Shown here one piece after another: positions 1 to 64,000 of a DNA stretch of 64,000 nucleotides. The stretch spans positions 19,217,001-19,281,000 of the forward strand of contig CM073321.1 in NCBI GenBank assembly GCA_037043015.1, written 5' to 3'. The notes beneath the pieces were generated by a model. That model saw only the letters and a program-made list of their open reading frames with translations, did no database searches and was not told the DNA's origin. The first letter of the stretch is position 1; the number at the start of each line of letters is the position of its first letter. This DNA comes from Bryum argenteum. Its lineage: Eukaryota; Streptophyta; Bryopsida; Bryales; Bryaceae. The position numbers were made by a program, and so were the translations under genes.

Positions 1-356
1 TGCTACAGCACCGAGGAGAATGACAACAACACATTCAACTCATGCACCCGTCCCACTAGAATCAGATCCGACCATGGACGCTCTGATAGGAGCTCGAACA
101 TCTTTCTGGGGCGGCCCAGGTCATTGAAAATAAACCACTGCAATCCAGCACTTCCAAGCTCCGGTGTGACCACGACATCAAAGGCGCAACTTCGAGTATA
201 TCAGGATTTCCATACTCACCTTACAGACGTTTAAGTAAAAGCTTCGAGTTCGGCGCGCGTTTTGATTGCCTCTCGTTTTGATTGACAACTATGTGATCTG
301 TAATACTCCGCGTAAAACTCCGCAAACAAGCTCGACTCGAACGATTGCGTACTCAC

Positions 357-476
357 ATTCTGCAGATCAAACTCGACGTTTTCTTCATTTGGCTGATTTG
401 TTACTTCATCTTGTTCCCCCAATCTTGCTATTTCTCCCTCGACTTGTACAAATTCAGCTCCTTCCTCCAACCCTAA
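357..476 (-). CDS. Possible internal exon, unknown acidic protein
   Basis: A 40-codon open stretch is bounded on the minus strand by a good acceptor (TCCAG at 477) and a strong donor (GTGAGT at 351-356), with phase 0 at both ends. The peptide is acidic (runs such as LEEGAEFVQVEGE). No partner exon was identified and no family is recognised. It could belong to the same kind of acidic protein as the gene at 1436-2170, but the two are not linked by any visible splicing. Confidence 0.2.
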
Positions 477-990
477 CTGGACATTGAAGAATCACTCACA
501 GTTCAGAAGCAAAGGGACGCCCTGAAAGATTATCGTTCTTATCGTGATTGTTGACGTCCACTTAATCCCAACTGCTAAATACAGCTACCTCTCTAGCAAA
601 GCTGGAATTTTGACTTGGCGGAGCTCTCCTGCAACGCTTTCTGTCAACCATCTGACATTTTCTACAAATACATTCATGCCGAGCTCTTTAATTAGCGGAT
701 TCATCCTACACGGCGGGTAGTGTCTAATTTTGGGTTCTACGAAGGGCAACGCTTGACGGAGCCTGCCGATGCCAGACGGCCAGGCCGAAGTTCTACGACG
801 TCGACACAGCGAGCTCGGAGGGGTCGTCCGGATCGAGGGGTGGCCTGCTCGGCGGGATGGCCTGTCACATGGTGGCCAGCTCGGCTGATGGAGCGGGGTG
901 AGGAACGGGTACCATGGAGTGGTATCAATACAATGACGGACATCGGGGTTGGGCGGAGCTGCGCCTGCGGGTTCAGGCTATCATGCGACT

Positions 991-1075
991 GCGATCGGGC
1001 TGCCATCGGGCAGCCATGGGGCTGCCATGGGCCTGCCATCGGGCTGCCATGGGGCTGCCATCAAGCTGCCATCTC
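991..1075. repeat. Short tandem repeat, GGGCTGCCAT unit
   Basis: About seven imperfect head-to-tail copies of a 10-12 bp unit (GGGCTGCCATC/G). It is a microsatellite-like array; the ORFs that cross it are explained by the repeat. Confidence 0.75.
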
Positions 1076-1435
1076 GACTAAACCTACTGTTAAATTTACT
1101 AGTATATTACTTCGTTTGCAAAATATTTATCAATACATTGTACTGTATTTTTTATCACCGCACTTAAGCAGTGTAATGGATTTTAATATGCTTTAAACGT
1201 ATGGCAACAAGACAAACGTATACTCATTAGTTTTAACATTTATATTGAAATCATGATACTCTCGTTCATATTTTTCTAAGAACCCCTTATATTCACATCA
1301 TTCTCTCATACATTTGAATACGCATGTTACGTACAATTCAAACCACTATCAAAACCATGTTTGCACTATAAAAAACATATTACTCAGACCTGTATCCTTA
1401 TATATCATGTATTCATATCATGTCAAAACTCAAAA

Positions 1436-2170
1436 CTACCTCATATTGATGAATGAACTCTTGTTGATCGTATACTTAACCAGCCTTAGGTCCTCCCAGT
1501 AAACCAGGAAGTAGGGTTTCTCATATACCTCCTCTAATTCTTCGACGCTTGTCTCAAATCCATCCGCTGCCTCATTCTGTGTCCCCTCCTGAGGAAAGGC
1601 TTGTGCTCTCTCGCCAATATCAGTGACTCTTTTCTCTTCAAAAGTTGTTGCTTCATCTCCTGATCCATCATCTTCTTCTTCCAACAATATTCGATCCTGA
1701 AGACAAACCATTTCGTTATTAATCCATATACGATTTCGAGAATATGTTTACTTTTACAAATATCCACATAATTGTATCATAGACGACTTCATTACCTCAT
1801 GTGTAGAGTCGACACCTCCATTGTCATGCCCATCCATGCAAACAGTCTCGCTAGACGTCCTGAACTGCCTGCTACGCCCTTCCTCCTCCTCTTCTTCACC
1901 TTCGTCCGTCCCCACACTCTCTGGGACACTCTCGAGGTTGAGCGAGCGCATCTTGATAGTCCGCCTAAATGGCGGTAGCACATCATCGTCAATCAGTAAA
2001 TCGTACCCGTCTGGCTCCTGATCATCGCCGCTCGAGCTTCTCCCATCCCGCTTCCGCAAAGCACTACGCCTCTGTGCTTTAGAATTGGTGAACTTCGTAC
2101 CACCCCTCCGCTTCTTCTTTCTCTGACCTATTTCCTTCCCTCTCTCGCTAGCGCTAGCGGTTTCGTCCAT
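1436..2170 (-). CDS. Two-exon gene, acidic low-complexity protein of unknown function
   Basis: Two minus-strand exons (2170-1796 and 1696-1436) join in phase 0 across a 99-bp intron with donor GAG|GTAATG and acceptor CTTCAG|GATCGA. The first ATG after an in-frame stop is at 2170. The product is about 211 aa: a basic patch near residues 10-45 (GQRKKKRRGG, likely nuclear localisation), then strongly acidic stretches (LIDDD, EGEEEEEE, LEEEDDGSGDE). No catalytic motif or known domain is visible. The basic-then-acidic layout suggests a nuclear or chromatin protein, but that is inference. The clean splice signals argue for a real gene. Confidence 0.5.
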
Positions 2171-2209
2171 GCTACTTGCAATGAGATAACTTCTCTCACG
2201 TTCCACCTA

Positions 2210-3757
2210 AGGAGTCCTAGACATCTCGCTGCAAATGAAGAGGTCGAATCATGAGTTTCAACTCCATTATATAAGTTCCTCCATGCGGCTACGAAACCCT
2301 GAACATCCAACGCGTATTCCCTATCCCTCGCTATCACGGAGTCTGACAATCCAAAATAAGCTTACTTCTGAACGCATCTATTATGCAACTAAACCTTTGA
2401 CAATGACTGCCGCCGTCACTTTACCTTCTACACCTACTTAATTTATCGACGAATCTAATATTTTTAAACTTAATTACTAAATGCAATTTTGTCAGTTCAG
2501 ATCATTTAAGTATTATAGGTAATGTGCTTTCAAATCATCATGCTCACGGTTAAGAGTATTCGGTATGTGTACGTTATATTATAATACATATGCAAACACC
2601 GTACACCAAATTCTCGTATTTGAACACTGCAAACCCAACTCAGATTCTCTTTCACCGCGCACTTGTTGATGGTGTCTTCTTTGCTTACGTCGATGATGGC
2701 ATCCTCCACTTCCTTACCTCCCGCTGCATACGTTATTGCCATTAGGTTTGAAGACTTAAGTCCTCCCATCTGCATTCCTCCGGGGGTGGATGGAGTGGCA
2801 GAAGTCACTCCATCGTGGCTAGCAATTTGTTTCGGGTTTGATGAGTCCTCTCTGTGGTTAGAGAAACATGTCTTGGATCCAAACTCTAATCTTGTTCAGT
2901 ACTCCGTCCTTGTTGAACCGATGGACCTACAGAGTAATTGAAAAATTTATAAGCTACGGCCCGGACAGTATCAACTTTATGGCTTGACAGAGTCCGTCAT
3001 GAACGCCTCCACCGTCCTCCCTACTCCTCGTAGTTCTTCTACCATCTCAAAAATGCTGAATTGGAGGGTCCTTGAGCTGAAACAAATTTCTTATTTTCCG
3101 TATGGAGGCCGCTCCGAGCATCACTTTAAAAAAAAAATCAATATCGCCGACCAATCCGGCCGAACCTGTCATGGGTCCGTGACGTTAGTGAAGTGAACAG
3201 CATGGTCTCGGTACAAGATGTTGGTGCTCATGTTCTATTATAACATGGCCATGCATGAGAGCGGATGGGTTGTGTCATAAAGAGTGTCGGAGTGTCGGTT
3301 TTAACGTCCCATGTAGCTGTGCCATGTCGGTGCTAATTGTAATGTGCTGGTACAGATGTGAGGAAAGGATGCTCAAGTGATTAGATTTCTTGTGAAAATG
3401 TAAGAGGATGCAGTGTCGGTGATTTCTCGTGAAAATGTAAGAAAAATCAAGTGGATTGTCATGAGAATTCGTGTCGGTGCCGAAGTGTCGGTTTCTAATT
3501 CGTAGAAATGTTGGTGCCTTACAGTCTAGCAAAAAAGCTGTTGGTGCTGCCGGTGCTGCCGGTGCTGTCGGCGATGCCGTTGATGGGTCGATGGGTTGGT
3601 GCAGATGAATGGGACGTCAAGGTGAAATCAAGGCAATCCGGTTTGCTCTCGTTTTATAGAAGAACGGTTTGGGAGGATAGCCAGCATCTCGAAGATCAGA
3701 CTTTTGGGCCATCTCTCATTCGAAGTTTGTTAGTCTTGCAGAGTTGAAGTCGATCAA
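2210..3757. other. No confident gene; short TGTCGGTG repeats
   Basis: Mostly non-coding. Around 3280-3600 the motif TGTCGGTG and a short direct repeat (CGTGAAAATGTAAG) recur, and 3540-3575 is a small GCCGGTGCT array. A weak minus-strand open stretch near 2711-2903 is discussed under rejected items. 3600-3757 is probably the 5' flank of the ADD gene. Confidence 0.4.
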
Positions 3758-4195
3758 ATGGCGGGGCATGCAGCCGATTTTGATCCTTTGTATTTGTATT
3801 CCTGCACTGCATGTGGAGAGAGAAAAATCCGTGCTTGTTTGATGGAGCATCCTCGTCTCGGTGTTGGAATTTGCATTTCGTGCAAACTTTTCTTGGACGA
3901 CGTTGTATTTACGAAGAACGTCCAGTATGATGATGAGCAATGCAATTGGTGTGGAGGAGACGAGTTTGTGATCCCCTGTGATTATTGTCACAAGGCGTGG
4001 TGTTCAGCGTGTATAGCACGGAACAAGGGAGACGACTACCTGAAGGACATGACGGGCAAGACTTGGGGGTGCTTCAGCTGCAATGTGTATGAAATACTGC
4101 CACTACAGACGATTTGGGAGGATATTTTAGAATTCACTTCAGAACCTGGTGATCGCAGCAGCAGTGATACAGAGACCGACTCCAACTATGACTAG
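3758..4195 (+). CDS. Small ADD-domain (ATRX/DNMT3-type) zinc-finger protein
   Basis: An intact 145-aa ORF starting MAGHAADFDP. Twelve cysteines fall in six CxxC pairs: C16/C19 and C39/C42 (GATA-like finger), then C62/C65, C74/C77, C82/C85 and C105/C108 (PHD-like finger). Motifs HPRLGV, QCNWCGG, CDYCHKAWC and CIARN match the ADD domain of ATRX and DNMT3. In those families ADD binds the histone H3 N-terminus unmodified at K4. Here the domain fills nearly the whole protein, followed by an acidic serine-rich tail (SSSDTETDSNYD). There is no helicase or methyltransferase part nearby, so it is either a stand-alone reader or the first exon of a longer gene (a conventional stop follows). Zinc ligands are all present. 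Confidence 0.8.
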   Translation: MAGHAADFDPLYLYSCTACGERKIRACLMEHPRLGVGICISCKLFLDDVVFTKNVQYDDEQCNWCGGDEFVIPCDYCHKAWCSACIARNKGDDYLKDMTGKTWGCFSCNVYEILPLQTIWEDILEFTSEPGDRSSSDTETDSNYD

Positions 4196-5063
4196 CTGAT
4201 GGATAGTTATAGAAGTTGTATGGCCTCGACTCACATTTGAAATGAGAGTTGGCATTGAATGTGATGAAATTTTTTAATACAAATTACAGACTTCGGCATT
4301 GCCGAGGACCGTGTTTGACAGCTTGACTCCATGCTTTGAAGTTCAAGTGAAGTGTTTGAAGTCCTTTCATCTGGGAATGTCATCCAAGTCGGAGCTGCTG
4401 CGGCTTCTTTTGCTGCTGCGGCTCGACCTCGACGGCCCTTCTTTCCTAGAGGTGAATCGTCAAGGTGACCATTCTATGCTAGTGCTGCTCCTCGCCCAGG
4501 ACCACGACCTTGTCCAGCTCCTTTTCCACGAGATGTGCCAGAAAATCTCAATAAGAAATGCAAGATAATAGTTGGAAAAGACCAGAGAAGGGATAAAAGC
4601 GGAGTATTTCAGAAGAGGTAATCCTGGTTCCAAAGTTTGCATTCAGAGTAAGGACATCCACCTTGGAAGCTCATCGTTGACATAACAGTGAAAACAAAAG
4701 TGGCCTGTGAGAGAGAAAAGTGATACCATAGCAGCAGGTTCATATTAATTCCTTCCAGCAAAGAATATGTTTTCGATGTTGGGGACACTACAATTACCTT
4801 AGAAACCTCTTGACATTAACAAATTGTCATCTAATGTCAAGTTTTGAGCTCAAGTCTAACCAATTTCAAGGAATTTAAACCTTATTTTCACAGGTTTGGG
4901 TCACTAAATCCACGGTAATAAGTCTAGAATATTCGAATATTCCCGTGAATATTCTAGAATAATTCCCCAATAAAACATATTATGCTATTTTTAGAAATTT
5001 TTTTACTAAAAATACAAAGTCAGCCCTAAATAATCAAAAATCTTACCGCTCACCGCTCACCGC
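4196..5063. other. Non-coding flank of the ADD gene
   Basis: Probable 3' UTR and spacer. 4380-4640 has codon-like composition on plus (an alanine/arginine/proline-rich reading), but no intact ORF or splice pair could be defended. 4927-4965 contains overlapping inverted repeats of GAATATTC. Confidence 0.4.
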
Positions 5064-6997
5064 TCAACGCTCACACGGTAGCAACGTCCCCATGTCACTA
5101 TCCTCCTCTTCTTCTATGAACTCACGGTCACGCTCATCTACCGAAACAGGGCCGAGGGCATTTGGGCCTGAATCCTCTGAGTGGACATTGTCTTCATACT
5201 AGTGAAGTGGTTCGGGCCCTAATTTTTTCTGTAGTACACGGCCATTAATATAAATATACACCAACGTCTTTGCCTTTTCTGGAGCCAACCGATTTTGGCT
5301 CTTGATGTGCACAAATGAGTCAGTACTCCAATTACGCTCACACGAACTAGGGTAACATGTAAGAGACAATATGCGTACTGCTCTTTTGGATAGGTACTGA
5401 TCTCCAATCCTATACCACCATTGATGGGGAATCATGTTTGTTGCACGCATGTTGAACGCAATGTCGGTGCTATATGGGCCTATACCTTGGTTATACTCTT
5501 CTAATTTGGACATGACGTCTTCATACTTCACACCCACCACGTCTTTTAATTTGAGGATTACACGATATAGCGCACGCAGGGCTACGCCGTCTTGCTTCAG
5601 TGCTGCATTCTCCTTGAGATATGGATTCAAGAGGGCAGCAGCATAATGAAGATCCGTAAAATACATGGCCCTCCTGGATTTGAATGAATCCTCCAATATT
5701 GTTGCAACATCTGGTTGGACGCTAAATATTGGATCCCTGAATGAAGTCACATGTTGATGCAATCCTTGTATTATGAGCCATGCCTTTTCCATTGCCGGTT
5801 TTTGGACATCAAACACGCGTAATGCTCTCAACACATCCTCCGTCATCTAAATGAAATTCTTACATTGCTGCTAGAAGGCCACGTCCTCAATGGTGCGCAT
5901 CACATTGCGAAAGGCGGTGGCAGCCTGCTCCCCTCCCATTCTGTCCCTCAATGTATTGGAATAGTTTCGAATACAGGGATGGTCTTTCAGTTCCTCTAGG
6001 ACCGGCTTGAGTTTTACGAGTTGGTCCAACATCAACATATTGCAAGCAAAGCGCGTCTCACCCGGCACGAGGATTGATAGTTTAGGACTCAATCCACGAA
6101 ATGTTGCCATTGTTGCATAATGGTTCCTAATATAATGGCACAACTTTCTTGCCTTCTCGATAAGGTCCTTGAAGATGTCGATCTTTGCCCAATCCTCCAA
6201 TAGAAGATCCAAAGCATGAGCAATGCATCCTTGCGAGAAAATCCATAGATACTCCTCGATGATACATTTCATTGCTCCAAGCATGTTTGCAGCATTATCC
6301 GTACACACCGCAGTCACATTCTTAGGTCCCACCTTCTCAATGAATACTTTAAGTTTTTCTACTATATACATCGTAGATTTCGTCTGCCTAGTGGTGTCAA
6401 TGCTTCCTAGAAATACATCTCCAGGTGGGTACGTCATCATCACATTCATTAGAGGCCTACGATTAACATCGTTCCAACCATCAGTGCATACGGACACCCC
6501 ATACGCGGTTTTTGCAAATTCAATTCTTGACTCAATCTCCTTCTCGACTCGCAATCTGCTGGGTTCTATAAGATTTGTTCAAAACAGGTGATACGATGGA
6601 GGAACATAGTCAAATCTCGCCTTGGAAGTTGCTAAACCGCTTCAATAAAAAACAGATTTCTGGCAACGTTGAATTGGATATTTGCTTCATAAAAACAATC
6701 TGCTCACATTTTATCCAATTCTCTCCTCTTCGTAGTGTTCAAAGATTCCTCCATGCTATGTTGGCGTATGGCAACAGACCTCGTGGAATTTGATGCTCCT
6801 CGGACCTGTGACATAGAGTGTCGATTGTCACGCTCCTCTACTACGTACGCATCTCTTCCTCTTGTATGAGGACTTCTACCCTTTACTCCACCACATGTGT
6901 TTGTATCAACAAATACATGGCATGAAGAACCACTAGGAATTGCCTTGGAGGGACCATCAGTAGTAAGATCTCCACCGTACGTGTCTTCATCAGTCAT
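5064..6997 (-). pseudogene. Decayed hAT transposase (DUF659 plus hAT dimerisation domain)
   Basis: Read on minus, the order is: a Ser/Thr-rich N-terminal part (6997 downward), the segment ADCFYEANIQFNVAR, a DUF659-like catalytic part (CTDGWND, CTDNAANM, QGCIAHALDLLLEDW) and the C-terminal hAT dimerisation region (LHYAAALLNPYL, PHQWWYR, SCERNWS). It aligns along its whole length with the better copy at 29994-32301. It is dead: in-frame stops at 6704, in the LFFIEAV segment, at 5871, 5847 and 5199, plus a frameshift near 6560. Where the other copy shows the ancestral residue, several stops are at Trp or Gln codons, consistent with single transitions. The tail beyond 5199 stays open in frame to a TGA at 5064. 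An N-terminal BED-like finger is missing, replaced by the G-rich array at 7035. Confidence 0.85.
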
Positions 6998-7034
6998 TCG
7001 GGCGGGAACTATGCCCCCATTTGGGCGGGTACAA

Positions 7035-7205
7035 CCTTAGGGTGCCTTGGGGGGGGGAGGGGGGGCGGATGCAGCGGAGGGGGGGGCAAGTAAATAGGGG
7101 TGAGGGAGGGTGAATAGGGGTGGAAGCAGGTGAGGAGGGCGAGTGTGGGGGGCAGAGAGGCGGGTGAGGGGGGGCAGCAGGGGGGTGAAGGGGGAGTGGA
7201 GGAGC
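7035..7205. repeat. G-rich low-complexity array
   Basis: Plus strand is almost pure G with runs of 4-9 Gs separated by short A/T/C spacers. It sits where the 5' part of the hAT relic should be. Similar arrays occur at 18070-18570 and 18795-18975. G-quadruplex potential is high. Proline-rich ORFs on minus are artefacts of this composition. Confidence 0.8.
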
Positions 7206-7210
7206 TTCCA

Positions 7211-8040
7211 CAAATCCAAGTCTTCCTTCTTCCTACTTCTCCCTCTTATTCAATTTAAAGCCAACACATGCCAATTCCCCCCTCTATTTCAGATTTAAGC
7301 TCCGACATCCCGATGTAACTCTTCTTCAAAAATTGAGCTATCATACTCGAATTCCTACTAATCTTAAAACAAGAAGAAGAATTTGAATGTAGATTGCGTT
7401 GAGAATTTAAAAAATAATTTGAAAATTAAGCTTTAATGTGCATGTAGTTTATCCTTACCAAAAGAAGACAATATTATGAAAAGAAGAAAATGTAGCTCAT
7501 AAATATTATAGTATTTGTAATGTGCACTTTGTTGTCAATCTATGTAGTTTTTTATGCTTTTGTTATATGTGTTTCTAAACAATTGTATACTTTCATATTT
7601 TTATAAATTTCATATATTTGTATAAATTGTAAACCATAGGATGTAAAATTTATTCATAATATAGCATTGGAAAGTAAACTCAAATTTACATAATACAACC
7701 CAATGATTTATTCTATATTTCTAATATTGTTTTAGATCGTAAATTCAAATACTTACACGTATTTTGTAATATTTGTAATATTGTTATAATTTGGGAACTT
7801 AAATCTTGAGTTTTTTTTTGAAATGGAATATTGTGAGCCATTCGAATGGCTCACATATAAGTTATTGAATATCTAGATGCAAAATACATTTGATTATAGT
7901 AGTTTGTGTAGTTCTTATAAACTAAATGCATTAAATTGGAGTTTATAGAATTAGGTTAGAAAGTTATTACAATGATTGTGAAAAACATTGAGAATAGCAA
8001 CTTAGTGACAATTACATGATTGTATGTTAGGAAGAATGAC
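7211..8040. other. AT-rich non-coding DNA
   Basis: No supported gene; homopolymer-rich, typical intergenic sequence up to the left terminal repeat of the element at 8041. Confidence 0.6.
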
Positions 8041-8858
8041 TGGGTAGAAGCACACTAAGGGTGTACAAAAAGGTTGTCACAAAGTGCTATTTTTTGAAGA
8101 TTTATGCATTCAATTTGTTGTAGAGTTTTAAATACTATCTCTTTGAGAAATGGTATGGAAAAATATAGTTGTATATATAGATGAGGAAAAAAACTTCTCC
8201 TTTCTATTAATAAACTCCTCATGGCTTGGCCGTAGTGACTATATTTATATATCAAGGTTGTGACAGACAAAGTATATATTTTTTTTAAATATACTTCATT
8301 TTGTAGGTTTTAGGTTATAGATTTCGATTACCTCTTCATTATAAGTGTAATATATGTTTATAAAGCATATTGTGTGAAAAAATTCTCAAAAATTTGCTAT
8401 TTACTCAATAATTTAAAAAAAAAATTGGGTTAGTTTAGAAAGTGGCTCATTATAGGGGAAAAAAAGTTTTTTTATGAATTTTTGAATTGGCCCTTATAGA
8501 AGAGATAGCTTATAACGTGGGCCTCCTAAAAGTGTGTGCCGTAGAAGCATTTTCCTACCCAATTCATTAACTTAATAAATCCAAGGATCTGGCAGGGTGC
8601 ATATACTATTTGTACTCTTGCAGTACTGCAACATACTTTGTACGGTCACTCAGCCAATGGTAGATGGCCATGTGTCATTCTAATTCCTACTTTATTGCCA
8701 GTAGTCCACTTTAGACGCCTAAGATTGATCTGATAGAGAGAATCAAAGGTTCCGGCAATTTTACGGTTACGAAATCCCAAAGCATTCCTGAAAAGTGATA
8801 TACTTAACATACTTAGATTTTTTCCCAAAGTGTACCCACCTTAGTGTGCTTCTACCCA
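8041..8858. mobile_element. Non-autonomous TIR transposon, 818 bp
   Basis: The left end starts TGGGTAGAAGCACACTAAGG; the reverse complement of the right end (ending 8858) is identical for 20 bp, and a TGTAC block lies just inside both ends with a small offset. The interior is AT-rich with no coding capacity. Flanks read ...GAATGAC and ACTAACTT..., so no clear target-site duplication can be called (at most AC). The superfamily is unresolved. Confidence 0.7.
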
Positions 8859-8879
8859 ACTAACTTATTAGAATTGAAG

Positions 8880-9860
8880 AATATTAGATGTTAGGTATTA
8901 TTAGAGTTAGAGGTAGATAGGTAATTGAGAAAGCAACAAGGTAAGAAGGAATGTGAGAGAATGTAGCTATGGAAATTTGAAATGTGTGACCTAATATGAG
9001 AAGAACATGCAAGTAGGATCTATGTGAAGATTGTGTGTGGGTGTGAGTATGGATAGGTTAGAGTAGGAGTTAGGAGAGTTGGAGTTTTCAACCCTAGAAG
9101 GTGGCTGTCAACTTTGAACAACAATTACAACCGATTAAAGACGGATCCTGAAGAGTCCTTTTAAAGAGAGGAGTGTCTTCAAACTGGCTTTCCGAAAAGC
9201 TTAGGCTCGTGGTCATAGGAGGAACGAAAAGGGAGATATGACGATTCTTGTGAGGAGACTTCACCGGCTTGCTGCGGACGGCGCGGCTCAAGACTAATAA
9301 CTTTGGAGGAGGATTTCTACCACTAGGAGACGATTCTTGGAGCAAGATTTGATGGAGAAGTGCGCCTTCAAGCTAGCTTTCTAAGAAGCCTAGGACGGAG
9401 GGGTGGCTGCCACTTTAGTAGCCGTATGTCTATTGTGGAGGGCAATTAGAAGGCCCAACTTTGGAGGGTCATATCTCAAGATTTAAGAAGAACCAGAAGA
9501 CAAACGTTTAGATTCACATGCGTCCTCAAGCTCGCTTTCCATGGAGTCCTAGCTTGCTCCAAGAAGAGCAAGGTTGAGGGACTGACAACCATTTTAGTGG
9601 CCAGCGGTCCAGCTGCCAGTTGGACACTGGTAGTAATCCTTTCCTTTGCACTATTTGTGATTTTAATTACAATTCATGCGCTCCTGGTGATTGTGTAAGA
9701 TTGCATGTTTGGTCTTAGTGTATGCATGGTTGCTATCTCATTCTTAGAGTCCATTGCTTGGAAGGGCTAGGTAGGTGTCTCCATTTTCCATCGGCCCAAC
9801 TCTATGGCTTTTCTTCCTACCGGTTGAATTGCTCATAGAATTTGGTGCGTTTGCTGGGAG
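8880..9860 (+). mobile_element. Relic of an LTR retrotransposon: LTR end and primer-binding-like site
   Basis: Near 9838-9860 the sequence TTTGGTGCGTTTGCTGGGAG follows a CTCA that could be an LTR 3' end. This resembles the TTTGGCGCCGTTGCCGGGGA-like stretch that follows the LTR in many plant Ty3 (Tat/Athila) elements. Upstream 9100-9600 carries degenerate internal repeats (CTTCAAGCTAGCTTTC, CCTCAAGCTCGCTTTCC) common in long LTRs. No gag/pol and no second LTR are visible, so boundaries are approximate. Confidence 0.35.
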
Positions 9861-10539
9861 AGAGTGTCATCTAACTTGTGGTAAAAGTGTGTGAAATGAT
9901 TTTTGAAAGATATGCGTACGGACTAGGAGCTTGAAGGCATGTGTGTTGTTTGTGTTTGTGTTTTCATTTCATTTGCAATTGTGGGTTGAGCGTTTTGTGG
10001 GTGTTGTTGCCCTTGCGAGTAGCTCACAACATTGCGTCGTAAGTGTGAAGAGGATTGTGCCACCATTGTTGGGTGGGGCTCCTTTGGTGTTGTATTAGTC
10101 GCTTTTTTTTATTAGGTCGTGGTTTCTGTATGACGGTGAGGTCGAATTAGGGGCCGGCGGGACTATTTATGCCGTTTGAAATTGGGGGAATTGGGAGTGA
10201 TGCCCCCAGGATCCTAAGAACTTGTGAATGCAGGTTGAACATACATGTTGTCTTTTACCCGTCCATCACACCTTTTGTGGTCTATCCATGTGCGAACTTA
10301 AGGAATAATTTTAAATTCTTGTAAACCTTTTGTAGATCTAAAAATCCAAGTGGGAAATTGGAAGTGGATTGGGTGATGCCGCCCATTCAAGAACTGGCAC
10401 GAGGTTCTTGATTGGTTATCACTTCCACTTGCATGGCTCAAAGCATGCGCTTGGTATGTGGGTCATGTTGTTTCAACAGAAAATCGATGCATCGATGGTT
10501 CAAAATGTCATTCTATTCCGATTCAGCCGTTGCACACTT
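9861..10539. other. Non-coding, probable leader of the LTR relic
   Basis: GT-rich sequence after the primer-binding-like site, without a supported ORF. The next recognisable sequence is the RING-family pseudogene on minus. Confidence 0.4.
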
Positions 10540-12542
10540 CATCGCGTAATGTGACGAGGATTGCTCAACCGCCAAATACATTGACCCATCCGACTTCCAT
10601 CTAAGCCCTTTAGGATGAATCTCAAATCAAAACTGCTTTTGGGCTTCGTCCCAAACCCACTGTAGACCTCGTAGAAGAAGTTCCGCTTTCCAATGGCATT
10701 TGAGACATTCGATGGAATTAAATGATGGCACGCAGTCGTAATTGCGTGCGGATCCCTTTCCTTGATGAATTCCACCCCCATCAGCTACTTCTCTATAGAG
10801 GTGCAAGACAGTTTCCAACTCCATACCAAGTCTTTTCCCCATTGCCCTTCTTGCTTTAGGGCATTTGTTTCATTATACTTCCAATGTGCTGGCATGTGAT
10901 CCTCTAATTGAAAAAGGTTGTACAAGCGCTTGTAGAAGGGAGCTTTACATAGCGGACATCGTCGTCAGACAACCATAAAGCCGTCGATGCAAATCGGACA
11001 AAACACGTGGGCACAAGTGCCGACACAAAATCCACCTTCAGGCCGAAAGGGGTTGCAATACATCGCACAATTTTTGCCATCTGTCACGAACGTTGCTGGT
11101 GTTGGCTGCAGTTTTGCTCCTTTCATGATGTCCATCGTGTTTTCAAAATCCCACTCGTCCTGGGCCTAGTCAATTGTTTCATCCGATTTCTTTGGCAAAT
11201 CTTCTGAAACATCTCGTTTGCAATTGCTCATGGTGTCAAACCAAATACCCGCTGTTGATTATCATCCTTCCACGTCCTATCAATCTTCCTCAACACTGCA
11301 GCTATTTGGTCACCCTTGGCGACGGATAAAATGCAGGCCAACTTCCACTCCTAATATTGCTCTGCCATTTGATTGAGTCCACTTTTCAAGAGCTCATTAT
11401 CTCCTCGAACATCCAGCAAATCGACTTCAAAAGGTGTTGCAGGTGAGCCTAATACTTTGTTTAAATCAGGATTATCGAATGCCAAGGAGTCTAGCACGCT
11501 TTATATGACCAAACCATTTGGGCTAGTCAATGTAGTCGGTCGAATAGTCGATGTAGAAGCCCCCTTCCCCTTGGCCATGGCCCACTCAAGCTCTAGGATA
11601 CGTCGTTGGTGAGATGAGATGGTGTCGCTAGCTCTTTGCATGTCCTCTTTCAGTTGTTGATTTTCTTCCATCAATTGCAGAATCTGGCCTTCTCTTGCAT
11701 CAACATGCTCCATCTTGACAGGAAAATCTCTTTGTGGAAATTCTTTTGGCACGCCCCTAGCCACAACAACCTCCACTTCTTGGGGCTCCATGTTTCCACC
11801 AACTGCATGTGTCATCTCTACATCTACTATGTCAGGAACTAGCTGCACCGGAGCTTCTTGTCCTACTTGGGCCAATGGGGCCATAGGCATAGGCTCTTAT
11901 GATAGAGCTTGCCTCTTCCGCTTATTCCTTTCCATTCTTTTCCGTCGAGGTAAAACTATCGCGTGGGAGCCATCAGAGTCGGAATCAGGCGGGGAGTCTG
12001 ACAAAGGGTGATTAGGGTCTAATTCCGTTGGTTTGTCAGCCAAGGGAAATCACCCGAGATCCTCTACCGCCTTAGATCCAAAGGCGGAGAAATCATTTTT
12101 GTACTCGTGGTGCTTGAGCCTTGCCTTCTAAGCCCTTCATTGTAGATCGGTTGATCCTCTTCTTCAATATAATCTCCACATGAACACCGTGCACCAAAAA
12201 CAATCCCATCTGGTTCTTATTCGGTAACTTCATGTAGTAATTGAGTTGGTGAATTTGAAGACATCGGGATAGGAACTCTGGGTTGGTGCAGTAGCGCAAA
12301 TTTGCCTTATTGCTTCTCAAGTGTAAAAGATGGCGTTCAGGCTAGAAGGATTTGTCGATGTGGCACCACTCAATGTACTGCTTTGCATGGTCAAAATCCC
12401 AAGGGTCGGCTACATCTTCAAACCCTATGAATGCCAATTTTGACGAATTATTTAGCGGAGAAAGACGGACCCGATGCTGTTCTCCTCGTTCCACTCATTC
12501 TTTGTCCTTTTCCCCCGTGCGGATTGCATCCGGTGTCGGCAT
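10540..12542 (-). pseudogene. RING / coiled-coil 'WCHI' family gene, decayed copy
   Basis: Minus reading from ATG 12542: QYIEWCHIDKSF, then RSNKANLRYCTNPEF (the family N-terminal domain), a coiled-coil segment at 11890-11501 (EGQILQLMEENQQLKED), and a RING near 11100-10920 (CNPFRPEGGF, GTCAHVFCPIC, RRCPLCKAPF) with a C-terminal tail (WGKDLVWSW). Every block aligns with the intact copy at 42427-44556. Stops interrupt it (TGA after EKDKE, TAG after DKSF, TAG inside the RING, TAG after TSIEK), plus frame changes between blocks. It is head-to-head with the kinase-like pseudogene at 13096, as in the 42-47 kb pair. Confidence 0.75.
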
Positions 12543-12699
12543 TGTTTAAGACAAAAATTCAAAAAGTTCCTCTTTGTGTGCTGAAACGCCCTCCCCAATC
12601 GTGGAATCCAACCTTCCCGAAGAGAAGTGAATCTAGGGAGCTAGAAAGGACGCGTTACAAATAAGGAGTCCGCCCTTTACATAGGGGCTGGACCCCCCA

Positions 12700-12950
12700 C
12701 CCCGCACTAGGCCTGGTACAGAGCCAGGGCCGGTTCCTTTGGACCACGGTGGGTAAGTGCCCGGGCCAGGGCCGGTTACCCTCGAGGCTGAGCGGGTTGC
12801 CCGAGCATAGGCGGGTTACCTCCTGAGCCTTGGCGGGATCTCCGAGCCTGAGCTAGTTACCCCCGAGCCTGGGCGAGTTCCCGCGAGTCTGGCCGGGTTA
12901 CCCCTAAGTTTGGGCGGGATCTCTAGCCTGGGCTAGTAACCCTTATCTCT
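12700..12950. repeat. GC-rich tandem repeat in the divergent promoter
   Basis: About eight imperfect units of roughly 20-24 bp, each built on GCGGGTTACC or GCGGGATCTC plus GAGCCTGG. It occupies the spacer between the divergent RING and kinase-like pseudogenes, the position held by the GCGACCG array (44696-45058) in the other pair. Confidence 0.7.
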
Positions 12951-12962
12951 ACCCTTATATAT
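12950..12962 (+). promoter_or_regulatory. Probable TATA box of the kinase-like gene
   Basis: CCTTATATATAATGG lies about 135 bp before the ATG at 13096, just downstream of the repeat array. Position and sequence fit a plant core promoter. Confidence 0.5.
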
Positions 12963-15164
12963 AATGGCCATCTTCACATTTCACCTCACTCTGCTAGTTG
13001 CCAAACACTAATTCTATATTGAGTTAGTGTCGGCACCTGGCGGAGTGTTTTCTTCATAGTGGAGGAGTTTTTGCCGTTGTTTTGTGAAATTAGTAATGGA
13101 AGGTGAAGAGAGCCAAAGTTCGAATAAGCAACATGAAAATCAAGACTTAGATACTCGTCTAAACCGTCTTTAGGAAACAGAGGAAATTGCCCGGCGGACA
13201 GAATCTACAAACACTTCTTCTTTGGGATCGAGGATAAGGTAGGGAAAGAAGAAGAAAAAAAAAAGGGGTTAAAATAGAATAATGTGAACGTGCTTGAGGA
13301 GGAAGTGACACCACTTATGCCAACTCAGGAGTATCTCAAATTTGCTCGTACGGTTGGTATTCATTTTTATGTGGTACGACCTATGCCCCAGTTGCATAGG
13401 TCTTAAATTGGTTAGAATGATGAAAGATACCACAATTTATGCCAGGAGCTCCACCAACATTTGAAGCGATGTTTTGATAATAATGAAGAACTTTGTGATT
13501 GGACCAACTTCTACGACCACGGCGGATGGTTGGACCTCAGAGTGGTAGAGTTGACTACCAACACCGTGGACACTTGGAGGTATATTTCGGGAAAGAAATT
13601 AAGTGACAAGAGCAACTGGACAATTGAAGATGAAGAACTAGTTACAAAGCTAGATGCAGTGAAAACTTTTAGTCAACTCTTTTCGAAAGGTTGTGGCAAG
13701 AGGAATCAGACATGGAAATTAAAAGCTGAGGATGTTGTTATGTCTCACTGCAACAGTGGAACTTTCAAGTGGCTAGAATCAATCGTTAGCGTAGTATCTA
13801 TGCCTGGACATCGTATCCGTGGTGGATACGGGAAGGTGACTAAGGTGGTGCTTACGAAACTTCAACATATCACTATAAGAAAACCCTGTTTTTTTTATGT
13901 CTAAGCTAGACATCCAAAACGTTTGCTCAAAGATGTCCGTGTTGATACTTTGATGTCTAAGAGGACATCCTGATTAGTTGGATGTCTAATATGATGTCTT
14001 AGAGATTTAGAGGACGTCGAGACGCGGATGTCTCAGGATGTTGGTCGAAACGTCTAAGTTTTTTAGATGTTTGACTAGACATCGCCGTAGACATCAAGTT
14101 GCCACGTTGGCAAGGGATTTTGGACCAACAAGGTAAATACGCCCAAAAGTTACCGATGGACAGGGTAAAGAGCATTTCTAATGTTAAAAAAGTAAGTGAA
14201 TGGGCATCAATTTTCAAAAGTGAAAAAAAAACATGACACTTCTGATTTTTTTAAAATTCTATTTCTAAAAAAAATAATTCATTATGTGACGTGGCAATAT
14301 TGAAAATACTAATTTTAAGGTATTCTTAATATTTTTCCATTGGTCTATTTTATGATAATATAAAAATATCAAATTCTATTCCAATAAAAAATATGTTTTG
14401 TAAATTTTTATTATATTCTAATAAATTAGAATATTATAATTTTGTATTTTTTTAATGATTTAAAAATATTTAAATATTTAAAAAAATTTATATAAAGAAT
14501 ATAATATCTATAAAATAACAATGGTGCCAAAAAATAGAATTTCAAAGTAAAAGTAATTTTGTGGATATTTAATCCTCAATACACACGTAGGCATAGATTA
14601 AAAAAGTATTTAGAGCGCTTTATTTACATGGCAACAGAAACTCCACGTTAGACCACTTAACAAGTCAAAGAACATCTAAGTCGGATGTTAACATGATGTC
14701 CAACTTACCATAACTACGGTCAGGCATGAATGTCCGCGTAGACGTCTATTGGGTTGTCTATGAAGATGTTTTGCACGACATCCTCCTCAACGTCATTTAC
14801 CAAAAAGCGGCAGTACTTAAGGGTCTCTTAAGAGTAATATCAACTTCTTCTCTTAGTGCTTGTCTTCCATTGGTGCGGGTCTCTAATTAGGCTCTGGCTC
14901 TGTCCCTGATAACCCTCAATCCTCGAATACTTAAAGAAAATATAAAAAGAAAATAAAAACAATAAATAATATTTTTTGGCTTACTTCAAGAAGAAAAAAA
15001 ATATTATTGATTACTTATAGATTAGAGTAGTATAATCTTTTGGCAAGATTATAAATTACTCTATCATCAACAACCAATATTATACAAATTGAAGCAAATT
15101 TACAAGAGATAAGAATTTATAAAAGTAGCTATTTCATACAATTTAGGTGACAATTCTAGAATAG

Positions 15165-15305
15165 AATCAGTATTAGGAAAGTTAGTTGGAAAGTTAGTTA
15201 GGGTAGAAATAAAAGGTAGTTAAGAGTTTGAAAGAGAGCCTATCACCATGGAAGACTATAAATAGTCTCATGATTGTAATTCCACACTTTTTCTAACAAT
15301 AAAGA
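15165..15305 (+). other. LTR-like or promoter-like segment inside the CACTA element
   Basis: Contains GACTATAAATAGTC (TATA box), then about 45 bp later AACAATAAAGATT (polyadenylation-like), preceded by TTAGTTGGAAAGTTAGTTAGG. This TATA-to-AATAAA spacing is typical of the R region of a plant LTR, so it may be a solo LTR fragment or a captured promoter. Confidence 0.3.
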
Positions 15306-15480
15306 TTATTTGATTTGTTGTGGAAGAAACTCTATGACTTACAATACGTGCTTTGTTGTGGAAAGAATTTTGAAGCATCTGGTATTTGATTTGTTGTGGA
15401 AAGAACTTTGAAGCATCTGGTATTTGATTTGTTGTGGAGGAAAACGAAAAACCTTTTGTAGTTAATGTGTTGTGGTTGGA
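15306..15480. repeat. Tandem repeat TATTTGATTTGTTGTGGA
   Basis: Four degenerate copies of a block with GATTTGTTGTGGAAGAAAC and GAAGCATCTGG; two more copies recur at 16040-16105. Internal to the CACTA element. Confidence 0.7.
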
Positions 15481-15661
15481 ACTCTGAAGATGTCATCAGA
15501 TGTCTATGATAATGTCTGCAGGGATGTCTAGGTTGACATCCATGAAGATGTCTAACATGATGTCTATGAAGATGTCAAAGATGACATCTACGACAACATC
15601 CAGAACCATCTACAGGGATGATTTTCATTGACTTCAGTGAATATAATTCAATGAACCGAGG

Positions 15662-15870
15662 CGGCTAGGGTTTGCTGCCGTCGCCATAATTAGGTCATGA
15701 GACCTTTAAGTAGAATCAGAGGCCGCACGAAGCTCATTTTTGCCTTGTAGAGGCTAAGGTTTACTTCTTCATGTCACTAGGGTTTGCTGCCGCCACCATG
15801 GTTAAGTCATGAGACCTTTAAGTGGAAGTACAAAGCTCGTTTTTGCCTTAGTTTTTCCAAAGAGTTAGTA
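15662..15870. repeat. Imperfect ~115-bp tandem duplication
   Basis: The block with CTAGGGTTTGCTGCCG, TCATGAGACCTTTAAGT and AGCTCGTTTTTGCCTT occurs twice in direct order. GAGGCTAAGGTTTACTTCTTCATG between them recurs near 15965. It is probably a duplicated passenger sequence of the CACTA element. Confidence 0.65.
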
Positions 15871-16103
15871 TTTAAAGTGTAGAGAATTTCAAAATTGTTT
15901 CCATTCAGTTTTAAATAAGTAGTAAATAGTTCCATTCAATTTTAGTTAAGTAACGCATGTTGTAGAGGTTAAAGTTTGCTTCTTCATGTGGCTAGAGGTA
16001 CTGGATTTCAAAAGCATCATATACAAGAAACCCTAGGACTTGTAGTATTTGATTTGTTGTGGAAGAAATCCTAGTACTTGTAGTATTTGATTTGTTGTAG
16101 AAG

Positions 16104-16265
16104 ATGTCTATGATGATGTCTACAAGGATGTCTCAGAGCATGTCTATGAAGATGTCTATAACGTTGTTCTTAATGATGTCTAGAAGGATGTCTGAACAAA
16201 TGTTTAAGCGGATGTCTGAACAAATGTCTAAACGGGTGTCTGCAAGAATGTCTAACTGTGTCGAT
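16104..16265. repeat. GATGTCT array (CACTA subterminal-type motif)
   Basis: GATGTCT or ATGTCT recurs about every 10-15 bp. A methionine-rich ORF across it is an artefact. The same motif fills 13905-14110, 15485-15610 and, inverted, 16640-16880 and 17230-17370. Confidence 0.75.
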
Positions 16266-18069
16266 GTCGTTAGGTTAAGAAATAACCATCTCAACCTAGG
16301 TAGTGCAATTAAATGGAATTAAATCAGAATTTTTTTACCTTTACAAACCCTTCTTTAAATGCAATTGATATTGGCTTCTTGAACATGTCTAGCGGCGGGA
16401 CATGCACATGACCATATGGGTATCGACAGCAAGCGATGGTAGTAGAGGGGCTTCCGGAGTTCAGATTGTGGGTGCCTAGTATATCGTAGTTGTTGATAGG
16501 CGTATTAGTAAATACTCTAGTTTGTGTTTATCTGAGGTTCTAATGACTTAAGCAATATATGTTTGACTCACACTTTTTGATGTGATAGTGTTTACTGTTG
16601 ATGTTATGTGAGACGTCTGTGGATTACGGTTCTGATGACTACATAAACATCTAAATATGTCATCCTAGATGTCTTTTCATATGCCTAGAAAACATCAATA
16701 GTAACATTGTTGCAAACATCATGTCTAACAAAATCCTTTACCTCGATGTCCTACGGGATGTCGCTACAAACATCCGAGCAAACATCACAAATTTAAGAAG
16801 GACATCAACCTAAACATCATTCTACGCACTAGATACATCAATCTTGACATCATCCTAGGCACTGGAGACATTCATCTTGACATCGTCCTAGCCACCGGGG
16901 GCATCAAGGAGGAGACATTGATGTGTAAAGTGATGTGTAACAGCAATGTCATTTGACCCTAAAACCCCCCAAAACGTTGCTGACGTGGCACGCGACGTCA
17001 TTTTGCCGGGTTCCTCGTTGGATTTCACAGGTGCCACGTCGGATTTCACAGGTGCCACGTTGGATTATCCTGGGTCCACGTGGGTTTTTAGTGCCGCTAC
17101 ATGACATTCCATGTAAGCACCAAAAAGTCCACATCAGAATGTAATTCATTGCCATGTGGCAGTGCCCGTACACATGGCGCTAATGTGTCACTAACGTGGC
17201 ACACGTTTTACCCTCCGAAAGTTACCGTCTAACCCTAATGTCTTTAGATAATTTTAGATGTCTAACTTGATGTCTTTGAAGTTTAACTTGATGTCTTGGA
17301 TGTTAAAATGTCCGACATCGACTTGCTTGATGTCAACGCGTTATATTTAGACATTACAGACATCAGATTTAGACATTAAAAAAACAGGGTTTTCTTATAG
17401 TGTTTCCCTAGTTGGATTCCATTTGCGCACACAATTGACGAATGTAAACAACGAAAGAGAAAAACGCATGGCCATCATAAATGAGGCAAGGGGATGTCCC
17501 TGGAATCATCAGACTATCGTACTTGCATCCTAGAACAATGGACGGATTTTCGTTATAGTGGAACGGAGGTAGCTACAAAGATTTTGACACCCATATTAAT
17601 CGGAAAATCCCAAAGCATTTGGAATACGACAACATTCCAAAAGAGCTCAACTCAAGGTTATCGGACTTACAACTACAGTGCGTTGTTACATTTTGTAAGA
17701 GACAACTTGAGTTGGCATTGTGCTTGCTTCTCATTGTGGAAAAGTGCCATGAAGGCCTTATTTATTAAATTGAGACAAAATGTATATTTTGAGACTTTGA
17801 GAAACAGATGTAGAAGTCTAGTGAATCAATAGTTGGTGAACCCAACGATATGTAGAAGTGATGTGTTGGTAAATACTCAAATCTTGAACTGAAGACGCTT
17901 TAACTGATATTTATTCTTACTCATGTCCAGCATTAATAGTGTGCAGGTTGCATGAAACTGACATGCATGTATGAAACGTAAATGAAACAATTACTCATAG
18001 AAAAAAAGTGAGTGCTTTTTAGGGAGGGTAATATATTTAATACGTAAATGTATACAAAGATATGCATCA

Positions 18070-18570
18070 AGGTTGTCATACCGGGGGGGCACGCGGGGGG
18101 GGGCTAGGGCGGGGGCGGGGCAGGGGACAGTACGGGGGCCGAGGAGGCCAGGGCGGGGGCGGGGGGGAGAAAGAAGGTGGGGGAGGGGGGGAGAGGGGGA
18201 GGGGGGTAGGGAGGGTACCAAGGGTAGGATGGGTACCGGGGGGGTAGGGCGGGTAACGAGAGGGTAGGGCGGGTAATGAGGGGGGTAGGGCGGGTACCGG
18301 GGGGGGTAGGATGGGTACCAGGGGGTAGGGCGGGTACCGGGGGGTAGGGTGGGTATCGGAGGGTTAGGGCGGAGGAGGTAAGGGGGAGTGAGGGGAGTGA
18401 GGGTCAGGGGGTCAGGGGGGTGCGGGAAGTGAGGGGGGTGAGGATGAGGGTGGGGTAAGGGGAGTTGAGAATGAGGGGGGGTTGAAGATGAGGGGGGGGT
18501 GAAGATGAGGGAGTGGCTGAGGGGGGACGAGAAGAAAAGAAAGTGAGGAGTGGGGAGAGAAGGGGAGGGA
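18070..18570. repeat. G-rich minisatellite, GGGTAGGGCGGGTACCGGGG unit
   Basis: Roughly 20-bp units (GGGTAGGGCGGGTA plus a variable G run) repeat from 18225 to 18370, flanked by pure G/A runs. All long ORFs here on either strand (glycine- or proline-rich) come from the repeat. Several G-runs per unit make G-quadruplex formation likely. Confidence 0.85.
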
Positions 18571-18794
18571 AGAGGAGAGAAGAGGAGGAAGTGGAAGAGG
18601 AGTGGAATGATGGTCAATCCAATCATTGGAAATCCAAACATTCCTCACTATATTCGGAATACTCCAAATTCCGGCTTTAATGAGGTAATGTTTGGATTTG
18701 CTTATCCCATTAATGATGCTTGTTTGCAAAACATAAGATTGGTGAGAGAGATGACAAAAGCATTTGCAAAATTTTTTGAAAAACTACGTAGGGT
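18571..18794. other. Unique spacer between two G-rich arrays
   Basis: About 190 bp of ordinary composition (18604-18790) with an open plus frame (MVNPIIGNPNIPHY). No family recognised; too short to support a gene. Confidence 0.3.
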
Positions 18795-18975
18795 GCGTGA
18801 GAGGGGGAGGGGTGGGTTACGGGAGGAGGAGCGGGTTACGGGGTGGGGGAGGGGCGGGTACCATGGAGGGTAGGGCAGGTATCGGGGGGGGTAGGGCGGG
18901 TATCGGGGGGGGTAGGGCGAGTAACAGGGGGGGTGGGGCGGGTACCGGGGGGGGGGGTAGGGCGGAGGAGGTAAG
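18795..18975. repeat. Second G-rich minisatellite
   Basis: Five to six units of GGGGTAGGGCGGGTATCGGG. On minus it runs in frame into the FCP1-like fragment, adding Thr/Pro-rich junk, so the array truncates that gene. Confidence 0.8.
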
Positions 18976-19578
18976 GGGAGGCCAATATGATTTGCGGAAC
19001 GGCAACAGTTCTAGAGAAAAGGAAGGTGCAGAGACCGTCGACAACTTCAGGTTGAAGGGTACTCCAAACGTGGATGTGGCAGAAACGGTCTAACACATTG
19101 AGGAATGGTGTAAGTCCAGGACGACAGTATACTACCGTGTCAGCAACTACGGTGGGGATAGTTGACGAAAGAACAGGAGGGTGTTTGGGATCGGGAAAAA
19201 TAAGGTACTGAGATGGGGCTTGAGACATAGGGGTAGTGGAACAAAGGACGCCGTTCAACTCCAACACCACATTCAACCACTTGGGCATGAACCGGTGTGC
19301 ATTGAGTGATGGCACAGGCTGTAGGGGTTGACCGAGGGTTGTAGGGAAAGTCTTGCTTGAAGATTTGGACAATCTAGCCTGCAGCACGACAAATGACAAT
19401 AGTGGATGATATTAAAACAAGAGTGTTACCTTGTGAAATGCTGAAGCATGCAAATGACTGCTCGGAGTGATTGAGGACCGGACCACCACACCGACGCACA
19501 GCTCAACGTGGTCGGTGGGGGTTCTGGTGGCAAGCAGACGGAATAAGGTAATCAGAGGCGCGGCCTGATAGAGAATTG
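18976..19578 (-). pseudogene. FCP1/NIF-like (HAD phosphatase) gene fragment
   Basis: A minus exon 19578-19430 and a second exon from 19378 join in phase 0 across a 51-bp intron (AAG|GTAAC ... CTGCAG|GCT). The second exon reads PKWLNVVLELNGVLC, then VVYCRPGLTPFLNVLD and HIHVWSTLQPEVVDGLCTFLF, the order of the NLI-interacting-factor / FCP1 C-terminal-domain phosphatase fold. The nucleophile motif DxD is ELN here, so catalysis is unlikely. The second half of the domain is lost into the G-rich array at 18975. The upstream limit is an in-frame TAA near 19580. It lies downstream of the ParB-methyltransferase gene but after that gene's poly(A) signal, so it is treated as separate. Confidence 0.55.
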
Positions 19579-19656
19579 ACGATATTTAGCGCCAAGAATG
19601 AGGGAGAAGGACGCGGACGCAGTGCAGACGCAAGTGATAAAATAAAAAGTCTTCAT

Positions 19657-19662
19657 TTTATT
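19657..19662 (-). terminator. Poly(A) signal AATAAA of the 19.9-25.4 kb gene
   Basis: Minus-strand CATTCAATAAAATGAAG lies about 220 bp past the last open codon of the H3-mimic gene; a fitting 3' end. Confidence 0.45.
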
Positions 19663-21544
19663 GAATGGGATGTCACTACATGGTACTATCTACAATCGTG
19701 GCACACCTTCCAATAATTCGAGGACTAACTCGCAAGACCTACTCGCTGTCTTCAATGCCGGACTCCCGTAAAACAAGGAGCGCCGGCTTTAAGAATTATT
19801 ACAAAATGAAAAATCATACAAGCAGAGCAATAATATGAGCAGATGCTCATCAACCAGACAAACTGAAATTTAGGTCGACCCGACCTAAACAAGATTTGCA
19901 ACAATTGATAAGAAGCTCACCGTGGGATTAGTCGCAAGTACTGAGTTGAGTTCGTCGTTCGCAGAGTCAAGGGAGATTGGGGCACCCTGAACCGCTCTCT
20001 GTGCATCTTCCTGCAAGTCTTGACTACCCTCGGGAACCTCATGCACGGAGGTCGCACCAATGGAAACGGAGGTCACCAAGAGTGAAGAAGCACCGTCAAG
20101 AAGATCTTCATCTGCTCGTCCGTGGTCGCTTGCTTCGTAATCCACGTTGTAGTTTCGGTGGTGTGGCGTCTCGAGCGGATGAACGCCATCGTTTCCTCCT
20201 TGCTTGGCGATATGAGCTTCCGAACGAGATGCCTCACTAATGATCTCCTCAATAACAACGTCGGGTACTGGCGTAGCCGGAGCAGGAAGAATGCGGGCTG
20301 GAACTGCAGGATTCGGGAGTGCTGAGAGTTCGGGTGGAGTTTGGGTGGTGGAAGTTGAAGGCCCACAGATAGCCAAAGTAGGCTGATTGACGGGGTTGTA
20401 GGAGGCAAGGGGAAGAGCCACCTGTGCTATCTGCGTCAACAAGACCCTCAAATCGCTCAAATTGCCCAGAACTCTGGAATTTGAGTTCTCCAAATTCGAC
20501 AACTTCGACTCCACTTTGAGTTGATCTTCTCGCCGTTGCTTGTCCAACCTCGCAACATCTGCAAGTCTTTACGCCTCCCGTCTTTCATTTGTGGCTTCTT
20601 CTTCAGCTCGTTTGGCAGCCCTTCTCTCTTATTTTTCCTTTTGACGCAGAGCACGCTTGGCATCCTTCGAGAGTGGAACGGGAATGTTCGACTCAATCTT
20701 CACTCGCGGTTGTGAAGGTTCACCCTTCTCTTGCGGACCGAGACCAAGATTGATGAGCGGATCGTCAGCCTCCTTTGCTGGCGTGGGGGAATTCGGCTCA
20801 TCCGAAAAATCGAAAAATGTAGTCTCTACCTTCTCAGCAGGGTCGTCAGCGTGAGTATTCCAAACACCCCTCTTCAACAAAGGAAGGTACCGTCCGCGTA
20901 CATGGGCAGGAGCAGGTAATGCGAGCACAAGAGACGGCGGAGGCAGGGATGATTCTCTTGCAAGTGGCGCAGGCGGCGATGGCTCTCTTGCAAGTGTCGG
21001 AGGCGGCGTTGATTCCCTTTGTATTGCTGGTTCCGACGATGGGGCTTGCATGGGAGCCGGGGAGGAGACGACATCATCGCCCAAATTCATGGGAGAGGGA
21101 TCAATATTGTTATCCTCGTCAGACCCTGCAGTACCCTCCTTGGCACCCTCTTCGGCGTTCTCTTCGTCAGAACTATCGGAAGTAGGCGCATCTCTGGGCA
21201 ATCTCTCTTGCCCGAGAACGACCTCCTCCTCCGACTCAGACCCGAAAACATCAATTGTAGCCTTGGTGCGGGTCTCTCGACGATGATCAAAGTTCTCTTC
21301 TTCATTATCATCGTCGCTAAGAGTTTCGGGGAGGCCCGTGGAGGCGAGTGTCTCCTCAAGGAGTGTAGGGGGATTTAGGTCGATGCGACCTAAACCCCTA
21401 TTGCGGGCCATGGAGCCGCGACGCTCGACCAATGGAAGAACTTCATCAACGTCGTCATCGACGGGAAGATTTATCAGCAAATTCATGTAGACAGGATCGA
21501 TGCTCTGTATGGGCTCAATGCTTAAAGCCCGCACGCCAAAAGGC

Positions 21545-21860
21545 CCACTAGATGCACGACCACGACCACGACCACCGGATGAACGAGCGCCACCACGAGC
21601 GGGAACAGCGGATGAAGGACCGCCTTCACGGCTACCAGACGACGGATTACTACCACAACCAACGCCACTAGATGATGGACGACCACTACGAGTAAGACCA
21701 GCAGACGACGGATCGCCACCACCAGCAGACGATGGTTCGCGACCACAAGCCACAACAGGAGAGGATGCCTCACCACGACGAGTACGAACACCGGAGGACG
21801 ATGCATCACCACGACGAGCACGACCACCAGATGACGATGCCTCCCCACGACCACGACGAG
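21545..21860. repeat. Coding minisatellite in exon 4
   Basis: Degenerate 30-33 bp units encoding RRGEASSSG-type repeats on minus (Gly/Ser/Arg). They encode a disordered basic linker between the methyltransferase-like part and the acidic C-terminal half. Confidence 0.65.
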
Positions 21861-22044
21861 TAGATCCGGTAAACCCAGCCTCAGGCGAGCACCCAGGCTT
21901 CGGACCATAAACCCAATCTGGATTCATATAAGCGTCCACACAGAAGTCGTTCGGATCAAGATTAAAACTACTTTCTCGAACGGCTATGTACTTATCCAAC
22001 TCATCTTTGTCCTCGTAGACAATATGAGTCTGAAGATTAAGCAT

Positions 22045-22301
22045 CTGCAAAATGAAAACACAAAGTTAGTCAATTAAGAAGAACAGAAGAGCAGATGGGA
22101 ACTTGACAAAACATACATTTAGGTGGCATCGACCTAAACGCCCAAATCAGTGTCAAGTGTGAAGAATGCCAAGTAAATCTAGTGTACTTTATATTGAGCC
22201 GAAATAAATTGACAAGTAAAACAGAAGAGCAGATGCGAACTTGACAAAAACAGACATTTAGGTGGCATCAACCTAAACGCCCAAAGGAATGTCAAACTTA
22301 C
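22045..22301 (-). other. Intron 3 with two TTTAGGTGG/CGACCTAAA palindromes
   Basis: Donor ATT|GTAAGT and acceptor TTTGCAG|ATG. It holds two near-identical copies of a block with AAACAGAAGAGCAGATG and the interrupted palindrome TTTAGGTGGCATCGACCTAA (22118-22138, 22257-22277), so the intron grew by duplication. Confidence 0.65.
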
Positions 22302-23624
22302 AATTCCTGCAATCAGAGGCTTTGTTCCTGCCATGATCGACAGAAATTTGTTTCCTGGAACTGTAAACATTTGCAGTACGCGAATGTAAAACTCCAAGCG
22401 CAACTCGTTGTCGTTGATGTAGAAATTGAACTCCTTGTAAGCTCCTGGCTTCTGATATAGGGGCAACTCCGGGGCATAGAATGTCTCCGGAATTTCATCA
22501 AAAAGCTCGGATACCTGGTGGGTTCTCTTCAGAAGAAACAAGAGTGGAATGCAGTGTTTGTCCACGACCTTCCCCTCCAAGATACCGTTGAGAGGCTCAT
22601 TGTTCGCAGGAGCGTAGTGAACTTTCTTCGGCTTGCACAAATCCTTGAAAGCGTTGAAATATACAACAGCCTGGCAATGACGATCGGTAGTCTCCGTAAT
22701 AATAAGCCAGACGTCAGGATTCTTGATAGAGGGGTCATACACAGAATCCTTCCAAGCATTCAGGAAGTCATTGAAGTAGACATTCGAAATATCGTCCACT
22801 CTAGTACTCTGGCCCGAGACGCATTTGAGGTCGATAATGCCCAACGCGCATCTTCCATCGTCCCAACTATACCCATTATCCCAGCCAGCGAATTGAAATG
22901 TCTCAGCATCAAACATTCGCGTGTGAAGTTCTGGAGTTGGCAGCGAAAAATCCCCTTTCACTTCCAAAAATTTCTTGAAGAACTCCGCAGCGTACTCGGA
23001 GATCTCTTCAGAACTCTTGTTCTTCATCCTCTTTTGGCGGTAGTCGCTAAAGAACATGTCCTCGGGCACGGAAAGGAGCATCGACATGGTCTGCCAATTG
23101 ACGTTGTAATCGAACTTGAAAAACTTCCACTTTTCAACCACAAACTTATCGGCACTGTCGAATAACCCCAGTGCTGGCTTGATATTGTGGAACTCTCTTG
23201 CAACGCATTTCTTCCTCTTGCGCTTCTCCAGCCACACCTTTATCGAAACGCACTCCCAGTAGTTCAGCTTTGGTTTCTTCAAGGACACCTTGGCATACGG
23301 TAGGTCCCGATCCGGAGTCCTATTCAGAAGATGAAGCGCTAGTGTCTTGAAGTCTTGCTCCTCAAATCCAGACATTTGCCTGAAGGTATCGCGAGTCAAG
23401 ACGATGTCCTTGGATTTTAACTCCCAGTCAGGAGCCTGGTTGAAAGGCTCGCAAGTGTTGGGGTCGATCAACTCTCCCATCCTGACTACAATGATAACGG
23501 AGGACCACAGCTGGTACACCTCCTCAGAAGCGGTGATGATTTCTAATTTGTTGAGGAGGTCCGGTGGCTTCAAGAGCTTGTCAAGGGATTTCGTGTTGAT
23601 ACTCATGAAGCGTTTCACCATGGC

Positions 23625-23841
23625 CTCTTCAAAATCTTGAAGAAGAAAGAGCGACATCAATTCAAGAAGATGACGGGATGATCATTTAGCTCGAGTCCAG
23701 CTAAACGCACGGGATTTAGGTCGAGTCGAGCTAAACGCACAGCTAAACGCTCGCATCGACCTAAATACCTGAAATTTAGGTCGCGTCGACCTAAACGCCA
23801 CAAATCAAGCAGATCAAATTATAAGAAAATGCAGGACTTAC
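23625..23841 (-). other. Intron 2 with palindromic motifs
   Basis: Donor GAG|GTAAGT is strong; the acceptor (GAAGAG|GCC) is the one that keeps frame. It holds TTTAGGTCGAGTCGAGCTAA (23715) and TTTAGGTCGCGTCGACCTAA (23775) plus CTAAACGCAC copies related to the leader-intron satellite. Confidence 0.55.
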
Positions 23842-25395
23842 CTCATAGTTCTTTTGAGCGATAGCTTGTTCGATTGTTTCCCGATTGGACTTGGGCTTTA
23901 CACCACACTTCGTGGGCGACCCGTATTCTATCCAAACACTTCTCGCGGCCAATATGTTTGTAGCCCACGATGGTGTGAATGTTCCCGCGTTGTTGGACTT
24001 GTTCGCCATTATTGACACGCCCATGATCATCTTCGCGTCTAAATGCCAAACAATATGCGTCCGCCAAGTCTTCAAGGCGGTAATCTTATCCGCTGAGATT
24101 CTAGCCTCCTTGATAAGCTCCTTCGCAGCTTCGACGTAATGTTGCCCATCGATGACACGGAAGTTGCACTTTGAAGCGAGTAGTGCATCCCAGTCCCAAG
24201 TCGAAGGAGCCACAGAGATGATGGGCATGATGATGATGGTTTGTCTTGAATACAAATCGATCGAATTCGTTAGGATATTCTTGTAGTGCACAACTCCAGC
24301 GGGCTCAAGCTTTCCGACCATGAACCGCGCATCAGCTTTCTCGAGGACATCGATGTCCACATTGACAGGAGCCGAGTCTTTGCCAAAAACGTAACAAGGC
24401 TCGCACTTTTCCCAGAAGTCCTTCAGAGTCTTACTTGCAGCTTTGTAGTCGATGTCCTTCTCGGTTGTGGCATGCTTCATTGAAGGATTCATGTACGTAA
24501 TTGTACTGCCTGCCATATTACTCTTGATTCTCTTGGCCTGCTTAACTGGCGAGGGCTTCGAGTTGCGGCGTTTCCGCAAAGGCGTAGGAGTTACCTCAAT
24601 GGAGGCCATACCAGACCGCGTTGTTCTTAACCCGATACCCTCCTCAAAAGCAGGCACAAGTGCCTTCCTTGCGGGTGCTTTGCCTTTTGCCTTGCTTCTC
24701 TCGTAGTCGTTCAGGGAACTCCAGATATGCATGCAATACTGCTGGTAGGTCTGCACGAATTTCTTCGGAGAGCTAACATTCAGTATGCCACCCACAATGT
24801 GGTCTACGAGCCCCGCCTCCGTCTTCACGACCATGTAAGCCTTGAGAATGTCGTGGGAGTATCGCACTTCATTCGTAGGAAAGACGATGGTGAAGACGAA
24901 TCCACGAACGTAGGTCACCTTAAGCGTGTGTCTCCTCATAGTTGACCGAGTATATGAAAGTGTCGTTGCAGAATGGGAGATGGGCAGGATTAGTTCCAGA
25001 CTGTTGAAATAGGTGGAAAATTCCTTTCTCCTTCGGGTACAAGGACCACGACACAATGGAATTTGGCTTAGGAGTCCACAACATGCCGTATTACTCGACG
25101 TCCGCGACAGCAGAGGCAAGTACATCTGTGGGCTTGACAACTAGGGGCTCCAGGTATCCTTCAATAGTACTAAAGTCAAACGGTACCTGATTTTAAAGAA
25201 GCAACGAGAATTAGCTCGATATGCATATACTGGATATGAATTTAAAAACAAACCATCAGAATTTAAAAACCATCCATTAAAGTACAAGAAAAATTCATAC
25301 CTGATTGTCAAGAGGTTCATCTTGACTTCCAGAACGGATGTCCCTCTCTGCGGGAGCGGGAACAATTGTAGCAGTCTGCTTTGTGCGAGCCATGT

Positions 25396-26309
25396 CTGCA
25401 ATTCAGCGCAATAACTGTGCGTTTAGCGGGCAACTACCTAAAAGTTGTGCGATATCAAGCATCTACCTAACAGATGTGCGTTTTGGAGGTAGCTACCTAA
25501 AATATGTGCGTTAAGCAGGCATCTACCTAAAAGTGGTGTGTTTAGCAGGCACCTACCTAAAAGATGTGCGCTAAGAAGTCATCTATCTAACATCTGTGCG
25601 TTTGGAAGGCAGCTACCTAAAAGTAGTGTGTTAAAGAGGCAGCTAAGTAAGAGGTGTGCGATAAGGGGGCAGCTCCCTAAAAAGGGTGCATTTAGCAGGG
25701 AGCTACCTAAAAGCTGTGGGTTTAGCACGCTGCTAGCTAAAAGATGTGCGTTTAGCAGGCAGCTACCTAAATGATATGCGTTAAGAAGGCATGTACAAAA
25801 CATCTGTGCGTTAAGGAGGCAGCTACGTACGAGCTATGCGTTAAGGAGGCAACTACCTAAAAAATGTGCATTTAGCAGGGTGCTACCTAAAAGCAGTTCG
25901 TTTAGAAAGCAGCTACATCAATGGTGTGCGTTTAGCAAGCAGCTACCTAAAAGCTGTGCGTTTGAAAAGCAGCTACCTAAAAGCAGTGGGTTAAGCAGGC
26001 AGCTACCTAAAAAGTGTGCGTTTAGTAGGCAGATACCTAAAAGCTGTGCGTTTAGCTCGTGAAATTGGAGATACCAGTTTTTGCGACCTACAAGATGTGC
26101 GTTTAGCTCGTAAAATAGGATATACCTGATTTTGCGACCTAAATGCACACCCATCGACCTAAATGCACACCCATCGACCTAAATGCACACCCATCGACCT
26201 AAATGCACAATGTAAAATGAAGAGCGCGGAGTGTCGAAAAATGCAAGATTAGATTGGAATTGAAATGCAAATGCGTAAGAAATCGGAATCGCGTATGCAA
26301 ATAGCGTAC
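25396..26309 (-). other. Leader intron holding a 30-bp satellite
   Basis: The minus donor is AGCAG|GTACGC at 26309 and the acceptor TTGCAG|ACATGG ends 2 bp before the ATG. Donor context and downstream sequence match the leader intron of the plus-strand gene at 56426. The ATG context ACATGG is favourable for initiation. Confidence 0.6.
25425..26200. repeat. 30-bp satellite, GTGCGTTTAGCAGGC + AGCTACCTAAAAGCT
   Basis: More than 20 head-to-tail units with 10-25% divergence, ending at 26150-26210 in four short GACCTAAATGCACACCCATC units. The reverse complement matches the array at 56545-57525. Most ORFs called here are repeat artefacts. Confidence 0.9.
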
Positions 26310-26770
26310 CTGCTAAGAGTGGAGAGAGCAAAAACAAGCGCGCTTGAAATGCTGAGACCCTAGCCGCACATCAGGGATCAAAACAAGCACGTCATAATCG
26401 GAAAGCAAGAACCCCAGGTCAATCGCAGCAGTAGAAACAAGAGGAGCAGCAGTAGGAGCGCGCCAACGAGGAGGACGGCGTTGATCGAGCAGAAGCAGCG
26501 CGCAACAACGAGGAGGACAGCGACGCGATAAGAGGGCGACATTGAACACCAGCAGGAAGACGGCAACGATCGGCGCAAATGCGCAAAGGTGGGAGGACCT
26601 GCGACGAGGAGCACGAAGAAAAACAGATTGGCGAGGAGTTGCAAAGGGCAAAGGTGGGAGGAGCGGCAAACGGCGAGGAGCACGAAGAAAATTAGATAGA
26701 GAGTGTCGGCGGGGCGCTTGCGCGGGAGATGTCGGCGACCCCGCCGGCTACCCAAGGTAATGGCCACATG
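26310..26770 (-). other. GC-rich non-coding leader and CpG-rich promoter region
   Basis: CpG-rich purine stretches (CGACGAGGAGGACGG-like) sit directly 5' of the leader-intron donor. By comparison with 55777-56425 it is the first exon or promoter of the H3-mimic gene. Overlapping ORFs on both strands are arginine- or leucine-rich and look spurious. Confidence 0.45.
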
Positions 26771-27019
26771 GCGGCTGCGCGGGCTCCCTTACGGGCATTA
26801 GGCGGCGCTAGGCAGGGTTGTCTTATTAGACACAATTTTGGGAATGTCTGTCTGATTTGTCGTATTGGACATGTCTGTTAGACGTCGAGTCGACGAAAAT
26901 GTCGACGGTACCAAAAATTACATAGTAAAAAACTTGCTGAGATTTACCTTGAGGTAAAAAGCTATTTTCCTACGTGGCGTAGGGTTGATAATGACGTGGA
27001 AAATCAAAAAACACGTCAC

Positions 27020-27212
27020 AGTGGGCGACCGCCGGTGGGCGACCTCGCTAGGCGACTAGCGGTCGCACCGGGGCGAACGTCGGTCGCCTACTGCGACCGC
27101 CGATCGCCCTGGCTGCCGCGAGAAGGTGACCGGCGGTCCAGTATGGAAAACGGCGGTCGCCCTAGCAACCGCTAGTAGGCGACCGCCGGTCCAGTACTGA
27201 GCGACCGACTGT
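27020..27212. repeat. GCGACCG palindromic array 1
   Basis: About nine units of GCGACCGCCGGTC / GCGATCG variants in both orientations. No gene start is adjacent in either direction, so it is an orphan array. Confidence 0.85.
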
Positions 27213-27239
27213 GAGAGCGTGTTATACGCTCTCTTGTTA

Positions 27240-28700
27240 AAATGTTGTTTATTGTGGTTTTAATCAATGAGGATTTAGCAAACCATGTCATTTTGAAGTA
27301 ATTTGATGGAATTAGGATAATCTAGTTATGAATGTAATATGAATGTTAAGGGTTAGTTGGTGGAAGGCTTTCGGTAGATTGTTTGGCACGAAATTAAGCT
27401 TTAGGGTGTGGAAGGGCTAGAGGAGGAATGAATCCCCCTAGTGGATCCATAGTTCGATGGGGAATGACTAGAGGAGGAATGAATCCCCCTAGTGGATCCT
27501 TAATTAGAAATAGGGTTAGTTGCTTAAAATAGAGTTGGACATTTTACCCTTGGCCTTTCACCTCTAACCTTTGATGTTCATGTTAGTGTTTATGATTGAT
27601 TGTCTTGGTTTTATTCACTTCACTTTGGATGATATGTGTGAGCTACTTCCATTGGTAGAGCCGGTGATGGATTGGATGCTTGGAGGACGGAGCGCGTGAA
27701 GTAGTGGTGGCATTCATCCAAGAGACCTTAGTAGGGCTTTGAGCCTTAGTTAGGGTTAGGGTGAGCCGCCTTTTTGGCGGCTCCCATTTGGTACTTAATA
27801 GCTTGTTTCCAAGCTATCTTCACCTCTTCCATTTCCTCTTAGTTTAGGTTAGAGTAGGAGAAGGGAGGCCTTGGGCCCCCTTCTCCTCCATTTTGTTTAC
27901 CTACCTATTCATCTATGTAGTTAGGAGGAGGAAGGCCATGGGCCTCCTTTTTCTCTTTGTTCACCTTGATCATCTTTCTTGAAGTGTTAGTAGTTAGGAG
28001 AAGGAGAGCCCTTCTCAAAATGATCTTGTTGTTGAAGTGTTAGTAGTTAGGAGAAGGAGAGCCCTTCTCAAAATGATTTTGTTGTTGAAGTGTTAGTAGT
28101 TAGGAGAAGGAGAGCCCTTCTCAAATTGCTTGTCTTGCCTCACTCATCTTCCTCCTCCTTATTTAGTTCCTTTGTTATTAAGATAAGAGCTTGTTCTTGC
28201 CCTATGAAAGCCAGCCAGATTGTTTCCCCCATAACTCACTCGATTTTTCTTCAACTCCTTTGAGATTTCTACACTAGATAGAGCTCCAGTAGAGCTTTCC
28301 AATGGTATAAAGCATGCTCAATTCCGAGTTGTAGAGAGGGAGATATGAGCTTCCAAAGTCGGGGTGTTGAAAAAGTTTTCCCCCCGGCAGTGGCAAAAAC
28401 CGCCACAGTCAAACAGCAATCAGTCTTAGCTCGTTGATCTTCTGCCTTTGAGATTTTAGGGGCGGGTGCACATTGAGCTTAGCTTTCCAAAAAGCTATGG
28501 CACGCCCCATTTGGACCTAAGACGAAGGAATGGTAATCAAAAGAGTAGAGACCACTTCCAAGCCATCCGGCCGGTGGTTCTCTTCTTCTTCTTCCCTATT
28601 TCCTTGTCTTCTTCTTGTCTTTCCTTCTTCCCCTCTTCTTTTCTCATCTAATCTTGCTCTTCAAAACCCCTTGTGACCAAATGCCACCTCATGGTGGTTT
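27240..28700. repeat. Non-coding repeats, possible LTR remnant
   Basis: Two direct copies of GGCTAGAGGAGGAATGAATC at 27407-27507 and three 50-bp copies with GTTAGTAGTTAGGAGAAGG at 27979-28130. The 28230-28500 segment (CCAATGGTATAAAGCATGC, GAGGGAGATATGAGCTTCC) resembles the downstream part of long plant LTRs seen also near 9470. No coding capacity. Confidence 0.45.
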
Positions 28701-28710
28701 TTGGGTTCAC

Positions 28711-28843
28711 ACCGACGATCGCCCAGGGCGATCGTCGGTCGCCCTGGCAACCGCTATTACGCGACCGCCGGTCTAGTACTTAGCGACCGACGATCGCCCA
28801 GGGCGATCGTCGGTCGCTTATGGCTATCGGCGGTCGCCCTGGG
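28711..28843. repeat. GCGACCG palindromic array 2 with long hairpins
   Basis: Contains a perfect 29-bp palindrome (28711-28739) and a perfect 37-bp palindrome (28782-28818), both centred on an A in GATCGCCCAGGGCGATC. It lies at the 3' side of the hAT element at 29-32.5 kb, whose 5' side has array 3. Confidence 0.85.
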
Positions 28844-29197
28844 GGTAGCGCCCATGTGACCAGCACTATGGTTGTATATGAAACAAGAAAAATATATCCA
28901 TATTGGTACAAAATGAGCTTCAAAGCATTTTTATGAATACATTTTTAATTGGAAACAAGGTCAATGGTGCATTTCATAGTACAAATTTGCGCATGTCTAT
29001 AATCATAGTATTCATATATATGATGTAACTATTACATATACCAAACTATATGTATTATACTCCCGAAACATACTAGGATACCAAAGTATTGTAAGCTAAT
29101 AGTTGCCCTACTTGCAGTACATTGTAGTATTGTACCGAGTACTAACAATGAACTTCGTGCTTCCAATCCAAAATAACAAAATTCTAATAACCCGTCT

Positions 29198-29970
29198 TTA
29201 GGTATCCTTCAATGTATACGTATCGTCGCTTGACACTTCATCTGCGTTTGGATCGGTTTCACCTAGAGAGTCATCGGTGCTTTGGTCGCCATCCTCGTCT
29301 TCATCCTCTGTCTCATTGCGTACTTCACACTCAACCTCACTCGCCAAATTGCACAATTCCGTGTCCGTGGTTGTTTTCTTGTTCACTGTAACGAGGCGCT
29401 TCAAGGGCCGTGAAGCATTAGTGATCCCGTTTGCGTTCAGTGGTAGATGGCGCATTGTACGTGTATTCGGATTATTGGATGAAGCAATCCCAAAGATGGA
29501 CTTCTTCATGTACACGTGCTCCCTTTCCGACATCGTCGATCGTGTGCCTTCCTCAAACGCTTCGCCTCGTGTAATACGATTGCGAGGTTGTGTAGATGGC
29601 CCGACGTCTCGTGCGCTTGCACCGCCAATGCCCGGTTGCATGTTGGACTTGTTGGTTCTATCTTGACCTCCATCTTGGGCAATACCATACGAGTTGTATG
29701 GGCCCCTTTAGGTTGGGTAACCCTTGAGAACAATTGTTGTAGAGGTACATCGGAGTCATCTCCGTTAAGAGTTGAATTCCTTGATCGAATGGTTGAAACT
29801 CTAGGTGACCCCACTTCCATGCAACCTGAATTGGATACATCGTTAGGTTCCACTTTAATTTGGTCCATTTGAACTCCTGTCGTGGTAACCGTGCCCTTCA
29901 CACTCTCAAGTTTATCGTCGTTGTTAGAGTGTGGGCTGCCTTTAAGTGGACCAATGTTCTCTTCATCCAT
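29198..29970 (-). pseudogene. Second ORF or C-terminal extension of the hAT element, one frameshift
   Basis: From ATG 29970 (MDEENIGPLKGSPHSNN) the minus frame runs to about 29640, then continues one frame over (PGIGGASARDVGPSTQP) to 29198. The product is hydrophilic, with SUMO-site-like IKVEPND and VKIEPTSP motifs and an acidic end (NETEDEDEDGDQSTDDSL). It starts 24 bp after the transposase stop, so it may be a distinct accessory protein or a former tail of the transposase. No known domain. Confidence 0.5.
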
Positions 29971-29993
29971 CCGGTTTACCAAGTCTTGTTTCG

Positions 29994-32301
29994 CTAGGCA
30001 GTACTCTCTTGGAGTTGTAAATTTGCCACTCCTTCTCCTCCTTCGTGTCGGGCAAATACCGCAAACTGGCGAGGCAGTTGTGGAACATCCTGGTCGTCAT
30101 CGAACTCAAACGGGTCCTTGACATGAATAGTCATGTTTCCTTCGTTGTCGTTCCAATTCTCTAGGTCGTCGTGTTCGCTACCGTCATTGACATAATTGTC
30201 GTCATCCGCCTCCGAGTTATCCATGAATACACCATCATCCCATTCATTGTCGGGTACATAGTCTTCTTCGTCAGAGTCCTCTTCTTCTAAGTAATTTTCG
30301 TACCACGTTCTCGGCGATCTGGTACATTTCTGGCGCTCGAGTTTGGCGTTCGCATAGATGTACACAAGGTCCTCTGCTTTGGAAGTTGACAACCGATTCC
30401 TCACTTTGTTGTGCACGAAAGAGTACATGCTCCAATTCCTCTCACATGATGAAGCTGAACATGTCAATGCCAAAATCCTCTTCGCAATTTTTGGCAAGGC
30501 ATTCCCCCCGACTTGATGCCACCATTGATGTGGTAACAAGTCACAGTGAGCTGGATCAGGGGCCTCTGAATTGGTGTTAAATGGACCCGTCCTCTCCTCA
30601 TATTGTATGAGTTCCCGCACCACTTCCTCATAGACCACTCCCATTGGGGCGCTAAGCTTCCTTATGACCCGGTTTAAAGCTCTTCTTGCTTCTCCATTGT
30701 TTTGAATTGCTCCAATATTTGTCAAATAAGGGTTCAACAAAGCTGCTGCATAGTGGAGGTCTGTGAGCATCATCTCCCATCGTTTTTGAAATGCATCCTC
30801 GTATTTTGTAGCAATGTCGGGGGATAGTTCGAATGGAGGTTCACGCAAAGAGAACACGTGTTCCTTAAGGTCCGACATGATCACATACGCCCTGGGCATG
30901 GCTGGTACTTCCCCGTCGAACTCCCGAAGAGCTAGGAGTACTGGTTCAACTACTTTGACAAACTTCGTACAATTCTCCCAGAACTCATCGCTCCTAATGC
31001 TAATCCGCACATTCCTTGCCTTTGTCTGTAACTGGTGACTGTTTTGCCTGTTGAACAATGTTTGGACAAACACATGCCACTCCGGATCGATCACCATGTT
31101 GTTCAGAGGTTGTTGTAGCTTTAACAACCGCTCTATCATCAAGTAGTTTGTTGCAAATCGAGTCTGGGGTGGTACCTTGAGCTGCAGCTTCGGCGAGTAC
31201 TTCCTGAATAGAGCAAGGGGGACGTGGGACCCCTTAATAAATGTGCACACTCTCTTGGCTTGCTCCACCAATTGCAATACCCACGCCTCTTTCCCCCAAT
31301 CTTCGAGAAGGAGGTCTAGAATATGTGCCGCACAACCTTGTCCATACAAGTGAGGATAGTCTATCTGCAACTTCTCCACAGCACCTAACATGGAGCTTGC
31401 ATTGTCGGTGCATATCTGCACGATGTTCTGTGGTCCAACCTCCTCTATGTACTTCGCCATTTCATTTGCCGCATAAGCAATGTCCTTTTTCTTCCCTGTA
31501 GTATCCACTGATCCCAAAAACACCTCTCCCACTGGGCAAACAAGCATCATGTTAATGAGTGGTCTGCTTGTGACATCGGACCACCCATCTGAGCATATAG
31601 TTCCTCCGTACTTCTCGATAGAAAGTTTTGTTCGATCCTCTACCGACCTTTGCACAAACTTTCTTCGCCTCGAGCATCGTAGTCCTAATAGCATGATACG
31701 AGGGTGGTTGATATCCACCAATACGGCCTTTCTCTGTCTCTTGAACGACACTTATGAATGCTGGATGTCGTACGACATTGAATGCAATGTTTGCCTCATA
31801 GAAAAATGAAGCCCACTTTGCATCCAAATTTTGCCTAATGGCAAGATCAAAACTATCCTCCATACTCCTTTGCCCATGTCGCCGTCCACTAGAGAGTGTA
31901 GAGATCCTTTGTCCATTGCTGCCATGACTCCCCTTGTTAGAAGATGGCACCTGATTAGACCTTAGGTTAGGGGATGGCACTTGTACAGAGTTGATGCGAG
32001 GGGTATCTATGTTCTCTGTAGTTTCCCTTGCCGCATATGGTATGCCGGCATCCACTCGTGAGTCAGGAACAACATCCGCATAAGAAATGTTGTTCTTTGG
32101 AACTATCCCTCCGCAGTCACGGAATAGCTCGAGAACTCCACGGGGCAACCTCGTACACCGGGGTAATGGGGAATTGTGAGGATATCCGAAATGAGCTAAT
32201 GCTCGTTGCCTTACAAAGACTGTGCTTTTCCCACAGAATAAGCACACGCGAGTATTTGGCTTGTCGTTCCGTTCGTGGATACTCGTAGCCACTCGTCCCA
32301 T
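29994..32301 (-). pseudogene. hAT transposase, nearly intact, one frameshift
   Basis: From ATG 32301: a BED-like finger (CLFCGKSTVFVRQRALAHFGY), a Ser/Asn-rich linker, then FFYEANIAFNVVRHPAFI. The frame shifts by one base near 31635-31655 (around GCAAAGGTCGG) and continues for over 500 codons: catalytic DUF659 part with CSDGWSD and CTDNASSM, QGCAAHILDLLLEDWGK, and the hAT dimerisation region (LHYAAALLNPYL, LPHQWWHQ, ASSCERNWS, NRLSTSKAEDLVYI), then an acidic tail. Family length is usual (about 750-800 aa). A single indel could be real or an assembly error; otherwise the gene is intact. It is closely related to the dead copy at 5064-6997. Confidence 0.85.
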
Positions 32302-32527
32302 TTGCGATCGTCTCTTCTATTATCCGGTACCCGTTGGATTGGGAAGAATGCTCCATGTTCTCGAACCGCACCTCCGCTTGCCGCAATGAAACCAAAGTGA
32401 CGACAACACGCACTACAAGGGCTCAAGTTACTCTTTGCACATATAGACCGAGCGGGGCTTCTCATGGGGAGACCCAAGACAACGGGCCAAGCGCAAAGAA
32501 AGTGGCTTCGAGCACATGAACGACTCC

Positions 32528-32535
32528 TTATATAC
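32528..32535 (-). promoter_or_regulatory. TATA box of the hAT transposase
   Basis: Minus-strand GGAGTATATAAGGAGTC lies about 230 bp before ATG 32301 and directly beside array 3 (32541-32700), so the array occupies the immediate upstream promoter. Confidence 0.5.
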
Positions 32536-32540
32536 TCCAC

Positions 32541-32700
32541 AGCCAGATCGGCGGTCGCCACAGCCAGATCGGCGGTCGCCCTAACAACAACGCTGTCGCG
32601 CCATGTGAACCGGCGGTCGCCCTGGCGTTGACTTCATCGCGCTAGCTGGACCGCCGGTCGCCCTAGCCCTACCCAGTTGGACCGCCGGTCGCCTTAGCGA
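32541..32700. repeat. GCGACCG palindromic array 3
   Basis: Six units, mostly ATCGGCGGTCGCC or GGACCGCCGGTCGCC, starting 6 bp upstream of the TATA box of the hAT transposase. Confidence 0.85.
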
Positions 32701-33236
32701 TGACAGATTGTTCGGACGAAGAGCACTTTACTCTCCAAGTCAAATTCCATGGTCCACCGTCCACGTAGTACAGCTATTATTAACTAGAATCCCGGAGACC
32801 ATGTGGCTCAAAAATGTTTGATTCGCAATAATGCTTTTCTTTGAAAAGAAAAAAAAATAATAATAATAAAGGGAACATGCGAAGGCAAGAGAGAGAACAA
32901 TAAGGACTCATATTAGAAACTAGAGTTTTAACTTCTCTTCCTCCAAATCCAAAAAATAAAGTGATGAATATTGCTCAATCCACGTTTCCTAAATAATTAA
33001 GAATGATAAAAATTGCCATGTATCAATGATGGTACCTCGGACATTGAAGGTTTTTCCTTTATGCTTATACCACATGCAATAGTGAGATTTCATTCACCAA
33101 GAATATTTAAATTGAAGAAAATCAAAAACTTCATATTCACATTCAACGTTTTTGCATACAAAATGGCAATTGCACTTAGTGTTTGGTATTGAGTACACTA
33201 CTTTTCTACAATTGCTAAAAAAACGTGATTAACTAA
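32701..33236. other. AT-rich spacer
   Basis: No gene seen. It separates the hAT promoter from the 3' end of the next minus-strand gene. Confidence 0.5.
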
Positions 33237-33949
33237 CTACCACCATTCTTCGCTTGGGCCCCCTTCATTGTAAAGTTGGCTTGGCCCCCCTTCTGTACAA
33301 ACTTGGCTTGGCCCCCTTTCATCAAAATGTGCATGACCTTCCTCCATCGTTTGGTTCGGCTCCCCTTCATCCACTTCTCGCCTTTCGGTCCCTTCTTCTT
33401 CCGAATCTGACCAAACTATGTCCTCATCAGGGATTCCTCCTTTGTAACCCCTAGGTGTTGTAAGCCCTTCTCGTGGGTTGGCCGCTGGATAAGGAGCTCG
33501 CGGAATATGGGGTTCTGTTGGCCTAATTGTTTGAGGGGATTTTTTAAACGTCCTCCAATCCACGTCCCTCTGCAAAATTACCTCCGCGTACACCATTTGT
33601 GCTATGCTGCACGAAACCTCGTTGCTCACCACATGCACACCGGCGTAGAGGAACTTCCACACTTCAATGCATCGTTGCACAAATTCATCGTGATGGCAAT
33701 AGTGCAAATTTGCGCAATTCAAAGTAAGCGATGAAACTCGTGACGATAGTGTGGAAACAAATGGCCGATGTGGCACCAAGCAATGTACCACTTGCAAGTC
33801 TTAAGGGTCCACGGTTCCTCTACTTGCACCAACCCCGGAAAAGCCTGTAGCGTGGGATCTATGGGAATCTTGTGAAATCTCCTTTGCATCTTTCCTTTTC
33901 TCTTGCGGTCCTTGTCTCTCGCTATCTTCCGCTCCTGGCTAGGCGTCAT
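33237..33949 (-). pseudogene. 'WCHI' family gene, short copy with one frameshift
   Basis: From ATG 33949: MTPSQERKIARDKDRKRKGK, then FPGLVQVEEPW, YIAWCHIGHLFPHYRHEF. One indel near 33725 moves the frame to LNCANLHYCHHDEF, QRCIEVWKFLYAG, VYAEVILQRDVDW, then an acidic tail ending in three GGPSQ-type repeats. It is very similar to the copy at 36875-38424. There is no coiled coil and no RING, so it is a truncated or different family form. Function unknown; the basic start suggests nuclear or nucleic-acid binding (inference). Confidence 0.6.
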
Positions 33950-34224
33950 GGTCACCGAAATGCTAACGAAGGAAGAAAGTTTTTAAACTAACTCAAAAAA
34001 AAGTTATATCTATTCCGTGGACTAACACAGAATTTAGAAAACTCGAAAATCGGGCAGCATGTATGTGTGAAATGCACACGTGAGGCACATGTGTGCCAAT
34101 CACCGCACGCTCTAGCGCTCGAACAAGCAGGCGGCAACCAGAGGTCGACACCAGACAATGCGCAAGGCCCGACACGTGGAGGTGAGAAATGGCGACTGGC
34201 GGTGTCCGCGCGCGTATATGTAAC

Positions 34225-34440
34225 CCTGGTTCTAGGGCGACCGCCGATCCAGCTGAAAGGCGAGCGTCGGTCGCCAGGGCGACCGCCGGTCCACCTAGTC
34301 TGCGACCAATGGTCAGAGGGCGCGACCACCAAGTGGGAGGGCGCGACGTATGCGTGGGGGCGCGACCTCTGGATCGCGCGATCGCCGATCCAGCTGATGG
34401 GCGACCGGAGGTCACTGGGCGACCGCCGGTCCACCTCGTG
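34225..34440. repeat. GCGACCG palindromic array 4
   Basis: About eight units (GCGACCGCCGATCCAGCTG, GCGACCGCCGGTCCACCT) 280-490 bp upstream of the minus-strand start at 33949. A weak TATA-like ACATATACG on minus (about 34210) lies between array and gene. Confidence 0.85.
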
Positions 34441-35882
34441 AGCAAGTACTAACCTTCCTCCCAGCGTGTGTGTCAAAATTTTCAAAGTAGTAACGAATGT
34501 ATATAATGACTTTTGGTGGCAAGTATTTGGAACCATCAAAACTAAAAACAAAAAAAAATTTAAAAAAAACATATATATATATATATATGTGGGGCAATAA
34601 TGTGATTTTAATACTTGGACTTCCTAATAATGACCCTATGAAAATGATATATAAGTAAAAAGGGAGTAGAAGGGGTGTTGATAACTTTCCTAGGTGATTC
34701 ATATGGTGTAAAAAATATAATATAAATCTTAGGGGCACAGCAGGAATGAAAGTATTTTTCCCGAATTTCCAAAAATTAAATAGTCATGTGAAAGTAGGCG
34801 TTGTGCGCACATGCATACGAAAACAAAGTGGGGAATGTAATTTGAACATTTGGACTACACTAAATAAGTACATTAGTGTTAGATTTTTATAAGATTTGAA
34901 AATGCTACAAGTTTTTACTTTTGGGATAAAAATTTTACCAAGAGTATCGATTCCAATACTATGTAAGGATCCCCATCTTCACCTTTGTAGAGGGTACAAA
35001 TATTGACTAATAGTAAAAACTTATAGCCTATTTATGTATATTAGTGTATCTAACACTAATCTACCTATTTAGTGTAGGTAATATGGATCATATAAAAATG
35101 ATGGAACCATCAAAAATATTATAGGACAACCTGTACTATTTTTCCCAAATTAATATAGAATTTTCGAAGTAAGTAGAGCTTTAAGTAATAGATAAAAAAT
35201 AGTTAAATGGAGAGAAAAAATATTTTAAAAAGAATTGGACTATGTAATAACTACCTTATGAACATGATGGAGCTATAAAAAAAAATCGTTGGAGTAAAGG
35301 ATCTATAGGGTGGATTTAGATTGCAAGCACTTAGAAACACCAAAACTTCAAAACATAAGAAAAAATAGATAAAGGGGGTAAGAGGATAATTTAAACCCTT
35401 AGACTACCTAATGATGACCCTATGGAAATGATGGTGTTATTTAGAAAATCGTGGGGATATCTCATCTATAGGTCATCATTTACTTGTAAGTCATTTGAAT
35501 GAGTAGAATATTGAATGATATACGGAAAATAGATTTGTGGAAAGAGATAACGATTTTAAAACTTGTGTTGACTAAAAAAGACCTTATAAAAATTATGGAA
35601 GAACAAAATTTCCCGTAAAAGAAACGTATCTACATGTTATGATTTACTTTGACTTTGTAGGATGCTAAGTAATAGAGGAAGTTATACTAAAGGGGGGAGG
35701 AGGTGGTTTTATTATTTTCTCTAACCGTATTAAATATATTAAATCATGAAAGAAGCCACATGGAACTTCGATTTACATGGAAGGAAATACTTGGTGTTAA
35801 TTTGATTCAACCTTGGCTAGTGTAGGTCTATAGGATACTTGGTGTTAACTTCATTCAAAACCTCCAAATCCCGCGCCCGCCA
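34441..35882. other. AT-rich non-coding DNA
   Basis: Several weakly similar blocks with CCTATGAAAATGAT and GGACT-CCTAATGATGACC (34610, 35270, 35400) suggest an old degenerated repeat. No supported gene. Confidence 0.5.
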
Positions 35883-36142
35883 ATACAGCGGATGGACGAA
35901 CGTCGGTCGCTAGGGCGACCGCCGATCCAGCTGATGGGCGATCGTCGGTCGCTAGGGCGACCGCCGATCTAGCGAACGACTGTGACAGGGCGACCGGCGG
36001 TCTACGTGATGGGTGCACCAAGGAGAATAGTGTCCGCGAGCCTCCGCCACCCTCCTGCTGGGGCGACCGCCGGTCCAGGCGATGGGCAACCGCCGATCCA
36101 GCGAACGACGATGACAGGGCGACCGGCGGTCTACGTGATGGG
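35883..36142. repeat. GCGACCG palindromic array 5
   Basis: Around ten units including a duplicated 50-bp block with GACAGGGCGACCGGCGGTCT and ACGTGATGGG (35985-36012 and 36112-36142). No adjacent gene start; orphan array. Confidence 0.85.
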
Positions 36143-36874
36143 CGCGAATATCTGCTTCCCCCCCATTTGCTACAAATCTTTTTCTGCATATTTGAAATCA
36201 TGTACGAATCATTGCCTTTCGAGGTTTTGGGGGGTTTGTAAATATATTCATTGACTCTAAATACTTGCAACTAAATCCCACCATATATTTATACGTAACT
36301 TTTACAACTTAGTTACGATTCCAAATTTTTACAAATTATTTATCATTACTTCATCGTGGATTAATACTAATCAAAGCTTTCAAAAATTCAATATCATTAT
36401 ATATACATATGGAATGGTATACACGACATAATTTTCTAAAAGACCATTGTCCAAAGTATCCACCAACGTACCAACATACAAACCTACCAACTTAAATAAT
36501 TACGAACCTACATACCATTCTAAGAACCTTATTTTAGATATTTCCAAATCATGCATTTCAAATAAAAAATAAACAAATAAAAAGAATAAACAAGATGATT
36601 AAAATAACACCGTGCGCATATATACAAATAATAAACATAACATCGTTCAACGGGTATCTTACTCGTAAAAACATATCATATAATCAAAAAGATACATTGT
36701 ATAACATCCAAATTTAGCACTTATCTCCCAACTTTCATTTCAAAATAAAATAAAGTAAATGGATATAACCAACACACCAACGTCTTTCTAAAACTTGATT
36801 CCGCTTACTCTAATCTTCTTCCATTGTACTTTAGATTTTTTTAGATGGTACCAGCTCGACATTTCTCCTTTGTC
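36143..36874. other. AT-rich spacer
   Basis: No gene seen; includes short poly-A/T tracts. Ends at the 3' end of the coiled-coil gene. Confidence 0.5.
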
Positions 36875-38424
36875 TTATTTGCAATACATAGATCTTCGAT
36901 CCTTGCATTTAAGAACCTCTCCTCTTCTCATGAGCACAAGTAGCTTTTTGACCAACTCCTCAGTTGTTTCATTGCGCTGTGAACTTTGACCCTCTTCTGC
37001 AATATCCACGGTTCCATCTATTCCATTGAGGACTAACTTTTCCTTGTTCCCCTTCAATCTTATTGATGCTAGGTTCACCCTTTCGATCTCAGCTCTCAAG
37101 GCATCGCATGCCGAAATGAGTTCCTTTAGCTCCTTCTCAAAATGACCTTGGTCCTTGGCTCCTTCAACCATAAAATCCTTCTCGCGACCCCAATCATTGA
37201 CCACAAACCATTCGTCGACGCGCTTGTATCTCCTATGCACATCCTCGAAATGTTTCGTCTTCTTTATGAGCTCTTCCTCATAATCGACCTGATCCGATGC
37301 AACCAGAGCTGGGAGAACATTCGTCGCCTCCTCTTGGATCTTCTTTTTTCCATCCTTGATTACCTCTATGTCATGTTGGAGTTCAACACACTTTGCCCGT
37401 TCGTATGACAAAGCATGAAACACATATATTCATAATCCTCATAAGCCTTGTTTAACAACTTCATCTACGAATCATCGTTTTCATTCGGGCGTTTCGCTTT
37501 GAAGACTACTTGAACTTCCTTCTCCAGCTCTACTTCTTCATTTCCTTCTCTTTCTCGCTGTTCAATCGTTTCCATTGGATATTCTAGAGTCCCATCCTCT
37601 ACGCTAACATTTGTTTGAGGAGAGGCGCTCATAGCGGGCCGAACTATAACTTCAAGTGTTCCCAAAGTACAAGCACCAAACATTGCTTCAACCTCCATGT
37701 ATTCAATGACATCCGCTTCTCCTTCTGTTCGTAGGTCCTCGATGTGCTTCACAGGTGCATCAATCACATCCAAATCTTGCACGCTTGTTTCACCCACATG
37801 AAAGTGTTCGACGCCACCAATAGAACCTTCTACAAGAGGAGTATGATGCTCCCTCTCCTTAACCTCTTCTTCATCAGAATTAGGATTTACCCAAACATAC
37901 ACATCATCAGCATCCCCATCTTTCCGATGCCTTGCTGCCGTAAGTCCTTCTCGTGGGTTTTCTGTCAATGGGGCTCTTGGAATATCTTGCTTGGTTGGAA
38001 GGAAGAATTGAGGCGATTTTTTCATTGAGCTCCAATCCACCACTTTCTCCAATATTACCTCTGCATACACCATTTGAGCATTATGATACGAAACCTCGTT
38101 CTTGGTGACATTCTTGCCTTTATAAAGGAACCTCCACACTTCAATATATCGTTGCACGAATTCGTCATGCTTACAATAGTGCAGATTTGCAGCATTTAAT
38201 TTCAAGTGCGTCTCATGTCGAAAGTGTGGAAACAACTTGCTGATGTGGCACCAGGCGATGTAATTCTTCACTGTTGTCTGACTCCACACACCCTCTTCGG
38301 TCTCCCACCCCGGAAAAGCGCGTTGAGTGGCATCTTGGAGAATACGGTGATTCCTCTTCTGTGTTTTTCCTCTCTTCTTGCGTCGCTCCCCAAGTACTAT
38401 TTTACGTTCCGCAATTGTAGTCAT
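36875..38424 (-). pseudogene. 'WCHI' family gene with coiled-coil C-terminus, one stop and one frameshift
   Basis: From ATG 38424: MTTIAERKIVLGERRKKRGK, FPGWETEEGVW, YIAWCHISKLFPHFRHET, AANLHYCKHDEF, VYAEVILEKVVDW, then an acidic linker to RPNENDDS and a TAG at 37465. The same frame goes on (MKLLNKAYEDYEY) and after an indel near 37415 continues as SYERAKCVELQHDIEVIKDG, a long coiled coil to 36875. The same join (LSKA... then heptads) exists in the copy at 40458-41712, so the two ORFs were one protein of about 500 aa. The stop could derive from CAG by one transition. No RING downstream. Confidence 0.65.
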
Positions 38425-38622
38425 TGTTACCTCCGATCACGGATATGCCGCTATGATGTGAAGTTAGATACAAAACACCAAACATGGTGCAATCCACGTT
38501 GGCCTCCAATCGAGCAAGCAAGTGGCAACTTTGAGTCGACACCAGACAATGCGCAATTCCACGGCACGTGGACTGAAAAGTGACGACTACGGCCTATTAC
38601 GATTGTATTTAACCTCCTGTGG

Positions 38623-38800
38623 CAGGGCGACCGGCGGTGTCCCGGCGACATCGTTAGGGCGACCGCCGGTCCAGTGTTTCTTGCAAGACTCGCTCCAGGG
38701 CAACCGCCGGTCCAACTGCAGGGCGACTGCCGGTGCAGCTTCAAAAGAGTTTCGATACAGCCAGAGCGGAGCGCTTCGGGGCGACCGGCACTCTGCAGGG
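38623..38800. repeat. GCGACCG palindromic array 6
   Basis: Six to seven units (GCGACCGGCGGTGTC, GCGACCGCCGGTCCAG) starting about 200 bp upstream of ATG 38424. A TATA-like GGTTAAATACAA lies on minus between them (about 38615). Confidence 0.85.
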
Positions 38801-40107
38801 GCGACTTCGCGAGAGCTCCCGCTCTTTTTCTTGGATCCTCTTTATGCAATATTCAAATTTTGAATTAACCGATTCAAGCATCTCCCCCATTCCCCCCTTC
38901 AATCCCCCTCATCCCCCCTCATTCCCTCTCATTCCCACTCACTTCTTCCTATATCTCATTCACAATTGAAAATGATTCTCATGGTCATGGGCATTTTGCC
39001 AAGAGCGGTGACCATGATACATGAAAAATGATTTTATTCTCATTGGATACTCTTGTGGTGTAATATGGATTTAGATCGATACAAGTTTAATCACAATTTA
39101 CAAAATTATAATTTTCAACATTCTCAAAATTCTTAACATAAAATACTCATCAAATATTGGTTCCAAAAGTAAGCTCAGTAATGGGTTGATAAGAATGTCC
39201 GCAAATCATTAGTCTTCTTCACTTCAAATATTTACCTTTATATATTGGTCACTCATTTTTTCTCCAAACATATAATATGTCATGATATATCACCTTTTAA
39301 TTTGGTAAGCAACTATTTCTCTTAGTGCTTTCTAGGGTATATGCACTAATTCCATTCACTTAATTGTATTTCAAAACCTTATTTTTGACTTGCCAAAATT
39401 TTCAAATTCCTCCCCCCACTCAATTTAACCAATTTCATAATGTTATGAGCCCATAAACTCATTGCAAGGATAATCTATCAGTCGGATATTATATACGGAG
39501 ATCTTATAATATATTAAAGGCTCCACTGATATAAAAAGAAACTAGAAATTGTTCTTGAATGTGATGTTAAAATATGAGGTGCAGTTTTGGTACAGAAATG
39601 GTATCTTATTTAGATGCTAGGAATTGACTACCTTGGATTACATGCTTAGATTGTAGGTATTGAATCGTTAGATTCATTAAAGTGTTTTCATGCATTGAAG
39701 AGGCTGATGCTCTATAAATGATTTCACATTTTATCAATTATTATAACTGATTAGGCACGATATGACTTCTTAAAATATACACCATACAAAATAATATATA
39801 CCATTCATGCCTACAAAGAGGACGAAAAACTCTCACCCCATCCTTCCTCCCATTCATTATTATCCATTTACACATCTCTTGTCCATTTCTTAGGAATTGA
39901 ATGATCATAAAATGGGAATTATGGGACCCACGATCCGAAATTCCTACCCTATGCATACATTCCTAATTTTTAAAATTAATACATTATAAACTAAAGGGCT
40001 CTTTTATTCCTCCCCCATCCAATATTCATCCTCATCTCATGATTCTCATCCTCGTAGGAGCTGCTATGAAACCTGATGCCCTCGCATTCAACACAAATAG
40101 GTGAAAT
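38801..40107. other. AT-rich spacer with a C-rich tract
   Basis: 38880-38945 has a CCCCC/TTCA-rich microsatellite (CCCCTCATTCC units). The rest is AT-rich without supported genes. Confidence 0.5.
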
Positions 40108-40335
40108 AGGGCGACCGCCGATTCAGCTCGTGGGCGAACGTCGGTCGCTAGGGCGACCGCCGGTCCAGCTTTGGGCGAACGTCGGTCGCTAGGGCGACCG
40201 CCGGTCCAGTTCATGGGCGAACGTCGGTCGCTGGGGCGATCGGCGGTCCAGATAGGGCGATAGCTGGACCAGCGGGCGACCGGCGGTGCACATTTTGTAG
40301 ACCGCCGGTCGCCTTATCACTGTGCTTAAGAACGC
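40108..40335. repeat. GCGACCG palindromic array 7
   Basis: Nine units; the long form alternates GGGCGACCGCCGGTCCAGC with TGGGCGAACGTCGGTCGCTA, so the real period is about 44 bp made of two inverted half-units. It lies 120-350 bp upstream of the plus-strand start at 40458. Confidence 0.85.
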
Positions 40336-40457
40336 GACGGGCAGTCCATTTTCACACTTTGCAAGTTCCTCCTTTTCGCGCATTGACTAGTATCGACTTC
40401 AGAGTTGCTGCTTGCTTGCTCGTAGAGGGACTTTGCGTTTTTCTACGAATTTTTCTT

Positions 40458-41712
40458 ATGGAGGCACTACCCGTTGTAGCGGGCACATCCATGGTGCGCC
40501 ATGAGCGAGGTCGGATTGCGAAGAAGCGCAGAGCTATCTTGAAGAATCCAAAGTTAGTAGCGTTTAGAGGATGGGAGGAAGAGACGGGGCCGTGGTCTTT
40601 TGCCATATGTGAGAAATATGTGGAGTGGTGCCACATCAACAAGCTCTTTCCTCTACATGGGCACAATATTCATCGGCACAAGAATGAAGCTAACCTCCGA
40701 GAGTGCCATCATTACGATTTCAAAGCGATATGCATCTATGCTTGGCATATGATATACGGTAACAACCATATTTTTAAATATGAGGTTCCCTACTTTTTGG
40801 CACAAATGGCATATGCGGAAATGATTCTCGGGAAGGAGGTGCATTGGTGGACGCATCCACGTTTGCCTATACAAGAGAAGACCGAACCAATAGAGGTTGG
40901 AGAGACATCAAAGACTATTGAAGGAGATGGAATTGGAACGGTACCTATGAGTCCTAAGGCCGACGCGGAATTTTACACAGCAGGGTCTTCTTCTGAATCC
41001 TCGGAGGATGAACACATACACGAATACGAGCTCGATGAACCAACTAGTCCTCCACTGCATTGGATTGAAGCAATATCCTTTGAGGTAAATCCATTCCGAA
41101 AAGTGGGTGGAAGATTATCCAAAGCCATGGATACTTTGATCCTTTTGCACAATTTAGGTAGAGTCACATGCATCGAATTGGATTTAGTACTGCAGAATAG
41201 AAAGGAATTGGAAGCCCTCAAAGAAAGAGCCCTTTCTACACCATACGATGTACAAGAAGAATGTCGGGAGGTTTTCGAAAAAGCTCTAGACCACATAGCT
41301 GACATGGAGACCATGCTTGTGCTACGAAAAGAGGCTAAGGAGAAGTTTTTTGAGAAGAAAAATTCAAACAACCTTTTCCGTAGAAGACTATGTAGAGTTA
41401 AGACTGACTAAACATAATTACCTGGAAGGGGTCCTAGCTGAGAGGAGGGATAAGTTGACGGATATTGAAGAATCTATTGCTCTAGAGGTAGATAAAGAGA
41501 TGCTACGCATTCGTGATTTGGCATTTGCGGGTAAGTATGGCAAGACTCCAGAGGAAGTTGACAAATTAAAGAGGCTGGTGAAATGGAGTGAAGACCAGAA
41601 TGTAAAACTCGCAAAGCAACTACGTGTAGGCGAGGAGAATGCTCGATTTGAGGACGCATGGGCGAGTGGGCTCATCGTAAAAAAAGTAACGCAAAAGATG
41701 ACATCAACATAA
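40458..41712 (+). pseudogene. 'WCHI' family gene with coiled-coil C-terminus, one frameshift
   Basis: From ATG 40458 (MEALPVVAGTSMVRHERGR; a second ATG at 40491 matches the start of other copies better). Domain order: FRGWEEETGPW, YVEWCHINKLFPLHGHNIH, EANLRECHHYDF, AQMAYAEMILGKEVHWW, an acidic linker (SSSESSEDEHIHEYELDE), then coiled coil. Near 41350, beside T and A runs, the frame moves by one base and continues as TTFSVEDYVELRLTKHNY to 41712. A homopolymer length error or a real indel would both explain this. No RING. Confidence 0.65.
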
Positions 41713-42426
41713 ACGCAATCGACGTTGATTTGGAACCGCAACGATCACTTTTTTCAAAGGGCAAGGAAAAAGTTGAAGATTCTTAACGTAGAGGCGATGG
41801 ACTTACAACCCCAACATTCACCAAACGATATTTGATTTACGTTATTTAGGTGTAGGGAAAGTGTACGTAATTTCTTCTATGTACTTTTTCGCATACACTT
41901 TATATATGGAAGTTTGTTTTTAGCTTTCATCATGCGTAAGTACGTGTTTGTGCATTGGTACAAGGGGTTGGGCGGGTTATATGGACTATGAAGATGTAAG
42001 ATACAATAAAAGCTGACAAAGTACAATCGATAGACCACAAGCAAAGGAGCGAACCAAATACATACCATTGATTTAATCGATGCAAAAAGTAGTACAATAG
42101 GAAATGAGATACATTGTTGCGCAAAAAGCTACCACTCGATAATACTATAATGGAATATAGTCCTATATAGCTAAAACCATACGCTATGCTCGAGTGTATG
42201 GATTCACAATATCGTAATTATCATTCACTAGGCTGAGGGTTGGAGCATTCTCCAACAAGAAGTTTGCGCTTTGCACGAGTTCGATTGAATGGACCATCCG
42301 CATTTAAGATCGGATCTAAAACTCTAGAGTCTTTCAAGTCCCGCAAAGTCCTTTTTGTGAGGGGACTATGTACATCCAAGAAATAGTCTAGAGCTTGAGA
42401 CTCGGTATCGTGGCCCCCAAGTAGAC
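41713..42426. other. Spacer between convergent family genes
   Basis: No supported gene. A short plus-strand open stretch (42436-42645) lies inside the next gene's antisense and is ignored. Confidence 0.45.
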
Positions 42427-44556
42427 TCAAAGATATTGACACTCTTCCAAATCTTTCATGGAGGCACGACCTTCACCGTCGGTTACTCTCTTCCAATATT
42501 GATTCCATCGATGTCCCATTGGATGGGGCCCCCACTTGAATGTATTAGAGCTCACATCAAAATAGCCTCCAAGGCATTGGAAGAAGAACATCCGATTACC
42601 CTCATGTTGTGGACCGTGTCCGGCAAGTATTGGAGCAACTCTTAGAATCTCGTTTGGGTCAGTCTCCCAATTCAATTGGGAGCTAGGAGTACTCTTCTCG
42701 AGATCATGTTCACCTCTACGCCAACTCCAAATAAGGTCTTTACCCCACAATCGAACCTCGTCAGTAGTCTCAGCATTGTGTTCCCAAGAAGGCGGCATAT
42801 AAGTTCTTAGATTGAACATCTCGTAGAACCGCTCGTGAAAAGGCGCTTTGCATATAGCACAACGACTTTGAGTCAAACAATGAACTAAAAGACACTGCGG
42901 ATGATACATATGGACACAAGAGCCTAAAGCCCATCCACCCTCAGGTCCAAATGGATTTAGGCATATGGGACACGTAGAGTGATCCAATACAAACTGCGGA
43001 GGGTTGGGCCACAATAATGTCTTGGATTCTACATTAACATGTGCCGACATGTGGTGTTTGAAATTCCACCCGGCCTTGCTCCAATCTACAACCTCTGTAG
43101 AAGTGTCATCTTGCATCTTGATGTCCATCATAGGAAGATTATCAAACAATGTATCCACACTCGGCCACGAGGTCATACCAAACGTTCGCCGACCAGCTCC
43201 ACTAGTAAAATTCTTATCGATCTTCTCCAGCTCCGCTGCAACTTGTCTCCCTCTATCCACCGAAAGTATACATGCCACCTTCCAATGGTAGTAAGTGGCT
43301 GACAACTGCTCCAAACGGGCTTGCAGTTGTTGCTTTTCCTTTAATAAGGAGTTGTATCCATCAGACGACATGAAAGGGGGATTACGAATAGGGGGGATCA
43401 GCGGTAAAGATAAAGAATCTTGAGAATCGCATCGTACATCTTCTTCTCGTTCGAGGCCCGACATATTAACAACACATGGCTGAGCTTTCACAGGACTGCG
43501 CAATATAGGGCGTTGCGGTGACATTTCTCCAAATGCCAAGTCCTCTCTAAGGTTCAAGACTACTCTATCAACATCCGCCATGTCAGATTTCTCTACATCT
43601 CCACGAATGTTACGTGCGTGAGATAGTTCTTGCATCTTCTCGCGCATGCGTGCATATTCCACGGAAAGCAGCTCCCCTTCTTTCACCTTCTCTTTATACA
43701 TTGCTCGTGTTTTTTCGAGATCCGCTTCCAATCTTGCTATGACGTCGTCTTTACTCTTCAGAAGAGCTTTGAGATCAGAAGATGAGTCAAGTTCTTCCAA
43801 TGGTAAGATGCAAGTACCATGGGGCTCTACTACGGGTGGATGATTACTTGCTATTGGAGGGCGAGAGCCACCTATTTCAGGAACGCGGCCAGGTAAATTA
43901 CGACGATGATCCGCATCAATCACAACGCTGGCGGGAGGAAGAGGTTGTCGAACTTGACGCACCGCCTTACGAGGCCGCGAACCATCCGAGTCATCGTCCT
44001 CTTCCGATGTAGCACTATGATGGGCAGCCTCTTCCATAGCCTTGGTAATAGACCTCATCACCGCCATGCCACCATTAGGAGCGTCAGGGAATCTTAGAAT
44101 GCCTGTCGGAATGTCACTCGTTGAAGGTCGTGTTACATGCTTCCCCTCTTTGATAGTTGTCCAATCCACTCGTTTACCAAGAGCAACCTCGGCGTATACT
44201 CCACGAGCAAGAAACAATGGAACCTCGTTGCGCTCCACACATGGCATGCCATACAGGACTTGGTAAACCTCAATGCATCGTTGCTTGAAGTTTGGGCATT
44301 CGCAAAACTTAAGATTTGCCTTGTTGGTGCGCCGGTGAAAATAGTGACGAGAGAGAGGGAATTTCTTGTCAATGTGACACCATTCAATGAACGATTCGCA
44401 AGTGGCCATCGTCCACATATCTGGTTCATCTTCCCAACCTCTGAAGGCAAGCGTATTTGGATTTAGAAGCACGTATAATCTTTTCCGTTGTGGAGCGCCC
44501 TTCCTCTTCCTCTTCTTGTCGTTCTCTTCCTTCCGAAGTTGGCCGAGAGTAGCCAT
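42427..44556 (-). CDS. Intact RING-H2 / coiled-coil protein of the 'WCHI' family
   Basis: ATG 44556 gives about 709 aa and matches the starts of the other copies (MATLGQLRKEENDKKRKRKG). Residues 57-130: family domain with FIEWCHIDKKFPLSRHYFH, KANLKFCECPNF, QRCIEVYQVLYG, RGVYAEVALGKRVDW. About 259-310 and 402-447: coiled coils. About 529-568: RING-H2 with CPIC, GSCVHMYHPQC, CAIC in C3H2C3 order, followed by KAPFHERFYEMF and a conserved tail (WGKDLIWSW). A RING-H2 normally acts as an E3 ubiquitin ligase; the N-terminal domain would be the targeting or assembly part (inference). It is the only intact member here. It is divergent from the kinase-like gene at 45247, with a shared GCGACCG array and a minus TATA (GCGTATATATTCC near 44690) between. 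Confidence 0.75.
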   Translation of the reverse strand: MATLGQLRKEENDKKRKRKGAPQRKRLYVLLNPNTLAFRGWEDEPDMWTMATCESFIEWCHIDKKFPLSRHYFHRRTNKANLKFCECPNFKQRCIEVYQVLYGMPCVERNEVPLFLARGVYAEVALGKRVDWTTIKEGKHVTRPSTSDIPTGILRFPDAPNGGMAVMRSITKAMEEAAHHSATSEEDDDSDGSRPRKAVRQVRQPLPPASVVIDADHRRNLPGRVPEIGGSRPPIASNHPPVVEPHGTCILPLEELDSSSDLKALLKSKDDVIARLEADLEKTRAMYKEKVKEGELLSVEYARMREKMQELSHARNIRGDVEKSDMADVDRVVLNLREDLAFGEMSPQRPILRSPVKAQPCVVNMSGLEREEDVRCDSQDSLSLPLIPPIRNPPFMSSDGYNSLLKEKQQLQARLEQLSATYYHWKVACILSVDRGRQVAAELEKIDKNFTSGAGRRTFGMTSWPSVDTLFDNLPMMDIKMQDDTSTEVVDWSKAGWNFKHHMSAHVNVESKTLLWPNPPQFVLDHSTCPICLNPFGPEGGWALGSCVHMYHPQCLLVHCLTQSRCAICKAPFHERFYEMFNLRTYMPPSWEHNAETTDEVRLWGKDLIWSWRRGEHDLEKSTPSSQLNWETDPNEILRVAPILAGHGPQHEGNRMFFFQCLGGYFDVSSNTFKWGPHPMGHRWNQYWKRVTDGEGRASMKDLEECQYL

Positions 44557-44684
44557 GGATGAAATAGCCAAAAATGGCAAATAGTTATTACCTACCCCGC
44601 ACGAGCATGCAGCCAATTCAATGGATGTAAGACAACGCGCTAGGCCAGTAAACCCAAATAACAAGTTTAGGTACTATGGGGGAA

Positions 44685-44697
44685 TATATACGCGGGC
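44685..44697 (-). promoter_or_regulatory. TATA box of the RING gene
   Basis: Minus GCGTATATATTCCCCC about 130 bp upstream of ATG 44556, at the edge of the GCGACCG array. Confidence 0.5.
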
Positions 44698-45058
44698 GGG
44701 CGACCAGAAATCCAAGGCGACCGGCGGTCCAGATAGAGGTATCGCGTTGCGTGGCGACCGCCGCGGTCCAGGTGAGAGCGACCACGGTGCAGCTAATCGC
44801 GACAATGGGAGGCGCGGCGACGCCCGATCACGGTATTCGCGACAATGGACGTAGGCGACCGCCCGGTCAAATTGCTCGCGACAATGAGACATAGGGCGAC
44901 CGCCGGTGGAGCTGTTCGCGACAGCGGGACGCAGGGCGACCGCCGGTCCAGCTGTCGCGACTGCGGGACGTAGGGCGACCGCCGGTGCAGCTGTCGCGAC
45001 AGCGGGACCTGGGGCGACCGCCGGTGGGCGACTGTAGGGCGACCGCCGGTCTCCAAGG
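44696..45058. repeat. GCGACCG palindromic array 8 in a divergent promoter
   Basis: About ten units of roughly 35-45 bp: GGCGACCGCCGGTCCAGCTG followed by TCGCGACAGCGGGAC. It fills the space between two facing TATA boxes (44690 minus, 45057 plus). Confidence 0.9.
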
Positions 45059-45066
45059 ATATATAA
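45056..45066 (+). promoter_or_regulatory. TATA box of the kinase-like gene
   Basis: AGGATATATAAACCCC at the right edge of the array, about 190 bp before ATG 45247. Confidence 0.55.
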
Positions 45067-45246
45067 ACCCCAACGCGCGGGTTTGTTATTACTTTTCCCC
45101 AAACCCCTACCGAATTCTCTTCCGCCCTGTGTCCTTGCTCGTCTTAATGATGCGCACTGCCGGGTCGTCTGAGGAGTTTTTGGGGTTTGGTGCACATTGA
45201 TAGCAGGGGGGAGATTTTTTTGCCGGTTTTTTCAAGATTTTCGACG

Positions 45247-46797
45247 ATGACTAAATCCAAAAAGCACGGGAAGGGACAACAAGCATGGGATCCGGATGCC
45301 CCGAAACATTTGCACCAGGCGTTGGAGGGGAACAACCTAGTGGAAGTGGAGGCCATAAGAGGAAGAGGAGACACCCAAAAGAAGAAAGACCCGGATTCCC
45401 AACATCACATTATACTAAGTTTGCGGAAAAAGCATGCATGGATTGGTATGAGGAAACGGAGGCTCAATTCCTAGAGCACAACTACCTCAGGAATGTTAGT
45501 ACGGGCAAAGAGAGATCAAGAAGAAATTGGCGGCGGTACTTTTGAAGGCCATGGAGGAAACGGATAAATACCAAGATGTGGATTATCATTCGCGATGACG
45601 AGTTGTGGATGGATAATACAGTTGAACAATGCATCTTCAATGTAAAGGAGTTGTGGAAGAAGCGATTTGGAACGAGGCGTCTAACACCAGAAGAGGACCA
45701 CTTTAAATGCAAGATGGATTGGTGGCAACACACAATCCAAAAGCTTAGCAAGAATAAAACCCGAGGGAAGTCATGGGAAAAAACCGCTTTGCGCGCCACA
45801 TTTGAACGAGACACAGGGTCGGGGGTGGTGTGGATTCCTCAAGACGCTACGATAGAAGCTCTATCAGGCCGCAATATGGAGGGAGGCCATGGACTAGTGC
45901 GGAAGGTGAAGATACTTGGAGTAGACCACGTTCCGAGAAAATGTCGAGTTTGCGACAAAGCTTTCCAAGAATATGAATCTTCAGAAGAGGAGGATAGAGA
46001 CTGCTGCAGAAGCTCTTGTATGTCCTTTGAATCATCCAGGAATTATCAAGTTTTGGGCGTTGCATACAAGGACATTCGAAGCTTACTCGTATTGGTGGAA
46101 TGGGGGATCACTACACGAGATGTTGAAGTTGGATGAGAAGGTCCGCGACAAACATCTTCACTGGTCGAAAGTGAAGGAAGTTCCGAGTCTCACTCAAGAG
46201 GAGGCTTTCAGAATTACCCTTTTCCGTCAGCACAGGATGAAATTAGCTTGGGGTTTAGTGTACATCATGAATCTCGTGCATAAGACGGGAGTTCTTCACA
46301 ACGACCTATCCCCCTCGAACATACTATTGCATTTCCCAACTTTCGGAGGAACCAAGATTTGTATTGGAGTGTGTGGCTGGGGGATGGCATCTCGTATAGT
46401 AGAACAACGACCTTCACGTTACGGATACCAGGCAGACGGAAAAAAAAAAGAAGATATGACACGTCGATGGTGGGTGGCGCCCGAGTTGTTCTATACTTAT
46501 GGACCTGAAGGTTCAGATACAAATTTGAACGTCCAGGAACTTCGACATCCAACCACGGTAGCATCAGATTCGTATGCGGTTGGCAAGCTCATCCAGCTGA
46601 TTGGTGTGTATAACGAATTCGACAAAGAATTATTACCGAATTCGACGGTGCGAGATTCATTCCTAACGAAGGTGTTCTCAATGACCAGGCATGAATTAAA
46701 AGAGAGAATGACCTGTGCGGAGGTGGTGAACCGCTTGATGGCGAAACCATATCATATGCTTCCACCGGAGCTTGTATTTAGAGAGGACAGTTATTAG
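45247..46797 (+). pseudogene. Atypical protein-kinase-like gene, frameshifted
   Basis: Starts MTKSKKHGKGQQAWDPDAP. The conserved reading moves through several frames: PTSHYTKFAEKACMDWYEE (45395), REIKKKLAAVLLKAMEE (45507), DDELWMDNTVEQCIFNVKEL (45595) up to a glycine loop GRNMEGGHGLVRKVKI (about 45870), then after an indel near 45940 FATKLSKN (beta-3 lysine), CPLNHPGIIKF, GVLHNDLSPSNILL (catalytic loop), VCGWGMAS where DFG is expected, and WVAPELF. From 45940 to 46797 the kinase half is open. The catalytic loop has Ser where most kinases have Lys, and the metal-binding Asp is Gly (GGC at 46375-46377), so it is a pseudokinase or a decayed copy. The N-terminal ~200 residues match no known domain. 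Confidence 0.65.
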
Positions 46798-47210
46798 TTT
46801 ATAATATCAGTATATCTTCTTGCAATTCGTAGACTCCTTTGGATGACCATCTCACGTCATTGAGTGCTCATTTAGCCATGTAATTTACATTTCATACTTG
46901 CAATATATACAATCTACTTTTTGACATATTGTTCTAAATCTAATAGATTTTTGCAACTCTTATAATTATGTTCCCTTTTTACACTAGTCACATATGTATG
47001 TCACCACATTTTTTGTTACATGAGTTTCAAACCTCATGGTAGATGTTAGCCTTTCCTTCAGGGGTTTGTGGGTTGTTGTAATTTGTTTCATCTTGAATTC
47101 TTAATGCTTCATCTACGTTTAAAAACGTGAAAGGAAGAATTTTGGATAATGTGGGATAAAACAATTTACTTATTCTACTTGGGGGAAGCCTCCAATGCAA
47201 GGCCAGCCTA
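46798..47210. other. 3' flank of the kinase-like gene
   Basis: AT-rich; no gene seen. Confidence 0.5.
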
Positions 47211-47460
47211 GGCGACCACCGGTCCAGGGGCGAGAATAGGCGACCGCCGGTCCAGCGAGACCGCCGGTCGCCATGGGCGATCGTCGGTCGCTCATGGGCG
47301 ATCGTCGGTCGCTCATGGGCGATCGTCGGTCGACCATGGGCGATCGTCGGTCGACCCTGGGCGATCGTCGGTCGCTAAGGCGACCGCCGGTCCAGCCAAG
47401 GCGACCGCCGGTCCAGCCAAGGCGACCGCGGTCAACCAAAGTCGACCGCCACGGTCCAGA
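47211..47460. repeat. GCGACCG palindromic array 9
   Basis: Eleven or more units in two forms: ATGGGCGATCGTCGGTCG (five in a row, 47274-47374) and GGCGACCGCCGGTCCAGCCA. No gene start follows within 1 kb on either strand; orphan array. ORFs across it (DRRSLMG-type repeats) are artefacts. Confidence 0.9.
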
Positions 47461-47820
47461 TCCTACGTGGCGCGATCGCGAACCGTATTCTTGAGTAGAC
47501 ATGCCACGCGCGTGGCGACCACGTAGGATGCAACGTGGACGGGGTAAATCCAGGGGTAAAAAAAGATTCTCAGAGATTCTATTAGACATTCTCGAGGCTC
47601 AATGTCCATGCCTCGACATGTCGTGTATGTCGCTCGACGTCCGTCTGTGTCTAGCAAGACAACCACGCGCTAGGCACGCGCCCTAGGTGCCCGCCCCTGC
47701 GTGATGGGGCGTATTGTCCAGTGCCCTGGCCGCCCGTGGTGCCCGCTGCCCTTACGGGATGGGGCACCGCCTTGTGTACTCCCGATCGCCCCTGGGTGCC
47801 ATTGCCGTAGTATTGTGAAT
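47461..47820. other. GC-rich non-coding stretch
   Basis: Contains GTGCCCGC and GTGCCCTGGCCGCCC blocks, no defensible ORF; possibly a remnant leader or promoter linked to array 9. Confidence 0.3.
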
Positions 47821-50800
47821 GTTTTTTTATTTTATTGCTACAGTTTGTTAAATTCAAACACTCTAATTCACAATATCTATTTTTGTATGTTTTTTTTGCA
47901 CTTTCATTACTTACAAAATTTCCAGGCTTATTAATTTTCTAATTCTTAGAATATTCTCTAGACCACTTTACTGCACTTTTTGTGATTTATTTAACCCCAA
48001 AGAGCCCAATCAAGCGGATTATGATCGAACCTCAATTTTGAAGAGCAATAAGCAAATTATATAAGTTACTTTTTTATTTATTTTGTAACCTATTTGAAGT
48101 TTGTTAAGTTATAAACGCCATTCAATTCCCAAGATTCTAATTGATTTGTTAGAATGATTGTTCCAAATTAGCCTTCAATCACAAACACGAAAAAGTTTTC
48201 TTATTGTAAGAATATTCGACGTAATTATTATAGGTTCTCATTATTTACTTCTACTTTATTACGATTTTATCATATAATATGTGATTTTAGTCAAAGATAA
48301 CTGTTCCTAATTACTAACTAAGAAAATTACATTCATACCTGGTTTGGTTATTAATCAGGTCTAGTTCGTGTTGTAAAATTTTTAAGTTCATACAATAAAG
48401 TATGAATTAATGATATGCACTTAAGAGAAGAGAACTCTTGTTCTTGGGTTTCCAAGCCTGGAGCATGTATTACCATTGCAAGCAATTATGTGAAATTAAA
48501 AATAGTATTTCATGATTTATTTTTTTCATGGTTAAATCTTAGGAGATTCTTAACAACTTTGTAATGTGAAGTTTTTTGTTTCAAATGATTTTGATATTGG
48601 ATTTGCAATGATGTTTTTCCAACAGTAAAATTGAAGAATGTATGATACTTGAAAAGCTATATCTCCCTCATCCACCGTTAGAATTCAACTTAATTTTTTG
48701 AAATGGCCCCCAATGTTTTGAAATGTTCAGTAGTTTTTACCATTGCATGGCTTTTATTTTAGCCAAGAAATTGTATTGATGTATTTTTGTTGAATAAAGA
48801 ACTCATAAAGATAAATGCGAACAACTTAATCTCGTTGGTGATAATTTCATTGCAATATGTATATTAGTAGCAATTTTACCTCAAAGTGTAAAAAATAAAA
48901 TTTTGCAGTTTATTTTTGATATTAATATGTTATGATCTTCCAATTTATAAGGCCTCAAATTTTGGTCCACAGGATCTACAATAAGTCTATTGCAAGTTTG
49001 TACGATTGAACTTCTAATAGCTTCTGATGATTTTTATCTAAGACGATTTCTATGAAAATGTGCTATTTTGCTAAAAATAGCCTCAACTGTTTAGAAGTTA
49101 AGTTCAAAATATCAATTTACAATTCTCTATTTAATTTGCTAAATTGTTCCGAATTACCTTTCAATCACAAACACAACAAAGTTTTATTATTGTAATAATT
49201 TGTTCTATTTTACGTAAATATTAAGGTTTCTCATTAAGTACTTCTAGTTTATTTTGATTTAATCATATAATGAATCATTTTAGCCAATCATAACTATTTA
49301 CAAGTACTTACTAAAATAATAACATTTTAGATTAATTTTAAAGATTAAACACATCTTAATTAACTATAAAACAAATGATACTTAATTTAGAAACATTGTT
49401 CGAATACATTCAATTCAAAATTTACAATTATTATACAGTTTTTAAGACGGTACTTCATGATAATTATGTTGTTCATATTGTATAAAACATCTAAGTTCTT
49501 CTTCTAACTTCTCCAGTTTTAAGCATTTAAAATCTCGTCATTGCATATAAATTATTACATATAATTGCTTTATTCGTTTGTTTTTGTCAAAATTGTATCA
49601 TTTTTATATAGTCATTATTAGCTGGAATTCAACTCTCTTTGTTGTTACTAATATATTTGTAATTACACCTCTACTGTAGTTGTATTCTTAATATTTTAAA
49701 TGTTTGGTATAAAATAAGATACATAAATTAAGTTCAAAAAAAAAATACAAAAATAACACTTTCATTTCATTTTTTTAATATATTTTGAATGTTTAAACTG
49801 TTATTACATTTACATTCGACTCTTTCATTCCTTACTTATTTATTATTGTTAGTTATATAAATTGCATTCATAACATTACATATAGATGCGATTCTGTCAA
49901 TAATATTCTTTGCATTTCTACAAATTTTTTTTTTGTTTTTTAATATAATAATCATAACATTATACTTACCTAGCCAAATAATGGAATTTTTATCATCGTT
50001 TCATTAATCTATTTTTTCATTATTTTTAAATATTTTGTTCATTTTGTACAGTATTAATCAAAATCAACCGTATAGATGTAATACTGATATGATTTTATAT
50101 ATTACATTTTATAATTTATACACGAAATTTTTTAGTTTAATCGAAATTTGTATATATTTTTTTTTTAATTTGTTATTTTTCTTCTTTTTTTGAAATTTGA
50201 ATCAATTTATATTATTCCTAGATATTTAGAGTAAAATAGCTTATTTGTTTCATAAAAGTATGGATATTTCAATCTTACATTTCTCTAAGATACTAGTTAG
50301 TTAAATTTAATTGCAAAATTGATCAACATTCAGTCTATATCGAATATATTCGCAAGCATTGACAATTTAAATAAGTTATAAATTTAAAAATTCTGGTAAA
50401 TTACATTTCTTCTTTTCGTGAACATGACTTCTTGGTTTTTTTTTCGTTTTTATATACGACGGTGTATATCAAACAAGGAATGGTATATATCAAATAAGCA
50501 ACGGTGCATATCAAATAAGCAACAGTGTGTATCAAATAAGCACAACAGTGTATATCAAACAAAAACATTGTTTAAGTAATGACAGTTCACAATTTAAAAT
50601 CAAGGAAAGAAAATCATAATTCTTTATCTTCTTATGTTTCAAAATTGAAATTCGCCTATACGTATTCGTTGTGTCAGAAACACAATCGCAAACTTGGTAG
50701 GAAAGAACTTTGTATTTGCCGATTCTACAACCTTTTGTCATAGCTGTAGCAATGTTTCAACACTCCTCAACATAAAAGAATGCAAAATATATAAGACTTA

Positions 50801-51000
50801 TTGCAACCTTTTTGCACCAAATTGAAACTCAACACAAGTCGAGTGTCGTCTCTCACTTCCTCAAAGAAATGTAAGCAAGTATTAAAGTGCACGCCAAAAG
50901 ATAAAATTATCCATATTGATGAAACATTAAGAAAATCATTTATGATCGAATAGTTTCATTCGTTTCGATTTTAATAATCAATCCATCGATTTATGTATTC
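47821..51000. repeat. AT-rich DNA with old direct repeats
   Basis: A block with CAATCACAAACACGAAAAAG and TTCTCATTATTTACTTCTA (48130-48330) recurs diverged at 49130-49330, about 1 kb apart. 50461-50560 holds five units of a ~22-bp repeat with GTATATCAAATAAGCAAC. No supported gene. Confidence 0.55.
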
Positions 51001-51015
51001 GTAATCGGTAGTACA

Positions 51016-51690
51016 ATGGAGACCGCGAGGGACGTTGCTTACCCAAATTTAAAACTCAAGAAACTCAATACCATTGCTACACAATTCAACGTTAGCACCC
51101 ACTCTACATCAAGCGAATTCGTCGTTGTAGGCAGCCCTGCGCCTAAAACGCTGAACACACTACGTCCTGAAGGCATTGCTAAAGATGAAAGGCTCTCAAT
51201 GAGGCTGAGTCTTTTCCACTTTGCAAGGGGCATTCAAAACCAGGTGGATTTGACAATAGAGTGTTGAGTACATGGGTAGATTGGCAATAATTAGTTATCA
51301 GTCAGTGAAGATAATATGCTTAGCGGTCCAGTACTTGAGGCTAAATTTGTCGTCCATGCCCGTGTGAAAGTCTTCTTAGAGTATAGGCTCTTCTGCAACA
51401 TGAGAGGCACTTCGAGCTTTTCTTCAGAAATTTTGAACGGCATGCTTTTCACATCGTTAGTGCCCATCGACTCCGGTGAGCTGTACTCTGCACCTGAGTG
51501 ATCGGACTCAATCTCTCGGCTCGCACTCTCAATAGTCGGACTTTTGCAATTCGATTGTTCATCATAAACGAGAAAGTAGCAACCTGTACTAATGCCGCTC
51601 ACTGTGAGAAGTGTTGATAATCCAGTTCTGAGGTTTTCAGTGGCCACGCATGGGTATAAGTGATGGAAGATTTGAGAACTGCACAACTCT
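51016..51690. other. Coding-like island of unknown identity
   Basis: Within very AT-rich DNA this 0.67 kb has balanced composition and open frames on both strands. Minus 51686-51291 gives a hydrophilic 131-aa reading (IESASREIESDHSGAEYSS); plus 51016-51267 gives METARDVAYPNLKLKKLN. No family is recognised and the strand is not certain; the minus reading has the more protein-like composition. It could be one exon of a host gene or an inserted fragment. Confidence 0.3.
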
Positions 51691-51699
51691 TGACGTGAT

Positions 51700-54600
51700 A
51701 CAATTGCTACGTTAGATGATTGATATCTTGATCAAGAGTAGCAAAACATTTTTAAAATAAGTAACCTAACATACACATGATGCTAAGCAATATGTTAGGG
51801 TAAGTCATAGACGATAAAAATGAATAATTTCAGTCATAATGCTTTACAAGTTTTATTTGTAATACCTTTTTAGCTTGCTTGTAAAATTATAAATAAATTT
51901 TATATGATGCTGCTTTTCTATAAATTATTTTTTAATAAAGTATAGATAAATATAAATGTACATTGTTTTGTCGCGTTGTTAATGCATAATGATATATTGT
52001 AGAGTACTGTAAGATAGTTTTATAGAGAAGCTTATTCATTTAAAAGTAGAGTTTCAACAAATAATTTCAAAAAGTATAATTTCAATAAACGTCAATAATC
52101 TTTACAATCCTTAATTTGAAGTATGAACATCTTTTAAAAAAAAAAAAATCCAAGTTTGAGCACAATACTTAAAATAAATATAAATTATATTATATTGCGT
52201 GGAATACATCATAATTTAAAGAGTTTCATATGTTTATGACTCATTATAATTATTACAGCATAAACAATATATGATGAAATAAACTCGATTCGGTTAGAAC
52301 AAGTAATTCAGTATAATGGTATTATTTACTGATTTTGAGAAATATTACATATTTGACTAAATATGAACAATCCACAGTGTACAATTAAGAACAATAGTTG
52401 CAAAATGATTTCTAAAATCTAGGTTCTATGAAAATACTCTTCAAATATGTAGATTTTAAGGTCATGGATGGAGAGATCTCCCCATGTTTTAAAGTCCATA
52501 AATAAGCCGAAAGTCCATATTTAGTTAAATGATGCATAAATGTGGGTTTAGCTTTGGTCGAGCTAAATGTACCTACACAGTACATTTGGCTCAACTCAAG
52601 CTCAATTTTCATCAATTTGATAATCTCAATATTCCCATTATAACAAATTACGTGTTCTAAGCTTACTTTTAAGCTTAAGAAGGTTTAGTACTAAAAAATT
52701 TCATTTCTTTAATTAGTTTCGTAAATCTTATTCTTATGATTACACAAGGTCAAAGAATCTAAGACATAAATTGAATAATTTCAATTTTTCACACATAGAC
52801 ATTCTAAAATATTCAAGTGTTTATTTAGTTATTTAATCCTCCGGAATGAAAGTTAAAATCCAATATAACGTCGTTAAATAAGTAATATTAATGATAAGAA
52901 TAAAATGGTTATCTAATTAAAAATTGACACGGTGGATTAATTTTTGTCTCTTGTATAATTATGAATTTGAATTCAGTTTGTGTTAGAGTACCTTTACTTT
53001 TAGTTACAATACAACTTAGAGATCTTTGATAATATTTTTACTTTTCGAAATTGTATGTTTTCATTTGTAAGCATGAAACTGCTTTATTCTACTTATTCGT
53101 ACGTTGTGGAGTAATGACAGATTGCATTGCAAAATGGAGTTTGCAAATGTCGCGCTTTTACAATAGCTAACATTTGGAATACCGAGAATATAAGTCGAAT
53201 GGGATTATACTAATTGTATATAGAAGTTGTTTTGCGGAAATTTCATTCAAACAACAGATCCGAGTTTCAATATAACTTAGAAAAATCAGAACAAGTTATA
53301 TTAGTGGTTAAATGTATCTCTGATTTTGTCTTAAATTTTAATCAAGATGTATTCGTATAGATATTAAAGTTGCCATAAAAAAGTTAACGTTACTGCTACG
53401 GTATAACCGACGCAGGTAGATAAGTATATATTAACATAATATTATCTTGTAAAATAAGTCGATCGTATAATACGAATGACATGTATATCTAACTTAATAT
53501 AAAATAAATATTTATGTTGAAAATTGTGTTTACGTATTTTGTTTATTATTTATCTATGGAAATTTGATTTGTCATTTATATTTGAATATTACAAAATTAT
53601 ATAAAATTTAAGAATAATTTTAGTCTGTTAGAATATATTATAATTTTTTCTTAAATTTATTTAAATTAAAATACCTTGATTGTTTTATATTTTACTTCTG
53701 TTTATTCGTTTGATTTTAATGATTTTATAGAAAAATTTATGCTCAGTTTGATGATTTATAAATGGTTTATGTAATTGAAATATACATTGAATTATAACTA
53801 TTATCTTCATGAATAAATAAGTTTTTTATAAAATAACATGTAAAATGTTACATCTATAAAAACCTATATTAATTGATACGTAATAAGCTAAAGACTATAT
53901 TAAAATTAGTAATATTAGATGAATTTATTTTCCAAAAATATTAATTTTTTCTAAAAATTTATATGAATGATTTAGTTTTCAAAAAGTTATAAAAATAAAT
54001 AGTTATACTTTATTTAAAGCCTTAATAATCGTTATAAATTTAGATATAATATTTGTTACATCATTTTTGGTATGAAAATAATATTAAATTATTTACTTTT
54101 CAATTATAGATATTAGTTTCATTATATTTAGAGTAAAGTATAGTAAAGTTAGTATTTAGTAAATAAGTATGAACTTATAACAGCATTCTTACTAAATTCG
54201 GTGATGTAATATAAGAATAATTAGGATTCAAACATTTTAAAAGTAGTATTCTAATATTTGTGTATATTTATTTTAAGCGTTGAAATATTCTAATCTAAGT
54301 ATTTGGAAAATTACGTTTAGTAACCTACATATATTAGTACTAATAATTTCTAATAGAGGTATTCTAGGATTAAAATTGTTGTAAGTGCAATATTCAAAGT
54401 TTATTACTTAAGTACAATATGTTGTGTCTTGTTAATTTATTTATTTACTAGATTTGATGTGGTATACTAAAATAAATATTACGTAAATGATGTTTGATAT
54501 GATAGGTATAATATTCAAGAATTTCATTAAAAGTTGCTTTATTAAGATTCGAATCTAGATATTTTAAGCGAAATATTCTAAGATTTTAATTGAGTTATTT

Positions 54601-55776
54601 GATGATCAATATTCGAAGTTTAGTAACTCGTAAAGTATATGTACTATTCTAGGTATGGAATAATTTAGTTATTTTGAATGTGTTATTGTAAGATTCGATT
54701 TGAATTATTTTTATGCATCTACTTTGAGATTGATCTAAAGTGAAATATTTAGTTTATCGTTAGAAAGTGTAATAGAAAGAGTAATAAATTACTTATCAGC
54801 CTATATATAATTCAAATCTTAATGCATGATTTTGAAATAAATAAATTAGTTGCATTAGGGATTTGTTTTTTAATTTTTTATTTAAATTTGATTTCATAAG
54901 TAATTTATTTTAATCATTAGATTTAAAGTTTTCAAATTTATTATAATATTGAAAAATAGTGGAAATAAAGCTAGAGGCAAGGATAATATAATTATGAAGT
55001 TTGTTGAAACACAAAGATCAGTCTATGAAAATTTCATTTATACGTGAATCATGTTTTAGACGCTGTGATTATAAGTTTAAATAATAAACAAATAAAGTAT
55101 AAAAGAATAGAAAAATTAATCATCATAGTTACTTACATTATCTCATTGAACCAAGTTTATGTGTTGAAGTGTTCATGAATCAATATGAGAATTAAAACTA
55201 TTTAGTATTTTATTTAGAATCTTTTAAGTAGATAAGACAAGAAGTACGGATGTTATTGCAAATACATAAGTAAATAGTGAGTTACACGCGTCTTAGTAAA
55301 TAATAATCATATGAAAACGATGGTATTTTTAAATTGCACATATGATTATTGCGTCTATATGTTATAATTTACATGCAACCACGAAAACATTGAATAAGAC
55401 AAGATTAGAGCACAAAAGGGGTGTTCACCTAATTTTAACACAGTCATGTCATGAGATATTTGATGTCAAATCTTCGAAGACTAGTATCTCGTAGAATATA
55501 TGTACTATTGTAGTTATAGTATTCAGTTATTTTGAATGTGTTATTCTAAGATTCGATTTGAATTATTACTAAGGTAATTTATTTTGAGATTGATCTAAAG
55601 TGAATAATTTAACACAACGTTAGAAAGTGTGATAGAAAGAGTAATAAATTATTTATTAGCCTATGTATAATTAAAATCTTAATCAATGATTTTGTAACAA
55701 ATAAGTTAGTTGCATTACGGAATTATGTCTTAATTTTTTAATTAAAATATATTTCAGACTTAATTTATTTAAATCA
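51700..55776. repeat. AT-rich DNA with a 265-bp direct repeat
   Basis: Blocks at 54600-54865 and 55460-55730 share GTTATTTTGAATGTGTTATT, GAGATTGATCTAAAGTGAA and GAAAGAGTAATAAATTA in the same order (about 85% similar by eye). The rest is AT-rich with no supported gene. 52545-52590 has a TTTAGC...GGTCGAGCTAAA motif resembling the palindromes of the flanking elements. Confidence 0.55.
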
Positions 55777-56425
55777 TTGGATTTATTTGGGGCAGCGCGC
55801 ACCTCCGGGCAGCCCGGGCAGCAGCCCCACGCCGCCACGTCGCGCAGGGCAAGCCGGGCAGCGGCTCCACTCCGCCATCAAGGCGCACGGCAGCCCGCCG
55901 CCCGTTGGCGCGAGCTTCCCGCCCTATTTCGAATGGCCCAGCGCCGACTTCCCGCGAGGTCGCATCGCCAGTCAGGGCCCCAGCCAGCGCTCCAGGAGCG
56001 TTCAGGCAACTCGTCAAGCCCGCGCTCCGCTCTCGAGCGTTCAGCCAGCGCTCCGCTCCTTCTAGCCAGCGCTCCGCTCCTTCTAGCCAGCGCTCCGCTC
56101 CTTCTAGCCAGCGCTCCGCTCCTTCTAGCCAGCGCTCCGCTCCTTCTAGCCAGCGCTCCGCTCCTTCTAGCCAGCGCTCCGCTCCCCACAGGCCAGCGCT
56201 CCTGCTCGTCGTTGCTCTGGCAGCTCTGCTGCTCATTGTCGCTAGTCGTGCGCGCCCTCGTCGTCTGCCCTCGTCGTTGCGCGCCCTCTCCTGCTGTTGA
56301 TCGTCGTCGCTGCTGCCACCACTTCGCACAGCTCACGCTTGCATTTGTTCTAGGTCGCGCTTGCATTTGGTGTGTGTTCCAGGGTGTTCGTCAGTGCGCT
56401 AGGGTTTGTTCGTGCTCTCTATCAG
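55777..56425 (+). other. GC-rich leader / CpG island of the DUF7869-type gene
   Basis: An abrupt switch from about 20% to over 65% GC. It ends in CTATCAG|GTACGCC, a donor matching that of the minus gene at 26310. ORFs on all frames here are repetitive and unlikely to be proteins; a non-coding first exon plus promoter is the better reading. Confidence 0.5.
56045..56190. repeat. 21-bp tandem repeat, CCAGCGCTCCGCTCCTTCTA
   Basis: Six exact 21-bp units and a seventh partial one. Units are identical, so the array is young or recently homogenised. Confidence 0.95.
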
Positions 56426-57766
56426 GTACGCCATTTCAATACGCAATTGCAATTCCATGCGCGATTGCATTGTTATTTCATCTTGCTCTTTGCGACCTCT
56501 CCGCGCAATTCATTTTACATCACTAGAAATACTAGAATCACAGTGTGCATTTAGGTCTATGCCTGTGCATTTAGGTCGCAAAAACAGGTATTTCCTATTT
56601 CACGAGCTAAACGCACAGCTTTTAGGTCGCAGCCTGCTAAACGCACATCTTTTAGGTCGCAGCCTGCTAAATGCACAGCTTTAGGTAGCTACCTGCTAAA
56701 CGCACAGATTTTAGGTCGACCCCCGCTAAACGCACGGTGTATAGGTCGATGCCTGTTGAACGCAGTGTTTAGGTCGCTACTTGATAAACGCACAGTGGTG
56801 AGGACTCCCAACTGAACGCAGTGTTTGGTCGCTGCCTGCTAAACGCACAGTGGTGAGGACTCTCCCATCTTTACGCATTGTTAGGTCGCTGTCTGCTAAA
56901 CGCACATTGTATAGGTCAATATCTGCTAAACGCACATTGTATAGGTCAATGTCTGCTAAACGCACAGTGTTTAGGTCGCTACTTGCTAAACGCACAGATA
57001 TTAGGTCGCTGTCTAGTAAACACACGGTGTGTAGGTCGATACCTGTTTAACTTAGAGTGTTTAGGTTGCTGCCTGCTAAACGCACTATTCAGGTCGCTTC
57101 CAACTGAACGCAGTGTTCAGGTCGCCCTCTTAAAACAATTGAAGTTCAGGTCACTGCCTGCTATACAATCAGTGATTAGGTCCCTGCTTGCTAAGCGCAC
57201 GGTGTGTGGGTCTTTGCTTGTTTAACACAGTGTTTAGGTCACTGCCTGCAAAACGCACAGTGGTAAGAATTTTCGCAACTGAACGCAGTGATAGTGCGCT
57301 GTTTGCTAAACGCACATTGTTTAGGTCGCTGCCTGCTAAACATGCAGTTTTCAGGTTGATCCCAACTAGAGACAGTGGTTAGGTCGCTCTCTGCTAAATG
57401 CAGTGTTTAGGTCGATCCCAATTAAATGCAGTGGTTAGGTTGCTGTCTGCTAAATGCAGAGTGTTTAGATCGCTGCCTGGTAAACGCGATCTGTTTAGGT
57501 CGATCCCTCCTTAACGCACGGTATTTGTTTAAGTTATTGTTTCGAGCTATGTCCAGTCTGAAGGTTTAAATCGTTCCTATTTGATGTCAAATGATAATTT
57601 ATAAACTAGTATATTAGGTAGGAAATTAAGTCCAGTCGAGCTTAATACTACTTTCATAGGTTTCTTTCAGCATGTTCTGATGTTTCATGTTTGTGTGTTC
57701 GTTTCCACTAATGGTTATTTGAATCTTTTGTAATGTTGTATAGCATATTCACGGAGCTATTATCAG
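56426..57766 (+). other. Leader intron of the DUF7869-type gene
   Basis: GTACGCCATTTCAATACGC at the start and ATTATCAG|GGTG at the end. The start shares sequence with the minus leader intron (GTACGCTATTTGCATACGC). Confidence 0.5.
56545..57525. repeat. 30-bp satellite in the leader intron
   Basis: About 30 units of TTTAGGTCGCTGCCTGC plus TAAACGCACAGTG. It is the reverse complement of the 25425-26200 satellite, and its first units (56550-56630, CACGAGCTAAACGCACAGC) match that array's 5' edge. Confidence 0.9.
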
Positions 57767-57782
57767 GGTGTAACTGCTCTAT

Positions 57783-60713
57783 ATGGCGAGTAGTGCGTCC
57801 GATGACGACTAGGACAATCGAGGTCTTTCTTCAGAGGTATTATAATCTTCACGGCTTTGTTTCTTTCGACGTCTATGGTGGTTCCCTATTTAACATAATC
57901 GTTTTTTGGTAATTAGGATTTGGAAGATGTTGAGCTCGTTCTGCCGGATCGTTTGAAGGATTGTCCTGGACTCCCGAGATGCAAATGGATAACCAAATTT
58001 GTGAGACTATTGAATCCTCAAGGGGCCATTGTTGCAGAGGGTATTTGTCAAAGTGTGGGGTCTGATTGTGTACTGGGCTCCGATGACGAGCCTTTGCGAG
58101 ATGATCAAGTAGTTGTTCAGATCGTAAAGTGCTTGGATTTAGTGTTTCTGCCTTCTGATACTATATTTCAGTCATTAAAATGGGATCTCAGCCACGCCAT
58201 TCATGACGGTTGGTCTTTACTTGATCATTTGCATCGCGAGCAATACAATATTGCGGTTTATGCTCGTGATCAACCGAAGAGGAAAGGAGTTCGTCCGTAT
58301 ACTTTGGAAGAAAGACATTCTAAGATCCACAGAACTCGGAGGGAAGAGCAACTATTGACCGTAGAGTCTGTCAATTTGGTTGCAAGTATGAAGTGTTGCA
58401 ATAAAAATTATGTCAGCCATTCCGTCGCTAAAAGATTCTGACTTGAGAAAGCACATGTACGAGTCTTCAGATTTTAAGTTCAAGGCGCACTTAAAGATTC
58501 ATGTACATCATCGATTTCATAAAACTGCTGACGGAAGTATGATGGTTACAACGGAAGGTATTGATATTTGTGCTCGAGCTTGGCAGAATATTACTGGAGT
58601 TCCTCCTGCAACGGTTTACAGGAAGAAAGCAGAGGCGGCTGCTGGTTTACGGGCTCGACATCACGGGAATGTTGGCTCCAAGAAACCACGACTTCATGTG
58701 AAGCAAGCTGCTGCAACGCTTAAAGTGTTAATCGACAACGCAGCTGATCATATGCCGCACAAAGCGAAGATGCTGAGTAATGGACTCAAAGTAGTTTCAC
58801 GGTCATTGCCTTCCTCCTTCAAATGGAAAGATACGATCCCAGATATCAATCTCATCAACGAGAGGTTGGGGCTGAAATTCATCGCGCAAAGTACTCAGCA
58901 AGATTAGGCGAACAATATTCTCCGAGTATTCGAAGAAAGCACCCGGAGACAATTTTGCGCGATGTGCAACGTGTGATAAACTTGAGACCATGATCAAGTC
59001 CATGGTGCCAGATTCAAGTGAAGAGAACATGTGGATCAAAAAGCTTAAACTGCACTTGGACCATCAGCAAACACATCGTGAGTATTATTATACAAACCGC
59101 TCTATATCTATTTAAAGGCCCAAAGATGTTCTTTGCATTATCCACGACAAAATGGATCATGCAAAAACGGCTTGTCTTTTGTTCTCTCACAAAACAAAAA
59201 CAAATGATGCACTTATGAAACTTCCTATTGCTGTGACGGGAATGATTGCTCACGGGCATTGCGATGTTTGTTATGCTCACTATGGACTTGAAATTTATCC
59301 GAGTGATTGCAATCACACTGTTGGATCTATTTTGAAGCTTCTCCGAGATTTAGAAGGAGTTCCGATATCACATTCCAAGTCATTGTTTGTCGGATCTGGA
59401 ACGCATCCTTTGTTTTAGGCATTGCTTGTCGGAAAAGATGCTTGTTTGAACTCTCTTTTGCCTGAGAGTGAGTCATCAGGAGCTACGGAATCCCTTTCTC
59501 TAGTTTTACATGTGCAACTTGACAACGCCGCCTCCGATAACAAAAATCGGTTCATGTTTTGCTTTTGGTCCCTTCTGGTACATATGGGCGTTTTCCGTGA
59601 AATTTACGTTAATTTTCTTTTAGTTGGACATACTCATGAAGATATTGACGCTCTGTTTGGACGTTGGAGTATGATTTTAAAGGAGAATGACTATTTGACG
59701 ATTCCTCTTTTGATGAAATCCTCCATTGACGCTGAGGCACTCCCAGTTATTCCGCATTTGATTGAGGAGATTCCCGATTTTAAAGGATATATCAAGGATT
59801 TCATTGCTTCTAAAGACGAAGTTCTTGTTGGTCATTCGGAAGGGCAACAATTTAAATTTTTCAAACATGACAACGGGTGGCCCACGATGAAGTACAAGAT
59901 GTTATGTTCTGACAATGAGTGGCTTCCATCGACTAGTGAAGGAATAAAAGTGTGGAAAGAGAATTCTATTACTGGTATGCCTCTATTGCCTACGGGAGAA
60001 ATGAAACCTCTAGCGTCAATTCCTATGAAGAATCTCGATGAAATTGTGAAAGGTATATCAGGTTTCATTAAGTTGTGGGAAACTTCATGTGTCCAAGACT
60101 TATCAGGAGAGTTTCGTCGACGACACGATTCCGTTTTACGATATTGGCGTGCAGTCAATGTTTTATTGTTGGCGCCCATGGAGGTTTCGTCTACTTTGAA
60201 GAATGGATGTTGGCCTTTGACTTGAGTACCTTTGGCTCGAGAATATCTTAACACTGGCGAATTAAGCAAGGAATATGGGCAAGACCCCCATTTTATTGGC
60301 CGATTGTGTGATAAACCAAGAGAGTCATTTCGCGTTGGTCGAGATGTATTTGCCGGCTACTTTTTGGCTTTACGTCCTGCAGATGGAGATGCTCGACCTA
60401 TTTGGATTGCGAGGGCTTTGACTGATTTCGATGTAGATCGCAACAATCCGGGATGTATTCAAATTCATTTTTTAAACCTTTTAGCAAGCGCGCTCTTGTT
60501 CAACATACCTATGTCGGCTGGGACACGCAGAAGAATTTTAAATGGGTTTTTGATGACAGCCATGACGCGGTCTGGCTTTATGCAGGTGCTATTTTTACGT
60601 CATGGAAATCGAGTGACAAAGCTGGTTCTCAACGTCCAACAATCTCAATATCTGAGCAACGGGTTACTATCATCAAACAAAGCATTCTGCGTTTTGAGGT
60701 CAAGGACGAATAA
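57783..60713 (+). pseudogene. DUF7869-type transposase-like gene, decayed
   Basis: Exon 1 57783-57836 (MASSASDDD) and exon 2 from 57917 join in phase 0 (80-bp intron). Conserved pieces: MKCCNKNYVSHS, DFKFKAHLKIHVHHRFHKTA, NFARCATCDK, LCIIHDKMDHAKTA, GHCDVCYAHYG, LHVQLDNAASDNKNRFMF, FLLVGHTHEDIDALFGRWS, GWDTQKNFKWVFDD. The QLDN and GHTHEDID blocks characterise DUF7869 proteins, common in plants and thought to be transposase-derived; acidic residues there may be catalytic (inference). Stops: TAG 57810, TAA 59113, TAG 59416, TGA 60223; frameshifts near 58430, 58885 and 60467 (a T run). The gene at 63236 is a paralogue. Confidence 0.75.
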
Positions 60714-60945
60714 AATTTTTGATCACTCAAGACATTGGTATTTAGGTCACGTCGACCTAAATAGTCAATCGCGGCTTTAGCTATTATGGAGGACAGAGCG
60801 GACAAGTGCAACAAAGTATTATGGGTTTTGAGGCGGAAGAATAATAAACATTTTGATCACTCAAGACATTGGTATTTAGCTCACGTCGAACTAAATAGTC
60901 AATCGCGGCTTTAGCTATTATGGAGGACAAAGTGGGCAAGAGCTC
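60695..60945. repeat. ~125-bp tandem duplication at the gene 3' end
   Basis: GATCACTCAAGACATTGG, the palindrome TTTAGGTCACGTCGACCTAA, and TCAATCGCGGCTTTAGC occur twice. The palindrome is the same motif as in introns of the 19.9-25.4 kb gene. Confidence 0.85.
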
Positions 60946-62340
60946 GTGCATAATTTTTTCTCGAATTGGATTTAAGCTCAATAATATTGAAGATATTTAG
61001 AGTTTTCTCGTTCTAGGCAGAATCAGATAAGTAGATTGGTGTAATTTTTTTGAAGTAGCACTGTATTGTAACTGATATTTTAAATAGAATCGTATCTTTA
61101 GAACTATATTTAATATTTGACATTGTGATAATTTCTCATTTTAATGTGTTTTCCGTTTTGATGTGCTATTCTTTTTAGATTAGATATGGAATGTGATTTG
61201 ACCATTCCAAATATATGTTCTCAATATAGTTGAGTTTCTTGTTTTAATGGGATGTTTTGCTTATATTAGAGAGTTTTGAGTTTCTTGTTTTGCACTTTAG
61301 GTCAAGCTGAAGTCCTTTTTGTCGGATTTAGGTTGATGATAATAGAAATATTCTCACTTTAACGAAATATGTTATTTGATGATAATTTGAATATTCCCAT
61401 TATAATGAATTACGTGTTATATGTATATTAATAAATTAATTTATTCCTGTACATATTTGAACTCGTATGGGCATAATTATAGTTGCGCTTTCCTTATTCT
61501 ATATTAAGATTGCACAATAAATGCTCAATAGAAATTCAAATTTATCTTGTAATCAATTATATTTTAGTTAAGATATTATGTATTCAACATCTATACTCGT
61601 ATCTATGTATATATACATACTTATTTATCTATTCATATACATTTGTACTTGTATATATATCTTCATATACAATATTTTATTTATTTATTTATTCATATTT
61701 AAACTCGTATGGGCATAATTATAGTTGCGCTTTCCTTATTCTATATTAGAGTTGCACAATAAATGCTCAATATAAATCCAAATTTATCTTGTAATCAATT
61801 ATATTTTAGTTAGGATATTATGTATTTAACATCTATACTCGTATATATTGATGTATATTTATAGTTATTCACATTCCCATTTATTTGTGCTATTTTTATT
61901 CTATGTTAGTATTCTATATTTTTTTAAGTTATTTTTTATTAGTAGTGTACCATATATTTGATTCCATTGATTGTGCGTTATTAAGTAAAGGTTTAGGAAT
62001 GGAATGTTCTCAATTACTCTAGTTACTCTAATTTTCTAATTCTTATGTTTTATTCAATGAATATATTAATACAAATTTGTATTTTTCTTCCACTACTCAC
62101 AATTATGTATAATATGTATAGTTTTATGGAGATAAATTTAAAACACAATTGCTTGCAAAAGATAAAAAATCCATATTTATGAATGGGTTTCCCTCCAAAA
62201 TCAATTTCCCGCCTAAACATCTTTGCCGCCGAATACTTTCAAAATTCAGTTTTAAAAAGTGGAATCCTATTCAGAAGCCTATTCAAGACAAAATCCATGT
62301 TGAGACAAATTCTGTCGGCTTTTTGCACGAAATCTCGCGT
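60946..62340. repeat. AT-rich DNA with a 150-bp direct repeat
   Basis: 61453-61605 and 61701-61850 are about 95% similar (ACTCGTATGGGCATAATTAT, CTTGTAATCAATTATATTTT); period about 248 bp. No supported gene. Confidence 0.7.
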
Positions 62341-63235
62341 CGAGATACTCTCACGATGTAGCCGTTGGGGTCGGGCTGGGGTTGCTAACTCAGTCTCATA
62401 AGTCTCCTATCATTTTCTCTCACTCTTGTCCGTGCTCTCAAGGTGCGTTTCGTTTCATATTTCGTTCCGGTGTGCGTGTTCAAGGATGTGTGTGTGTGTA
62501 AATGAAGTTTGAGTAGGTGCTGATTGCGTACAATGTAGTTTCTCATTTAGAGGTTTCAGTATTGTAGAAGAGGCGCATGTTGTATTAGTTTGATAATGTT
62601 TCAAGTTATGACAGTTGCTCGTCATGTATTTTTCGACTTCTGTATTAGCTACTGATTGTTGTGCGTGGTTTCTCTAGTTGGGAGCCCTAGTTTTCCTTTC
62701 AAATTCTGCAATTCGCAGGTGAGCATTGTTTGCAAATTGAGTGCAAGGCATGATTCCTTAGTGTTTCAGCACTTACTATTAATAGAATGCAAGTTATCCC
62801 CGGGCCGGGGATAACTTCTACTGTCTGTGGGGATTATTCTCGGAATCTATGCTCCGATGATTATCCACGCCCCTGGGATAACCATGCATCCGCCCAAAAA
62901 AACCATTATCCCCGGGTCGGGGATAACATTATTTTCGTGGGCAGTTGCATAATTATCCCCGGGTCGGGGATAACAGTTTTTTGTGGGCGGTAGAATGGTT
63001 ATCGCCGGGCCGGGAATAACTATGTAACCGCCTACAAAAATACTATTATCCTCTTCTTGTTGATTTCTCGCCGGGCAAGGAGTCATCTTTCATTCGTTAA
63101 GGATAGTCTGTTATCCACGGGCCGGGAATAACTGTGGCGGAACTTTTGCCTTTGATTTCTAGTTTGATGATCTCGTATACTATTGACCGAGCACTAAGTT
63201 ATCTTTTCAATCCTCTTCTTTTTTATAGGATATAG
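62341..63235 (+). other. Leader exon(s) and intron(s) of the second DUF7869-type gene
   Basis: A GC-richer stretch ends CTCTCAAG|GTGCGT at 62442, followed by a possible small exon ending TTCGCAG|GTGAGC near 62719, then an intron containing the palindrome array and ending GGATATAG|ACT at 63235. Exon limits are tentative. Confidence 0.35.
62787..63135. repeat. Palindrome array, TATCCCCGGGCCGGGGATA
   Basis: Seven or eight copies spaced 40-50 bp; the first is a perfect 27-bp palindrome (62791-62817). Spacers share CCGCCCAAAAAA / TTTTTTGTGGGCGG, themselves inverted. ORFs over it are artefacts. Confidence 0.9.
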
Positions 63236-64000
63236 ACTTTCGTTGTCAACGGTGTCGATTTCCGTCCACCAGTTCTACCTGACGAAGTTGCACAGTGCGA
63301 GGGTTTTAACCGTTCATCATGGGTGTCGAAACGAGTCACTCTTCTAAATGACGTCGCTGTCGACGTTGCAAAAGCTGTCTGTCAATCGATTGACTCAAGC
63401 GTCGTTCCAGAGACTGGTGGTCGTCCTCTTGGATCCAACTTTGTCTGCATGCAGATAGCAAAGTCATTAATAGAAGCAGAGGTTCCTTTCGGTTGGATCT
63501 ACTCTTTGCATGCATGGCCAATCACGCATGTCCTTCTCAACGGAGCAAGCCTCTACGACCACGACCAACGCGCCATCTTCAATGCGGCTTGCAAGGTTTT
63601 TGGTCGGGCACCACGAGTTGGTCTCCGTCAGTACGAGAGCAAACGTCAAAGGTGTCTTCGGGATTCACCACCTAAGAAGGAGTACTTTCTTACACCGGAG
63701 TCCATCAACTTTGTTTCAACAACTTATTGTTGTCCAAAGAACTGTGTGCAGCTCTATCCTCGAGGTAAAATTAAAGATCTGAGGTTCCAGTTCTATGTTC
63801 GCAGTGATGTTTACTTCAAAATACATTGTCTCCTTAGTGTGCATGGTCAAGTCCACAAAGCGGCGGACGGAAATGACATGATTATGTTGGAGGGTATTGA
63901 GGTGTGTTGCGTGGCGTGGTACCTGATTATGGGTGTGTCACGTGCCACATTTTTCCGGTGGAGGTATGCCTATCAAGACGGACAACAAGCAGAGGACCAT
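63236..64000 (+). CDS. DUF7869-type gene, 3' cut by the window edge
   Basis: An uninterrupted frame of 255 codons from the acceptor GGATATAG|ACT: TFVVNGVDFRPPVLPDE, NEVAQ-like acidic start, SINFVSTTYCCPKNC, KIHCLLSVHGQVHKAADG and GIEVCCVAWYLIMGVSRATF. The last three blocks align with CCNKN, LKIHVHHRFHKTADG and GIDICARAWQNITGVPPATV of the gene at 57783, in the same order. No stop or frameshift, so this paralogue may be functional. The start codon lies upstream in a leader exon or is not visible; the catalytic QLDN/GHTH part would lie past 64000. Confidence 0.65.

Follow-up and report, generated by a model that had tools for sequence, protein, structure and literature searches.

The first exon of a giant two-gene plant transposon begins like histone H3, possibly by convergence

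In the 64,000-nucleotide stretch of the Bryum argenteum genome analysed here (the window), a gene on the minus strand opens with a start that matches histone H3. Our findings suggest that this gene encodes an accessory regulator carried by a giant transposon, and that the N-terminus of the protein would have converged on the H3 tail without capture from a histone gene, a reading to which we give a probability of roughly 0.54. Exon 1 starts the accessory gene of a two-gene, ~22-kb plant DNA transposon. Parsimony on the tree suggests that in one lineage the N-terminus became MARTKQTA by substitutions, and codon models suggest that moderate selection then preserved it, to about the same degree as the remainder of the protein. 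Judging from the anatomy of the element, the accessory protein is most likely a VANC- or TnpA-like factor that regulates its own element specifically or counters its silencing, and its targets would be the 30-bp arrays that precede both genes, together with related motifs in introns. The Ala-Arg-Thr-Lys start may serve as a short functional N-terminal motif of this regulator, for which binding by an H3 reader is possible.

The features of the window are as follows.

18978..26813, minus strand: left half of the window transposon copy, from comparison with other copies
18978..19378, minus strand: predicted exon 5, first part of a NIF/FCP1-like phosphatase domain, ending at 18978 in the window copy (acceptor read by eye)
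19921..22044, minus strand: predicted exon 4, rich in Arg, Gly and Ser, with acidic stretches (open frames and acceptor; donor read by eye)
22302..23635, minus strand: predicted exon 3 (open frame and splice sites)
23842..25186, minus strand: predicted exon 2, with a stop and a frameshift in the window copy (donor read by eye)
25187..25300, minus strand: intron 1, 114 bp, GT...AG, phase 0, donor and acceptor retained in most copies
25301..25393, minus strand: exon 1, MARTKQTATIVPAPAERDIRSGSQDEPLDNQ, residues 2-8 equal to H3 A1-A7
25415..26056, minus strand: tandem array (30-bp unit, 21.4 copies) immediately 5' of exon 1
26814..47680, no strand assigned: nested insert of 20.9 kb with a hAT/DUF659 gene and other repeats, splitting the element
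47681..61416, plus strand: right half, with AT-rich core, promoter region, DUF7869 gene and right end, from comparison with other copies
56606..57526, plus strand: tandem array (30-bp unit, 31.6 copies) 5' of the DUF7869 gene
57917..60777, plus strand: divergent DUF7869 gene, candidate transposase, frame interrupted in the window copy (PF25273, E 2.2e-34; open reading frames)
61391..61416, minus strand: right terminal inverted repeat, CACGTAATTCATTATAATGGGAATAT read inward, from the shared 26-bp ends

Read directly from the window sequence, the minus strand from 25393 to 25301 gives MARTKQTATIVPAPAERDIRSGSQDEPLDNQ followed by GT, which confirms the sequence-only reading that the exon opens MARTKQTA; the residue after the seven shared with H3 is T, where H3 has R. 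The frame resumes after intron 1 (AG at 25187) as VPFDFSTIEGYLEPLVV. Removal of Met before Ala would expose a free H3-like N-terminus. The identity to the start of H3 is present in the sequence of the window and of other copies, and the free N-terminus is predicted. A search of the genome with exon 1 returned 91 places at E ≤1, the window included, and all 91 first exons were read. The nearest in-frame stop 5' of the ATG lies 12 nt away in 75 of them (TGA in the window), the start context GAC-ATG-G occurs in 72 and GT directly follows exon 1 in 73, while of the 87 copies in which exon 2 was located, 72 have AG before it. These counts indicate that the start and the exon 1/2 junctions are conserved, so the good ATG context and clean splice junctions previously noted for this one exon appear to extend to its relatives.

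That the gene belongs to a mobile element, as had been proposed from the window letters, is borne out by inverted ends, by a DUF7869 partner gene and by at least 91 first-exon relatives. Copies L031 and L109 (the latter downstream of L032) finish at their 3' ends with an identical 26 bp, which also closes the right half of the window copy at 61416. This terminal repeat has 732 sites in the genome at ≤2 mismatches, against 0 for the control. The 100 sites listed, all on genome contig C1, form 21 inward pairs less than 45 kb apart (median 22.2 kb); 18 of these listed pairs hold an exon-1 copy and 13 hold both genes, so that terminal inverted repeats bracket the exon-1 gene in many copies. Similarly, at least 50 of the 91 exon-1 copies have a DUF7869 relative on the opposite strand 9-34 kb upstream (69 rows at ≥86% identity among the 143 matches listed), compared with 4 for a control arrangement; the other 41 are without a DUF7869 partner among the matches listed. 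The DUF7869 stretch upstream of copy L028 had been considered a chance neighbour, since other copies were without it at the same place, and the genome-wide positions overturned that view. The element is therefore a two-gene, ~22-kb inverted-repeat DNA transposon with divergent genes. A first look at the genome gave 1812 DUF7869 candidates (150 scored), and 14 control genomes gave none. An open-access literature search found no paper naming DUF7869, and so no described family to set beside the element here, whose partner gene carries this domain (PF25273).

The window itself holds a dead, split copy and not a working gene: exon 2 closes after 31 codons and is followed by a frameshift, the DUF7869 frame is interrupted, and the far (left) end is missing. 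If the element has a function, other copies must supply it. Among those compared, the positions that correspond to the two edges of the 20.9-kb insert sit within about 4-75 bases of each other, and the insert thus splits a single element. An element confined to 18978-26813 was ruled out, as other copies extend in both directions and the second half was found in the window; no convincing inverted or direct ends were seen inside that stretch.

Exons 1 to 5 of the accessory gene would form one transcript. Of 21 copies that were read at length, 7 keep exon 2 open for at least 430 aa; five of these start MARTKQTA, L024 carries A7P and L038 is without the ATG. Their pairwise dN/dS in exon 2 is 0.17-0.65 (21 pairs). 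Exon 2 had no match in Pfam, NCBIfam or PDB, and domain searches recognised no DNA-binding domain in the accessory protein. A resemblance of the exon-2 stretch RVIDGQH to ParB was considered and set aside, as no domain or structure search backed it. At the other end of the protein, the NIF domain was measured in copy L023 (PF03031, E 9.5e-11). DxDG is the motif of active NIF/FCP1-type enzymes; the NIF-like phosphatase domain is probably inactive because LELNGVL occupies the usual DxDG place.

A regulatory role is suggested by the two arrays. Their units agree at 27 of 30 letters and run in the same sense relative to their own genes, a likeness reached in 0 of 20000 shuffles. The associated motifs are largely confined to the two element halves, which hold 27 of the 27 window occurrences of GACCTAAA, 23 of 24 of CTAAACGC and 13 of 14 of CTACCTAAA. 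Within the left half, only 2 of 25 GACCTAAA/CTAAACGC sites fall in predicted exons, although exons make up 68% of it; the other 23 lie outside them, introns 2 and 3 included. VANDAL21 of Arabidopsis, with its protein VANC21, is likewise a multi-gene plant DNA transposon with an accessory protein, and the reported targets of VANC21 (PMC5735166) are tandem repeats rich in a motif, placed in the non-coding DNA of the element itself, a layout that we also find here. The genes differ, with a DUF7869 partner and a NIF-domain accessory protein in the present element, and the likeness is one of layout; none of the Pfam matches obtained for the scanned window proteins was to a Mutator family. The 30-bp arrays could instead be targets of the DUF7869 protein.

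The copies are concentrated on contig C1 (44.1 of 258.8 Mb), which carries 75 of the 91 and is possibly a poorly recombining or sex chromosome. Sorting the 91 first exons gave clades A (55), B (11) and CD (25), with N-terminal peptides of the type ARTKQTATIVPA and the sister-lineage counterparts ARTKMTAT, ARIKSTAR and ARTRTTAR. MARTKQTA stands exactly at the start of 42 of the 91, all in clade A (41 read at a fixed offset, and L060 by the pattern search), and a 43rd element copy with it lies outside this set at C1:27928635. In clade B, 5 of 11 copies read exactly MARTKMTA, and clade CD comprises MARTRTTA (6), MARIKSTA (5) and others; R8, as in H3, occurs in 22 of the 25 CD copies and in none of A or B. 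The ARTKQT start is lineage-specific, because sister lineages start otherwise, some with a long open exon 2. For instance, L039 (431 aa) starts MARTKMTA and L074 (473 aa) starts MARTRTTA, both with intact splice sites. The expectation that homologues keep the ARTKQT start consequently holds for the 42 copies and fails for relatives such as these two.

On the tree rooted with CD, for which 77 of the 91 rows were used and 14 dropped, parsimony places the origin of Q5 once, from the Met of B, and the exact identity to H3 would therefore be derived and in essence confined to clade A. The broken copy L091, which is among the dropped rows, carries Q5 and groups with B, so that Q5 may have arisen a second time or the copy may be mixed. 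L092 and L105, both of clade A, no longer have KQT or QT, and no indel interrupts the motif in them. L061 and L092, also of clade A, share an odd motif variant, CACTGC...AGCATCGCT, in which the Lys is removed.

Selection on the start was assessed in three blocks of exon 1. Across the 77 rows, amino-acid to silent changes were 39:21 in codons 2-8 (8:5 on internal branches), 31:22 in codons 9-16 (7:5) and 98:26 in codons 17-31 (27:5). Codon models for the whole family gave omega values of 0.84, 0.64 and 1.05 for the same blocks (n=72, the 77 rows minus 5 more with stops). In clade A, omega for codons 2-8 was 0.37 (2dlnL 6.3 against omega=1; n=54 of 55). In the 49 clade A rows that are in frame throughout, it was 0.30 for codons 2-8 and 0.66 for 9-16, a difference that is not significant (2dlnL 1.2), and 1.01 for 17-31 (2dlnL 3.7 against 2-8). 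With codons 9-31 taken together (omega 0.95), codons 2-8 were weakly more constrained (2dlnL 4.1). In CD, codons 2-8 gave 1.09 (n=24), and the difference to clade A is not significant with all alignable rows (2dlnL 3.5). With fewer rows, L092 and L105 being left out, the three blocks gave 0.19, 0.66 and 1.01 in clade A (n=47) and 1.25, 0.44 and 1.00 in CD (n=17). In this smaller set, 2dlnL for codons 2-8 of clade A is 11.8 when compared with neutrality and about 7 when compared with either codons 9-31 or CD; we rely on the values from all alignable rows.

Exon 2 of clade A, in its first 30 codons, has omega values of 0.07-0.55 by blocks (n=41). The heptapeptide in clade A thus appears to be under moderate purifying selection, which exceeds that on the second half of exon 1 and is no stronger than elsewhere in the protein. 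The codon models, comparing clade A with CD and with the other blocks, show no special H3-type constraint on codons 2-8.

Next to convergence on a functional motif, pure coincidence has to be weighed: the block of codons 2-16 may be constrained for other reasons (start context, localisation or an intraprotein contact) and equal H3 by accident. The rarity of the match speaks against this explanation. A degenerate DNA pattern for MARTKQTA, with Ser also allowed at Arg, occurs 55 times in the genome (258.8 Mb, 25 contigs), 12 times at H3 loci, 43 times in element copies and nowhere else, and the reversed pattern, used as a control, occurs 0 times. In a prokaryote collection of 257 Gb it found 18 stretches, namely 5 with MASTKQTA, 8 H3-like and 5 other short or unrelated frames of 15-100 residues. 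By this count, about 0.005 matches are expected by chance in a genome of this size, at any ATG, which makes a chance match within one genome unlikely. This figure, however, ignores the number of famous motifs that are open to notice, and the match had to arise just once in the family. An approach by steps, through MARTRTTA and MARTKMTA, also suits coincidence, as do the similarly few internal-branch changes in codons 9-16. We regard an accident of this kind as possible, although we would bet against it.

True mimicry would mean that, after Met removal, H3K4 readers and writers treat A1-R2-T3-K4 as they do the H3 tail, binding or methylating it, and are thereby recruited to the element or titrated. 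The exact seven-residue match at the very N-terminus and its retention in 42 copies are consistent with this idea, as is the Lys that occupies the K4 position of 51 of 55 clade A copies (at a fixed offset, with L060 and L061 read one base out) and 10 of 11 in B. The omega of clade A in codons 2-8, which lies below that of codons 9-31 and below that of CD, points the same way. Yet only 14 of 25 CD copies have the Lys, which argues against a family-wide H3 role, and I3 and S5 are seen in part of CD; the contact residues A1, R2 and K4 are not conserved across the whole family. Family-wide, no positions within codons 2-8 vary more than those of K4 and Q5, with 8 amino-acid changes each against 2-6 elsewhere. 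The non-significant contrast between A and CD and the constraint in exon 2, which is at least as strong, also weigh against mimicry, which we consider improbable. A more specific version, in which the accessory protein of the most abundant lineage sits on the arrays, offers a working H3 tail there, and draws H3K4 readers or writers or blocks silencing machinery that detects unmodified H3, would keep the element open by a counter-silencing device made from a seven-residue H3 mimic; it is a long shot as well.

Precedents for such imitation exist. The SNAG motif is N-terminal and resembles H3 without being identical to it. Proteins with the SNAG domain, such as Snail and GFI1, are likewise non-histone proteins with an H3-mimicking motif, through which they bind LSD1 according to PMC8080763; here, by comparison, 7 of 7 residues are identical to H3, and the protein is transposon-encoded and is not known to bind a reader. 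Similarly, the ARKS motif of SARS-CoV-2 ORF8 is a short H3 identity proposed as mimicry, a proposal disputed in the title of PMC10833455; that case concerns a virus protein, and ours a plant transposon protein at its N-terminus.

The sequence-only reading suggested as one option that the transposon had captured the opening codons of an H3 gene from its host. This origin is very improbable and was rejected on the tree and on DNA comparison of the window copy with 7 H3 genes, since the first 24 nt agree at 19-21 positions, as expected from the shared protein alone, the following 69 nt at 16-19 and the 40-nt leader at 7-12, near chance, while the sister lineages are without Q5, which appears to have arisen by substitution from a nearest lineage with Met, a step from ATG to CAG that takes two base changes. 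The accompanying view that the rest of the protein is unrelated to histones stands, with no H3 similarity past codon 8, no Pfam match in exon 2 and no histone fold found.

If mimicry were true, this would be, to our knowledge of the open-access literature, the first transposon to carry the exact N-terminus of H3, and a demonstration of how posing as chromatin could keep an element active. Even without it, a plant transposon of 22 kb whose two genes share 30-bp arrays represents a second VANDAL/VANC-like architecture, and counter-silencing by motif arrays may therefore be more general.

Several other features of the window deserve mention. In the AT-rich core, a 355-bp unit at 52300-52654 has inverted copies of the terminal repeat at its ends (4 and 2 mismatches) and resembles a MITE of this element family. 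The nested insert contains a hAT-type transposase frame at 29994-31751 on the minus strand (DUF659, E 9.3e-34; hAT dimerisation domain, E 2.6e-6) and, at 45925-46794 on the plus strand, an open frame that encodes a protein-kinase domain (PF00069, E 4e-9). A 748-aa open frame at 42430-44673 on the minus strand gave a RING-finger match under the curated cut-off. A 419-aa frame at 40152 matches DNA 3' of copy L032 (L109), and a frame at 38002 resembles it, as judged by eye.
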